A DNA stretch of 64,000 bases from Cyprinodon diabolis (Eukaryota; Chordata; Actinopteri; Cyprinodontiformes; Cyprinodontidae): NCBI GenBank assembly GCA_030533445.1, contig JARPUW010000271.1, positions 62,001 to 126,000 of the forward strand, read 5' to 3'. Below, piece by piece: positions 1 to 64,000 of the stretch. Both the position numbers and the translations under genes were made by a program. Numbering within the stretch: position 1 is the first letter of the stretch; each line of letters opens with the position of its first letter. A model generated the notes under the pieces. It was not told where the DNA came from, did not search any database, and saw only the letters and a list, made by a program, of their open reading frames with translations.

Positions 1-179
1 GCGGGCTCTGCCCGCCTTCTAAGAGCCATTGCAGTGATGAAATCACCAATGGCGGGCTCCGCCCGCCTGCTAAGAGCCATTGCAGTGATGTAATCACCTT
101 TGGCGGGCTCCGCCCGCCTGTTACCATTGGCGGGCTCCGCCCGCCTTCTAAGAGCCATTGCAGTGATGAAATCACCAAT
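1..179. repeat. F array, unit 0 (at least 4 hairpins, cut at left)
   Basis: Hairpins at 1 (lacking one base), 51, 102 and 129. The last spacing is the short 27 bp, as in the 235-bp form. Confidence 0.93.
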
Positions 180-222
180 GGCAATGAGCAATATGCCAGA
201 ATGTATGAGTGTGTATAAGGAA
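1..222 (+). repeat. Macrosatellite unit, right-hand end only (unit 0, cut by window edge)
   Basis: Holds the last four hairpin monomers of the preceding unit (the first lacks its first base; then 51, 102 and the short one at 129), followed by the 43-bp linker to unit 1. It matches 24915-25136 at a constant offset of 24914, so it ends the same way as unit 8. Confidence 0.95.
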
Positions 223-520
223 GAGGCTTTTATTCTGTAGAGTCCTTGTAGTCTTATTTTGAAAGTCTATCATGAATGTGCATCAAAAGATGGGTCACGC
301 CCAGCAGTGATATAGAATCCATTTACAAATGTTAAATCACTGGTTTTCCATGTTATTAGGTGAATAGTTGCTGTATTACAGAGTAAATGGGAGACTTTTA
401 TTGTGAAATTTGCTCTGGGTGTGTTTTGAAAAGGTCACTAGAGTGTAATAAAAACAACCTGGAAGAGTTTGGGTCATAATGTTGAGCCATTTGCATCAAT
501 TAATGCATTAGTATAATCTA
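223..520 (+). repeat. Block A1, ~298-bp subrepeat (unit 1)
   Basis: Opens with GAGGCTTTTATTCTG and contains a second internal start, GAGACTTTTATTGTG, at 391. Ends with a GAGTTTGGGTCATAATG stretch that recurs at the end of A2. Contains an imperfect palindrome TGCATCAATTAATGCA. The same block opens every unit. Confidence 0.85.
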
Positions 521-811
521 GAGGCTTTTATTTTGTAGGGTCCCTGGAGTCTTATTTTGAAAGTCCAACAGAGTTGTGTTTATAGAAAATGTTCAGACCC
601 GTCAATGATAGTTGATTACTTTCCAATCGTTAAATCACTCTTTTTCCATGTTATTAGGGCAGTAGATGAAGCGGAAATGGGAGGCTTTTATTTTGAAATT
701 TGCTATAGGGTGTGTTTTAAACAGTCTCCTAGAGTCTATTCTCTAAAACGGGGTTGAGTTTGGGTCATAATGTTGAGCCATATAGGGCAATAAATATATG
801 TAAAAAATATA
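521..811 (+). repeat. Block A2, ~291-bp subrepeat (unit 1)
   Basis: Second copy of the A subrepeat, with starts of the form GAGGCTTTTATTTTG at 521 and 681. It shares the TTGAAAGTC, CCATGTTATTAGG and GTTTGGGTCATAATG landmarks with A1 in the same order. A 66-codon frame runs through it from a TTG at 557, but stops interrupt it in units 3, 6, 10 and 18, so I do not call it a gene. AATAAA occurs at 789-794. Confidence 0.85.
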
Positions 812-957
812 GAGGCTTTTATTTTGTAGGGTCCCTGGAGTCTTATTTTGAAAGTCTATCAGTGCTGAGTGGCAAGGGAAGTGTCATGTACAGCAGTCAT
901 ATAGTATCCATTTCCCAATGTTAAATCAGTCCTTTCACCCTCCATTAGATTAATATG
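812..957 (+). repeat. Block A3, partial A subrepeat (unit 1)
   Basis: Third, truncated copy: it has the opening GAGGCTTTTATTTTG and TTGAAAGTCTATCA, then TTAAATCA and CCATTAGATTAATATG corresponding to the first half of A1. The second half is missing; the sequence passes into the palindrome at 958. Confidence 0.8.
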
Positions 958-974
958 TGCTGTTTAAAACAGCA
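958..974. repeat. Short palindrome, arms TGCTGTTT / AAACAGCA
   Basis: Two perfect 8-base arms around a single central A. It is present at the same place in the units I compared and marks the end of the A-type sequence. Confidence 0.8.
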
Positions 975-977
975 GAG

Positions 978-1075
978 GTAAAATCTGTTTGAAGCTTGGT
1001 AACCTTGACAACGCTTAACGAGCCTCTCACTGACACAGACAACAGCTGCACTCACTATTGGTTTCTTCTTCCCAG
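978..1075 (+). other. Intron-like stretch (candidate 98-bp mini-intron)
   Basis: It begins with AG|GTAAAAT, contains CTGAC-type branch-point candidates, and ends with TTTCTTCTTCCCAG|G after a pyrimidine tract. The length would suit a short teleost intron. All three elements recur in the other units, but so does all surrounding sequence, so conservation adds no proof. No exon coding potential is visible. Confidence 0.2.
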
Positions 1076-1100
1076 GCTTTTTTGTATGGGAAGAACGACA

Positions 1101-1570
1101 CCGAACAAACGACTACTGATCAAAAACCGTATGAGTTATTCAAAAAACATTTTCACCATGAGCATCAGCAATCCTTCGACTCCAACTATGCCAACTTTGG
1201 TGTATGTGTGTCATTCAGAAAAATATTTATGACGAGTTGAAAACACATAGTCTGATTCGTTTCTCTCCCATCTTCAGCTCAAAAAGAATAGAGAAAGGCT
1301 GAAACTCTCATCGACTTTAGGTTGGTCTGGAGGGTTTTTAAGGAAAAGTATTAATCCTACCGTAATTCCGAAGACATTGTGTGAGTCCAGAGGTTTCAGT
1401 CTACAAACTGACCAAAAATGGTGACTGTAGCTCCAAATATGTGGCCGTGAGGGCGAGAATAAGATGTTTGATCTTAAAAAAATGGCCGCCTCACACTAAG
1501 ATTTCAGCAGCTGCACTCTAGCAGGCTGCTGCAGAAGCTAACTGTCAGCTAGCTTCCAGGTGCTTACCCT
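1101..1570 (+). repeat. Block B1, long B subrepeat (unit 1)
   Basis: Starts with CCGAACAAACGACTACTG and runs 470 bp to the next CCGAAC start. Its first ~430 bp are a paralogue of 2026-2459 (B4 plus the start of C), about 925 bp downstream. It contains the GGTCTGGAGGGTTTTTAAGG stretch that served as one side of the deletion in unit 7. Near its end there is an inverted repeat GAAGCTA / TAGCTTC. Confidence 0.85.
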
Positions 1571-1793
1571 CCGAACAAACGACTGCTGAGCAAAAACCGT
1601 AAAAGATATCTGAAAAATTCTTTCAGTGAAAGCAACATCTATCCTTTGTCTCAGACTGGGGTAACCTTCATGTCTGTAGGTCTTTCACAACCCAAAACGA
1701 AGCACAAACAAAATGGTTGGCCCACCTGCTCCTCCCTTTGTTTGAACTGCAGGACCTCACTCTCACTCACCTTTTAGCTGCTAAAGCACCCCT
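1571..1793 (+). repeat. Block B2, 223-bp B subrepeat (unit 1)
   Basis: Starts with CCGAACAAACGACTGCTGAG followed by CAAAAACCG. Landmarks CTCAGACTGGGGTAACC and TCATGTCTGTAGGTC align with B3. An extra diverged relative sits in unit 10 at 29233-29461. Confidence 0.85.
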
Positions 1794-2025
1794 CCGAACA
1801 AACGACTGCTGAGTAAAAACCGTAAAAGGTATCTGAAAAATTCTTTTTATCTAAGCGACAGCTATATCTTGTCTTCAATTGGAGTAACTTTCATGGCTGT
1901 AGGTCATCTACAAACTGAATGGGAAGAGAAAGAAAAAGAAAAAACGTTTCATCACACCTAAGCTTCTAATTGAGCTAGCTGCAGCAGGTCACTGTCACTC
2001 AGCTTTCAGGTGCTTAAAATGTCCT
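1794..2025 (+). repeat. Block B3, 232-bp B subrepeat (unit 1)
   Basis: Same opening as B2 but with GAGTAAAAACCG. It aligns through TTGGAGTAACTTTCATGGC and CTGTAGGTC, and contains an A/G-rich tract (GAAGAGAAAGAAAAAGAAAA) near 1923-1942. Confidence 0.85.
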
Positions 2026-2306
2026 CCGAACAAACGACTGCTGAGCAAAAACCGTATGAGTTATTCAAAAATTTTTTTCACCGTGAGCGTCAGTCATCCT
2101 TCGACTCCAACTATGCCAACTTTGGTGTATGTGTGTCATTCAGAAAAATATTTATGACGAGTTTAAAACACATAGTCTGATTAGTTTTTCTCCCCTCTTC
2201 TGCTCCAAAACCAATGAAAAACGGCTCTGATTTTCATCGACTTTAGATCGGTCTGGAGGGTTTTTAAGGAAAAGTATTAATCCTACAGTAATTCCGAAGA
2301 TATTGT
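2026..2306 (+). repeat. Block B4, paralogue of B1 (unit 1)
   Basis: Starts with CCGAACAAACGACTGCTGAG and follows B1 closely (CCTTCGACTCCAACTATGCC, then ATTCAGAAAAATATTTATG). In units 2, 4, 5, 6, 11, 15 and 18 a CTGA-to-CGGA change in it removes a stop, so a 78-codon frame is open there only. This is a chance effect, not a gene. Confidence 0.85.
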
Positions 2307-2650
2307 GTGGGTCCAGAGATTTCAGTCTACAAACTGACCAAAAATGGTGACTCTAGCTATAAATATGTGGCCGTGAGGGCGAGTTTAAAATGTTTTTTTG
2401 TGTTTAAAAAACGCCTGCCTCACACTCTAGCTTTTCAGTTGCTCCACTCTAGCAGGCTGGATTTTGCTAAAACTTTGTGGCGCTTGAGGTCTGATTATAC
2501 AAAAACCGTAGCAGTTATCAACATACCGTCTTCAGTTTTAAATAGACGAAGGATTTATCTACAAACTGAGCTTCAAACTGTTTTTCTAGGTGAATGTATG
2601 GCGACACAGTGAAGTGCTGTTTTTTATGCTTTTTTTTCCCTCTCCCCATT
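2307..2650 (+). repeat. Block C, AT-rich segment (unit 1)
   Basis: Starts as the continuation of the B1/B4 duplication (GTTTAAAAAACGCCTGCCTC against B1's AAAAAAATGGCCGCCTC), then becomes unit-specific. A 101-codon frame opens at a GTG at 2307. It is truncated by TAA in units 6, 15 and 16 and frameshifted in unit 18, so it is not called a gene. It ends in a T-rich tract near 2618-2640. Confidence 0.8.
2358..2365 (+). promoter_or_regulatory. TATA-like octamer TATAAATA (weak)
   Basis: Exact match to the TATAWAWR consensus, present at the same position in C in the units examined. The paralogous position in B1 has lost it (CTCCAAATA). An octamer like this is common by chance in AT-rich DNA, and no transcript is known to me. 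Confidence 0.15.
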
Positions 2651-2840
2651 CATTTCCTATGGGATTTTTTTGCGACGTTTTCGCTAATAATTCGCAAACC
2701 TTCGGACTAATGAGAAAGTTTTATACAAGCACACATCACCCCATTGGTCCCGACGCGTGTGCCAACTTTGGGCCCGATCCGCCAAACCGTGCGGGACTAG
2801 TTACGCGCCGAAGTTTTGGGTATACGGGAGAATTATAATA
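2651..2840 (+). repeat. Block D, CpG-rich segment ending in a TAA microsatellite (unit 1)
   Basis: I count 16 CpG sites between 2671 and 2830, unlike the CpG-poor A block. Landmarks are TTTTGCGACGTTTTCGC, GGTCCCGACGCGTGTGCC and GGGACTAGTTACGCGCC. It ends GGGAGAATTATAATAA, with 0-2 extra TAA in other units. The TAA tail resembles the 3' end of a non-LTR retrotransposon or SINE, but I recognise no family and see no reverse transcriptase. Confidence 0.7.
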
Positions 2841-2845
2841 ACTAG

Positions 2846-2865
2846 AAAATTTCTAAAGAAATTTT
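2846..2865. repeat. Perfect inverted repeat AAAATTTC-TAAA-GAAATTTT
   Basis: 8-bp arms, 4-base loop. It was unchanged in every unit I checked. It lies at the junction where 66-bp repeats are inserted in seven units. Confidence 0.9.
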
Positions 2866-2870
2866 GAGGG

Positions 2871-2884
2871 GGGCCACCTACTGC
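2871..2884 (-). promoter_or_regulatory. CTCF-like core motif, one per unit
   Basis: Read on the minus strand as GCAGTAGGTGGCCC, it fits the vertebrate CTCF consensus CCASYAGRKGGCRS at 12 of 14 positions (mismatches at 1 and 13). The 14 bases are the same in all 20 units; other starts: 6040, 9347, 12437, 15578, 19101, 21343, 24617, 27785, 31236, 34408, 37748, 40917, 44158, 47299, 50576, 53746, 56942, 60245, 63414. Binding is untested; some human macrosatellites bind CTCF. Confidence 0.3.
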
Positions 2885-3112
2885 CCGTCTGGGGAACCGG
2901 GCCAATACGGCCCTGGCAAGTGACGTCGGGGCTCCCCAGACCAACTGCTTACGCCTTTGAGGGCTGCTGAGGGAAGGAAAGAGGGCAAGTTCATGGGCAA
3001 AGAGAGCTGTGTGCCACTTGTGCTGAAATCTGGGAAATAGACGTGCACAGCGTATGATGCACAAGGGTAATATGGGTTGTCCATATTGAAACACAGTGGG
3101 TAAAGCCCAGTT

Positions 3113-3347
3113 GGCGGGCTTTGCCCGCCTGGTAGGAGCCATCTCAGTGAAGAAAAAAATCACCAATGGCGGGCTCTGCCCGCCTTCTAAGAGCCATTGC
3201 AGTGATGAAATCACCAATGGCGGGCTCAGCCCGCCTGCTAAGAGCCATTGCAGTGATGTAATCACCTTTGGCGGGCTCCGCCCGCCTGTTACCATTGGCG
3301 GGCTCCGCCCGCCTTCTAAGAGCCATTGCAGTGATGAAATCACCAAT
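3113..3347. repeat. F array, 51-bp double-hairpin minisatellite, unit 1 (5 hairpins)
   Basis: Hairpins GGCGGGC-loop-GCCCGCC start at 3113, 3168, 3219, 3270 and 3297, with spacings 55, 51, 51 and 27. Between them lies a second hairpin: arms GCCATTG / CAATGGC outside and GTGAT / ATCAC inside, with a GAA or GTA loop. The 55-bp first monomer has a longer A-run; the 27-bp monomer lacks 24 bp of the second hairpin. This is the commonest (235-bp) form. Confidence 0.95.
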
Positions 3348-3390
3348 GGCAATGAGCAATATGCCAGAATGTATGAGTGTGTATAAGGAA

Positions 3391-6300
3391 GAGGCTTTTA
3401 TTCTGTAGAGTCCTTGTAGTCTTATTTTGAAAGTCTATCATGAATGTGCATCAAAAGATGGGTCACGCCCAGCAGTGATATAGAATCCATTTCCAAATGT
3501 TAAATCACTGGTTTTCCATGTTATTAGGTGAATAGTTGCTGTATTACAGAGTAAATGGGAGACTTTTATTGTGAAATTTGCTCTGGGGTGTGTTTTGAAA
3601 AGGTCACTAGAGTCTAATAAAAACAACCTGGAAGAGTTTGGGTCATAATGTTGAGCCATTTGCATCAATTAATGCATTAGTATAATCTAGAGGCTTTTAT
3701 TTTGTAGGGTCCCTGGAGTCTTATTTTGAAAGTCCAACAGAGTTGTGTTTATAGAAAATGTTCAGACCCGTCAATGATAGTTGATTACTTTCCAATCGTT
3801 AAATCACTCTTTTTCCATGTTATTAGGGCAGTAGATGAAGCGGAAATGGGAGGCTTTTATTTTGAAATTTGCTATAGGGTGTGTTTTAAACAGTCTCCTA
3901 GAGTCTATTCTCTAAAACGGGGTTGAGTTTGGGTCATAATGTTGAGCCATATAGGGCAATAAATATATGTAAAAAATATAGAGGCTTTTATTTTGTAGGG
4001 TCCCTGGAGTCTTATTTTGAAAGTCTATCAGTGCTGAGTGGCAAGGGAAGTGTCATGGACAGCAGTCATATAGTATCCATTTCCCAATGTTAAATCAGTC
4101 CTTTCACCCTCCATTAGATTAATATGTGCTGTTTAAAACAGCAGAGGTAAAATCTGTTTGAAGCTTGGTAACCTTGACAACGCTTAACGAGCCTCTCACT
4201 GACACAGACAACAGCTGCACTCACTATTGGTTTCTTCTTCCCAGGCTTTTTTGTATGGGAAGAACGGCACCGAACAAACGACTACTGATCAAAAACCGTA
4301 TGAGTTATTCAAAAAACATTTTCACCATGAGCATCAGCAATCCTTCGACTCCAACTATACCAACTTTGGTGTATGTGTGTCATTCAGAAAAATATTTATG
4401 ACGAGTTGAAAACACATAGTCTGATTCGTTTCTCTCCCATCTTCAGCTCAAAAAGAATAGAGAAAGGCTGAAACTCTCATCGACTTTAGGTTGGTCTGGA
4501 GGGTTTTTAAGGAAAAGTATTAATCCTACCGTAATTCCGAAGACATTGTGTGAGTCCAGAGGTTTCAGTCTACAAACTGACCAAAAATGGTGACTGTAGC
4601 TCCAAATATGTGGCCGTGAGGGCGAGAATAAGATGTTTGATCTTAAAAAAATGGCCGCCTCACACTAAGATTTCAGCAGCTGCACTCTAGCAGGCTGCTG
4701 CAGAAGCTAACTGTCAGCTAGCTTCCAGGTGCTTACCCTCCGAACAAACGACTGCTGAGCAAAAACCGTAAAAGATATCTGAAAAATTCTTTCAGTGAAA
4801 GCAACATCTATCCTTTGTCTCAGACTGGGGTAACCTTCATGTCTGTAGGTCTTTCACAACCCAAAACGAAGCACAAACAAAATGGTTGGCCCACCTGCTC
4901 CTCCCTTTGTTTGAACTGCAGGACCTCACTCTCACTCACCTTTTAGCTGCTAAAGCACCCCTCCGAACAAACGACTGCTGAGTAAAAACCGTAAAAGGTG
5001 TCTGAAAAATTCTTTTTATCTAAGCGACAGCTATATCTTGTCTTCAATTGGAGTAACTTTCATGGCTGTAGGTCATCTACAAACTGAATGGGAAGAGAAA
5101 GAAAAAGAAAAAACGTTTCATCACACCTAAGCTTCTAATTGAGCTAGCTGCAGCAGGTCACTGTCACTCAGCTTTCAGGTGCTTAAAATGTCCTCCGAAC
5201 AAACGACTGCTGAGCAAAAACCGTATGAGTTATTCAAAAAATTTTTTCACCGTGAGCGTCAGACATCCTTCGACTCCAACTATGCCAACTTTGGTGTATG
5301 TGTGTCATTCAGAAAAATATTTATGACGAGTTTAAAACACATAGTCGGATTCGTTTTTCTCCCCTCTTCTGCTCCAAAACCAATGAAAAACGGCTCTGAT
5401 TTTCATCGACTTTAGGTCGGTCTGGAGGGTTTTTAAGGAAAAGTATTAATCCTACCGTAATTCCGAAGATATTGTGTGGGTCCAGAGATTTCAGTCTACA
5501 AACTGACCAAAAATGGTGACTCTAGCTATAAATATGTGGCCGTGAGGGCGAGTTTAAAATGTTTTTTTGTGTTTAAAAAACGCCTGCCTCACACTCTAGC
5601 TTTTCAGTTGCTCCACTCTAGCAGGCTGGATTTTGCTAAAACTTTGTGGCGCTTGAGGTCTGATTATACAAAAACCGTAGCAGTTATCAACATACCGTCT
5701 TCAGTTTTAAATAGACGAAGGATTTATCTACAAACTGAGCTTCAAACTGTTTTTCTAGGTGAATGTATGCCGACACAGTGAAGTGCTGTTTTTTATGCTT
5801 TTTTTTTCCTCTCCCCATTCATTTCCTATGGGATTTTTTTGCGACGTTTTCGCTAATAATTCGCAAACCTTCGGACTAATGAGAAAGTTTTATACAAGCA
5901 CACATCACCCCATTGGTCCCGACGCGTGTGCCAACTTTGGGCCCGATCCGCCAAACCGTGCGGGACTAGTTACGCGCCGAAGTTTTGGGTATACGGGAGA
6001 ATTATAATAACTAGAAAATTTCTAAAGAAATTTTGAGGGGGGCCACCTACTGCCCGTCTTGGGAACCGGGCCAATACGGCCCTGGCAAGTGACGTCGGGG
6101 CTCCCCAGACCAACTGCTTACGCCTTTGAGGGCTGCTGAGGGAAGGAAAGAGGGCAAGTTCATGGGCAAAGAGAGCTGTGTGCCACTTGTGCTGACATCT
6201 GGGAAATAGACGTGCACAGCGTATGATGCACAAGGGTAATATGGGTTGTCCATATTGAAACACAGTGGGTAAAGCCCAGTTGGCGGGCTTCGCCCGCCTG

Positions 6301-6559
6301 CTAGGAGCCATCTCAGTGAAGAAAAAAATCACCAATGGCGGGCTCTGCCCGCCTTCTAAGAGCCATTGCAGTGATGAAATCACCAATGGCGGGCTCCGCC
6401 CGCCTGCTAAGAGCCATTGCAGTGATGTAATCACCTTTGGCGGGCTCCGCCCGCCTGTTACCATTGGCGGGCTCCGCCCGCCTTCTAAGAGCCATTGCAG
6501 TGATGAAATCACCAATGGCAATGAGCAATATGCCAGAATGTATGAGTGTGTATAAGGAA
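3391..6559 (+). repeat. Macrosatellite unit 2 (3169 bp)
   Basis: Full A-F layout, no 66-bp repeat, five F hairpins. In B3 it has GGTGTCTG where most units have GGTATCTG, a variant shared with units 4, 5 and 15. In E it has GTCTTGGG and GCTGACATC, shared with units 6 and 8. It is therefore a mosaic of two haplotypes. Confidence 0.97.
6282..6516. repeat. F array, unit 2 (5 hairpins, 235 bp)
   Basis: Same spacing pattern as in unit 1. The first loop is TTC instead of TTT, and the first spacer reads CTGCTAGGAGCC instead of CTGGTAGGAGCC. Confidence 0.95.
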
Positions 6560-9183
6560 GAGGCTTTTATTCTGTAGAGTCCTTGTAGTCTTATTTTGAA
6601 AGTCTATCATGAATGTGCATCAAAAGATGGGTCACGCCCAGCAGTGATATAGAATCCATTTCCAAATGTTAAATCACTGGTTTTCCATGTTATTAGGTGA
6701 ATAGTTGCTGTATTACAGAGTAAATGGGAGACTTTTATTGTGAAATTTGCTCTGGGGTGTGTTTTGAAAAGGTCACTAGAGTCTAATAAAAACAACCTGG
6801 AAGAGTTTGGGTCATAATGTTGAGCCATTTGCATCAATTAATGCATTAGTATAATCTAGAGGCTTTTATTTTGTAGGGTCGCTGGAGTCTTATTTTGAAA
6901 GTCCAACAGAGTTGTGTTTATAGAAAATGTTCAGACCCGTCAATGATAGTTGATTAGTTTCCAATCGTTAAATCACTCTTTTTCCATGTTATTAGGGCAG
7001 TAGATGAAGCGGAAATGGGAGGCTTTTATTTTGAAATTTGCTATAGGGTGTGTTTTAAACAGTCTCCTAGAGTCTTTTCTCTAAAACGGGGTTGAGTTTG
7101 GGTCATAATGTTGAGCCATATAGGGCAATAAATATATGTAAAAAATATAGAGGCTTTTATTTTGTAGGGTCCCTGGAGTCTTATTTTGAAAGTCTATCAG
7201 TGCTGAGTGGCAAGGGAAGTGTCATGGACAGCAGTCATATAGTATCCATTTCCCAATGTTAAATCAGTCCTTTCACCCTCCATTAGATTAATATGTGCTG
7301 TTTAAAACAGCAGAGGTAAAATCTCTTTGAAGCTTGGTAACCTTGACAACGCTTAACGAGCCTCTCACTGACACAGACAACAGCTGCACTCACTATTGGT
7401 TTCTTCTTCCCAGGCTTTTTTGTATGGGAAGAACGGCACCGAACAAACGACTACTGATCAAAAACCGTATGAGTTATTCAAAAAACATTTTCACCATGAG
7501 CATCAGCAATCCTTCGACTCCAACTATACCAACTTTGGTGTATGTGTGTCATTCAGAAAAATATTTATGACGAGTTGAAAACACATAGTCTGATTCGTTT
7601 CTCTCCCATCTTCAGCTCAAAAAGAATAGAGAAAGGCTGAAACTCTCATCGACTTTAGGTTGGTCTGGAGGGTTTTTAAGGAAAAGTATTAATCCTACCG
7701 TAATTCCGAAGACATTGTGTGAGTCCAGAGGTTTCAGTCTACAAACTGACCAAAAATGGTGACTGTAGCTCCAAATATGTGGCCGTGAGGGCGAGAATAA
7801 GATGTTTGATCTGAAAAAAATGGCCGCCTCACACTAAGATTTCAGCAGCTGCACTCTAGCAGGCTGCTGCAGAAGCTAACTGTCAGCTAGCTTCCAGGTG
7901 CTTACCCTCCGAACAAACGACTGCTGAGCAAAAACCGTAAAAGATATCTGAAAAATTCTTTCAGTGAAAGCAACATCTATCCTTTGTCTCAGACTGGGGT
8001 AACCTTCATGTCTGTAGGTCTTTCACAACCCAAAACGAAGCACAAACAAAATGGTTGGCCCACCTGCTCCTCCCTTTCTTTTAACTGCAGGACCTCACTC
8101 TCACTCACCTTTTAGCTGCTAAAGCACCCCTCCGAACAAACGACTGCTGAGTAAAAACCGTAAAAGGTATCTGAAAAATTCTTTTTATCTAAGCGACAGC
8201 TATATCTTGTCTTCGATTGGAGTAACTTTCATGGCTGTAGGTCATCTACAAACTGAATGGGAAGAGAAAGAAAAAGAAAAAACGTTTCATCACACATAAG
8301 CTTCTAATTGAGCTAGCTGCAGCAGGTCACTGTCACTCAGCTTTCAGGTGCTTAAAATGTCCTCCAAACAAACGACTGCTGAGCAAAAACCGTATGAGTT
8401 ATTCAAAAAATTTTTTCACCGTGAGCGTCAGTCATCCTTCGACTCCAACTATGCCAACTTTGGTGTATGTGTGTCATTCAGAAAAATATTTATGACGAGT
8501 TTAAAACACATAGTCTGATTCGTTTTTCTCCCCTCTTCTGCTCCAAAACCAATGAAAAACGGCTCTGATTTTCATCGACTTTAGGTCGGTCTGGAGGGTT
8601 TTTAAGGAAAAGTATTAATCCTACCGTAATTCCGAAGATATTGTGTGGGTCCAGAGATTTCAGTCTACAAACTGACCAAAAATGGTGACTCTAGCTATAA
8701 ATATGTGGCCGTGAGGGCGAGTTTAAAATGTTTTTTTGTGTTTAAAAAACGCCTGCCTCACACTCTAGCTTTTCAGTTGCTCCACTCTAGCAGGCTGGAT
8801 TTTGCTAAAACTTTGTGGCGCTTGAGGTCTGATTATACAAAAACCGTAGCAGTTATCAACATACCGTCTTCAGTTTTAAATAGACGAAGGATTTATCTAC
8901 AAACTGAGCTTCAAACTGTTTTTCTAGGTGAATGTATGCCGACACAGTGAAGTGCTGTTTTTTATGCTTTTTTTTTCCTCTCCCCATTCATTTCCTATGG
9001 GATTTTTTTGCGACGTTTTCGCTAATAATTCGCAAACCTTCGGACTAATGAGAAAGTTTTATACAAGCACACATCACCCCATTGGTCCCGACGCGTGTGC
9101 CAACTTTGGGCCCGATCCGCCAAACCGTGCGGGACTAGTTACGCGCCGAAGTTTTGGGTATACGGGAGAATTATAATAATAAT

Positions 9184-9315
9184 AATAATACGCGGAATAA
9201 ATATGTGCAATAGTAGTAGGTGGGCCATGCCTTCGGCATGTGGCCCCCCAATAATACGCGGAATAAATATGTGCAATAGTAGTAGGTGGGCCATGCCTTC
9301 GGCATGTGGCCCCCC
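9184..9315. repeat. 66-bp hairpin repeat, 2 copies (unit 3)
   Basis: Monomer opens AATAATACGCGGAATAAATA, has a hairpin CATGCC-TTC-GGCATG, and ends GTGGCCCCCC. The copies start at 9184 and 9250. Preceded by two extra TAA triplets. Confidence 0.95.
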
Positions 9316-9588
9316 AACTAGAAAATTTCTAAAGAAATTTTGAGGGGGGCCACCTACTGCCCGTATGGGGAACCGGGCCAATACGGCCCTGGCCAGTGAC
9401 GTCGGGGCTCCCCAGACCAACTGCTTACGCCTTAGAGGGCTGCTGAGGGAAGGAAAGAGGGCTAGGTCATGGGCAAAGAGAGCTGTGTGCCACTTGTGCT
9501 GAAATCTGGGAAATAGACGTGCACAGCGTATGATGCACAAGGGTAATATGGGTTGTCCATATTGAACCGCAGTGGGTAAAGCCCAGTT

Positions 9589-9745
9589 GGCGGGCTTCGC
9601 CCGCCTGCTAGGAGCCATCTCAGTGAAGAAAAAAATCACCAATGGCGGGCTCTGCCCGCCTTCTAATAGCCATTGCAGTGATGAAATCACCATTGGCGGG
9701 CTCCGCCCTCCTTCTAAGAGCCATTGCAGTGATGAAATCACCAAT
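9589..9745. repeat. F array, unit 3 (3 hairpins, 157 bp)
   Basis: Lacks one 51-bp and the 27-bp monomer. The third hairpin is broken: its right arm reads GCCCTCC. CTAATAGCC replaces CTAAGAGCC in one spacer. Confidence 0.93.
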
Positions 9746-9788
9746 GGCAATGAGCAATATGCCAGAATGTATGAGTGTGTATAAGGAA

Positions 9789-12700
9789 GAGGCTTTTATT
9801 CTGTAGAGTCCTTGTAGTCTTATTTTGAAAGTCTATCATGAATGTGCATCAAAAGATGGGTCACGCCCAGCAGTGATATAGAATCCATTTCCAAATGTTA
9901 AATCACTGGTTTTCCATGTTATTAGGTGAATACTTGCTGTATTACAGAGTAAATGGGAGACTTTTATTGTGAAATTTGCTCTGGGTGTGTTTTGAAAAGG
10001 TCACTAGAGTCTAATAAAAACAACCTGGAAGAGTTTGGGTCATAATGTTGAGCCATTTGCATCAATTAATGCATTAGTATAATCTAGAGGCTTTTATTTT
10101 GTAGGGTCGCTGGAGTCTTATTTTGAAAGTCCAACAGAGTTGTGTTTATAGAAAATGTTCAGACCCGTCAATGATAGTTGATTACTTTCCAATCGTTAAA
10201 TCACTCTTTTTCCATGTTATTAGGGCAGTAGATGAAGCGGAAATGGGAGGCTTTTATTTTGAAATTTGCTATAGGGTGTGTTTTAAACAGTCTCCTAGAG
10301 TCTATTCTCTAAAACGGGGTTGAGTTTGGGTCATAATATTGAGCCATATAGGGCAATAAATATATGTAAAAAATATAGAGGCTTTTATTTTGTAGGGTCC
10401 CTGGAGTCTTATTTTGAAAGTCTATCAGTGCTGAGTGGCAAGGGAAGTGTCATGGACAGCAGTCATATAGTATCCATTTCCCAATGTTAAATCAGTCCTT
10501 TCACCCTCCATTAGATTAATATGTGCTGTTTAAAACAGCAGAGGTAAAATCTGTTTGAAGCTTGGTAACCTTGACAACGCTTAACGAGCCTCTCACTGAC
10601 ACAGACAACAGCTGCACTCACTATTGGTTTCTTCTTCCCAGGCTTTTTTGTATGGGAAGAACGGCAACGAAAACAAACGACTACTGATCAAAAACCGTAT
10701 GAGTTATTCAAAAAACATTTTCACCATGAGCATCAGCAATCCTTCGACTCCAAGTATACCAACTTTGGTGTATGTGTGTCATTCAGAACAATATTTATGA
10801 CGACTTGAAAACACATAGTCTGATTCGTTTCTCTCCCATCTTCAGCTCAAAAAGAATGGAGAAAGGCCGAAACTCATCGACTTTAGGTTGGTCTGGAGGG
10901 TTTTTAAGGAAAAGTATTAATCCTACCGTAATTCCGAAGACATTGTGTGAGTCCAGAGGTTTCAGTCTACAAACTGACCAAAAATGGTGACTGTAGCTCC
11001 AAATATGTGGCCGTGAGGGCGAGAATAAGATGTTTGATCTTAAAAAAATGGCCGCCTCACACTAAGATTTCAGCAGCTGCACTCTAGCAGGCTGCTGCAG
11101 AAGCTAACTGTCAGCTAGCTTCCAGGTGCTTACCCTCCGAACAAACGACTGCTGAGCAAAAACCGTAAAAGATATCTGAAAAATTCTTTCAGTGAAAGCA
11201 ACATCTATCCTTTGTCTCAGACTGGGGTAACCTTCATGTCTGTAGGTCTTTCACAACCCAAAACGAAGCACAAACAAAATGGTTGGCCCACCTGCTCCTC
11301 CCTTTGTTTGAACTGCAGGACCTCACTCTCACTCACCTTTTAGCTGCTAAAGCACCCCTCCGAACAAACGACTGCTGAGTAAAAACCGTAAAAGGTGTCT
11401 GAAAAATTCTTTTTATCTAAGCGACAGCTATATCTTGTCTTCAATTGGAGTAACTTTCATGGCTGTAGGTCATCTACAAACTGAATGGGAAGAGAAAGAA
11501 AAAGAAAAAACGTTTCATCACACCTAAGCTTCTAATTGAGCTAGCTGCAGCAGGTCACTGTCACTCAGCTTTCAGGTGCTTAAAATGTCCTCCGAACAAA
11601 CGACTGCTGAGCAAAAACCGTATGAGTTATTCAAAAAATTTTTTCACCGTGAGCGTCAGTCATCCTTCGACTCCAACTATGCCAACTTTGGTGTATGTGT
11701 GTCATTCAGAAAAATATTTATGACGAGTTTAAAACACATAGTCGGATTCGTTTTTCTCCCCTGTTCTGCTCCAAAACCAATGAAAAACGGCTCTGATTTT
11801 CATCGACTTTAGGTCGGTCTGGAGGGTTTTTAAGGAAAAGTATTAATCCTACCGTAATTCCGAAGATATCGTGTGGGTCCAGAGATTTCAGTCTACAAAC
11901 TGACCAAAAATGGTGACTCTAGCTATAAATATGTGGCCGTGAGGGCGAGTTTAAAATGTTTTTTTGTGTTTAAAAAACGCCTGCCTCACACTCTAGCTTT
12001 TCAGTTGCTCCACTCTAGCAGGCTGGATTTTGCTAAAACTTTGTGGCGCTTGAGGTCTGATTATACAAAAACCGTAGCAGTTATCAACATACCGTCTTCA
12101 GTTTTAAATAGACGAAGGATTTATCTACAAACTGAGCTTCAAACTGTTTTTCTAGGTGAATGTATGGCGACACAGTGAAGTGCTGTTTTTTATGCTTTTT
12201 TTTCCCTCTCCCCATTCATTTCCTATGGGATTTTTTTGCGACGTTTTCGCTAATAATTCGCAAACCTTCGGACTAATGAGAAAGTTTTATACAAGCACAC
12301 ATCACCCCATTGGTCCCGACGCGTGTGCCAACTTTGGGCCCGATCCGCCAAACCGTGCGGGACTAGTTACGCGCCGAAGTTTTGGGTATACGGGAGAATT
12401 ATAATAACTAGAAAATTTCTAAAGAAATTTTGAGGGGGGCCACCTACTGCCCGTCTGGGGAACAGGGCCAATACGGCCCTGGCAAGTGATGTCGGGGCTC
12501 CCCAGACCAACTGCTTACGCCTTTGAGGGCTGCTGAGGGAAGGAAAGAGGGCTAGGTCATGGGCAAAGAGAGCTGTGTGCCACTTGTGCTGAAATCTGGG
12601 AAATAGACGTGCACAGCGTATGATGCAAAAGGGTAATATGGGTTGTCCATATTGAACCGCAGTGGGTAAAGCTCAGTTGGTGGGCTCCGCCCGCCTGCTA

Positions 12701-12929
12701 GGAGCCCTTGCAGCGATGAAAAAAATCACCAATGGCGGGCTCTGCCCGCCTGCTAAGAGCCATTGCAGTGATGAAATCACCAATGGCGGGCTCCGCCCGC
12801 CTTCTAAGAGCCATTGCAGTGATGAAATCACCAATGGCGGGCTCCGCCCGCCTTCTAAGAGCCATTGCAGTGATGAAATTACAAATGGCAATGAGCAATA
12901 TGCCAGAATGTATGAGTGTGTATAAGGAA
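9789..12929 (+). repeat. Macrosatellite unit 4 (3141 bp)
   Basis: No 66-bp repeat; four F hairpins of the 208-bp array type. Its B1 start reads GGCAACGAAAACAAACG, not GGCACCGAACAAACG, as in units 5, 7 and 15. Its E block has CAGGGCC, which lengthens the inner E hairpin arm to six pairs. Confidence 0.97.
12679..12886. repeat. F array, unit 4 (4 hairpins, 208 bp)
   Basis: First left arm GGTGGGC (a G-T mismatch in DNA, a G-U pair in RNA). No short monomer. The last spacer has ATTACAAATGGC instead of ATCACCAATGGC, which weakens the second hairpin. Confidence 0.94.
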
Positions 12930-15900
12930 GAGGCTTTTATTCTGTAGAGTCCCTGGAGTCTTATTTTGAAAGTCTATCATGGAAGTGCATCTAAAGATGG
13001 GTCATGCCCAGCAGTTATATAGAATCAATTTCCAAATGTTAAATCACTGGTTTTCCATGTTATTAGGTGAATAGTTGCTGTATTACAGAGTAAATGGGAG
13101 ACTTTTATTGTGAAATTTGCTCTGGGTGTGTTTTGAAAAGGTCACTAGAGTCTAATAAAAACAACCTGGAAGAGTTTGGGTCATAATGTTGAGCCATTTG
13201 CATCAATTAATGCATTAGTATAATCTAGAGGCTTTTATTTTGTAGGGTCGCTGGAGTCTTATTTTGAAAGTCCAACAGAGTTGTGTTTATAGAAAATGTT
13301 CAGACCCGTCAATGATAGTTGATTACTTTCCAATCGTTAAATCACTCTTTTTCCATGTTATTAGGACAGTAGATGAAGCGGAAATGGGAGGCTTTTATTT
13401 TGAAATTTGCTATAGGGTGTGTTTTAAACAGTCTCCTAGAGTCTATTCTCTAAAACGGGGTTGAGTTTGGGTCATAATATTGAGCCATATAGGGCAATAA
13501 ATATATGTAAAAAATATAGAGGCTTTTATTTTGTAGGGTCCCTGGAGTCTTATTTTGAAAGTCTATCAGTGCTGAGTGGCAAGGGAAGTGTCATGGACAG
13601 CAGTCATATAGTATCCATTTCCCAATGTTAAATCAGTCCTTTCACCCTCCATTAGATTAATATGTGCTGTTTAAAACAGCAGAGGTAAAATCTGTTTGAA
13701 GCTTGGTAACCTTGACAACGCTTAACGAGCCTCTCACTGACACAGACAACAGCTGCACTCACTATTGGTTTCTTCTTCCCAGGCTTTTTTGTATGGGAAG
13801 AACGGCAACGAAAACAAACGACTACTGATCAAAAACCGTATGAGTTATTCAAAAAACATTTTGACCATGAGCATCAGCAATCCTTCGACTCCAAGTATAC
13901 CAACTTTGGTGTATGTGTGTCATTCAGAACAATATTTATGACGACTTGAAAACACATAGTCTGATTCGTTTCTCTCCCATCTTCAGCTCAAAAAGAATGG
14001 AGAAAGGCTGAAACTCATCGACTTTAGGTTGGTCTGGAGGGTTTTTAAGGAAAAGTATTAATCCTACCGTAATTCCGAAGACATTGTGTGAGTCCAGAGG
14101 TTTCAGTCTACAAACTGACCAAAAATGGTGACTGTAGCTCCAAATATGTGGCCGTGAGGGCGAGAATAAGATGTTTGATCTTAAAAAAATGGCCGCCTCA
14201 CACTAAGATTTCAGCAGCTGCACTCTAGCAGGCTGCTGCAGAAGCTAACTGTCAGCTAGCTTCCAGGTGCTTACCCTCCGAAAAAACGACTGCTGAGCAA
14301 AAACCGTAAAAGATATCTGAAAAATTCTTTCAGTGAAAGCAACATCTATCCTTTGTCTCAGACTGGGGTAACCTTCATGTCTGTAGGTCTTTCACAACCC
14401 AAAACGAAGCACAAACAAAATGGTTGGCCCACCTGCTCCTCCCTTTGTTTGAACTGCAGGACCTCACTCTCACTCACCTTTTAGCTGCTAAAGCACCCCT
14501 CCGAACAAACGACTGCTGAGTAAAAACCGTAAAAGGTGTCTGAAAAATTCTTTTTATCTAAGCGACAGCTATATCTTGTCTTCAATTGGAGTAACTTTCA
14601 TGGCTGTAGGTCATCTACAAACTGAATGGGAAGAGAAAGAAAAAGAAAAAACGTTTCATCACACCTAAGCTTCTAATTGAGCTAGCTGCAGCAGGTCACT
14701 GTCACTCAGCTTTCAGGTGCTTAAAATGTCCTCCGAACAAACGACTGCTGAGCAAAAACCGTATGAGTTATTCAAAAAATTTTTTCACCGTGAGCGTCAG
14801 TCATCCTTCGACTCCAACTATGCCAACTTTGGTGTATGTGTGTCATTCAGAAAAATATTTATGACAAGTTTAAAACACATAGTCGGATTCGTTTTTCTCC
14901 CCTCTTCTGCTCCAAAACCAATGAAAAACGGCTCTGATTTTCATCGACTTTAGGTCGGTCTGGAGGGTTTTTAAGGAAAAGTATTAATCCTACCGTAATT
15001 CCGAAGATATTGTGTGGGTCCAGAGATTTCAGTCTACAAACTGACCAAAAATGGTGACTCTAGCTATAAATATGTGGCCGTGAGGGCGAGTTTAAAATGT
15101 TTTTTTGTGTTTAAAAAACGCCTGCCTCACACTCTAGCTTTTCAGTTGCTCCACTCTAGCAGGCTGGATTTTGCTAAAACTTTGTGGCGCTTGAGGTCTG
15201 ATTATACAAAAACCGTAGCAGTTATCAACATACCGTCTTCAGTTTTAAATAGACGAAGGATTTATCTACAAACTGAGCTTCAAACTGTTTTTCTAGGTGA
15301 ATGTATGGCGACACAGTGAAGTGCTGTTTTTTATGCTTTTTTTTCCCTCTCCCCATTCATTTCCTATGGGATTTTTTTGCGACGTTTTCGCTAATAATTC
15401 GCAAACCTTCGGACTAATGAGAAAGTTTTATACAAGCACACATCACCCCATTGGTCCCGACGCGTGTGCCAACTTTGGGCCCGATCCGCCAAACCGTGCG
15501 GGACTAGTTACGCGCCGAAGTTTTGGGTATACGGGAGAATTATAATAACTAGAAAATTTCTAAAGAAATTTTGAGGGGGGCCACCTACTGCCCGTCTGGG
15601 GAACCGGGCCAATACGGCCCTGGCAAGTGATGTCGGGGCTCCCCAGACCAACTGCTTATGCCTTTGAGGGCTGCTGAGGGAAGGAAAGAGGGCTAGGTCA
15701 TGGGCAAAGAGAGCTGTGTGCCACCTGTGCTGAAATCTGGGTAATAGACGTGCACAGCGTATGATGCACAAGGGTAATATGGGTTGTCCATATTGAACCG
15801 CAGTGGGTAAAGCTCAGTTGGTGGGCTCCGCCCGCCTGCTAGGAGCCCTTGCAGCGATGAAAAAAATCCCCAATGGCGGGCATTGCCCGCCTGCTAAGAG

Positions 15901-16125
15901 CCATTGCAGTGATGAAATCACCAATGGCGGGCTCCGCCCGCCTGCTAGGAGCCATTGCAGTGATGAAAAAAATCACCATTGGCGGGCTCCGCCCGCCTCC
16001 TAACAGCCATTGCAGTGATGAAATCACCAATGGCGGGCTCCGCCTGCCTTCTAAGAGCCATTGCAGTGATGAAATTACAAATGGCTATAAGCAATATGCC
16101 AGAATGTATGAGTGTGTATAAGGAA
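12930..16125 (+). repeat. Macrosatellite unit 5 (3196 bp)
   Basis: No 66-bp repeat. The F array is the long five-hairpin form with an ATT loop in its second hairpin, shared only with unit 17. Block A carries GCATCTAAAG and CAGTTATAT, shared with units 12, 15, 16 and 21. The B2 motif at 14279 has CCGAAAAAACG, a private change. Confidence 0.97.
15820..16083. repeat. F array, unit 5 (5 hairpins, 264 bp)
   Basis: Distinct long form: second hairpin with loop ATT, a second monomer with a longer A-run, and a last hairpin with GCCTGCC on the right arm. It corresponds to unit 17. Confidence 0.94.
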
Positions 16126-18739
16126 GAGGCTTTTATTTTGTAGAGTCCCTGTAGTCTTATTTTGAAAGTCTATCATGGAAGTGCATCTATAGATGGGTCA
16201 TGCCCAGCAGTGATATAGAATCCATTTCCAAATGTTAAATCGCTGGTTTTCCATGTTATTAGGTGAATAGTTCCTGTATTACAGAGTAAATGGGGGACTT
16301 TTATTGTGAAATTTGCTCTGGGGTGTGTTTTGAAAAGGTCACTAGAGTCTAATAAAAACAACCTGGAAGAGTTTGGGTCATAATGTTGAGCCATTTGCAT
16401 CAATTAATGCATTAGTATAATCTAGAGGCTTTTATTTTGTAGGGTCCCTGGAGTCTTATTTTGAAAGTCCAACAGAGTTGTGTTTAGAGAAAATGTTCAG
16501 ACCCATCAATGATAGTTGATGACTTTCCAATCGTTAAATCACTCTTTTTCCATTTTATTAGGGCAGTAGATGAAGCGGAAATGGGAGGCTTTTATTTTGA
16601 AATTTGCCATAGGGTGTGTTTTAAACAGTCTCCTAGAGTCTATTCTCTAAAATGGGGTTGAGTTTGGGTCATAATGTTGAGCCATATAGGGCAATAAATA
16701 TATGTAAAAAATATAGAGGCTTTTATTTTGAAGGGTCCCTGGAGTCTTATTTTGAAAGTCTATCAGTGCTGAGTGGCAAGGGAAGTGTCATGGACGGCAG
16801 TCATATAGTATCCATTTCCCAATGTTAAATCAGTGCTTTCACCCTCCATTAGATTAATATGTGCTGTTTAAAACAGCAGAGGTAAAATCTGTTTGAAGCT
16901 TGGTAACCTTGACAACGCTTAATGAGCCTCTCACTGACACAGACAACAGCTGCACTCACTATTGGTTTCTTCTTCCCAGGCTTTTTTGTATGGGAAGAAC
17001 GGCACCGAACAAACGACTGCTGAGCAAAAACCGTATGAGTTATTAAAAAAAAAATTTCACCATGAGCATCAGCAATCCTTCGACTCCAACTATACCAACT
17101 TTGGTGTATGTGTGTCATTCAGAACAATATTTATGACGACTTGAAAACACATAGTCTGATTCGTTTTTCTCCCATCTTCAGTTTAAAAAGAATGGAGAAA
17201 GGCTGAAACTCATCGACTTTAGGTTGGTCTGGAGGGTTTTTAAGGAAAAGTATTAATCCTACCGTAATTCCGAAGACATTGTGTGAGTCCAGAGGTTTCA
17301 GTCTACAACCTGACCAAAAATGGTGACTGTAGGTCCAAATATGTGGCCGTGAGGGCGAGAATAAGATGTTTGATCTTAAAAAAATGGCCGCCTCACACTA
17401 AGATTTCAGCAGCTGCACTCTAGCAGGCTGCTGCAGAAGCTAACTGTCAGCTAGCTTCCAGGTGCTTACCCTCCGAACAAACGACTGCTGAGCAAAAACC
17501 GTAAAAGGTATCTGAAAAATTCTTTCAGTGAAAGCAACATCTATCCTTTGTCTCAGACTGGGGTAACCTTCATGTCTGTAGGTCTTTCACAACCCAAAAC
17601 GAAGCAAAAACAAAATGGTTGGCCCACCTGCTCCTCCCTTTCTTTTAACTGCAGGACCTCACTCTCACTCACCTTTCAGCTGCTAAAGCACCCCTCCGAA
17701 CAAACGACTGCTGAGTAAAAACCATAAAAGGTATCTCAAAAATTATTTTTATCTAAGCGACAGCTATATCTTGTCTTCAATTGGAGTAACTTTCATGGCT
17801 GTAGGTCATCTACAACCTGAATGGGAAGAGAAAGAAAAAGAAAAAACGTTTCGTCACACATGAGCTTCTAATTGAGCTAGCTGCAGCAGGTCACTCACCC
17901 AGCTTTGAGGTGCTTAAAATGTCCTCCGAACAAACGACTGCTGAGCAAAAACCGTATGAGTTATTCAAAAAATTTTTTCACCGTGAGCGTCAGTCATCCT
18001 TCGACTCCAACTATGCCAACTTTGGTGTATGTGTGTCATTCAGAAAAATATTTATGACGAGTTTAAAACACATAGTCGGATTCGTTTTTCTCCCCTCTTC
18101 TGCTCCAAAACCAATGAAAAACGGCTCTGATTTTCATCGACTTTAGGTCGGTCTGGAGGGTTTTTAAGGAAAAGTATTAATCCTACCGTAATTCCGAAGA
18201 TATTGTGTGGGTCCAGAGATTTCAGTCTACAAACTGACCAAAAATGGTGACTCTAGCTATAAATATGTGGCCGTGAGGGCGAGTTTAAAATGTTTTTTTG
18301 TGTTTAAAAAACGCCTGCCTCACACTCTAGCTTTTCAGTTGCTCCACTCTAGCAGGCTGGATTTTGCTAAAACTTTGTGGCGCTTGAGGTCTGATTATAC
18401 AAAAACCATAGCAGTTATCAACATACCGTCTTCAGTTTTAAATAGACGAAGGATTTATCTACAAACTGAGCTTTAAACTGTTTTTCTAGGTGAATGTATG
18501 CCGACACAGTGAAGCGCTGTTTTTTATGCTTTTTTTTCCCTCTCCCCATTCATTTCCTATGGGATTTTTTTGCGACGTTTTCGCTAATAATTCGCAAACC
18601 TTCGGACTAATGAGAAAGTTTTATACAAGCACACATCACCCCATTGGTCCCGACGCGTGTGCCAACTTTGGGCCCGATCCGCCAAACCGTGCGGGACTAG
18701 TTACGCGCCGAAGTTTTGGGTATACGGGAGAATTATAAT

Positions 18740-19069
18740 AATAATACGCGGAATAAATATGTGCAATAGTAGTAGGTGGGCCATGCCTTCGGCATGTGGC
18801 CCCCCAATAATACGCGGAATAAATATGTGCAATAGTAGTAGGTGGGCCATGCCTTCGGCATGTGGCCCCCCAATAATACGCGGAATAAATATGTGCAATA
18901 GTAGTAGGTGGGCCATGCCTTCGGCATGTGGCCCCCCAATAATACGCGGAATAAATATGTGCAATAGTAGTAGGTGGGCCATGCCTTCGGCATGTGGCCC
19001 CCCAATAATACGCGGAATAAATATGTGCAATAGTAGTAGGTGGGCCATGCCTTCGGCATGTGGCCCCCC
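18740..19069. repeat. 66-bp hairpin repeat, 5 copies (unit 6)
   Basis: Starts at 18740, 18806, 18872, 18938 and 19004. The copies look identical to each other, which points to recent expansion. Since 66 is 22 codons, frames stay open on both strands across the array. Confidence 0.96.
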
Positions 19070-19342
19070 AACTAGAAAATTTCTAAAGAAATTTTGAGGG
19101 GGGCCACCTACTGCCCGTCTTGGGAACCGGGCCAATACGGCCCTGGCAAGTGACGTCGGGGCTCCCCAGACCAACTGCTTACGCCTTTGAGGGCTGCTGA
19201 GGGAAGGAAAGAGGGCAAGTTCATGGGCAAAGAGAGCTGTGTGCCACTTGTGCTGACATCTGGGAAATAGACGTGCACAGCGTATGATGCACAAGGGTAA
19301 TATGGGTTGTCCATATTGAAACACAGTGGGTAAAGCCCAGTT

Positions 19343-19577
19343 GGCGGGCTTCGCCCGCCTGCTAGGAGCCATCTCAGTGAAGAAAAAAATCACCAATGGC
19401 GGGCTCTGCCCGCCTTCTAAGAGCCATTGCAGTGATGAAATCACCAATGGCGGGCTCCGCCCGCCTGCTAAGAGCCATTGCAGTGATGTAATCACCTTTG
19501 GCGGGCTCCGCCCGCCTGTTACCATTGGCGGGCTCCGCCCGCCTTCTAAGAGCCATTGCAGTGATGAAATCACCAAT
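19343..19577. repeat. F array, unit 6 (5 hairpins, 235 bp)
   Basis: Standard 235-bp form with all arms intact and TTC in the first loop. Confidence 0.95.
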
Positions 19578-20721
19578 GGCAATGAGCAATATGCCAGAAT
19601 GTATGAGTGTGTATAAGGAAGAGGCTTTTATTCTGTAGAGTCCTTGTAGTCTTATTTTGAAAGTCTATCATGAATGTGCATCAAAAGATGGGTCACGCCC
19701 AGCAGTGATATAGAATCCATTTACAAATGTTAAATCACTGGTTTTCCATGTTATTAGGTGAATAGTTGCTGTATTACAGAGTAAATGGGAGACTTTTATT
19801 GTGAAATTTGCTCTGGGTGTGTTTTGAAAAGGTCACTAGAGTGTAATAAAAACAACCTGGAAGAGTTTGGGTCATAATGTTGAGCCATTTGCATCAATTA
19901 ATGCATTAGTATAATCTAGAGGCTTTTATTTTGTAGGGTCCCTGGAGTCTTATTTTGAAAGTCCAACAGAGTTGTGTTTATAGAAAATGTTCAGACCCGT
20001 CAATGATAGTTGATTACTTTCCAATCGTTAAATCACTCTTTTTCCATGTTATTAGGGCAGTAGATGAAGCGGAAATGGGAGGCTTTTATTTTGAAATTTG
20101 CTATAGGGTGTGTTTTAAACAGTCTCCTAGAGTCTATTCTCTAAAACGGGGTTGAGTTTGGGTCATAATATTGAGCCATATAGGGCAATAAATATATGTA
20201 AAAAATATAGAGGCTTTTATTTTGTAGGGTCCCTGGAGTCTTATTTTGAAAGTCTATCAGTGCTGAGTGGCAAGGGAAGTGTCATGGACAGCAGTCATAT
20301 AGTATCCATTTCCCAATGTTAAATCAGTCCTTTCACCCTCCATTAGATTAATATGTGCTGTTTAAAACAGCAGAGGTAAAATCTGTTTGAAGCTTGGTAA
20401 CCTTGACAACGCTTAACGAGCCTCTCACTGACACAGACAACAGCTGCACTCACTATTGGTTTCTTCTTCCCAGGCTTTTTTGTATGGGAAGAACGGCAAC
20501 GAAAACAAACGACTACTGATCAAAAACCGTATGAGTTATTCAAAAAACATTTTCACCATGAGCATCAGCAATCCTTCGACTCCAAGTATACCAACTTTGG
20601 TGTATGTGTGTCATTCAGAACAATATTTATGACGACTTGAAAACACATAGTCTGATTCGTTTCTCTCCCATCTTCAGCTCAAAAAGAATGGAGAAAGGCT
20701 GAAACTCATCGACTTTAGGTT

Positions 20722-20772
20722 GGTCTGGAGGGTTTTTAAGGAAAAGTATTAATCCTACCGTAATTCCGAAGA
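20722..20772 (+). other. Deletion junction in unit 7
   Basis: 51-bp stretch from GGTCTGGAGGG to TTCCGAAGA that is common to B1 and B4. Left flank is B1 type (TTAGGTT), right flank is C type (TATTGTGTGGGTCC). The distance between the two copies in intact units is 926 bp (for example 10890 and 11816), which equals the length missing. Confidence 0.93.
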
Positions 20773-21584
20773 TATTGTGTGGGTCCAGAGATTTCAGTCT
20801 ACAAACTGACCAAAAATGGTGACTCTAGCTATAAATATGTGGCCTTGAGGGCGAGTTTAAAATGTTTTTTTGTGTTTAAAAAACGCCTGCCTCACACTCT
20901 AGCTTTTCAGTTGCTCCACTCTAGCAGGCTGGATTTTGCTAAAACTTTGTGGCGCTTGAGGTCTGATTATACAAAAACCGTAGCAGTTATCAACATACCG
21001 TCTTCAGTTTTAAATAGACGAAGGATTTATCTACAAACTGAGCTTCAAACTGTTTTTCTAGGTGAATGTATGCTGACACAGTGAAGTGCTGTTTTTTATG
21101 CTTTTTTTTTCCTCTCCCCATTCATTTCCTATGGGATTTTTTTGCAACGTTTTCGCTAATAATTCGCAAACCTTCGGACTAATGAGAAAGTTTTATACAA
21201 GCACACATCACCCCATTGGTCCCGACGCGTGTGCCAACTTTGGGCCCGATCCGCCAAACCGTGCGGGACTAGTTACGCGCCGAAGTTTTGGGTATACGGG
21301 AGAATTATAATAACTAGAAAATTTCTAAAGAAATTTTGAGGGGGGCCACCTACTGCCCGTCTGGGGAACCGGGCCAATACGGCCCTGGCAAGTGACGTCG
21401 GGGCTCCCCAGACCAACTGCTTACGCCTTTGAGGGCTGCTGAGGGAAGGAAAGAGGGCAAGTTCATGGGCAAAGAGAGCTGTGTGCCACTTGTGCTGAAA
21501 TCTGGGAAATAGACGTGCACAGCGTATGATGCACAAGGGTAATATGGGTTGTCCATATTGAAACACAGTGGGTAAAGCCCAGTT

Positions 21585-21792
21585 GGCGGGCTTCGCCCGC
21601 CTGCGAGGAGCCATCTCAGTGAAGAAAAAAATCACCAATGGCGGGCTCTGCCCGCCTTCTAAGAGCCATTGCAGTGATGAAATCACCAATGGCGGGCTCC
21701 GCCCGCCTGCTAAGAGCCATTGCAGTGATGTAATCACCTTTGGCGGGCTCCGCCCGCCTTCTAAGAGCCATTGCAGTGATGAAATCACCAAT
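21585..21792. repeat. F array, unit 7 (4 hairpins, 208 bp)
   Basis: As the 235-bp form but without the 27-bp monomer: the third hairpin is followed directly by TTCTAAGAGCC. It probably lost one exchange step. First spacer CTGCGAGGAGCC. Confidence 0.94.
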
Positions 21793-24453
21793 GGCAATGA
21801 GCAATATGCCAGAATGTATGAGTGTGTATAAGGAAGAGGCTTTTATTCTGTAGAGTCCTTGTAGTCTTATTTTGAAAGTCTATCATGAATGTGCATCAAA
21901 AGATGGGTCACGCCCAGCAGTGATATAGAATCCATTTCCAAATGTTAAATCACTGGTTTTCCATGTTATTAGGTGAATAGTTGCTGTATTACAGAGTAAA
22001 TGGGAGACTTTTATTGTGAAATTTGCTCTGGGGTGTGTTTTGAAAAGGTCACTAGAGTCTAATAAAAACAACCTGGAAGAGTTTGGGTCATAATGTTGAG
22101 CCATTTGCATCAATTAATGCATTACTATAATCTAGAGGCTTTTATTTTGTAGGGTCCCTGGAGTCTTATTTTGAAAGTCCAACAGAGTTGTGTTTATAGA
22201 AAATGTTCAGACCCGTCAATGATAGTTGATTACTTTCCAATCGTTAAATCACTCTTTTTCCATGTTATTAGGGCAGTAGATGAAGCGGAAATGGGAGGCT
22301 TTTATTTTGAAATTTGCTATAGGGTGTGTTTTAAACAGTCTCCTAGAGTCTATTCTCTAAAACGGGGTTGAGTTTGGGTCATAATGTTGAGCCATATAGG
22401 GCAATAAATATATGTAAAAAATATAGAGGCTTTTATTTTGTAGGGTCCCTGGAGTCTTATTTTGAAAGTCTATCAGTGCTGAGTGGCAAGGGAAGTGTCA
22501 TGGACAGCAGTCATATAGTATCCATTTCCCAATGTTAAATCAGTCCTTTCACCCTCCATTAGATTAATATGTGCTGTTTAAAACAGCAGAGGTAAAATCT
22601 GTTTGAAGCTTGGTAACCTTGACAACGCTTAACGACCCTCTCACTGACACAGACAACAGCTGCACTCACTATTGGTTTCTTCTTCCCAGGCTTTTTTGTA
22701 TGGGAAGAACGGCACCGAACAAACGACTACTGATCAAAAACCGTATGAGTTATTCAAAAAACATTTTCACCATGAGCATCAGCAATCCTTCGACTCCAAC
22801 TATACCAACTTTGGTGTATGTGTGTCATTCAGAAAAATATTTATGACGAGTTGAAAACACATAGTCTGATTCGTTTCTCTCCCATCTTCAGCTCAAAAAG
22901 AATAGAGAAAGGCTGAAACTCTCATCGACTTTAGGTTGGTCTGGAGGGTTTTTAAGGAAAAGTATTAATCCTACCGTAATTCCGAAGACATTGTGTGAGT
23001 CCAGAGGTTTCAGTCTACAAACTGACCAAAAATGGTGACTGTAGCTCCAAATATGTGGCCGTGAGGGCGAGAATAAGATGTTTGATCTTAAAAAAATGGC
23101 CGCCTCACACTAAGATTTCAGCAGCTGCACTCTAGCAGGCTGCTGCAGAAGCTAACTGTCAGCTAGCTTCCAGGTGCTTACCCTCCGAACAAACGACTGC
23201 TGAGCAAAAACCGTAAAAGATATCTGAAAAATTCTTTCAGTGAAAGCAACATCTATCCTTTGTCTCAGACTGGGGTAACCTTCATGTCTGTAGGTCTTTC
23301 ACAACCCAAAACGAAGCACAAACAAAATGGTTGGCCCACCTGCTCCTCCCTTTGTTTGAACTGCAGGACCTCACTCTCACTCACCTTTTAGCTGCTAAAG
23401 CACCCCTCCGAACAAACGACTGCTGAGTAAAAACCGTAAAAGGTATCTGAAAAATTCTTTTTATCTAAGCGACAGCTATATCTTGTCTTCAATTGGAGTA
23501 ACTTTCATGGCTGTAGGTCATCTACAAACTGAATGGGAAGAGAAAGAAAAAGAAAAAACGTTTCATCACACCTAAGCTTCTAATTGAGCTAGCTGCAGCA
23601 GGTCACTGTCACTCAGCTTTCAGGTGCTTAAAATGTCCTCCGAACAAACGACTGCTGAGCAAAAACCGTATGAGTTATTCAAAAAATTTTTTCACCGTGA
23701 GCGTCAGTCATCCTTCGACTCCAACTATGCCAACTTTGGTGTATGTGTGTCATTCAGAAAAATATTTATGACGAGTTTAAAACACATAGTCTGATTCGTT
23801 TTTCTCCCCTCTTCTGCTCCAAAACCAATGAAAAACGGCTCTGATTTTCATCGACTTTAGGTCGGTCTGGAGGGTTTTTAAGGAAAAGTATTAATCCTAC
23901 CGTAATTCCGAAGATATTGTGTGGGTCCAGAGATTTCAGTCTACAAACTGACCAAAAATGGTGACTCTAGCTATAAATATGTGGCCGTGAGGGCGAGTTT
24001 AAAATGTTTTTTTGTGTTTAAAAAACGCCTGCCTCACACTCTAGCTTTTCAGTTGCTCCACTCTAGCAGGCTGGATTTTGCTAAAACTTTGTGGCGCTTG
24101 AGGTCTGATTATACAAAAACCGTAGCAGTTATCAACATACCGTCTTCAGTTTTAAATAGACGAAGGATTTATCTACAAACTGAGCTTCAAACTGTTTTTC
24201 TAGGTGAATGTATGGCGACACAGTGAAGTGCTGTTTTTTATGCTTTTTTTTTCCTCTCCCCATTCATTTCCTATGGGATTTTTTTGCGACGTTTTCGCTA
24301 ATAATTCGCAAACCTTCGGACTAATGAGAAAGTTTTATACAAGCACACATCACCCCATTGGTCCCGACGCGTGTGCCAACTTTGGGCCCGATCCGCCAAA
24401 CCATGCGGGACTAGTTACGCGCCGAAGTTTTGGGTATACGGGAGAATTATAAT

Positions 24454-24585
24454 AATAATACGCGGAATAAATATGTGCAATAGTAGTAGGTGGGCCATGC
24501 CTTCGGCATGTGGCCCCCCAATAATACGCGGAATAAATATGTGCAATAGTAGTAGGTGGGCCATGCCTTCGGCATGTGGCCCCCC
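24454..24585. repeat. 66-bp hairpin repeat, 2 copies (unit 8)
   Basis: Starts at 24454 and 24520, with no extra TAA before it. Otherwise as in unit 6. Confidence 0.95.
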
Positions 24586-24858
24586 AACTAGAAAATTTCT
24601 AAAGAAATTTTGAGGGGGGCCACCTACTGCCCGTCTTGGGAACCGGGCCAATACGGCCCTGGCAAGTGACGTCGGGGCTCCCCAGACCAACTGCTTACGC
24701 CTTTGAGGGCTGCTGAGGGAAGGAAAGAGGGCAAGTTCATGGGCAAAGAGAGCTGTGTGCCACTTGTGCTGACATCTGGGAAATAGACGTGCACAGCGTA
24801 TGATGCACAAGGGTAATATGGGTTGTCCATATTGAAACACAGTGGGTAAAGCCCAGTT

Positions 24859-25093
24859 GGCGGGCTTCGCCCGCCTGCTAGGAGCCATCTCAGTGAAGAA
24901 AAAAATCACCAATGGCGGGCTCTGCCCGCCTTCTAAGAGCCATTGCAGTGATGAAATCACCAATGGCGGGCTCCGCCCGCCTGCTAAGAGCCATTGCAGT
25001 GATGTAATCACCTTTGGCGGGCTCCGCCCGCCTGTTACCATTGGCGGGCTCCGCCCGCCTTCTAAGAGCCATTGCAGTGATGAAATCACCAAT
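24859..25093. repeat. F array, unit 8 (5 hairpins, 235 bp)
   Basis: Standard 235-bp form with intact arms; its last four hairpins coincide with window positions 1-179 at offset 24914. Confidence 0.95.
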
Positions 25094-25136
25094 GGCAATG
25101 AGCAATATGCCAGAATGTATGAGTGTGTATAAGGAA

Positions 25137-28100
25137 GAGGCTTTTATTCTGTAGAGTCCTTGTAGTCTTATTTTGAAAGTCTATCATGAATGTGCATCAA
25201 AAGATGGGTCACGCCCAGCAGTGATATAGAATCCATTTACAAATGTTAAATCACTGGTTTTCCATGTTATTAGGTGAATAGTTGCTGTATTACAGAGTAA
25301 ATGGGAGACTTTTATTGTGAAATTTGCTCTGGGTGTGTTTTGAAAAGGTCACTAGAGTGTAATAAAAACAACCTGGAAGAGTTTGGGTCATAATGTTGAG
25401 CCATTTGCATCAATTAATGCATTAGTATAATCTAGAGGCTTTTATTTTGTAGGGTCCCTGGAGTCTTATTTTGAAAGTCCAACAGAGTTGTGTTTATAGA
25501 AAATGTTCAGACCCGTCAATGATAGTTGATTACTTTCCAATCGTTAAATCACTCTTTTTCCATGTTATTAGGGCAGTAGATGAAGCGGAAATGGGAGGCT
25601 TTTATTTTGAAATTTGCTATAGGGTGTGTTTTAAACAGTCTCCTAGAGTCTATTCTCTAAAACGGGGTTGAGTTTGGGTCATAATGTTGAGCCATATAGG
25701 GCAATAAATATATGTAAAAAATATAGAGGCTTTTATTTTGTAGGGTCCCTGGAGTCTTATTTTGAAAGTCTATCAGTGCTGAGTGGCAAGGGAAGTGTCA
25801 TGTACAGCAGTCATATAGTATCCATTTCCCAATGTTAAATCAGTCCTTTCACCCTCCATTAGATTAATATGTGCTGTTTAAAACAGCAGAGGTAAAATCT
25901 GTTTGAAGCTTGGTAACCTTGACAACGCTTAACGAGCCTCTCACTGACACAGACAACAGCTGCACTCACTATTGGTTTCTTCTTCCCAGGCTTTTTTGTA
26001 TGGGAAGAACGACACCGAACAAACGACTACTGATCAAAAACCGTATGAGTTATTCAAAAAACATTTTCACCATGAGCATCAGCAATCCTTCGACTCCAAC
26101 TATGCCAACTTTGGTGTATGTGTGTCATTCAGAAAAATATTTATGACGAGTTGAAAACACATAGTCTGATTCGTTTCTCTCCCATCTTCAGCTCAAAAAG
26201 AATAGAGAAAGGCTGAAACTCTCATCGACTTTAGGTTGGTCTGGAGGGTTTTTAAGGAAAAGTATTAATCCTACCGTAATTCCGAAGACATTGTGTGAGT
26301 CCAGAGGTTTCAGTCTACAAACTGACCAAAAATGGTGACTGTAGCTCCAAATATGTGGCCGTGAGGGCGAGAATAAGATGTTTGATCTTAAAAAAATGGC
26401 CGCCTCACACTAAGATTTCAGCAGCTGCACTCTAGCAGGCTGCTGCAGAAGCTAACTGTCAGCTAGCTTCCAGGTGCTTACCCTCCGAACAAACGACTGC
26501 TGAGCAAAAACCGTAAAAGATATCTGAAAAATTCTTTCAGTGAAAGCAACATCTATCCTTTGTCTCAGACTGGGGTAACCTTCATGTCTGTAGGTCTTTC
26601 ACAACCCAAAACGAAGCACAAACAAAATGGTTGGCCCACCTGCTCCTCCCTTTGTTTGAACTGCAGGACCTCACTCTCACTCACCTTTTAGCTGCTAAAG
26701 CACCCCTCCGAACAAACGACTGCTGAGTAAAAACCGTAAAAGGTATCTGAAAAATTCTTTTTATCTAAGCGACAGCTATATCTTGTCTTCAATTGGAGTA
26801 ACTTTCATGGCTGTAGGTCATCTACAAACTGAATGGGAAGAGAAAGAAAAAGAAAAAACGTTTCATCACACCTAAGCTTCTAATTGAGCTAGCTGCAGCA
26901 GGTCACTGTCACTCAGCTTTCAGGTGCTTAAAATGTCCTCCGAACAAACGACTGCTGAGCAAAAACCGTATGAGTTATTCAAAAAATTTTTTCACCGTGA
27001 GCGTCAGTCATCCTTCGACTCCAACTATGCCAACTTTGGTGTATGTGTGTCATTCAGAAAAATATTTATGACGAGTTTAAAACACATAGTCTGATTAGTT
27101 TTTCTCCCCTCTTCTGCTCCAAAACCAATGAAAAACGGCTCTGATTTTCATCGACTTTAGATCGGTCTGGAGGGTTTTTAAGGAAAAGTATTAATCCTAC
27201 AGTAATTCCGAAGATATTGTGTGGGTCCAGAGATTTCAGTCTACAAACTGACCAAAAATGGTGACTCTAGCTATAAATATGTGGCCGTGAGGGCGAGTTT
27301 AAAATGTTTTTTTGTGTTTAAAAAACGCCTGCCTCACACTCTAGCTTTTCAGTTGCTCCACTCTAGCAGGCTGGATTTTGCTAAAACTTTGTGGCGCTTG
27401 AGGTCTGATTATACAAAAACCGTAGCAGTTATCAACATACCGTCTTCAGTTTTAAATAGACGAAGGATTTATCTACAAACTGAGCTTCAAACTGTTTTTC
27501 TAGGTGAATGTATGGCGACACAGTGAAGTGCTGTTTTTTATGCTTTTTTTTCCCTCTCCCCATTCATTTCCTATGGGATTTTTTTGCGACGTTTTCGCTA
27601 ATAATTCGCAAACCTTCGGACTAATGAGAAAGTTTTATACAAGCACACATCACCCCATTGGTCCCGACGCGTGTGCCAACTTTGGGCCCGATCCGCCAAA
27701 CCGTGCGGGACTAGTTACGCGCCGAAGTTTTGGGTATACGGGAGAATTATAATAACTAGAAAATTTCTAAAGAAATTTTGAGGGGGGCCACCTACTGCCC
27801 GTCTGGGGAACCGGGCCAATACGGCCCTGGCAAGTGACGTCGGGGCTCCCCAGACCAACTGCTTACGCCTTTAAGGGCTGCAGAGGGAAGGAAAGAGGTC
27901 AAGTTCATGGGCAAAGAGAGCTGTGTGCCACTTGTGCTGAAATCTGGGAAATAGACGTGCACAGCGTATGATGCACAAGCGTAATATCGGTTGTCCATAT
28001 TGAACCACAGTGGGTAAAGCTCAGTTGGCGTGCTCCACCCGCCTGCTAGGAGCCATTGCAGTGATGAAAAAAATCACCATTGGCGGGCTCCGCCCGCCTT

Positions 28101-28355
28101 CTAAAAGCCATTGCAGTGATGAAATCACCAATAGCGGGCTCTGCCCGCCTGCTAATAGCCATTGCAGTGATGTAATCACCATCGGCGGGCTCCGCCCGCC
28201 TGCTACCATTGGCGGGCTCCGCCCGCCTTGTAAAATCCATTGCAGTGATGAAATCACCATTGGCGGGCTCCGCCCGCCTTCTAAGAGCCATTGCAGTGAT
28301 GAAATTACAAGTGGCAATGAGCAATATGCCAGAATGTATGAGTGTGTATAAGGAA
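25137..28355 (+). repeat. Macrosatellite unit 9 (3219 bp)
   Basis: From its start to about 27782 it is nearly the same as unit 1. It then switches to a divergent E/F region: TTTAAGGGCTGCAGAGG near 27870, and six F hairpins with several stem changes. No 66-bp repeat. The boundary near 27870 looks like a conversion or exchange breakpoint. Confidence 0.97.
28027..28312. repeat. F array, unit 9 (6 hairpins, 286 bp)
   Basis: Longest F array, including one short 27-bp monomer. The first hairpin is broken (GGCGTGC / ACCCGCC) and the third left arm reads AGCGGGC. Several spacers have CCATTGGC or CCATCGGC instead of CCAATGGC, so the second hairpin is also weakened. It is the most diverged array in the window. 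Confidence 0.93.
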
Positions 28356-29232
28356 GAGGCTTTTATTCTGTAGAGTCCCTGTAGTCCTTTTTTGAAAGTC
28401 CATCATGGATGTGCATCAAAAGATGGGTCATGCCCAGCAGTGATGTAGAATCCATTTCCAAATGTTAAATCACTGGTTTTCCATGTTATTAGGTGAATAG
28501 TTGCTGTATTACAGAGTAAATGGGAGACTTTTATTGTGAAATTTGCTCTGGGGTGTGTTTTGAAAAGGTCACTAGAGTCTAATAAAAACAACCTGGAAGA
28601 GTTTGGGTCATAATGTTGAGCCATTTGCATCAATTAATGCATTAGTATAATCTAGAGGCTTTTATTTTGTAGGGTCCCTGGAGTCTTATTTTGAAAGTCC
28701 AACAGAGTTGTGTTTAGAGAAAATGTTCAGACCCATCAATGATAGTTGATGACTTTCCAATCGTTAAATCACTCTTTTTCCATGTTATTAGGGCAGTAGA
28801 TGAAGCGGAAATGGGAGGCTTTTATTTTGAAATTTGCCATAGGGTGTGTTTTAAACAGTCTCCTAGAGTCTATTCTCTAAAATGGGGTTGAGTTTGGGTC
28901 ATAATGTTGAGCCATATAGGGCAATAAATATATGTAAAAAATATAGAGGCTTTTATTTTGTAGGGTCCCTGGAGTCTTATTTTGAAAGTCTATCAGTGTT
29001 GAGTGGCAAGGGAAGTGTCATGGACATCAGTCATATACTATCCATTTCCCAATGTTAAATCAGTCCTTTCACCCTCCATTAGATTAATATGTGCTGTTTA
29101 AAACAGCAGAGGTAAAATCTGTTTGAAGCTTGGTTACCTTGACAACGCTTAATGAGCCTCTAACTGACACAGACAACAGCTGCACTCACTATTGGTTTCT
29201 TCTTCTCAGGCTTTTTTTATGGGAAGTCTGCT

Positions 29233-29461
29233 CCGAACAAAGGAGCGCTGAAGGAAAACCGTAAATGGAATCTAAAAAATTATTTCAGTCTAAGCAACAG
29301 CAATCCTTTTTCTCAGACTGGGGGAACTTTCATGTCTGTAGGTCTTTCACAACCCAAAACGAAGCACAAACAACATGGTTGGTCCCACCTGCTCCTCCCT
29401 TTGTTTTAACTGCAGCACTTCACTCTCACTCACATTTTACTGTAGCTGCTAAAGCACCCCT
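29233..29461 (+). repeat. Extra diverged B subrepeat (unit 10 only)
   Basis: Begins CCGAACAAAGGAGCGCTG and carries the B2 landmarks CTCAGACTGGGGGAAC, TCATGTCTGTAGGTC and CTGCTCCTCCC. It differs from B2 at many more positions than B2 copies differ from each other, so it is not a fresh duplicate of a neighbour. Confidence 0.88.
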
Positions 29462-31477
29462 CCGAACAAACGACTGCTGAGCAAAAACCGTAGGAGTTAT
29501 TTAAAAAACATTTTCACCATGAGCATCAGCAATCCTTCGACTCCAACTATACCAACTTTGGTGTATGTGTGTCATTCAGAAAAATATTTATGACGAGTTG
29601 AAAACACATAGTCTGATTCGTTTCTCTCCCATCTTCAGCTCAAAAAGAATAGAGAAAGGCTGAAACTCTCATCGACTTTAGGTTGGTCTGGAGGGTTTTT
29701 AAGGAAAAGTATTAATCCTACCGTAATTCCGAAGACATTGTGTGAGTCCAGAGGTTTCAGTCTACAAACTGACCAAAAATGGTGACTGTAGCTCCAAATA
29801 TGTGGCCGTGAGGGCGAGAATAAGATGTTTGATCTGAAAAAAATGGCCGCCTCACACTAAGATTTCAGCAGCTGCACTCTAGCAGGCTGCTGCAGAAGCT
29901 AACTGTCAGCTAGCTTCCAGGTGCTTACCCTCCGAACAAACGACTGCTGAGCAAAAACCGTAAAAGATATCTGAAAAATTCTTTCAGTGAAAGCAACATC
30001 TATCCTTTGTCTCAGACTGGGGTAACCTTCATGTCTGTAGGTCTTTCACAACCCAAAACGAAGCACAAACAAAATGGTTGGCCCACCTGCTCCTCCCTTT
30101 CTTTTAACTGCAGGACCTCACTCTCACTCACCTTTTAGCTGCTAAAGCACCCCTCCGAACAAACGACTGCTGAGTAAAAACCGTAAAAGGTATCTGAAAA
30201 ATTCTTTTTATCTAAGCGACAGCTATATCTTGTCTTCGATTGGAGTAACTTTCATGGCTGTAGGTCATCTACAACCTGAATGGGAAGAGAAAGAAAAAGA
30301 AAAAACGTTTCATCACACCTAAGCTTCTAATTGAGCTAGCTGCAGCAGGTCACTGTCACTCAGCTTTCAGGTGCTTAAAATGTCCTCCGAACAAACGACT
30401 GCTGAGCAAAAACCGTATGAGTTATTCAAAAAAATTTTTCACCGTGAGCGTCAGTCATCCTTCGACTCCAACTATGCCAACTTTGGTGTATGTGTGTCAT
30501 TCAGAAAAATATTTATGACGAGTTTAAAACACATAGTCTGATTCGTTTTTCTCCCCTCTTCTGCTCCAAAACCAATGAAAAACAGCTCTGATTTTCATCG
30601 ACTTTAGGTCGGTCTGGAGGGTTTTTAAGGAAAAGTATTAATCCTACCGTAATTCCGAAGATATTGTGTGGGTCCAGAGATTTCAGTCTACAAACTGACC
30701 AAAAATGGTGACTCTAGGTATAAATATGTGGCCGTGAGGGCGAGTTTAAAATGTTTTTTTGTGTTTAAAAAACGCCTGCCTCACACTCTAGCTTTTCAGT
30801 TGCTCCACTCTAGCAGGCTGGATTTTGCTAAAACTTTGTGGCGCTTGAGGTCTGATTATACAAAAACCGTAGCAGTTATCAACATACTGTCTTCAGTTTT
30901 AAATAGACGAAGGATTTATCTACAAACTGAGCTTCAAACTGTTTTTCTAGGTGAATGTATGCCGACACAGTGAAGTGCTGTTTTTTTATGCTTTTTTTTT
31001 CCTCTCCCCATTCATTTCCTATGGGATTTTTTTGCGACGTTTTCGCTAATAATTCGCAAACCTTCGGACTAATGAGAAAGTTTTATACAAGCACACATCA
31101 CCCCATTGGTCCCGACGCGTGTGCCAACTTTGGGCCCGATCCGCCAAACCGTGCGGGACTAGTTACGCGCCGAAGTTTTGGGTATACGGGAGAATTATAA
31201 TAATAACTAGAAAATTTCTAAAGAAATTTTGAGGGGGGCCACCTACTGCCCGTCTGGGGAACCGGGCCAATACGGCCCTGGCAAGTGACGTCGGGGCTCC
31301 CCAGACCAACTGCTTACGCCTTTGAGGGCTGCTGAGGGAAGGAAAGAGGGCAAGTTCATGGGCAAAGAGAGCTGTGTGCCACTTGTGCTGAAATCTGGGA
31401 AATAGACGTGCACAGCGTATGATGCACAAGGGTAATATGGGTTGTCCATATTGAAACACAGTGGGTAAAGCCCAGTT

Positions 31478-31712
31478 GGCGGGCTTCGCCCGCCTGCTAG
31501 GAGCCATCTCAGTGAAGAAAAAAATCACCAATGGCGGGCTCTGCCCGCCTTCTAAGAGCCATTGCAGTGATGAAATCACCAATGGCGGGCTGCGCCCGCC
31601 TGCTAAGAGCCATTGCAGTGATGTAATCACCTTTGGCGGGCTCCGCCCGCCTGTTAGCATTGGCGGTCTCCGCCCGCCTTCTAAGAGCCATTGCAGTGAT
31701 GAAATCACCAAT
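31478..31712. repeat. F array, unit 10 (5 hairpins, 235 bp)
   Basis: Third loop is TGC. The fifth left arm reads GGCGGTC, a stem break. TTAGCATTGGC replaces TTACCATTGGC in the short monomer. Confidence 0.94.
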
Positions 31713-31755
31713 GGCAATGAGCAATATGCCAGAATGTATGAGTGTGTATAAGGAA

Positions 31756-34700
31756 GAGGCTTTTATTCTGTAGAGTCCTTGTAGTCTTATTTTGAAAGTC
31801 TATCATGAATGTGCATCAAAAGATGGGTCACGCCCAGCAGTGATATAGAATCCATTTCCAAATGTTAAATCACTGGTTTTCCATGTTATTAGGTGAATAG
31901 TTGCTGTATTACAGAGTAAATGGGAGACTTTTATTGTGAAATTTGCTCTGGGGTGTGTTTTGAAAAGGTCACTAGAGTCTAATAAAAACAACCTGGAAGA
32001 GTTTGGGTCATAATGTTGAGCCATTTGCATCAATTAATGCATTACTATAATCTAGAGGCTTTTATTTTGTAGGGTCCCTGGAGTCTTATTTTGAAAGTCC
32101 AACAGAGTTGTGTTTATAGAAAATGTTCAGACCCGTCAATGATAGTTGATTACTTTCCAATCGTTAAATCACTCTTTTTCCATGTTATTAGGGCAGTAGA
32201 TGAAGCGGAAATGGGAGGCTTTTATTTTGAAATTTGCTATAGGGTGTGTTTTAAACAGTCTCCTAGAGTCTATTCTCTAAAACGGGGTTGAGTTTGGGTC
32301 ATAATGTTGAGCCATATAGAGCAATAAATATATGTAAAAAATATGGAGGCTTTTATTTTGTAGGGTCCCTGGAGTCTTATTTTGAAAGTCTATCAGTGCT
32401 GAGTGGCAAGGGAAGTGTCATGTACAGCAGTCATATAGTATCCATTTCCCAATGTTAAATCAGTCCTTTCACCCTCCATTAGATTAATATGTGCTGTTTA
32501 AAACAGCAGAGGTAAAATCTGTTTGAAGCTTGGTAACCTTGACAACGCTTAACGAGCCTCTCACTGACACAGACAACAGCTGCACTCACTATTGGTTTCT
32601 TCTTCCCAGGCTTTTTTGTATGGGAAGAACGGCACCGAACAAACGACTACTGATCAAAAACCGTATGAGTTATTCAAAAAACATTTTCACCATGAGCATC
32701 AGCAATCCTTCGACTCCAACTATACCAACTTTGGTGTATGTGTGTCATTCAGAAAAATATTTATGACGAGTTGAAAACACATAGTCTGATTCGTTTCTCT
32801 CCCATCTTCAGCTCAAAAAGAATAGAGAAAGGCTGAAACTCTCATCGACTTTAGGTTGGTCTGGAGGGTTTTTAAGGAAAAGTATTAATCCTACTGTAAT
32901 TCCGAAGACATTGTGTGAGTCCAGAGGTTTCAGTCTACAAACTGACCAAAAATGGTGACTGTAGCTCCAAATATGTGGCCGTGAGGGCGAGAATAAGATG
33001 TTTGATCTTAAAAAAATGGCCGCCTCACACTAAGATTTCAGCAGCTGCACTCTAGCAGGCTGCTGCAGAAGCTAACTGTCAGCTAGCTTCCAGGTGCTTA
33101 CCCTCCGAACAAACGACTGCTGAGCAAAAACCGTAAAAGATATCTGAAAAATTCTTTCAGTGAAAGCAACATCTATCCTTTGTCTCAGACTGGGGTAACC
33201 TTCATGTCTGTAGGTCTTTCACAACCCAAAACGAAGCACAAACAAAATGGTTGGCCCACCTGCTCCTCCCTTTGTTTGAACTGCAGGACCTCACTCTCAC
33301 TCACCTTTTAGCTGCTAAAGCACCCCTCCGAACAAACGACTGCTGAGTAAAAACCGTAAAAGGTATCTGAAAAATTCTTTTTATCTAAGCGACAGCTATA
33401 TCTTGTCTTCAATTGGAGTAACTTTCATGGCTGTAGGTCATCTACAAACTGAATGGGAAGAGAAAGAAAAAGAAAAAACGTTTCATCACACCTAAGCTTC
33501 TAATTGAGCTAGCTGCAGCAGGTCACTGTCACTCAGCTTTCAGGTGCTTAAAATGTCCTCCGAACAAACGACTGCTGAGCAAAAACCGTATGAGTTATTC
33601 AAAAAATTTTTTCACCGTGAGCGTCAGTCATCCTTCGACTCCAACTATGCCAACTTTGGTGTATGTGTGTCATTCAGAAAAATATTTATGACGAGTTTAA
33701 AACACATAGTCGGATTCGTTTTTCTCCCCTCTTCTGCTCCAAAACCAATGAAAAACGGCTCTGATTTTCATCGACTTTAGGTCGGTCTGGAGGGTTTTTA
33801 AGGAAAAGTATTAATCCTACCGTAATTCCGAAGATATTGTGTGGGTCCAGAGATTTCAGTCTACAAACTGACCAAAAATGGTGACTCTAGCTATAAATAT
33901 GTGGCCGTGAGGGCGAGTTTAAAATGTTTTTTTGTGTTTAAAAAACGCCTGCCTCACACTCTAGCTTTTCAGTTGCTCCACTCTAGCAGGCTGGATTTTG
34001 CTAAAACTTTGTGGCGCTTGAGGTCTGATTATACAAAAACCGTAGCAGTTATCAACATACCGTCTTCAGTTTTAAATAGACGAAGGATTTATCTACAAAC
34101 TGAGCTTCAAACTGTTTTTCTAGGTGAATGTATGGCGACACAGTGAAGTGCTGTTTTTTATGCTTTTTTTTTCCTCTCCCCATTCATTTCCTATGGGATT
34201 TTTTTGCGACGTTTTCGCTAATAATTCGCAAACCTTCGGACTAATGAGAAAGTTTTATACAAGCACACATCACCCCATTGGTCCCGACGCGTGTGCCAAC
34301 TTTGGGCCCGATCCGCCAAACCATGCGGGACTAGTTACGCGCCGAAGTTTTGGGTATACGGGAGAATTATAATAATAACTAGAAAATTTCTAAAGAAATT
34401 TTGAGGGGGGCCACCTACTGCCCGTCTGGGGAACAGGGCCAATACGGCCCTGGCAAGTGATGTCGGGGCTCCCCAGACCAACTGCTTACGCCTTTGAGGG
34501 CTGCTGAGGGAAGGAAAGAGGGCTAGGTCATGGGCAAAGAGAGCTGTGTGCCACTTGTGCTGAAATCTGGGAAATAGACGTGCACAGCGTATGATGCAAA
34601 AGGGTAATATGGGTTGTCCATATTGAACCACAGTGGGTAAAGCTCAGTTGGGGGGCTCCGCCCGCCTGCTAGGAGCCCTTGCAGCGATGAAAAAAATCAC

Positions 34701-34900
34701 CAATGGCGGGCTCTGCCCGCCTGCTAAGAGCCATTGCAGTGATGAAATCACCAATGGCGGGCTCCGCCCGCCTTCTAAGAGCCATTGCAGTGATGAAATC
34801 ACCAATGGCGGGCTCCGCCCGCCTTCTAAGAGCCATTGCAGTGATGAAATTACAAATGGCAATGAGCAATATGCCAGAATGTATGAGTGTGTATAAGGAA
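31756..34900 (+). repeat. Macrosatellite unit 11 (3145 bp)
   Basis: No 66-bp repeat but one extra TAA triplet before E, as in unit 10. Four F hairpins. The first F hairpin has GGGGGGC on its left arm, shared only with unit 15. Block D carries CCATGCGGG, shared with unit 8. Confidence 0.97.
34650..34857. repeat. F array, unit 11 (4 hairpins, 208 bp)
   Basis: First left arm GGGGGGC, shared with unit 15. The other three hairpins are intact. Confidence 0.94.
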
Positions 34901-37518
34901 GAGGCTTTTATTCTGTAGAGTCCTTGGAGTCTTATTTTGAAAGTCTATCATGGAAGTGCATCTAAAGATGGGGCATGCCCAGCAGTTATATAGAATCAAT
35001 TTCCAAATGTTAAATCACTGGTTTTCCATGTTATTAGGTGAATAGTTGCTGTATTACAGAGTAAATGGGAGACTTTTATTGTGAAATTTGCTCTGGGTGT
35101 GTTTTGAAAAGGTCACTAGAGTCTAATAAAAACAACCTGGAAGAGTTTGGGTCATAATGTTGAGCCATTTGCATCAATTAATGCATTAGTATAATCTAGA
35201 GGCTTTTATTTTGTAGGGTCGCTGGAGTCTTATTTTGAAAGTCCAACAGAGTTGTGTTTATAGAAAATGTTCAGACCCGTCAATGATAGTTGATTACTTT
35301 CCAATCGTTAAATCACTCTTTTTCCATGTTATTAGGGCAGTAGATGAAGCGGAAATGGGAGGCTTTTATTTTGAAATTTGCTATAGGGTGTGTTTTAAAC
35401 AGTCTCCTAGAGTCTATTCTCTAAAACGGGGTTGAGTTTGGGTCATAATGTTGAGCCATATAGGGCAATAAATATATGTAAAAAATATAGAGGCTTTTAT
35501 TTTGTAGGGTCCCTGGAGTCTTATTTTGAAAGTCTATCAGTGCTGAGTGGCAAGGGAAGTGTCATGGACAGCAGTCATATAGTATCCATTTCCCAATGTT
35601 AAATCAGTCCTTTCACCCTCCATTAGATTAATATGTGCTGTTTAAAACAGCAGAGGTAAAATCTGTTTGAAGCTTGGTAACCTTGACAACGCTTAACGAG
35701 CCTCTCACTGACACAGACAACAGCTGCACTCACTATTCGTTTCTTCTTCCCAGGCTTTTTTGTATAGGAAGAACGGCACCGAACAAACGACTACTGATCA
35801 AAAACCGTATGAGTTATTCAAAAAACATTTTCACCATGAGCATCAGCAATCCTTCGACTCCAACTATACCAACTTTGGTGTATGTGTGTCATTCAGAACA
35901 ATATTTATGACGACTTGAAAACACATAGTCTGATTCGTTTCTCTCCCATCTTCAGCTCAAAAAGAATGGAGAAAGGCTGAAACTCATCGACTTTAGGTTG
36001 GTCTGGAGGGTTTTTAAGGAAAAGTATTAATCCTACCGTAATTCCGAAGACATTATGTGAGTCCAGAGGTTTCAGTCTACAAACTGACCAAAAATGGTGA
36101 CTGTAGCTCCAAATATGTGGCCGTGAGGGCGAGAATAAGATGTTTGATCTTAAAAAAATGGCCGCCTCACACTAAGATTTCAGCAGCTGCACTCTAGCAG
36201 GCTGCTGCAGAAGCTAACTGTCAGCTAGCTTCCAGGTGCTTACCCTCCGAACAAACGACTGCTGAGCAAAAACCGTAAAAGATATCTGAAAAATTCTTTC
36301 AGTGAAAGCAACATCTATCCTTTGTCTCAGACTGGGGTAACCTTCATGTCTGTAGGTCTTTCACAACCCAAAACGAAGCACAAACAAAATGGTTGGCCCA
36401 CATGCTCCTCCCTTTGTTTGAACTGCAGGACCTCACTCTCACTCACCTTTTAGCTGCTAAAGCACCCCTCCGAACAAACGACTGCTGAGTAAAAACCGTA
36501 AAAGGTATCTGAAAAATTCTTTTTATCTAAGCGACAGCTATATCTTGTCTTCAATTGGAGTAACTTTCATGGCTGTAGGTCATCTACAAACTGAACAGGA
36601 AGAGAAAGAAAAAGAAAAAACGTTTCATCACACCTAAGCTTCTAATTGAGCTAGCTGCAGCAGGTCACTGTCACTCAGCTTTCAGGTGCTTAAAATGTCC
36701 TCCGAACAAACGACTGCTGAGCAAAAACCGTATGAGTTATTCAAAAAATTTTTTCACCGTGAGCGTCAGTCCTGCTTCGACTCCAACTATGCCAACTTTG
36801 GTGTATGTGTGTCATTCAGAAAAATATTTATGACGAGTTTAAAACACATAGTCTGATTCGTTTTTCTCCCCTCTTCTGCTCCAAAACCAATGAAAAACGG
36901 CTCTGATTTTCATCGACTTTAGGTCGGTCTGGAGGGTTTTTAAGGAAAAGTATTAATCCTACCGTAATTCCGAAGATATTGTGTGGGTCCAGAGATTTCA
37001 GTCTACAAACTGACCAAAAATGGTGACTCTAGCTATAAATATGTGGCCGTGAGGGCGAGTTTAAAATGTTTTTTTGTGTTTAAAAAACGCCTGCCTCACA
37101 CTCTAGCTTTTCAGTTGCTCCACTCTAGCAGGCTGGATTTTGCTAAAACTTTGTGGCGCTTGAGGTCTGATTATACAAAAACCGTAGCAGTTATCAACAT
37201 ACCGTCTTCAGTTTTAAATAGACGAAGGATTTATCTACAAACTGAGCTTCAAACTGTTTTTCTAGGTGAATGTATGCCGACACAGTGAAGTGCTGTTTTT
37301 TATGCTTTTTTTTTCCTCTCCCCATTCATTTCCTATGGGATTTTTTTGCGACGTTTTCGCTAATAATTCGCAAACCTTCGGACTAATGAGAAAGTTTTAT
37401 ACAAGCACACATCACCCCATTGGTCCCGACGCGTGTGCCAACTTTGGGCCCGATCCGCCAAACCGTGCGGGACTAGTTACGCGCCAAAGTTTTGGGTATA
37501 CGGGAGAATTATAATAAT

Positions 37519-37716
37519 AATAATACGCGGAATAAATATGTGCAATAGTAGTAGGTGGGCCATGCCTTCGGCATGTGGCCCCCCAATAATACGCGGAATA
37601 AATATGTGCAATAGTAGTAGGTGGGCCATGCCTTCGGCATGTGGCCCCCCAATAATACGCGGAATAAATATGTGCAATAGTAGTAGGTGGGCCATGCCTT
37701 CGGCATGTGGCCCCCC
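37519..37716. repeat. 66-bp hairpin repeat, 3 copies (unit 12)
   Basis: Starts at 37519, 37585 and 37651, with one extra TAA before it. Confidence 0.95.
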
Positions 37717-37989
37717 AACTAGAAAATTTCTAAAGAAATTTTGAGGGGGGCCACCTACTGCCCGTCTGGGGAACCGGGCCAATACGGCCCTGGCAAGTGA
37801 CGTCGGGACTCCCCAGACCAACTGCTTACGCCTTTGAGGGCTGCTGAGGGAAGGAAAGAGGGCAAGTTCATGGGCAAAGAGAGCTGTGTGCCACTTGTGC
37901 TGAAATCTGGGAAATAGACGTGCACAGCGTATGATGCACAAGGGTAATATGGGTTGTCCATATTGAAACACAGTGGGTAAAGCCCAGTT

Positions 37990-38224
37990 GGCGGGCTTCG
38001 CCCGCCTGCTAGGAGCCATCTCAGTGAAGAAAAAAATCACCAATGGCGGGCTCTGCCCGCCTTCTAAGAGCCATTGCAGTGATGAAATCACCAATGGCGG
38101 GCCCTGCCCGCCTGCTAAGAGCCATTGCAGTGATGTAATCACCTTTGGCGGGCTCCGCCCGCCTGTTACCATTGGCGGGCTCCGCCCACCTTCTAAGAGC
38201 CATTGCAGTGATGAAATCACCAAT
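37990..38224. repeat. F array, unit 12 (5 hairpins, 235 bp)
   Basis: Third loop CCT; the fifth right arm reads GCCCACC, a stem break. Confidence 0.94.
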
Positions 38225-38267
38225 GGCAATGAGCAATATGCCAGAATGTATGAGTGTGTATAAGGAA

Positions 38268-41200
38268 GAGGCTTTTATTCTGTAGAGTCCTTGTAGTCTT
38301 ATTTTGAAAGTCTATCATGAATGTGCATCAAAAGATGGGTCACGCCCAGCAGTGATATAGAATCCATTTCCAAATGTTAAATCACTGGTTTTCCATGTTA
38401 TTAGGTGAATAGTTGCTGTATTACAGAGTAAATGGGAGACTTTTATTGTGAAATTTGCTCTGGGGTGTGTTTTGAAAAGGTCACTAGAGTCTAATAAAAA
38501 CAACCTGGAAGAGTTTGGGTCATAATGTTGAGCCATTTGCATCAATTAATGCATTACTATAATCTAGAGGCTTTTATTTTGTAGGGTCCCTGGAGTCTTA
38601 TTTTGAAAGTCCAACAGAGTTGTGTTTATAGAAAATGTTCAGACCCGTCAATGATAGTTGATTACTTTCCAATCGTTAAATCACTCTTTTTCCATGTTAT
38701 TAGGGCAGTAGATGAAGCGGAAATGGGAGGCTTTTATTTTGAAATTTGCTATAGGGTGTGTTTTAAACAGTCTCCTAGAGTCTATTCTCTAAAACGGGGT
38801 TGAGTTTGGGTCATAATGTTGAGCCATATAGGGCAATAAATATATGTAAAAAATATAGAGGCTTTTATTTTGTAGGGTCCCTGGAGTCTTATTTTGAAAG
38901 TCTATCAGTGCTGAGTGGCAAGGGAAGTGTCATGTACAGCAGTCATATAGTATCCATTTCCCAATGTTAAATCAGTCCTTTCACCCTCCATTAGATTAAT
39001 ATGTGCTGTTTAAAACAGCAGAGGTAAAATCTGTTTGAAGCTTGGTAACCTTGACAACGCTTAACGAGCCTCTCACTGACACAGACAACAGCTGCACTCA
39101 CTATTGGTTTCTTCTTCCCAGGCTTTTTTGTATGGGAAGAACGGCACCGAACAAACGACTACTGATCAAAAACCGTATGAGTTATTCAAAAAACATTTTC
39201 ACCATGAGCATCAGCAATCCTTCAACTCCAACTATACCAACTTTGGTGTATGTGTGTCATTCAGAAAAATATTTATGACGAGTTGAAAACACATAGTCTG
39301 ATTCGTTTCTCTCCCATCTTCAGCTCAAAAAGAATAGAGAAAGGCTGAAACTCTCATCGACTTTAGGTTGGTCTGGAGGGTTTTTAAGGAAAAGTATTAA
39401 TCCTACCGTAATTCCGAAGACATTGTGTGAGTCCAGAGGTTTCAGTCTACAAACTGACCAAAAATGGTGACTGTAGCTCCAAATATGTGGCCGTGAGGGC
39501 GAGAATAAGATGTTTGATCTTAAAAAAATGGCCGCCTCACACTAAGATTTCAGCAGCTGCACTCTAGCAGGCTGCTGCAGAAGCTAACTGTCAGCTAGCT
39601 TCCAGGTGCTTACCCTCCGAACAAACGACTGCTGAGCAAAAACCGTAAAAGATATCTGAAAAATTCTTTCAGTGAAAGCAACATCTATCCTTTGTCTCAG
39701 ACTGGGGTAACCTTCATGTCTGTAGGTCTTTCACAACCCAAAACGAAGCACAAACAAAATGGTTGGCCCACCTGCTCCTCCCTTTGTTTGAACTGCAGGA
39801 CCTCACTCTCACTCACCTTTTAGCTGCTAAAGCACCCCTCCGAACAAACGACTGCTGAGTAAAAACCGTAAAAGGTATCTGAAAAATTCTTTTTATCTAA
39901 GCGACAGCTATATCTTGTCTTCAATTGGAGTAACTTTCATGGCTGTAGGTCATCTACAAACTGAATGGGAAGAGAAAGAAAAAGAAAAAACGTTTCATCA
40001 CACCTAAGCTTCTAATTGAGCTAGCTGCAGCAGGTCACTGTCACTCAGCTTTCAGGTGCTTAAAATGTCCTCCGAACAAACGACTGCTGAGCAAAAACCG
40101 TATGAGTTATTCAAAAAATTTTTTCACCGTGAGCGTCAGTCATCCTTCGACTCCAACTATGCCAACTTTGGTGTATGTGTGTCATTCAGAAAAATATTTA
40201 TGACGAGTTTAAAACACATAGTCTGATTCGTTTTTCTCCCCTCTTCTGCTCCAAAACCAATGAAAAACGGCTCTGATTTTCATCGACTTTAGGTCGGTCT
40301 GGAGGGTTTTTAAGGAAAAGTATTAATCCTACCGTAATTCCGAAGATATTGTGTGGGTCCAGAGATTTCAGTCTACAAACTGACCAAAAATGGTGACTCT
40401 AGCTATAAATATGTGGCCGTGAGGGCGAGTTTAAAATGTTTTTTTGTGTTTAAAAAACGCCTGCCTCACACTCTAGCTTTTCAGTTGCTCCACTCTAGCA
40501 GGCTGGATTTTGCTAAAACTTTGTGGCGCTTGAGGTCTGATTATACAAAAACCGTAGCAGTTATCAACATACCGTCTTCAGTTTTAAATAGACGAAGGAT
40601 TTATCTACAAACTGAGCTTCAAACTGTTTTTCTAGGTGAATGTATGGCGACACAGTGAAGTGCTGTTTTTTATGCTTTTTTTTTCCTCTCCCCATTCATT
40701 TCCTATGGGATTTTTTTGCGACGTTTTCGCTAATAATTCGCAAACCTTCGGACTAATGAGAAAGTTTTATACAAGCACACATCACCCCATTGGTCCCGAC
40801 GCGTGTGCCAACTTTGGGCCCGATCCGCCAAACCGTGCGGGACTAGTTACGCGCCGAAGTTTTGGGTATACGGGAGAATTATAATAACTAGAAAATTTCT
40901 AAAGAAATTTTGAGGGGGGCCACCTACTGCCCGTCTGGGGAACCGGGCCAATACGGCCCTGGCAAGTGACGTCGGGGCTCCCCAGACCAACTGCTTACGC
41001 CTTTGAGGGCTGCTGAGGGAAGGAAAGAGGGCAAGTTCATGGGCAAAGAGAGCTGTGTGCCACTTGTGCTGAAATCTGGGAAATAGACGTGCACAGAGTA
41101 TGATGCACAAGGGTAATATGGGTTGTCCATATTGAAACACAGTGGGTAAAGCCCAGTTGGCGGGCTTCGCCCGCCTGCTAGGAGCCATCTCAGTGAAGAA

Positions 41201-41436
41201 AAAAATCACCAATGGCGGGCTCTGCCCGCCTTCTAAGAGCCATTGCAGTGATGAAATCACCAATGGCGGGCTCCGCCCGCCTGCTAAGAGCCATTGCAGT
41301 GATGTAATCACCTTTGGCGGGCTCCGCCCGCCTGTTACCATTGGCGGGCTCCGCCCGCCTTCTAAGAGCCATTGCAGTGATGAAATCACCAATGGCAATG
41401 AGCAATATGCCAGAATGTATGAGTGTGTATAAGGAA
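38268..41436 (+). repeat. Macrosatellite unit 13 (3169 bp)
   Basis: Same length as unit 2, no 66-bp repeat, five F hairpins. Private changes include CCTTCAACTCC in B1 (near 39222) and GCACAGAGTATG in E (near 41095), both at former CpG sites. CATGTACAGC in A3 is shared with units 1, 9, 11 and 20. Confidence 0.97.
41159..41393. repeat. F array, unit 13 (5 hairpins, 235 bp)
   Basis: Standard form with all five stems intact. Confidence 0.95.
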
Positions 41437-44060
41437 GAGGCTTTTATTCTGTAGAGTCCTTGTAGTCTTATTTTGAAAGTCTATCATGAATGTGCATCAA
41501 AAGATGGGTCACGCCCAGCAGTGATATAGAATCCATTTCCAAATGTTAAATCACTGGTTTTCCATGTTATTAGGTGAATAGTTGCTGTATTACAGAGTAA
41601 ATGGGAGACTTTTATTGTGAAATTTGCTCTGGGGTGTGTTTTGAAAAGGTCACTAGAGTCTAATAAAAACAACCTGGAAGAGTTTGGGTCATAATGTTGA
41701 GCCATTTGCATCAATTAATGCATTAGTATAATCTAGAGGCTTTTATTTTGTAGGGTCGCTGGAGTCTTATTTTGAAAGTCCAACAGAGTTGTGTTTATGG
41801 AAAATGTTCAGACCCGTCAATGATAGTTGATTACTTTCCAATTGTTAAATCACTCTTTTTCCATGTTATTAGGGCAGTAGATGAAGCGGAAATGGGAGGC
41901 TTTTATTTTGAAATTTGCTATAGGGTGTGTTTTAAACAGTCTCCTAGAGTCTATTCTCTAAAACGGGGTTGAGTTTGGGTCATAATGTTGAGCCATATAG
42001 GGCAATAAATATATGTAAAAAATATAGAGGCTTTTATTTTGTAGGGTCCCTGGAGTCTTATTTTGAAAGTCTATCAGTGCTGAGTGGCAAGGGAAGTGTC
42101 ATGGACAGCAGTCATATAGTATCCATTTCCCAATGTTAAATCAGTCCTTTCACCCTCCATTAGATTAATATGTGCTGTTTAAAACAGCAGAGGTAAAATC
42201 TGTTTGAAGCTTGGTAACCTTGACAACGCTTAACGAGCCTCTCACTGACACAGACAACAGCTGCACTCACTATTGGTTTCTTCTTCCCAGGCTTTTTTGT
42301 ATGGGAAGAACGGCACCGAACAAACGACTACTGATCAAAAACCGTATGAGTTATTCAAAAAACATTTTCACCATGAGCATCAGCAATCCTTCGACTCCAA
42401 CTATACCAACTTTGGTGTATGTGTGTCATTCAGAAAAATATTTATGACGAGTTGAAAACACATAGTCTGATTCGTTTCTCTCCCATCTTCAGCTCAAAAA
42501 GAATAGAGAAAGGCTGAAACTCTCATCGACTTTAGGTTGGTCTGGAGGGTTTTTAAGGAAAAGTATTAATCCTACCGTAATTCTGAAGACATTGTGTGAG
42601 TCCAGAGGTTTCAGTCTACAAACTGACCAAAAATGGTGACTGTAGCTCCAAATATGTGGCCGTGAGGGCGAGAATAAGATGTTTGATCTGAAAAAAATGG
42701 CCGCCTCACACTAAGATTTCAGCAGCTGCACTCTAGCAGGCTGCTGCAGAAGCTAACTGTCAGCTAGCTTCCAGGTGCTTACCCTCCGAACAAACGACTG
42801 CTGAGCAAAAACCGTAAAAGATATCTGAAAAATTCTTTCAGTGAAAGCAACATCTATCCTTTGTCTCAGACTGGGGTAACCTTCATGTCTGTAGGTCTTT
42901 CACAACCCAAAACGAAGCACAAACAAAATGGTTGGCCCACCTGCTCCTCCCTTTCTTTTAACTGCAGGACCTCACTCTCACTCACCTTTTAGCTGCTAAA
43001 GCACCCCTCCGAACAAACGACTGCTGAGTAAAAACCGTAAAAGGTATCTGAAAAATTCTTTTTATCTAAGCGACAGCTATATCTTGTCTTCGATTGGAGT
43101 AACTTTCATGGCTGTAGGTCATCTACAAACTGAATGGGAAGAGAAAGAAAAAGAAAAAACGTTTCATCACACCTAAGCTTCTAATTGAGCTAGCTGCAGC
43201 AGGTCACTGTCACTCAGCTTTCAGGTGCTTAAAATGTCCTCCGAACAAACGACTGCTGAGCAAAAACCGTATGAGTTATTCAAAAAAATTTTTCACCGTG
43301 AGCGTCAGTCATCCTTCGACTCCAACTATGCCAACTTTGGTGTATGTGTGTCATTCAGAAAAATATTTATGACGAGTTTAAAACACATAGTCTGATTCGT
43401 TTTTCTCCCCTCTTCTGCTCCAAAACCAATGAAAAACGGCTCTGATTTTCATCGACTTTAGGTCGGTCTGGAGGGTTTTTAAGGAAAAGTATTAATCCTA
43501 CCGTAATTCCGAAGATATTGTGTGGGTCCAGAGATTTCAGTCTACAAACTGACCAAAAATGGTGACTCTAGCTATAAATATGTGGCCGTGAGGGCGAGTT
43601 TAAAATGTTTTTTTGTGTTTAAAAAACGCCTGCCTCACACTCTAGCTTTTCAGTTGCTCCACTCTAGCAGGCTGGATTTTGCTAAAACTTTGTGGTGCTT
43701 GAGGTCTGATTATACAAAAACCGTAGCAGTTATCAACATACCGTCTTCAGTTTTAAATAGACGAAGGATTTATCTACAAACTGAGCTTCAAACTGTTTTT
43801 CTAGGTGAATGTATGCCGACACAGTGAAGTGCTGTTTTTTATGCTTTTTTTTTCCTCTCCCCATTCATTTCCTATGGGATTTTTTTGCGACGTTTTCACT
43901 AATAATTCGCAAACCTTCGGACTAATGAGAAAGTTTTATACAAGCACACATCACCCCATTGGTCCCGACGCGTGTGCCAACTTTGGGCCCGATCCGCCAA
44001 ACCGTGCGGGACTAGTTACGCGCCGAAGTTTTGGGTATACGGGAGAATTATAATAATAAT

Positions 44061-44126
44061 AATAATACGCGGAATAAATATGTGCAATAGTAGTAGGTGG
44101 GCCATGCCTTCGGCATGTGGCCCCCC
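44061..44126. repeat. 66-bp hairpin repeat, single copy (unit 14)
   Basis: The only single-copy state. Its last ten bases GTGGCCCCCC form a perfect inverted repeat with GGGGGGCCAC at 44155-44164. Confidence 0.94.
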
Positions 44127-44399
44127 AACTAGAAAATTTCTAAAGAAATTTTGAGGGGGGCCACCTACTGCCCGTCTGGGGAACAGGGCCAATACGGCCC
44201 TGGCAAGTGATGTCGGGGCTCCCCAGACCAACTGCTTACGCCTTTGAGGGCTGCTGAGGGAAGGAAAGAGGGCTAGGTCATGGGCAAAGAGAGCTGTGTG
44301 CCACTTGTGCTGAAATCTGGGAAATAGACGTGCACAGCGTATGATGCAAAAGGGTAATATGGGTTGTCCATATTGAACCGCAGTGGGTAAAGCTCAGTT

Positions 44400-44607
44400 G
44401 GTGGGCTCCGCCCGCCTGCTAGGAGCCCTTGCAGCGATGAAAAAAATCACCAATGGCGGGCTCTGCCCGCCTGCTAAGAGCCATTGCAGTGATGAAATCA
44501 CCAATGGCGGGCTCCGCCCGCCTTCTAAGAGCCATTGCAGTGATGAAATCACCAATGGCGGGCTCTGCCCGCCTTCTAAGAGCCATTGCAGTGATGAAAT
44601 TACAAAT
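44400..44607. repeat. F array, unit 14 (4 hairpins, 208 bp)
   Basis: First left arm GGTGGGC; last loop TCT instead of TCC, a change that leaves the stem intact. Confidence 0.94.
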
Positions 44608-44650
44608 GGCAATGAGCAATATGCCAGAATGTATGAGTGTGTATAAGGAA

Positions 44651-47600
44651 GAGGCTTTTATTCTGTAGAGTCCCTGGAGTCTTATTTTGAAAGTCTATCA
44701 TGGAAGTGCATCTAAAGATGGGTCATGCCCAGCAGTTATATAGAATCAATTTCCAAATGTTAAATCACTGGTTTTCCATGTTATTAGGTGAATAGTTGCT
44801 GTATTACAGAGTAAATGGGAGACTTTTATTGTGAAATTTGCTCTGGGTGTGTTTTGAAAAGGTCACTAGAGTCTAATAAAAACAACCTGGAAGAGTTTGG
44901 GTCATAATGTTGAGCCATTTGCATCAATTAATGCATTAGTATAATCTAGAGGCTTTTATTTTGTAGGGTCGCTGGAGTCTTATTTTGAAAGTCCAACAGA
45001 GTTGTGTTTATAGAAAATGTTCAGACCCGTCAATGATAGTTGATTACTTTCCAATCGTTAAATCACTCTTTTTCCATGTTATTAGGGCAGTAGATGAAGC
45101 GGAAATGGGAGGCTTTTATTTTGAAATTTGCTATAGGGTGTGTTTTAAACAGTCTCCTAGAGTCTATTCTCTAAAACGGGGTTGAGTTTGGGTCATAATA
45201 TTGAGCCATATAGGGCAATAAATATATGTAAAAAATATAGAGGCTTTTATTTTGTAGGGTCCCTGGAGTCTTATTTTGAAAGTCTATCAGTGCTGAGTGG
45301 CAAGGGAAGTGTCATGGACAGCAGTCATATAGTATCCATTTCCCAATGTTAAATCAGTCCTTTCACCCTCCATTAGATTAATATGTGCTGTTTAAAACAG
45401 CAGAGGTAAAATCTGTTTGAAGCTTGGTAACCTTGACAACGCTTAACGAGCCTCTCACTGACACAGACAACAGCTGCACTCACTATTGGTTTCTTCTTCC
45501 CAGGCTTTTTTGTATGGGAAGAACGGCAACGAAAACAAACGACTACTGATCAAAAACCGTATGAGTTATTCAAAAAACATTTTCACCATAAGCATCAGCA
45601 ATCCTTCGACTCCAAGTATACCAACTTTGGTGTATGTGTGTCATTCAGAACAATATTTATGACGACTTGAAAACACATAGTCTGATTCGTTTCTCTCCCA
45701 TCTTCAGCTCAAAAAGAATGGAGAAAGGCTGAAACTCATCGACTTTAGGTTGGTCTGGAGGGTTTTTAAGGAAAAGTATTAATCCTACCGTAATTCCGAA
45801 GACATTGTGTGAGTCCAGAGGTTTCAGTCTACAAACTGACCAAAAATGGTGACTGTAGCTCCAAATATGTGGCCGTGAGGGCGAGAATAAGATGTTTGAT
45901 CTTAAAAAAATGGCCGCCTCACACTAAGATTTCAGCAGCTGCACTCTAGCAGGCTGCTGCAGAAGCTAACTGTCAGCTAGCTTCCAGGTGCTTACCCTCC
46001 GAACAAACGACTGCTGAGCAAAAACCGTAAAAGATATCTGAAAAATTCTTTCAGTGAAAGCAACATCTATCCTTTGTCTCAGACTGGGGTAACCTTCATG
46101 TCTGTAGGTCTTTCACAACCCAAAACGAAGCACAAACAAAATGGTTGGCCCACCTGCTCCTCCCTTTGTTTGAACTGCAGGACCTCACTCTCACTCACCT
46201 TTTAGCTGCTAAAGCACCCCTCCGAACAAACGACTGCTGAGTAAAAACCGTAAAAGGTGTCTGAAAAATTCTTTTTATCTAAGCGACAGCTATATCTTGT
46301 CTTCAATTGGAGTAACTTTCATGGCTGTAGGTCATCTACAAACTGAATGGGAAGAGAAAGAAAAAGAAAAAACGTTTCATCACACCTAAGCTTCTAATTG
46401 AGCTAGCTGCAGCAGGTCACTGTCACTCAGCTTTCAGGTGCTTAAAATGTCCTCCGAACAAACGACTGCTGAGCAAAAACCGTATGAGTTATTCAAAAAA
46501 TTTTTTCACCGTGAGCGTCAGTCATCCTTCGACTCCAACTATGCCAACTTTGGTGTATGTGTGTCATTCAGAAAAATATTTATGACGAGTTTAAAACACA
46601 TAGTCGGATTCGTTTTTCTCCCCTCTTCTGCTCCAAAACCAATGAAAAACGGCTCTGATTTTCATCGACTTTAGGTCGGTCTGGAGGGTTTTTAAGGAAA
46701 AGTATTAATCCTACCGTAATTCCGAAGATATTGTGTGGGTCCAGAGATTTCAGTCTACAAACTGACCAAAAATGGTGACTCTAGCTATAAATATGTGGCC
46801 GTGAGGGCGAGTTTAAAATGTTTTTTTGTGTTTAAAAAACGCCTGCCTCACACTCTAGCTTTTCAGTTGCTCCACTCTAGCAGGCTGGATTTTGCTAAAA
46901 CTTTGTGGCGCTTGAGGTCTGATTATACAAAAACCATAGCAGTTATCAACATACCGTCTTCAGTTTTAAATAGACGAAGGATTTATCTACAAACTGAGCT
47001 TTAAACTGTTTTTCTAGGTGAATGTATGCCGACACAGTGAAGCGCTGTTTTTTATGCTTTTTTTTCCCTCTCCCCATTCATTTCCTATGGGATTTTTTTG
47101 CGACGTTTTCGCTAATAATTCGCAAACCTTCGGACTAATGAGAAAGTTTTATACAAGCACACATCACCCCATTGGTCCCGACGCGTGTGCCAACTTTGGG
47201 CCCGATCCGCCAAACCGTGCGGGACTAGTTACGCGCCGAAGTTTTGGGTATACGGGAGAATTATAATAACTAGAAAATTTCTAAAGAAATTTTGAGGGGG
47301 GCCACCTACTGCCCGTCTGGGGAACAGGGCCAATACGGCCCTGGCAAGTGATGTCGGGGCTCCCCAGACCAACTGCTTACGCCTTTGAGGGCTGCTGAGG
47401 GAAGGAAAGAGGGCTAGGTCATGGGCAAAGAGAGCTGTGTGCCACTTGTGCTGAAATCTGGGAAATAGACGTGCACAGCGTATGATGCAAAAGGGTAATA
47501 TGGGTTGTCCATATTGAACCACAGTGGGTAAAGCTCAGTTGGGGGGCTCCGCCCGCCTGCTAGGAGCCCTTGCAGCGATGAAAAAAATCACCAATGGCGG

Positions 47601-47791
47601 GCTCTGCCCGCCTGCTAAGAGCCATTGCAGTGATGAAATCACCAATGGCGGGCTCCGCCCGCCTTCTAAGAGCCATTGCAGTGATGAAATCACCAATGGC
47701 GGGCTCCGCCCGCCTTCTAAGAGCCATTGCAGTGATGAAATTACAAATGGCAATGAGCAATATGCCAGAATGTATGAGTGTGTATAAGGAA
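44651..47791 (+). repeat. Macrosatellite unit 15 (3141 bp)
   Basis: Same length as unit 4: no 66-bp repeat, four F hairpins. It has B1 of the GGCAACGAAAAC type, the GGTGTCTG variant in B3, and GAGCTTTAAACTG plus GAAGCGCTG in C, the last two shared with units 6 and 16. Confidence 0.97.
47541..47748. repeat. F array, unit 15 (4 hairpins, 208 bp)
   Basis: Matches the unit 11 array at offset 12891, including the GGGGGGC first arm. Confidence 0.94.
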
Positions 47792-50412
47792 GAGGCTTTT
47801 ATTCTGTAGAGTCCTTGGAGTCTTATTTTGAAAGTCTATCATGGAAGTGCATCTAAAGATGGGGCATGCCCAGCAGTTATATAGAATCAATTTCCAAATG
47901 TTAAATCACTGGTTTTCCATGTTATTAGGTGAATAGTTGCTGTATTACAGAGTAAATGGGAGACTTTTATTGTGAAATTTGCTCTGGGTGTGTTTTGAAA
48001 AGGTCACTAGAGTCTAATAAAAACAACCTGGAAGAGTTTGGGTCATAATGTTGAGCCATTTGCATCAATTAATGCATTAGTATAATCTAGAGGCTTTTAT
48101 TTTGTAGGGTCGCTGGAGTCTTATTTTGAAAGTCCAACAGAGTTGTGTTTATAGAAAATGTTCAGACCCGTCAATGATAGTTGATTACTTTCCAATCGTT
48201 AAATCACTCTTTTTCCATGTTATTAGGGCAGTAGATGAAGCGGAAATGGGAGGCTTTTATTTTGAAATTTGCTATAGGGTGTGTTTTAAACAGTCTCCTA
48301 GAGTCTATTCTCTAAAACGGGGTTGAGTTTGGGTCATAATGTTGAGCCATATAGGGCAATAAATATATGTAAAAAATATAAAGGCTTTTATTTTGTAGGG
48401 TCCCTGGAGTCTTATTTTGAAAGTCTATCAGTGCTGAGTGGCAAGGGAAGTGTCATGGACAGCAGTCATATAGTATCCATTTCCCAATGTTAAATCAGTC
48501 CTTTCACCCTCCATTAGATTAATATGTGCTGTTTAAAACAGCAGAGGTAAAATCTGTTTGAAGCTTGGTAACCTTGACAACGCTTAACGAGCCTCTCACT
48601 GACACAGACAACAGCTGCACTCACTATTGGTTTCTTCTTCCCAGGCTTTTTTGTATGGGAAGAACGGCACCGAACAAACGACTATTGATCAAAAACCATA
48701 TGAGTTATTCAAAAAACATTTTCACCATGAGCATCAGCAATCCTTCGACTCCAACTATACCAACTTTGGTGTATGTGTGTCATTCAGAACAATATTTATG
48801 ACGACTTGAAAACACATAGTCTGATTCGTTTTTCTCCCATCTTCAGCTCAAAAAGAATGGAGAAAGGCTGAAACTCATCGACTTTAGGTTGGTCTGGAGG
48901 GTTTTTAAGGAAAAGTATTAATCCTACCGTAATTCCGAAGACATTGTGTGAGTCCAGAGGTTTCAGTCTACAAACTGACCAAAAATGGTGACTGTAGCTC
49001 CAAATATGTGGCCGTGAGGGCGAGAATAAGATGTTTGATCTTAAAAAAATGGCCGCCTCACACTAAGATTTCAGCAGCTGCACTCTAGCAGGCTGCTGCA
49101 GAAGCTAACTGTCAGCTAGCTTCCAGGTGCTTACCCTCCGAACAAACGACTGCTGAGCAAAAACCGTAAAAGATATCTGAAAAATTCTTTCAGTGAAAGC
49201 AACATCTATCCTTTGTCTCAGACTGGGGTAACCTTCATGTCTGTAGGTCTTTCACAACCCAAAACGAAGCACAAACAAAATGGTTGGCCCACCTGCTCCT
49301 CCCTTTGTTTGAACTGCAGGACCTCACTCTCACTCACCTTTTAGCTGCTAAAGCACCCCTCCGAACAAACGACTGCTGAGTAAAAACCGTAAAAGGTATC
49401 TGAAAAATTCTTTTTATCTAAGCGACAGCTATATCTTGTCTTCAATTGGAGTAACTTTCATGGCTGTAGGTCATCTACAAACTGAATGGGAAGAGAAAGA
49501 AAAAGAAAAAACGTTTCATCACACCTAAGCTTCTAATTGAGCTAGCTGCAGCAGGTCACTGTCACTCAGCTTTCAGGTGCTTAAAATGTCCTCCGAACAA
49601 ACGACTGCTGAGCAAAAACCGTATGAGTTATTCAAAAAAATGTTTCACCGTGAGCGTCAGTCATCCTTCGACTCCAACTATGCCAACTTTGGTGTATGTG
49701 TGTCATTCAGAAAAATATTTATGACGAGTTTAAAACACATAGTCTGATTCGTTTTTCTCCCCTCTTCTGCTCCAAAACCAATGAAAAACGGCTCTGATTT
49801 TCATCGACTTTAGGTCGGTCTGGAGGGTTTTTAAGGAAAAGTATTAATCCTACCGTAATTCCGAAGATATTGTGTGGGTCCAGAGATTTCAGTCTACAAA
49901 CTGACCAAAAATGGTGACTCTAGCTATAAATATGTGGCCGTGAGGGCGAGTTTAAAATGTTTTTTTGTGTTTAAAAAACGCCTGCCTCACACTCTAGCTT
50001 TTCAGTTGCTCCACTCTAGCAGGCTGGATTTTGCTAAAACTTTGTGGCGCTTGAGGTCTGATTATACAAAAACCATAGCAGTTATCAACATACCGTCTTC
50101 AGTTTTAAATAGACGAAGGATTTATCTACAAACTGAGCTTTAAACTGTTTTTCTAGGTGAATGTATGCCGACACAGTGAAGCGCTGTTTTTTATGCTTTT
50201 TTTTCCCTCTCCCCATTCATTTCCTATGGGATTTTTTTGCGACGTTTTCGCTAATAATTCGCAAACCTTCGGACTAATGAGAAAGTTTTATACAAGCACG
50301 CATCGCACCATTGGTCCCGACGCGTGTGCCAACTTTGGGCCCGATCCGCCAAACCGTGCGGGACTAGTTACGTGCCGAAGTTTTGGGTATACGGGAGAAT
50401 TATAATAATAAT

Positions 50413-50544
50413 AATAATACGCGGAATAAATATGTGCAATAGTAGTAGGTGGGCCATGCCTTCGGCATGTGGCCCCCCAATAATACGCGGAATAAATATG
50501 TGCAATAGTAGTAGGTGGGCCATGCCTTCGGCATGTGGCCCCCC
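50413..50544. repeat. 66-bp hairpin repeat, 2 copies (unit 16)
   Basis: Starts at 50413 and 50479, preceded by two extra TAA triplets as in units 3 and 14. Confidence 0.95.
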
Positions 50545-50817
50545 AACTAGAAAATTTCTAAAGAAATTTTGAGGGGGGCCACCTACTGCCCGTCTGGGGA
50601 ACCGGGCCAATACGGCCCTGGCAAGTGACGTCGGGGCTCCCCAGACCAACTGCTTACGCCTTTGAGGGCTGCTGAGGGAAGGAAAGAGGGCAAGTTCATG
50701 GGCAAAGAGAGCTGTGTGCCACTTGTGCTGAAATCTGGGAAATAGACGTGCACAGCGTATGATGCACAAGGGTAATATGGGTTGTCCATATTGAAACACA
50801 GTGGGTAAAGCCCAGTT

Positions 50818-51052
50818 GGCGGGCTTCGCCCGCCTGCTGGGAGCCATCTCAGTGAAGAAAAAAATCACCAATGGCGGGCTCTGCCCGCCTTCTAAGAGCC
50901 ATTGCAGTGATGAAATCACCAATGGCGGGCTCCGCCCGCCTGCTAAGAGCCATTGCAGTGATGTAATCACCTTTGGCGGGCTCCGCCCGCCTGTTACCAT
51001 TGGCGGGCTCCGCCCGCCTTCTAAGAGCCATTGCAGTGATGAAATCACCAAT
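50818..51052. repeat. F array, unit 16 (5 hairpins, 235 bp)
   Basis: All stems intact. The first spacer reads CTGCTGGGAGCC instead of CTGCTAGGAGCC. Confidence 0.95.
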
Positions 51053-51095
51053 GGCAATGAGCAATATGCCAGAATGTATGAGTGTGTATAAGGAA

Positions 51096-54000
51096 GAGGC
51101 TTTTATTCTGTAGAGTCCTTTGTAGTCTTATTTTGAAAGTCTATCATGAATGTGCATCAAAAGATGGGTCACGCCCAGCAATGATATAGAATCCATTTCC
51201 AAATGTTAAATCACTGGTTTTCCATGTTATTAGGTGAATAGTTGCTGTATTACAGAGTAAATGGGAGACTTTTATTGTGAAATTTGCTCTGGGGTGTGTT
51301 TTGAAAAGGTCACTAGAGTCTAATAAAAACAACCTGGAAGAGTTTGGGTCATAATGTTGAGCCATTTGCATCAATTAATGCATTAGTATAATCTAGAGGC
51401 TTTTATTTTGTAGGGTCCCTGGAGTCTTATTTTGAAAGTCCAACAGAGTTGTGTTTATAGAAAATGTTCAGACCCGTCAATGATAGTTGATTACTTTCCA
51501 ATCGTTAAATCACTCTTTTTCCATGTTATTAGGGCAGTAGATGAAGCGGAAATGGGAGGCTTTTATTTTGAAATTTGCTATAGGGTGTGTTTTAAACAGT
51601 CTCCTAGAGTCTATTCTCTAAAACGGGGTTGAGTTTGGGTCATAATGTTGAGCCATATAGGGCAATAAATATATGTAAAAAATATAGAGGCTTTTATTTT
51701 GTAGGGTCCCTGGAGTCTTATTTTGAAAGTCTATCAGTGCTGAGTGGCAAGGGAAGTGTCATGGACAGCAGTCATATAGTATCCATTTCCCAATGTTAAA
51801 TCAGTCCTTTCACCCTCCATTAGATTAATATGTGCTGTTTAAAACAGCAGAGGTAAAATCTGTTTGAAGCTTGGTAACCTTGACAACGCTTACCGAGCCT
51901 CTCACTGACACAGACAACAGCTGCACTCACTATTGGTTTCTTCTTCCCAGGCTTTTTTGTATGGGAAGAACGGCACCGAACAAACGACTACTGATCAAAA
52001 ACCGTATGAGTTATTCAAAAAACATTTTCACCATGAGCATCAGCAATCCTTCGACTCCAACTATACCAACTTTGGTGTATGTGTGTCATTCAGAAAAATA
52101 TTTATGACGAGTTGAAAACACATAGTCTGATTCGTTTCTCTCCCATCTTCAGCTCAAAAAGAATAGAGAAAGGCTGAAACTCTCATCGACTTTAGGTTGG
52201 TCTGGAGGGTTTTTAAGGAAAAGTATTAATCCTACCGTAATTCCGAAGACATTGTCTGAGTCCAGAGGTTTCAGTCTACAAACTGACCAAAAATGGTGAC
52301 TGTAGCTCCAAATATGTGGCCGTGAGGGCGAGAATAAGATGTTTGATCTTAAAAAAATGGCCGCCTCACACTAAGATTTCAGCAGCTGCACTCTAGCAGG
52401 CTGCTGCAGAAGCTAACTGTCAGCTAGCTTCCAGGTGCTTACCCTCCGAACAAACGACTGCTGAGCAAAAACCGTAAAAGATATCTGAAAAATTCTTTCA
52501 GTGAAAGCAACATCTATCCTTTGTCTCATACTGGGGTAACCTTCATGTCTGTAGGTCTTTCACAACCCAAAACGAAGCACAAACAAAATGGTTGGCCCAC
52601 CTGCTCCTCCCTTTGTTTGAACTGCAGGACCTCACTCTCACTCACCTTTTAGCTGCTAAAGCACCCCTCCGAACAAACGACTGCTGAGTAAAAACCGTAA
52701 AAGGTATCTGAAAAATTCTTTTTATCTAAGCGACAGCTATATCTTGTCTTCAATTGGAGTAACTTTCATGGCTGTAGGTCATCTACAAACTGAATGGGAA
52801 GAGAAAGAAAAAGAAAAAACGTTTCATCACACCTAAGCTTCTAATTGAGCTAGCTGCAGCAGGTCACTGTCACTCAGCTTTCAGGTGCTTAAAATGTCCT
52901 CCGAACAAACGACTGCTGAGCAAAAACCGTATGAGTTATTCAAAAAAATTTTTCACCGTGAGCGTCAGTCATCCTTCGACTCCAACTATGCCAACTTTGG
53001 TGTATGTGTGTCATTCAGAAAAATATTTATGACGAGTTTAAAACACATAGTCTGATTCGTTTTTCTCCCCTCTTCTGCTCCAAAACCAATGAAAAACGGC
53101 TCTGATTTTCATCGACTTTAGGTCGGTCTGGAGGGTTTTTAAGGAAAAGTATTAATCCTACCGTAATTCCGAAGATATTGTGTGGGTCCAGAGATTTCAG
53201 TCTACAAACTGACCAAAAATGGTGACTCTAGCTATAAATATGTGGCCGTGAGGGCGAGTTTAAAATGTTTTTTTGTGTTTAAAAAACGCCTGCCTCACAC
53301 TCTAGCTTTTCAGTTGCTCCACTCTAGCAGGCTGGATTTTGCTAAAACTTTGTGGCGCTTGAGGTCTGATTATACAAAAACCGTAGCAGTTATCAACATA
53401 CCGTCTTCAGTTTTAAATAGACGAAGGATTTATCTACAAACTAAGCTTCAAACTGTTTTTCTAGGTGAATGTATGCCGACACAGTGAAGTGCTGTTTTTT
53501 ATGCTTTTTTTTTCCTCTCCCCATTCATTTCCTATGGGATTTTTTTGCGACGTTTTCGCTAATAATTCGCAAACCTTCGGACTAATGAGAAAGTTTTATA
53601 CAAGCACACATCACCCCATTGGTCCCGACGCGTGTGCCAACTTTGGGCCCGATCCGCCAAACCGTGCGGGACTAGTTACGCGCCGAAGTTTTGGGTATAC
53701 GGGAGAATTATAATAACTAGAAAATTTCTAAAGAAATTTTGAGGGGGGCCACCTACTGCCCATCTTGGGAACAGGGCCAAAACGGCCCTGGCAAGTGATG
53801 TCGGGGCTCCCCAGACCAACTGCTTACGCCTTTGAGGGCTGCTGAGGGAAGGAAAGAGGGCTAGGTCATGGGCAAAGAGAGCTGTGTGCCACTTGTGCTG
53901 AAATCTGGGAAATAGACGTGCACAGCGTATGATGCAAAAGGGTAATATGGGTTGTCCATATTGAACCGCAGTGGGTAAAGCTCAGTTGGTGGGCTCCGCC

Positions 54001-54293
54001 CGCCTGCTAGGAGCCCTTGCAGCGATGAAAAAAATCCCCAATGGCGGGCATTGCCCGCCTGCTAAGAGCCATTGCAGTGATGAAATCACCAATGGCGGGC
54101 TCCGCCCGCCTGCTAGGAGCCATTGCAGTGATGAAAAAAATCACCATTGGCGGGCTCCGCCCGCCTCCTAACAGCCATTGCAGTGATGAAATCACCAATG
54201 GCGGGCTCCGCCCGCCTTCTAAAAGCCATTGCAGTGATGAAATTACAAATGGCTATAAGCAATATGCCAGAATGTATGAGTGTGTATAAGGAA
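51096..54293 (+). repeat. Macrosatellite unit 17 (3198 bp)
   Basis: No 66-bp repeat. The long five-hairpin F array with an ATT loop is almost identical to that of unit 5, 38168 bp upstream. E reads CCCATCTTGGG and CCAAAACGGCC, which weakens both E hairpins. An extra T after TCCTT at about 51120 is private. Confidence 0.97.
53988..54250. repeat. F array, unit 17 (5 hairpins, 263 bp)
   Basis: Matches unit 5 at offset 38168, including the ATT loop, but its last hairpin is intact (GCCCGCC), so the unit 5 break arose later or was repaired here. Confidence 0.94.
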
Positions 54294-57200
54294 GAGGCTT
54301 TTATTTTGTAGAGTCCCTGTAGTCTTATTTTGAAAGTCTATCATGGAAGTGCATCTATAGATGGGTCATGCCCAGCAGTGATATAGAATCCATTTCCAAA
54401 TGTTAAATCACTGGTTTTCCATGTTATTAGGTGAATAGTTCCTGTATTACAGAGTAAATGGGGGACTTTTATTGTGAAATTTGCTCTGGGGTGTGTTTTG
54501 AAAAGGTCACTAGAGTCTAATAAAAACAACCTGGAAGAGTTTGGGTCATAATGTTGAGCCATTTGCATCAATTAATGCATTAGTATAATCTAGAGGCTTT
54601 TATTTTGTAGGGTCCCTGGAGTCTTATTTTGAAAGTCCAACAGAGTTGTGTTTAGAGAAAATGTTCAGACCCATCAATGATAGTTGATGACTTTCCAATC
54701 GTTAAATCACTCTTTTTCCATTTTATTAGGGCAGTAGATGAAGCGGAAATGGGAGGCTTTTATTTTGAAATTTGCCATAGGGTGTGTTTTAAACAGTCTC
54801 CTAGAGTCTATTCTCTAAAATGGGGTTGAGTTTGGGTCATAATGTTGAGCCATATAGGGCAATAAATATATGTAAAAAATATAGAGGCTTTTATTTTGAA
54901 GGGTCCCTGGAGTCTTATTTTGAAAGTCTATCAGTGCTGAGTGGCAAGGGAAGTGTCATGGACGGCAGTCATATAGTATCCATTTCCCAATGTTAAATCA
55001 GTGCTTTCACCCTCCATTAGATTAATATGTGCTGTTTAAAACAGCAGAGGTAAAATCTGTTTGAAGCTTGGTAACCTTGACAACGCTTAATGAGCCTCTC
55101 ACTGACACAGACAACAGCTGCACTCACTATTGGTTTCTTCTTCCCAGGCTTTTTTGTATGGGAAGAACGGCACCGAACAAACGACTGCTGAGCAAAAACC
55201 GTATGAGTTATTAAAAAGAAAATTTCACCATGAGCATCAGCAATCCTTCGACTCCAACTATACCAACTTTGGTGTATGTGTGTCATTCAGAACAATATTT
55301 ATGACGACTTGAAAACACATAGTCTGATTCGTTTTTCTCCCATCTTCAGCTTAAAAAGAATGGAGAAAGGCTGAAACTCATCGACTTTAGGTTGGTCTGG
55401 AGGGTTTTTAAGGAAAAGTATTAATCCTACCGTAATTCCGAAGACATTGTGTGAGTCCAGAGGTTTCAGTCTACAAACTGACCAAAAATGGTGACTGTAG
55501 GTCCAAATATGTGGCCGTGAGGGCGAGAATAAGATGTTTGATCTTAAAAAAATGGCCGCCTCACACTAAGATTTCAGCAGCTGCACTCTAGCAGGCTGCT
55601 GCAGAAGCTAACTGTCAGCTAGCTTCCAGGTGCTTACCCTCCGAACAAACGACTGCTGAGCAAAAACCGTAAAAGGTATCTGAAAAATTCTTTCAGTGAA
55701 AGCAACATCTATCCTTTGTCTCAGACTGGGGTAACCTTCATGTCTGTAGGTCTTTCACAACCCAAAACGAAGCAAAAACAAAATGGTTGGCCCACCTGCT
55801 CCTCCCTTTCTTTTAACTGCAGGACCTCACTCTCACTCACCTTTCAGCTGCTAAAGCACCCCTCCGAACAAACGACTGCTGAGTAAAAACCGTAAAAGGT
55901 ATCTGAAAAATTCTTTTTATCTAAGCGACAGCTATATCTTGTCTTCAATTGGAGTAACTTTCATGGCTGTAGGTCATCTACAAACTGAATGGGAAGAGAA
56001 AGAAAAAGAAAAAACGTTTCATCACACCTAAGCTTCTAATTGAGCTAGCTGCAGCAGGTCACTGTCACTCAGCTTTCAGGTGCTTAAAATGTCCTCCGAA
56101 CAAACGACTGCTGAGCAAAAACCGTATGAGTTATTCAAAAAATTTTTTCACCGTGAGCGTCAGTCATCCTTCGACTCCAACTATGCCAACTTTGGTGTAT
56201 GTGTGTCATTCAGAAAAATATTTATGACGAGTTTAAAACACATAGTCGGATTCGTTTTTCTCCCCTCTTCTGCTCCAAAACCAATGAAAAACGGCTCTGA
56301 TTTTCATCGACTTTAGGTCGGTCTGGAGGGTTTTTAAGGAAAAGTATTAATCCTACCGTAATTCCGAAGATATTGTGTGGGTCCAGAGATTTCAGTCTAC
56401 AAACTGACCAAAAATGGTGACTCTAGCTATAAATATGTGGCCGTGAGGGCGAGTTTAAAATGTTTTTTTTGTGTTTAAAAAACGCCTGCCTCACACTCTA
56501 GCTTTTCAGTTGCTCCACTCTAGCAGGCTGGATTTTGCTAAAACTTTGTGGCGCTTGAGGTCTGATTATACAAAAACCGTAGCAGTTATCAACATACCGT
56601 CTTCAGTTTTAAATAGACGAAGGATTTATCTACAAACTGAGCTTCAAACTGTTTTTCTAGGTGAATGTATGCCGACACAGTGAAGTGCTGTTTTTTATGC
56701 TTTTTTTTTCCTCTCCCCATTCATTTCCTATGGGATTTTTTTGCGACGTTTTCGCTAATAATTCGCAAACCTTCGGACTAATGAGAAAGTTTTATACAAG
56801 CACACATCACCCCATTGGTCCCGACGCGTGTGCCAACTTTGGGCCCGATCCGCCAAACCGTGCGGGACTAGTTACGCGCCGAAGTTTTGGGTATACGGGA
56901 GAATTATAATAACTAGAAAATTTCTAAAGAAATTTTGAGGGGGGCCACCTACTGCCCGTCTGGGGAACCGGGCCAATACGGCCCTGGCAAGTGACTTCGG
57001 GGCTCCCCAGACCAACTGCTTACGCCTTTGAGGGCTGCTGAGGGAAGGAAAGAGGGCAAGTTTATGGGCAAAGAGAGCTGTGTGCCACTTGTGCTGAAAT
57101 CTGGGAAATAGACGTGCACAGCGTATGATGCACAAGGGTAATATGGGTTGTCCATATTGAAACACAGTGGGTAAAGCCCAGTTTGCGGGCTTCGCCCGCC

Positions 57201-57461
57201 TTCTGGGATCCATCTCAGTGAAGAAAAAAATCACCAATGGCGGGCTCTGCCCGCCTTCTAAGAGCCATTGCAGTGATGAAATCACCAATGGCGGGCTCCG
57301 CCCGCCTGCTAAGAGCCATTGCAGTGATGTAATCACCTTTGGCGGGCTCCGCCCGCCTGTTACCATTGGCGGGCTCCGCCCGCCTTCTAAGAGCCATTGC
57401 AGTGATGAAATCACCAATGGCAATGAGCAATATGCCAGAATGTATAAGTGTGTATAAGGAA
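54294..57461 (+). repeat. Macrosatellite unit 18 (3168 bp)
   Basis: Its left 1.6 kb is nearly identical to the same part of unit 6 (offset 38168). No 66-bp repeat; five F hairpins. An extra T in the T-run at about 56462 shifts the frame that stays open in block C of other units. Several private substitutions cluster at 56990-57210. Confidence 0.97.
57184..57418. repeat. F array, unit 18 (5 hairpins, 235 bp)
   Basis: First left arm TGCGGGC, a break at the outermost base pair. The first spacer is diverged (TTCTGGGATCC). Confidence 0.94.
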
Positions 57462-60078
57462 GAGGCTTTTATTCTGTAGAGTCCTTGTAGTCTTATTTTG
57501 AAAGTCTATCATGAATGTGCATCAAAAGATGGGTCACGCCCAGCAGTGATATAGAATCCATTTCCAAATGTGAAATCACTGGTTTTCCATGTTATTAGGT
57601 GAATAGTTGCTGTATTACAGAGTAAATGGGAGACTTTTATTGTGAAATTTGCTCTGGGTGTGTTTTGAAAAGGTCACTAGAGTCTAATAAAAACAACCTG
57701 GAAGAGTTTGGGTCATAATGTTGAGCCATTTGCATCAATTAATGCATTAGTATAATCTAGAGGCTTTTATTTTGTAGGGTCCCTGGAGTCTTATTTTGAA
57801 AGTCCAACAGAGTTGTGTTTATAGAAAATGTTCAGACCCGTCAATGATAGTTGATTACTTTCCAATCGTTAAATCACTCTTTTTCCATGTTATTAGGGCA
57901 GTAGATGAAGCGGAAATGGGAGGCTTTTATTTTGAAATTTGCTATAGGGTGTGTTTTAAACAGTCTCCTAGAGTCTATTCTCTAAAACGGGGTTGAGTTT
58001 GGGTCATAATGTTGAGCCATATAGGGCAATAAATATATGTAAAAAATATAGAGGCTTTTATTTTGTAGGGTCCCTGGAGTCTTATTTTGAAAGTCTATCA
58101 GTGCTGAGTGGCAAGGGAAGTGTCATGGACAGCAGTCATATAGTATCCATTTCCCAATGTTAAATCAGTCCTTTCACCCTCCATTAGATTAATATGTGCT
58201 GTTTAAAACAGCAGAGGTAAAATCTGTTTGAAGCTTGGTAACCTTGACAACGCTTAACGAGCCTCTCACTGACACAGACAACAGCTGCACTCACTATTGG
58301 TTTCTTCTTCCCAGGCTTTTTTGTATGGGAAGAACGGCACCAAACAAACGACTACTGATCAAAAACCGTATGAGTTATTCAAAAAACATTTTCACCATGA
58401 GCATCAGCAATCCTTCGACTCCAACTATACCAACTTTGGTGTATGTATGTCATTCAGAAAAATATTTATGACGAGTTGAAAACACATAGTCTGATTCGTT
58501 TCTCTCCCATCTTCAGCTCAAAAAGAATAGAGAAAGGCTGAAACTCTCATCGACTTTAGGTTGGTCTGGAGGGTTTTTAAGGAAAAGTATTAATCCTACC
58601 GTAATTCCGAAGACATTGTGTGAGTCCAGAGGTTTCAGTCTACAAACTGACCAAAAATGGTGACTGTAGCTCCAAATATGTGGCCGTGAGGGCGAGAATA
58701 AAATGTTTGATCTGAAAAAAATGGCCGCCTCACACTAAGATTTCAGCAGCTGCACTCTAGCAGGCTGCTGCAGAAGCTAACTGTCAGCTAGCTTCCAGGT
58801 GCTTACCCTCCGAACAAACGACTGCTGAGCAAAAACCGTAAAAGATATCTGAAAAATTCTTTCAGTGAAAGCAACATCTATCCTTTGTCTCAGACTGGGG
58901 TAACCTTCATGTCTGTAGGTCTTTCACAACCCAAAACGAAGCACAAACAAAATGGTTGGCCCACCTGCTCCTCCCTTTCTTTTAACTGCAGGACCTCACT
59001 CTCACTCACCTTTTAGCTGCTAAAGCACCCCTCCGAACAAACGACTGCTGAGTAAAAACCGTAAAAGGTATCTGAAAAATTCTTTTTATCTAAGCGACAG
59101 CTATATCTTGTCTTCGATTGGAGTAACTTTCATGGCTGTAGGTCATCTACAACCTGAATGGGAAGAGAAAGAAAAAGAAAAAACGTTTCATCACACCTAA
59201 GCTTCTAATTGAGCTAGCTGCAGCAGGTCACTGTCACTCAGCTTTCAGGTGCTTAAAATGTCCTCCGAACAAACGACTGCTGAGCAAAAACCGTATGAGT
59301 TATTCAAAAAATTTTTTCACCGTGAGCGTCAGTCATCCTTCGACTCCAACTATGCCAACTTTGGTGTATGTGTGTCATTCAGAAAAATATTTATGACGAG
59401 TTTAAAACACATAGTCTGATTCGTTTTTCTCCCCTCTTCTGCTCCAAAACCAATGAAAAACAGCTCTGATTTTCATCGACTTTAGGTCGGTCTGGAGGGT
59501 TTTTAAGGAAAAGTATTAATCCTACCGTAATTCCGAAGATATTGTGTGGGTCCAGAGATTTCAGTCTACAAACTGACCAAAAATGGTGACTCTAGCTATA
59601 AATATGTGGCCGTGAGGGCGAGTTTAAAATGTTTTTTTGTGTTTAAAAAACGCCTGCCTCACACTCTAGCTTTTCAGTTGCTCCACTCTAGCAGGCTGGA
59701 TTTTGCTAAAACTTTGTGGCGCTTGAGGTCTGATTATACAAAAACCGTAGCAGTTATCAACATACCGTCTTCAGTTTTAAATAGACGAAGGATTTATCTA
59801 CAAACTGAGCTTCAAACTGTTTTTCTAGGTGAATGTATGCCGACACAGTGAAGTGCTGTTTTTTATGCTTTTTTTTTCCTCTCCCCATTCATTTCCTATG
59901 GGATTTTTTTGCGACGTTTTCGCTAATAATTCGCAAACCTTCGGACTAATGAGAAAGTTTTATACAAGCACACATCACCCCATTGGTCCCGACGCGTGTG
60001 CCAACTTTGGGCCCGATCCGCCAAACCGTGCGGGACTAGTTACGCGCCGAAGTTTTGGGTATACGGGAGAATTATAAT

Positions 60079-60213
60079 AATAATACGCGGAATAAATATG
60101 TGCAATAGTAGTAGGTGGGCCATGCCTTCGGCATGTGGCCCCCCAATAATAATACGCGGAATAAATATGTGCAATAGTAGTAGGTGGGCCATGCCTTCGG
60201 CATGTGGCCCCCC
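60079..60213. repeat. 66-bp hairpin repeat, 2 copies with AAT between (unit 19)
   Basis: Starts at 60079 and 60148. The additional AAT at 60145-60147 is the only irregular junction among the 17 copies in the window. Confidence 0.95.
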
Positions 60214-60486
60214 AACTAGAAAATTTCTAAAGAAATTTTGAGGGGGGCCACCTACTGCCCGTCTGGGGAACCGGGCCAATACGGCCCTGGCAAGTGACGT
60301 CGGGGCTCCCCAGACCAACTGCTTACGCCTTTGAGGGCTGCTGAGGGAAGGAAAGAGGGCAAGTTCATGGGCAAAGAGAGCTGTGTGCCACTTGTGCTGA
60401 AATCTGGGAAATAGACGTGCACAGCGTATGATGCACAAGGGTAATATAGGTTGTCCATATTGAAACACAGTGGGTAAAGCCCAGTT

Positions 60487-60721
60487 GGCGGGCTTTGCCC
60501 GCCTGCTAGGAGCCATCTCAGTGAAGAAAAAAATCACCAATGGCGGGCTCTGCCCGCCTTCTAAGAGCCATTGCAGTGATGAAATCACCAATGGCGGGCT
60601 CCGCCCGCCTGCTAAGAGCCATTGCAGTGATGTAATCACCTTTGGCGGGCTCCGCCCGCCTGTTACCATTGGCGGGCTCCGCCCGCCTTCTAAGAGCCAT
60701 TGCAGTGATGAAATCACCAAT
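60487..60721. repeat. F array, unit 19 (5 hairpins, 235 bp)
   Basis: All stems intact. The first loop is TTT, as in unit 1. Confidence 0.95.
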
Positions 60722-60764
60722 GGCAATGAGCAATATGCCAGAATGTATGAGTGTGTATAAGGAA

Positions 60765-63700
60765 GAGGCTTTTATTCTGTAGAGTCCTTGTAGTCTTATT
60801 TTGAAAGTCTATCATGAATGTGCATCAAAAGATGGGTCACGCCCAGCAGTGATATAGAATCCATTTCCAAATGTTAAATCACTGGTTTTCCATGTTATTA
60901 TTTGAATAGTTGCTGAATTACAGAGTAAATGGGAGACTTTTATTGTGAAATTTGCTCTGGGGTGTGTTTTGAAAAGGTCACTAGCGTCTATTAAAAACAA
61001 CCTGGAAGAGTTTGGGTCATAATGTTGAGCCATTTGCATCAATTAATGCATTAGTATAATCTAGAGGCTTTTATTTTGTAGGGTCCCTGGAGTCTTATTT
61101 TGAAAGTCCAACAGAGTTGTGTTTATAGAAAATGTTCAGACCCGTCAATGATAGTTGATTACTTTCCAATCGTTAAATCATTCTTTTTCCATGTTATTAG
61201 GGCAGTAGATGAAGCGGAAATGGGAGGCTTTTATTTTGAAATTTGCTATAGGGTGTGTTTTAAACAGTCTCCTAGAGTCTATTCTCTAAAACGGGGTTGA
61301 GTTTGGGTCATAATGTTGAGCCATATAGGGCAATAAATATATGTAAAAAATATAGAGGCTTTTATTTTGTAGGGTCCCTGGAGTCTTATTTTGAAAGTCT
61401 ATCAGTGCTGAGTGGCAAGGGAAGTGTCATGTACAGCAGTCATATAGTATCCATTTCCCAATGTTAAATCAGTCCTTTCACCCTCCATTAGATTAATATG
61501 TGCTGTTTAAAACAGCAGAGGTAAAATCTGTTTGAAGCTTGGTAACCTTGACAACGCTTAACGAGCCTCTCACTGACACAGACAACAGCTGCACTCACTA
61601 TTGGTTTCTTCTTCCCAGGCTTTTTTGTATGGGAAGAACGGCACCGAACAAACGACTACTGATCAAAAACCGTATGAGTTATTCAAAAAACATTTTCACC
61701 ATGAGCATCAGCAATCCTTCGACTCCAACTATACCAACTTTGGTGTATGTGTGTCATTCAGAAAAATATTTATGACGAGTTGAAAACACATAGTCTGATT
61801 CGTTTCTCTCCCATCTTCAGCTCAAAAAGAATAGAGAAAGGCTGAAACTCTCATCGACTTTAGGTTGGTCTGGAGGGTTTTTAAGGAAAAGTATTAATCC
61901 TACCGTAATTCCGAAGACATTGTGTGAGTCCAGAGGTTTCAGTCTACAAACTGACCAAAAATGGTGACTGTAGCTCCAAATATGTGGCCGTGAGGGCGAG
62001 AATAAGATGTTTGATCTTAAAAAAATGGCCGCCTCACACTAAGATTTCAGCAGCTGCACTCTAGCAGGCTGCTGCAGAAGCTAACTGTCAGCTAGCTTCC
62101 AGGTGCTTACCCTCCGAACAAACGACTGCTGAGCAAAAACCGTAAAAGATATCTGAAAAATTCTTTCAGTGAAAGCAACATCTATCCTTTGTCTCAGACT
62201 GGGGTAACCTTCATGTCTGTAGGTCTTTCACAACCCAAAACGAAGCACAAACAAAATGGTTGGCCCACCTGCTCCTCCCTTTGTTTGAACTGCAGGACCT
62301 CACTCTCACTCACCTTTTAGCTGCTAAAGCACCCCTCCGAACAAACGACTGCTGAGTAAAAACCGTAAAAGGTATCTGAAAAATTCTTTTTATCTAAGCG
62401 ACAGCTATATCTTGTCTTCAATTGGAGTAACTTTCATGGCTGTAGGTCATCTACAAACTGAATGGGAAGAGAAAGAAAAAGAAAAAACGTTTCATCACAC
62501 CTAAGCTTCTAATTGAGCTAGCTGCAGCAGGTCACTGTCACTCAGCTTTCAGGTGCTTAAAATGTCCTCCGAACAAACGACTGCTGAGCAAAAACCGTAT
62601 GAGTTATTCAAAAAATTTTTTCACCGTGAGCGTCAGTCATCCTTCGACTCCAACTATGCCAACTTTGGTGTATGTGTGTCATTCAGAAAAATATTTATGA
62701 CGAGTTTAAAACACATAGTCTGATTCGTTTTTCTCCCCTCTTCTGCTCCAAAACCAATGAAAAACGGCTCTGATTTTCATCGACTTTAGGTCGGTCTGGA
62801 GGGTTTTTAAGGAAAAGTATTAATCCTACCGTAATTCCGAAGATATTGTGTGGGTCCAGAGATTTCAGTCTACAAACTGACCAAAAATGGTGACTCTAGC
62901 TATAAATATGTGGCCGTGAGGGCGAGTTTAAAATGTTTTTTTGTGTTTAAAAAACGCCTGCCTCACACTCTAGCTTTTCAGTTGCTCCACTCTAGCAGGC
63001 TGGATTTTGCTAAAACTTTGTGGCGCTTGAGGTCTGATTATACAAAAACCGTAGCAGTTATCAACATACCGTCTACAGTTTTAAATAGACGAAGGATTTA
63101 TCTACAAACTGAGCTTCAAACTGTTTTTCTAGGTGAATGTATGGCGACACAGTGAAGTGCTGTTTTTTATGCTTTTTTTTCCCTCTCCCCATTCATTTCC
63201 TATGGGATTTTTTTGCGACGTTTTCGCTAATAATTCGCAAACCTTCGGACTAATGAGAAAGTTTTATACAAGCACACATCACCCCATTGGTCCCGACGCG
63301 TGTGCCAACTTTGGGCCCGATCCGCCAAACCGTGCGGGACTAGTTACGCGCCGAAGTTTTGGGTATACGGGAGAATTATAATAACTAGAAAATTTCTAAA
63401 GAAATTTTGAGGGGGGCCACCTACTGCCCGTCTGGGGAACAGGGCCAATACGGCCCTGGCAAGTGATGTCGGGGCTCCCCAGACCAACTGCTTACGCCTT
63501 TGAGGGCTGCTGAGGGAAGGAAAGAGGGCTAGGTCATGGGCAAAGAGAGCTGTGTGCCACTTGTGCTGAAATCTGGGAAATAGACGTGCACAGCGTATGA
63601 TGCAAAAGGGTAATATGGGTTGTCCATATTGAACCGCAGTGGGTAAAGCTCAGTTGGTGGGCTCCGCCCGCCTGCTAGGAGCCCTTGCAGCGATGAAAAA

Positions 63701-63804
63701 AATCACCAATGGCGGGCTCTGCCCGCCTGCTACGAGCCATTGCAGTGATGAAATCACCAATGGCAATGAGCAATATGCCAGAATGTATGAGTGTGTATAA
63801 GGAA
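60765..63804 (+). repeat. Macrosatellite unit 20 (3040 bp)
   Basis: Shortest unit apart from unit 7: its F array has only two hairpins, 102 bp less than the four-hairpin type. No 66-bp repeat. Block A has a private cluster of changes at 60900-60990 (TTATTATTTG, CTGAATTAC, TAGCGTCTATT). Confidence 0.97.
63656..63761. repeat. F array, unit 20 (2 hairpins, 106 bp)
   Basis: Shortest array: one 55-bp and one 51-bp monomer. GCTACGAGCC in the spacer is private. It ends with ATCACCAATGGC, unlike the other GGTGGGC-type arrays, which end with ATTACAAATGGC, so the last part was probably exchanged. Confidence 0.93.
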
Positions 63805-64000
63805 GAGGCTTTTATTCTGTAGAGTCCCTGGAGTCTTATTTTGAAAGTCTATCATGGAAGTGCATCTAAAGATGGGTCATGCCCAGCAGTTATATAGAAT
63901 CAATTTCCAAATGTTAAATCACTGGTTTTCCATGTTATTAGGTGAATAGTTGCTGTATTACAGAGTAAATGGGAGACTTTTATTGTGAAATTTGCTCTGG
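63805..64000 (+). repeat. Macrosatellite unit, left-hand end only (unit 21, cut by window edge)
   Basis: First 196 bp of block A1, of the haplotype with GCATCTAAAG and CAGTTATAT (as units 5, 12, 15 and 16). It shows that the array continues to the right. Confidence 0.95.

Follow-up and report, generated by a model that had tools for sequence, protein, structure and literature searches.

A hairpin-rich minisatellite of Cyprinodon diabolis as the probable internal repeat block of a Helentron-derived macrosatellite unit

In a 64,000-bp stretch of Cyprinodon diabolis DNA, hereafter the window, a short tandem repeat near the beginning attracted attention by its hairpins. The initial annotation described it as a 51-bp minisatellite whose monomer encodes two consecutive hairpins (I and II), and the locus raises the question of whether such a repeat is a free-standing, structurally maintained element or part of something larger. 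The repeat was delimited as follows:

3113..3350, no strand assigned: minisatellite block of five monomers (55, 51, 51, 27 and 54 bp)

The location originally given was correct, with hairpin I (GGCGGGC NNN GCCCGCC) starting at 3113, 3168, 3219, 3270 and 3297. Two of the spacings are indeed 51 bp, but the series of 55, 51, 51 and 27 bp is not uniform. Hairpin I occurs in every monomer of the block and complete hairpin II solely at 3168 and 3297. The estimate of about 95 copies of hairpin I in the window agreed with the counts of 80 exact copies and 94 with up to three substitutions. Genome-wide, 68,556 exact hairpin I sites were found and none for a control pattern read backwards, which is far above chance.

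The two-hairpin monomer was complete in 34 of the 94 window monomers, but the design was incomplete in the rest: part of the inner stem of hairpin II is gone in 55-mers, two of its outer pairs are gone in the ...CACCTTT monomers, and 27-mers are without hairpin II. The statement that nearly every base lies in a stem was too strong, as 38 of 54 bases were paired. A complete monomer does fold into two consecutive hairpins, but this is one of several folds, and in the predicted fold of the 238-nt block the arms of hairpin I also pair between monomers.

Folding energies were compared with those of 200 dinucleotide shuffles, the check that had been proposed for the locus, and both the block and the complete monomer outperformed shuffled sequence as DNA and as RNA. 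The monomer with the next GGC reached −18.5 kcal/mol as DNA (shuffle mean −6.8, z −6.4, none of the 200 shuffles as good) and −27.1 as RNA (z −4.6). For the whole block, z ranged from −6.0 to −7.6 on both strands and in both chemistries; the best value among the other twelve 238-nt windows of the repeat unit described below was −2.1 (RNA, both strands). Single monomers without the shared GGC folded less strikingly, with z of −1.9 to −3.0 as RNA.

Pairing was then counted across monomers, leaving out those with poor hairpin I arms (2 of 363 in the fetched arrays and 6 of 25 in a diverged array at locus C20). In the fetched arrays, hairpin I was fully paired in 346 of 361 monomers, the inner stem of hairpin II in 270 and its outer stem in 176; the corresponding values for C20 were 14, 9 and 0 of 19. 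Among distinct 51-mers, variation amounted to 2.9% in the hairpin I arms, 21.9% in the loop and 12.5% in the spacer, the low arm value being partly due to selection of this set by hairpin I. No compensatory double change was seen in the three stems among 49 and 14 distinct monomers; as the arrays are young, this absence is by itself weak evidence. A search of Rfam gave no match at the gathering score.

Hairpin I is a well-kept palindrome, and hairpin II is not kept as a structure. A maintained two-hairpin design was not supported, hairpin II being fully paired in under half of the monomers and compensatory changes not being seen. Selection acting on the hairpins as an RNA or single-stranded DNA structure, such as a structured transcript or a protein-binding array, was considered most improbable: the strong fold relative to shuffles and the well-paired, less variable hairpin I arms are in its favour, but the empty compensatory cells, the frequently unpaired outer stem of hairpin II, above all in the diverged C20 array, and the lack of an Rfam family at the gathering score argue against it. 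Most likely, the hairpins are a by-product without a demonstrated role, in which G+C-rich dyads would slip and expand and conversion would keep them near-perfect.

A protein-coding minisatellite was dropped as a candidate: three of four translated frames had no Pfam match, and the fourth, at E 0.11, was below the cut-off. Within the window, positions 28027-29352 hold a divergent array unit, 89.9% identical to the reference over its first part, that carries altered minisatellite monomers (AAAAGCCATTG).

A hairpin-rich minisatellite exists, but it is not free-standing: it forms part of a unit that derives from a transposon. Each unit, about 3.17 kb long, contains such a block with a few monomers, and these units fill the window. 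The features of the array and of its units are:

1..64000, minus strand: whole window, a single head-to-tail array whose 20 unit boundaries all have the same orientation
2842..6010, minus strand: macrosatellite unit of 3,169 bp, delimited by CTAG ends at 2842 and 6011, joint type and unit alignment
2842..2845, minus strand: 3' terminus CTAG, followed by TT in element polarity
2846..2865, minus strand: 3' terminal palindrome AAAATTTC-TTTA-GAAATTTT
2868..2877, minus strand: 3' subterminal inverted repeat, GTGGCCCCCC on the element strand, 26 nt from the terminus
2840..2986, minus strand: 147 bp of 3' end common with the coding copies C20, C664 and C632 at 145 of 147 positions
3390..4104, minus strand: 291-bp internal subrepeats, 2.4 copies
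4270..5628, minus strand: second internal subrepeat region, duplications of about 430 and about 330 bp
9184..9317, minus strand: two tandem 66-bp copies of the 5' terminus
18740..19071, minus strand: five tandem 66-bp 5' termini, then directly the 3' CTAG of the next unit at 19072

The transposon polarity corresponds to the minus strand of the window. Read in this direction, the 3' end is GTGGCCCCCC-TC-AAAATTTC-TTTA-GAAATTTT-CTAG, followed by TT. The palindrome has an 8-bp stem and a 4-nt loop and lies 4 nt from the end; its fold alone is unexceptional (z −1.2). The 66-bp repeat is the 5' terminus of the element. Beside non-array DNA (loci L029, L059 and L063), the 5' end reads TTATT-GGGGGGCCAC-ATGCC-GAA-GGCATGGCCC, with a hairpin nested in the inverted repeat. 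Each 66-mer at 9184..9317 likewise carries the 5' subterminal inverted repeat (subTIR) GGGGGGCCAC and the nested hairpin GGGCCACATGCC-GAA-GGCATGGCCC, that of the second lying at about 9288-9315. The unit at 2842..6010 is one non-autonomous Helentron copy without the 66-bp terminal repeat and ends in a short joint at 6010/6011. In another unit, the second subrepeat region had a period of 223 bp.

Helentrons are the endonuclease-encoding branch of the rolling-circle Helitron transposons. The minisatellite is, with a probability of about 0.92, the internal tandem-repeat block of a non-autonomous Helentron (HINE) whose unit was derived from a coding Helentron by internal deletion. The identity of the unit, its 3' terminus, the gene content of the parent and the presence of coding copies next to and within array units could be read directly in the assembly. 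Asymmetric subTIRs are present, with GGGGGGCCAC about 5 nt from the 5' terminus and 26 nt from the 3' terminus. The perfect subTIR of 10 bp at 26 nt from the 3' end falls outside the HINE ranges of 12-15 bp and 38-60 bp published in the accessible part of PMC4067079.

Three other origins were dropped. The two copies of GGGGGGCCAC are asymmetric and not terminal, which is at odds with a DNA transposon with terminal inverted repeats. A non-LTR retrotransposon, suggested by the variable 66-bp end, was opposed by terminal anatomy, gene content and polarity. For a viral origin, two patterns gave no match among viral contigs.

The coding parent was approached through the Rep domain PF14214 (Helitron_like_N). 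The 14 control genomes gave no match to this domain; the present genome gave 16, nine of which lie in open frames of 2,500 aa or more. For one match, on C20, the distance to a copy of the unit's 3' terminus is 6.8 kb; the match is on the side that Helitron polarity predicts, and its gene is on the predicted strand. The 145/147-bp agreement of the 3' terminus held for all three coding copies named above. The frame of C664 contains Rep, then a PIF1 helicase (E 2e-22) and then a C-terminal Exo_endo_phos domain (residues 1092-1286 of the 1,296-aa piece that was read, E 9.6e-14), and its matches to solved structures include Helraiser, via the helicase. According to a portion of PMC4067079, Rep, helicase and endonuclease in one protein mark Helentrons. 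The C20 frame also contains DUF6570.

Two stretches (3.0 and 5.1 kb) upstream of and at the gene start were 99-100% alike in C20, C282, C632 and C664. Three of the coding copies sit on short contigs and are possible haplotype duplicates. C632 and C664 have a partial second copy of the first, 3.0-kb stretch. In C664 and C632, the 3' end of the coding copy follows directly after 66-mers, and the same is likely for C282, as judged from 61 bp.

The coding copy of C664 spans 60357-82510 (22,154 bp), the sequence between the pieces that were read being inferred from C20. At its far end, diverged monomers come first; the minisatellite and the remainder of the unit follow, with 97.5% identity, and a short joint without a 66-mer then leads to the next unit. 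The diverged C20 minisatellite might have been a separate relic, given the 500-N gap beside it; this reading was dropped, as the same order occurs at C664 without a gap. A comparison of both ends at C664 shows that the 3.17-kb unit is this element minus about 19 kb, the deletion falling between roughly bases 147 and 255 from the 3' end. The unit has lost the gene but retains 147 bp at the 3' end as well as the region that begins with the minisatellite and extends toward the 5' end. At the two coding-copy 5' ends that were examined, the 66-bp terminus with its subTIR was not seen: C664 has the short joint and C20 runs into the gap.

Several observations were made beside these. The upstream end of the C20 Helentron frame (L074:3-392, minus strand) resembles the N-terminus of a herpesvirus tegument protein (PF04843, E 5.5e-6). 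OTU-type proteases are reported in Helentrons (PMC4067079), so that this stretch may represent the capture of another kind of protease. Further frames with a Rep domain, the longest of 3,208 aa, were found on C8, C12, C22, C24 and C3 and probably represent other Helitron or Helentron families with open frames. All four coding loci contain, nested within their non-coding portion, an AT-rich palindromic repeat (L075:2380-3244) that also occurs in many other places of the genome.

The insertion behaviour of the element was examined at copies bordered by non-array DNA. At L029, an isolated copy on C1, and at ten further sites, 11 different non-array flanks are joined at the same base, with AA directly before CTAGAAAATTTCTAAAGAAATTTTGAGGGGGGCCACC; the C20 coding copy also begins at this CTAG, which brings the number of different non-array flanks to 12. 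The ten sites were taken from 100 listed of 244 matches to a pattern that itself required AA. Array ends account for four of them and isolated copies for two; at one, an inverted piece comes next, and the other three had no unit sequence within the stretch examined, 2.9-3.6 kb downstream. Three isolated copies could be read at both ends: L029 allows a 4-bp duplication of CAAA, and in the other two the shared flank bases are at most two or three A.

AA precedes CTAG, corresponding to TT after it in element polarity, in 129 of 129 joints of the fetched loci and in at least seven sequence contexts. Because of overlap between loci, some joints entered this count twice; AA had been a condition in choosing the isolated sites, and 20 of the joint matches came from a query beginning with AA. 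A non-T base adjoins CTAG in 5 of the 16,422 exact 3' ends in the genome, and because nearly all of these ends are in arrays, the rarity of non-T targets is not independent evidence. Copies insert so that CTAG precedes TT, as seen at the 3' joint, and the coding copies presumably supply Rep, helicase and endonuclease to mobilise the units. L029 has 54-bp instead of 66-bp terminal repeats (L029:7687-7799), and the first 514 bp at L029:4587-5100 are identical in 40 scored loci, L029 included.

The assembly comprises 1.22 Gb in 936 contigs. By extrapolation, the family would account for about 52 Mb, or 4.3% of the assembly; this value is the product of the 16,422 ends and the median unit spacing of 3,171 bp, which was obtained from 94 intervals among 100 places listed, all on C1. 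One of these 100 ends stands alone, and the others fall into clusters of 26, 15, 32, 6 and at least 20. Arrays were present on many large contigs among the matches listed.

It is practically negligible, in our estimate, that misassembly made the arrays or the coding copies. Very high similarity, the 500-N gap in the C20 locus and the many short contigs might suggest it, but the occurrence on large contigs, the variation of units within arrays and the 12 different flanks do not fit such an artefact.

Differences were observed among the joints between units. In the window, 7 of 20 joints carry one to five 66-mers and 13 are short. Among 90 joints with enough sequence in view, the 66-mer, and with it the copy of the 5' subTIR, is missing at 54, and up to six 66-mers occur at the others. 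By position, 48 of the 129 joints lie directly before the GGGGGG of a 66-mer; 44 and 16 fall at two TTs of a T-rich stretch just inside the 66-mers, with smaller classes besides. One outer 5' array edge on C1 has about eight stacked 66-mers (L030 6442-6966).

The spread of joints over several TTs near the 5' end suggests insertion of new copies into old ones. Growth of the arrays by insertion into the 5' ends of older copies is held to be slightly better than an even bet. In this scheme, the TTs of an older copy's T-rich 5' end would be the targets of new copies; such self-insertion would push 66-mers outward, so that they become stacked at the outer edge, with short joints inside and a single orientation. 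Unequal exchange would then reshuffle the arrays.

Joint structure also bears on terminator bypass, in which rolling-circle copying passes the 3' end and concatemers integrate. This is a published model for plant Helitron arrays (PMC12628747, partial text), and the tandem 66-bp 5' ends would suit it. A circle, however, should give one fixed joint between CTAG and the 5' terminus, and the joints observed here fall at several TTs; the 66-mer is absent from 54 of 90 joints, adjacent units of the window differ by 0.5-2.7%, and the plant model has repeated 5' ends with single 3' ends, as opposed to a 3' end in each unit here. The model was accordingly regarded as unlikely.

The similarity of units within and between arrays was determined for 56 units that met the cutting rule, from the window (17 units) and 20 other stretches, L029 giving none. 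The distance was 1.33% within arrays and 1.00% between them; outside the window, the values were 0.90% (n = 19) and 0.83% (n = 684), respectively. The nearest neighbour was in the same array for 4.0 of 55 units against 5.6 expected in the full set, and for 0 of 38 against 1.0 expected outside the window. As the outside loci were chosen by exact match to the window block, and as groups on the same chromosome may in some cases be parts of a single array, like L028 and the window next to it, the lack of a within-array excess is suggestive only.

These values are relevant to a conventional satellite, in which unequal crossing-over would amplify a unit and homogenise it locally, the transposon features revealing no more than the origin of the first copy. 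Long arrays in one orientation, the median spacing of 3,171 bp and the mixing of unit subtypes along the window would be expected of it, but in this biased sample units are no more alike within an array than between arrays, and isolated copies exist. Such an origin of the arrays is somewhat unlikely.

A tentative possibility, which falls short of even odds, is that homing of a Helentron to the T-rich 5' end of its own copies gave rise to a macrosatellite that takes up several percent of a genome of vertebrate size, and that the satellite is kept uniform genome-wide by transposition. Coding and non-coding copies of a recently active element would then insert head to tail on many chromosomes, uniformity would come from transposition and not from crossing-over within arrays, and the hairpin block need not act. 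It was considered very unlikely that the block serves the transposon, its dyads stalling copying or recombining in such a way that arrays form: the block is found in the coding copy, in its deletion derivative and in divergent subfamilies, but TT-directed insertion accounts for the arrays without it.

The locus bears on two open questions, the origin of satellites from transposons and the uniformity of dispersed arrays. Because the array unit, isolated insertions, the coding parent and its place within arrays occur in one genome, self-insertion, concatemer integration and unequal crossing-over become separable here largely by sequence. It is also a warning that a striking hairpin minisatellite can be a transposon passenger.

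In kind, the element is already known: HINE internal repeats, tandem Helitrons and a Helitron-related fish satellite are in print. The view that no design like that of the minisatellite had been described did not hold, as Helentrons and HINEs are known to carry internal tandem repeats (PMC4067079, PMC7492417 and PMC12628747, each in part); a literal search of papers for the minisatellite sequence gave no match. In literature that mostly did not cover subscription journals, no case was recognised of a Helentron macrosatellite that makes up several percent of a vertebrate-sized genome and has coding copies inside.

Comparable elements include the HINE/DINE-1 elements of mite and Drosophila, which are non-autonomous Helentrons. 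According to PMC4067079, these likewise have subTIRs, an inverted repeat nested in the 5' subTIR, a 3' palindrome, a T-rich target, optional internal tandem repeats and a partner with Rep, helicase and endonuclease. In comparison, the perfect subTIR and its spacing are shorter here, joints show the 5' terminus either repeated or absent, and the units form large head-to-tail arrays. Cg_HINE of the Pacific oyster (PMC7492417, excerpt) has the same terminal parts, and satellite-like central repeats occur in these non-autonomous Helentrons; there, however, the tandem array lies inside single elements, whereas here the element itself is also an array unit.

Head-to-tail Helitrons, as observed here, are described in the available text of PMC12628747 and PMC5148889, including plant centromeric arrays (Xiong 2016, via PMC12628747) and tandem insertions in the bat Myotis lucifugus, Drosophila, rice and maize (PMC5148889). 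The plant arrays, as presented in the same part of PMC12628747, consist of truncated copies with many 5' ends and single 3' ends, in contrast to the present arrays, in which each unit has a 3' end and which include coding copies. FoHeli of Fusarium likewise has a 5' terminal hairpin with a GAA loop, an arm of which recurs inverted near the 3' end, and its joined ends were taken as a circle; it differs in being fungal, with far fewer copies and small tandem cases (PMC5148889, in part). HduSat17-150 of the armored catfish is also a fish satellite related to a Helitron, but its monomer, as given in an excerpt of PMC11955569, is 150 bp and not a whole element with ends.
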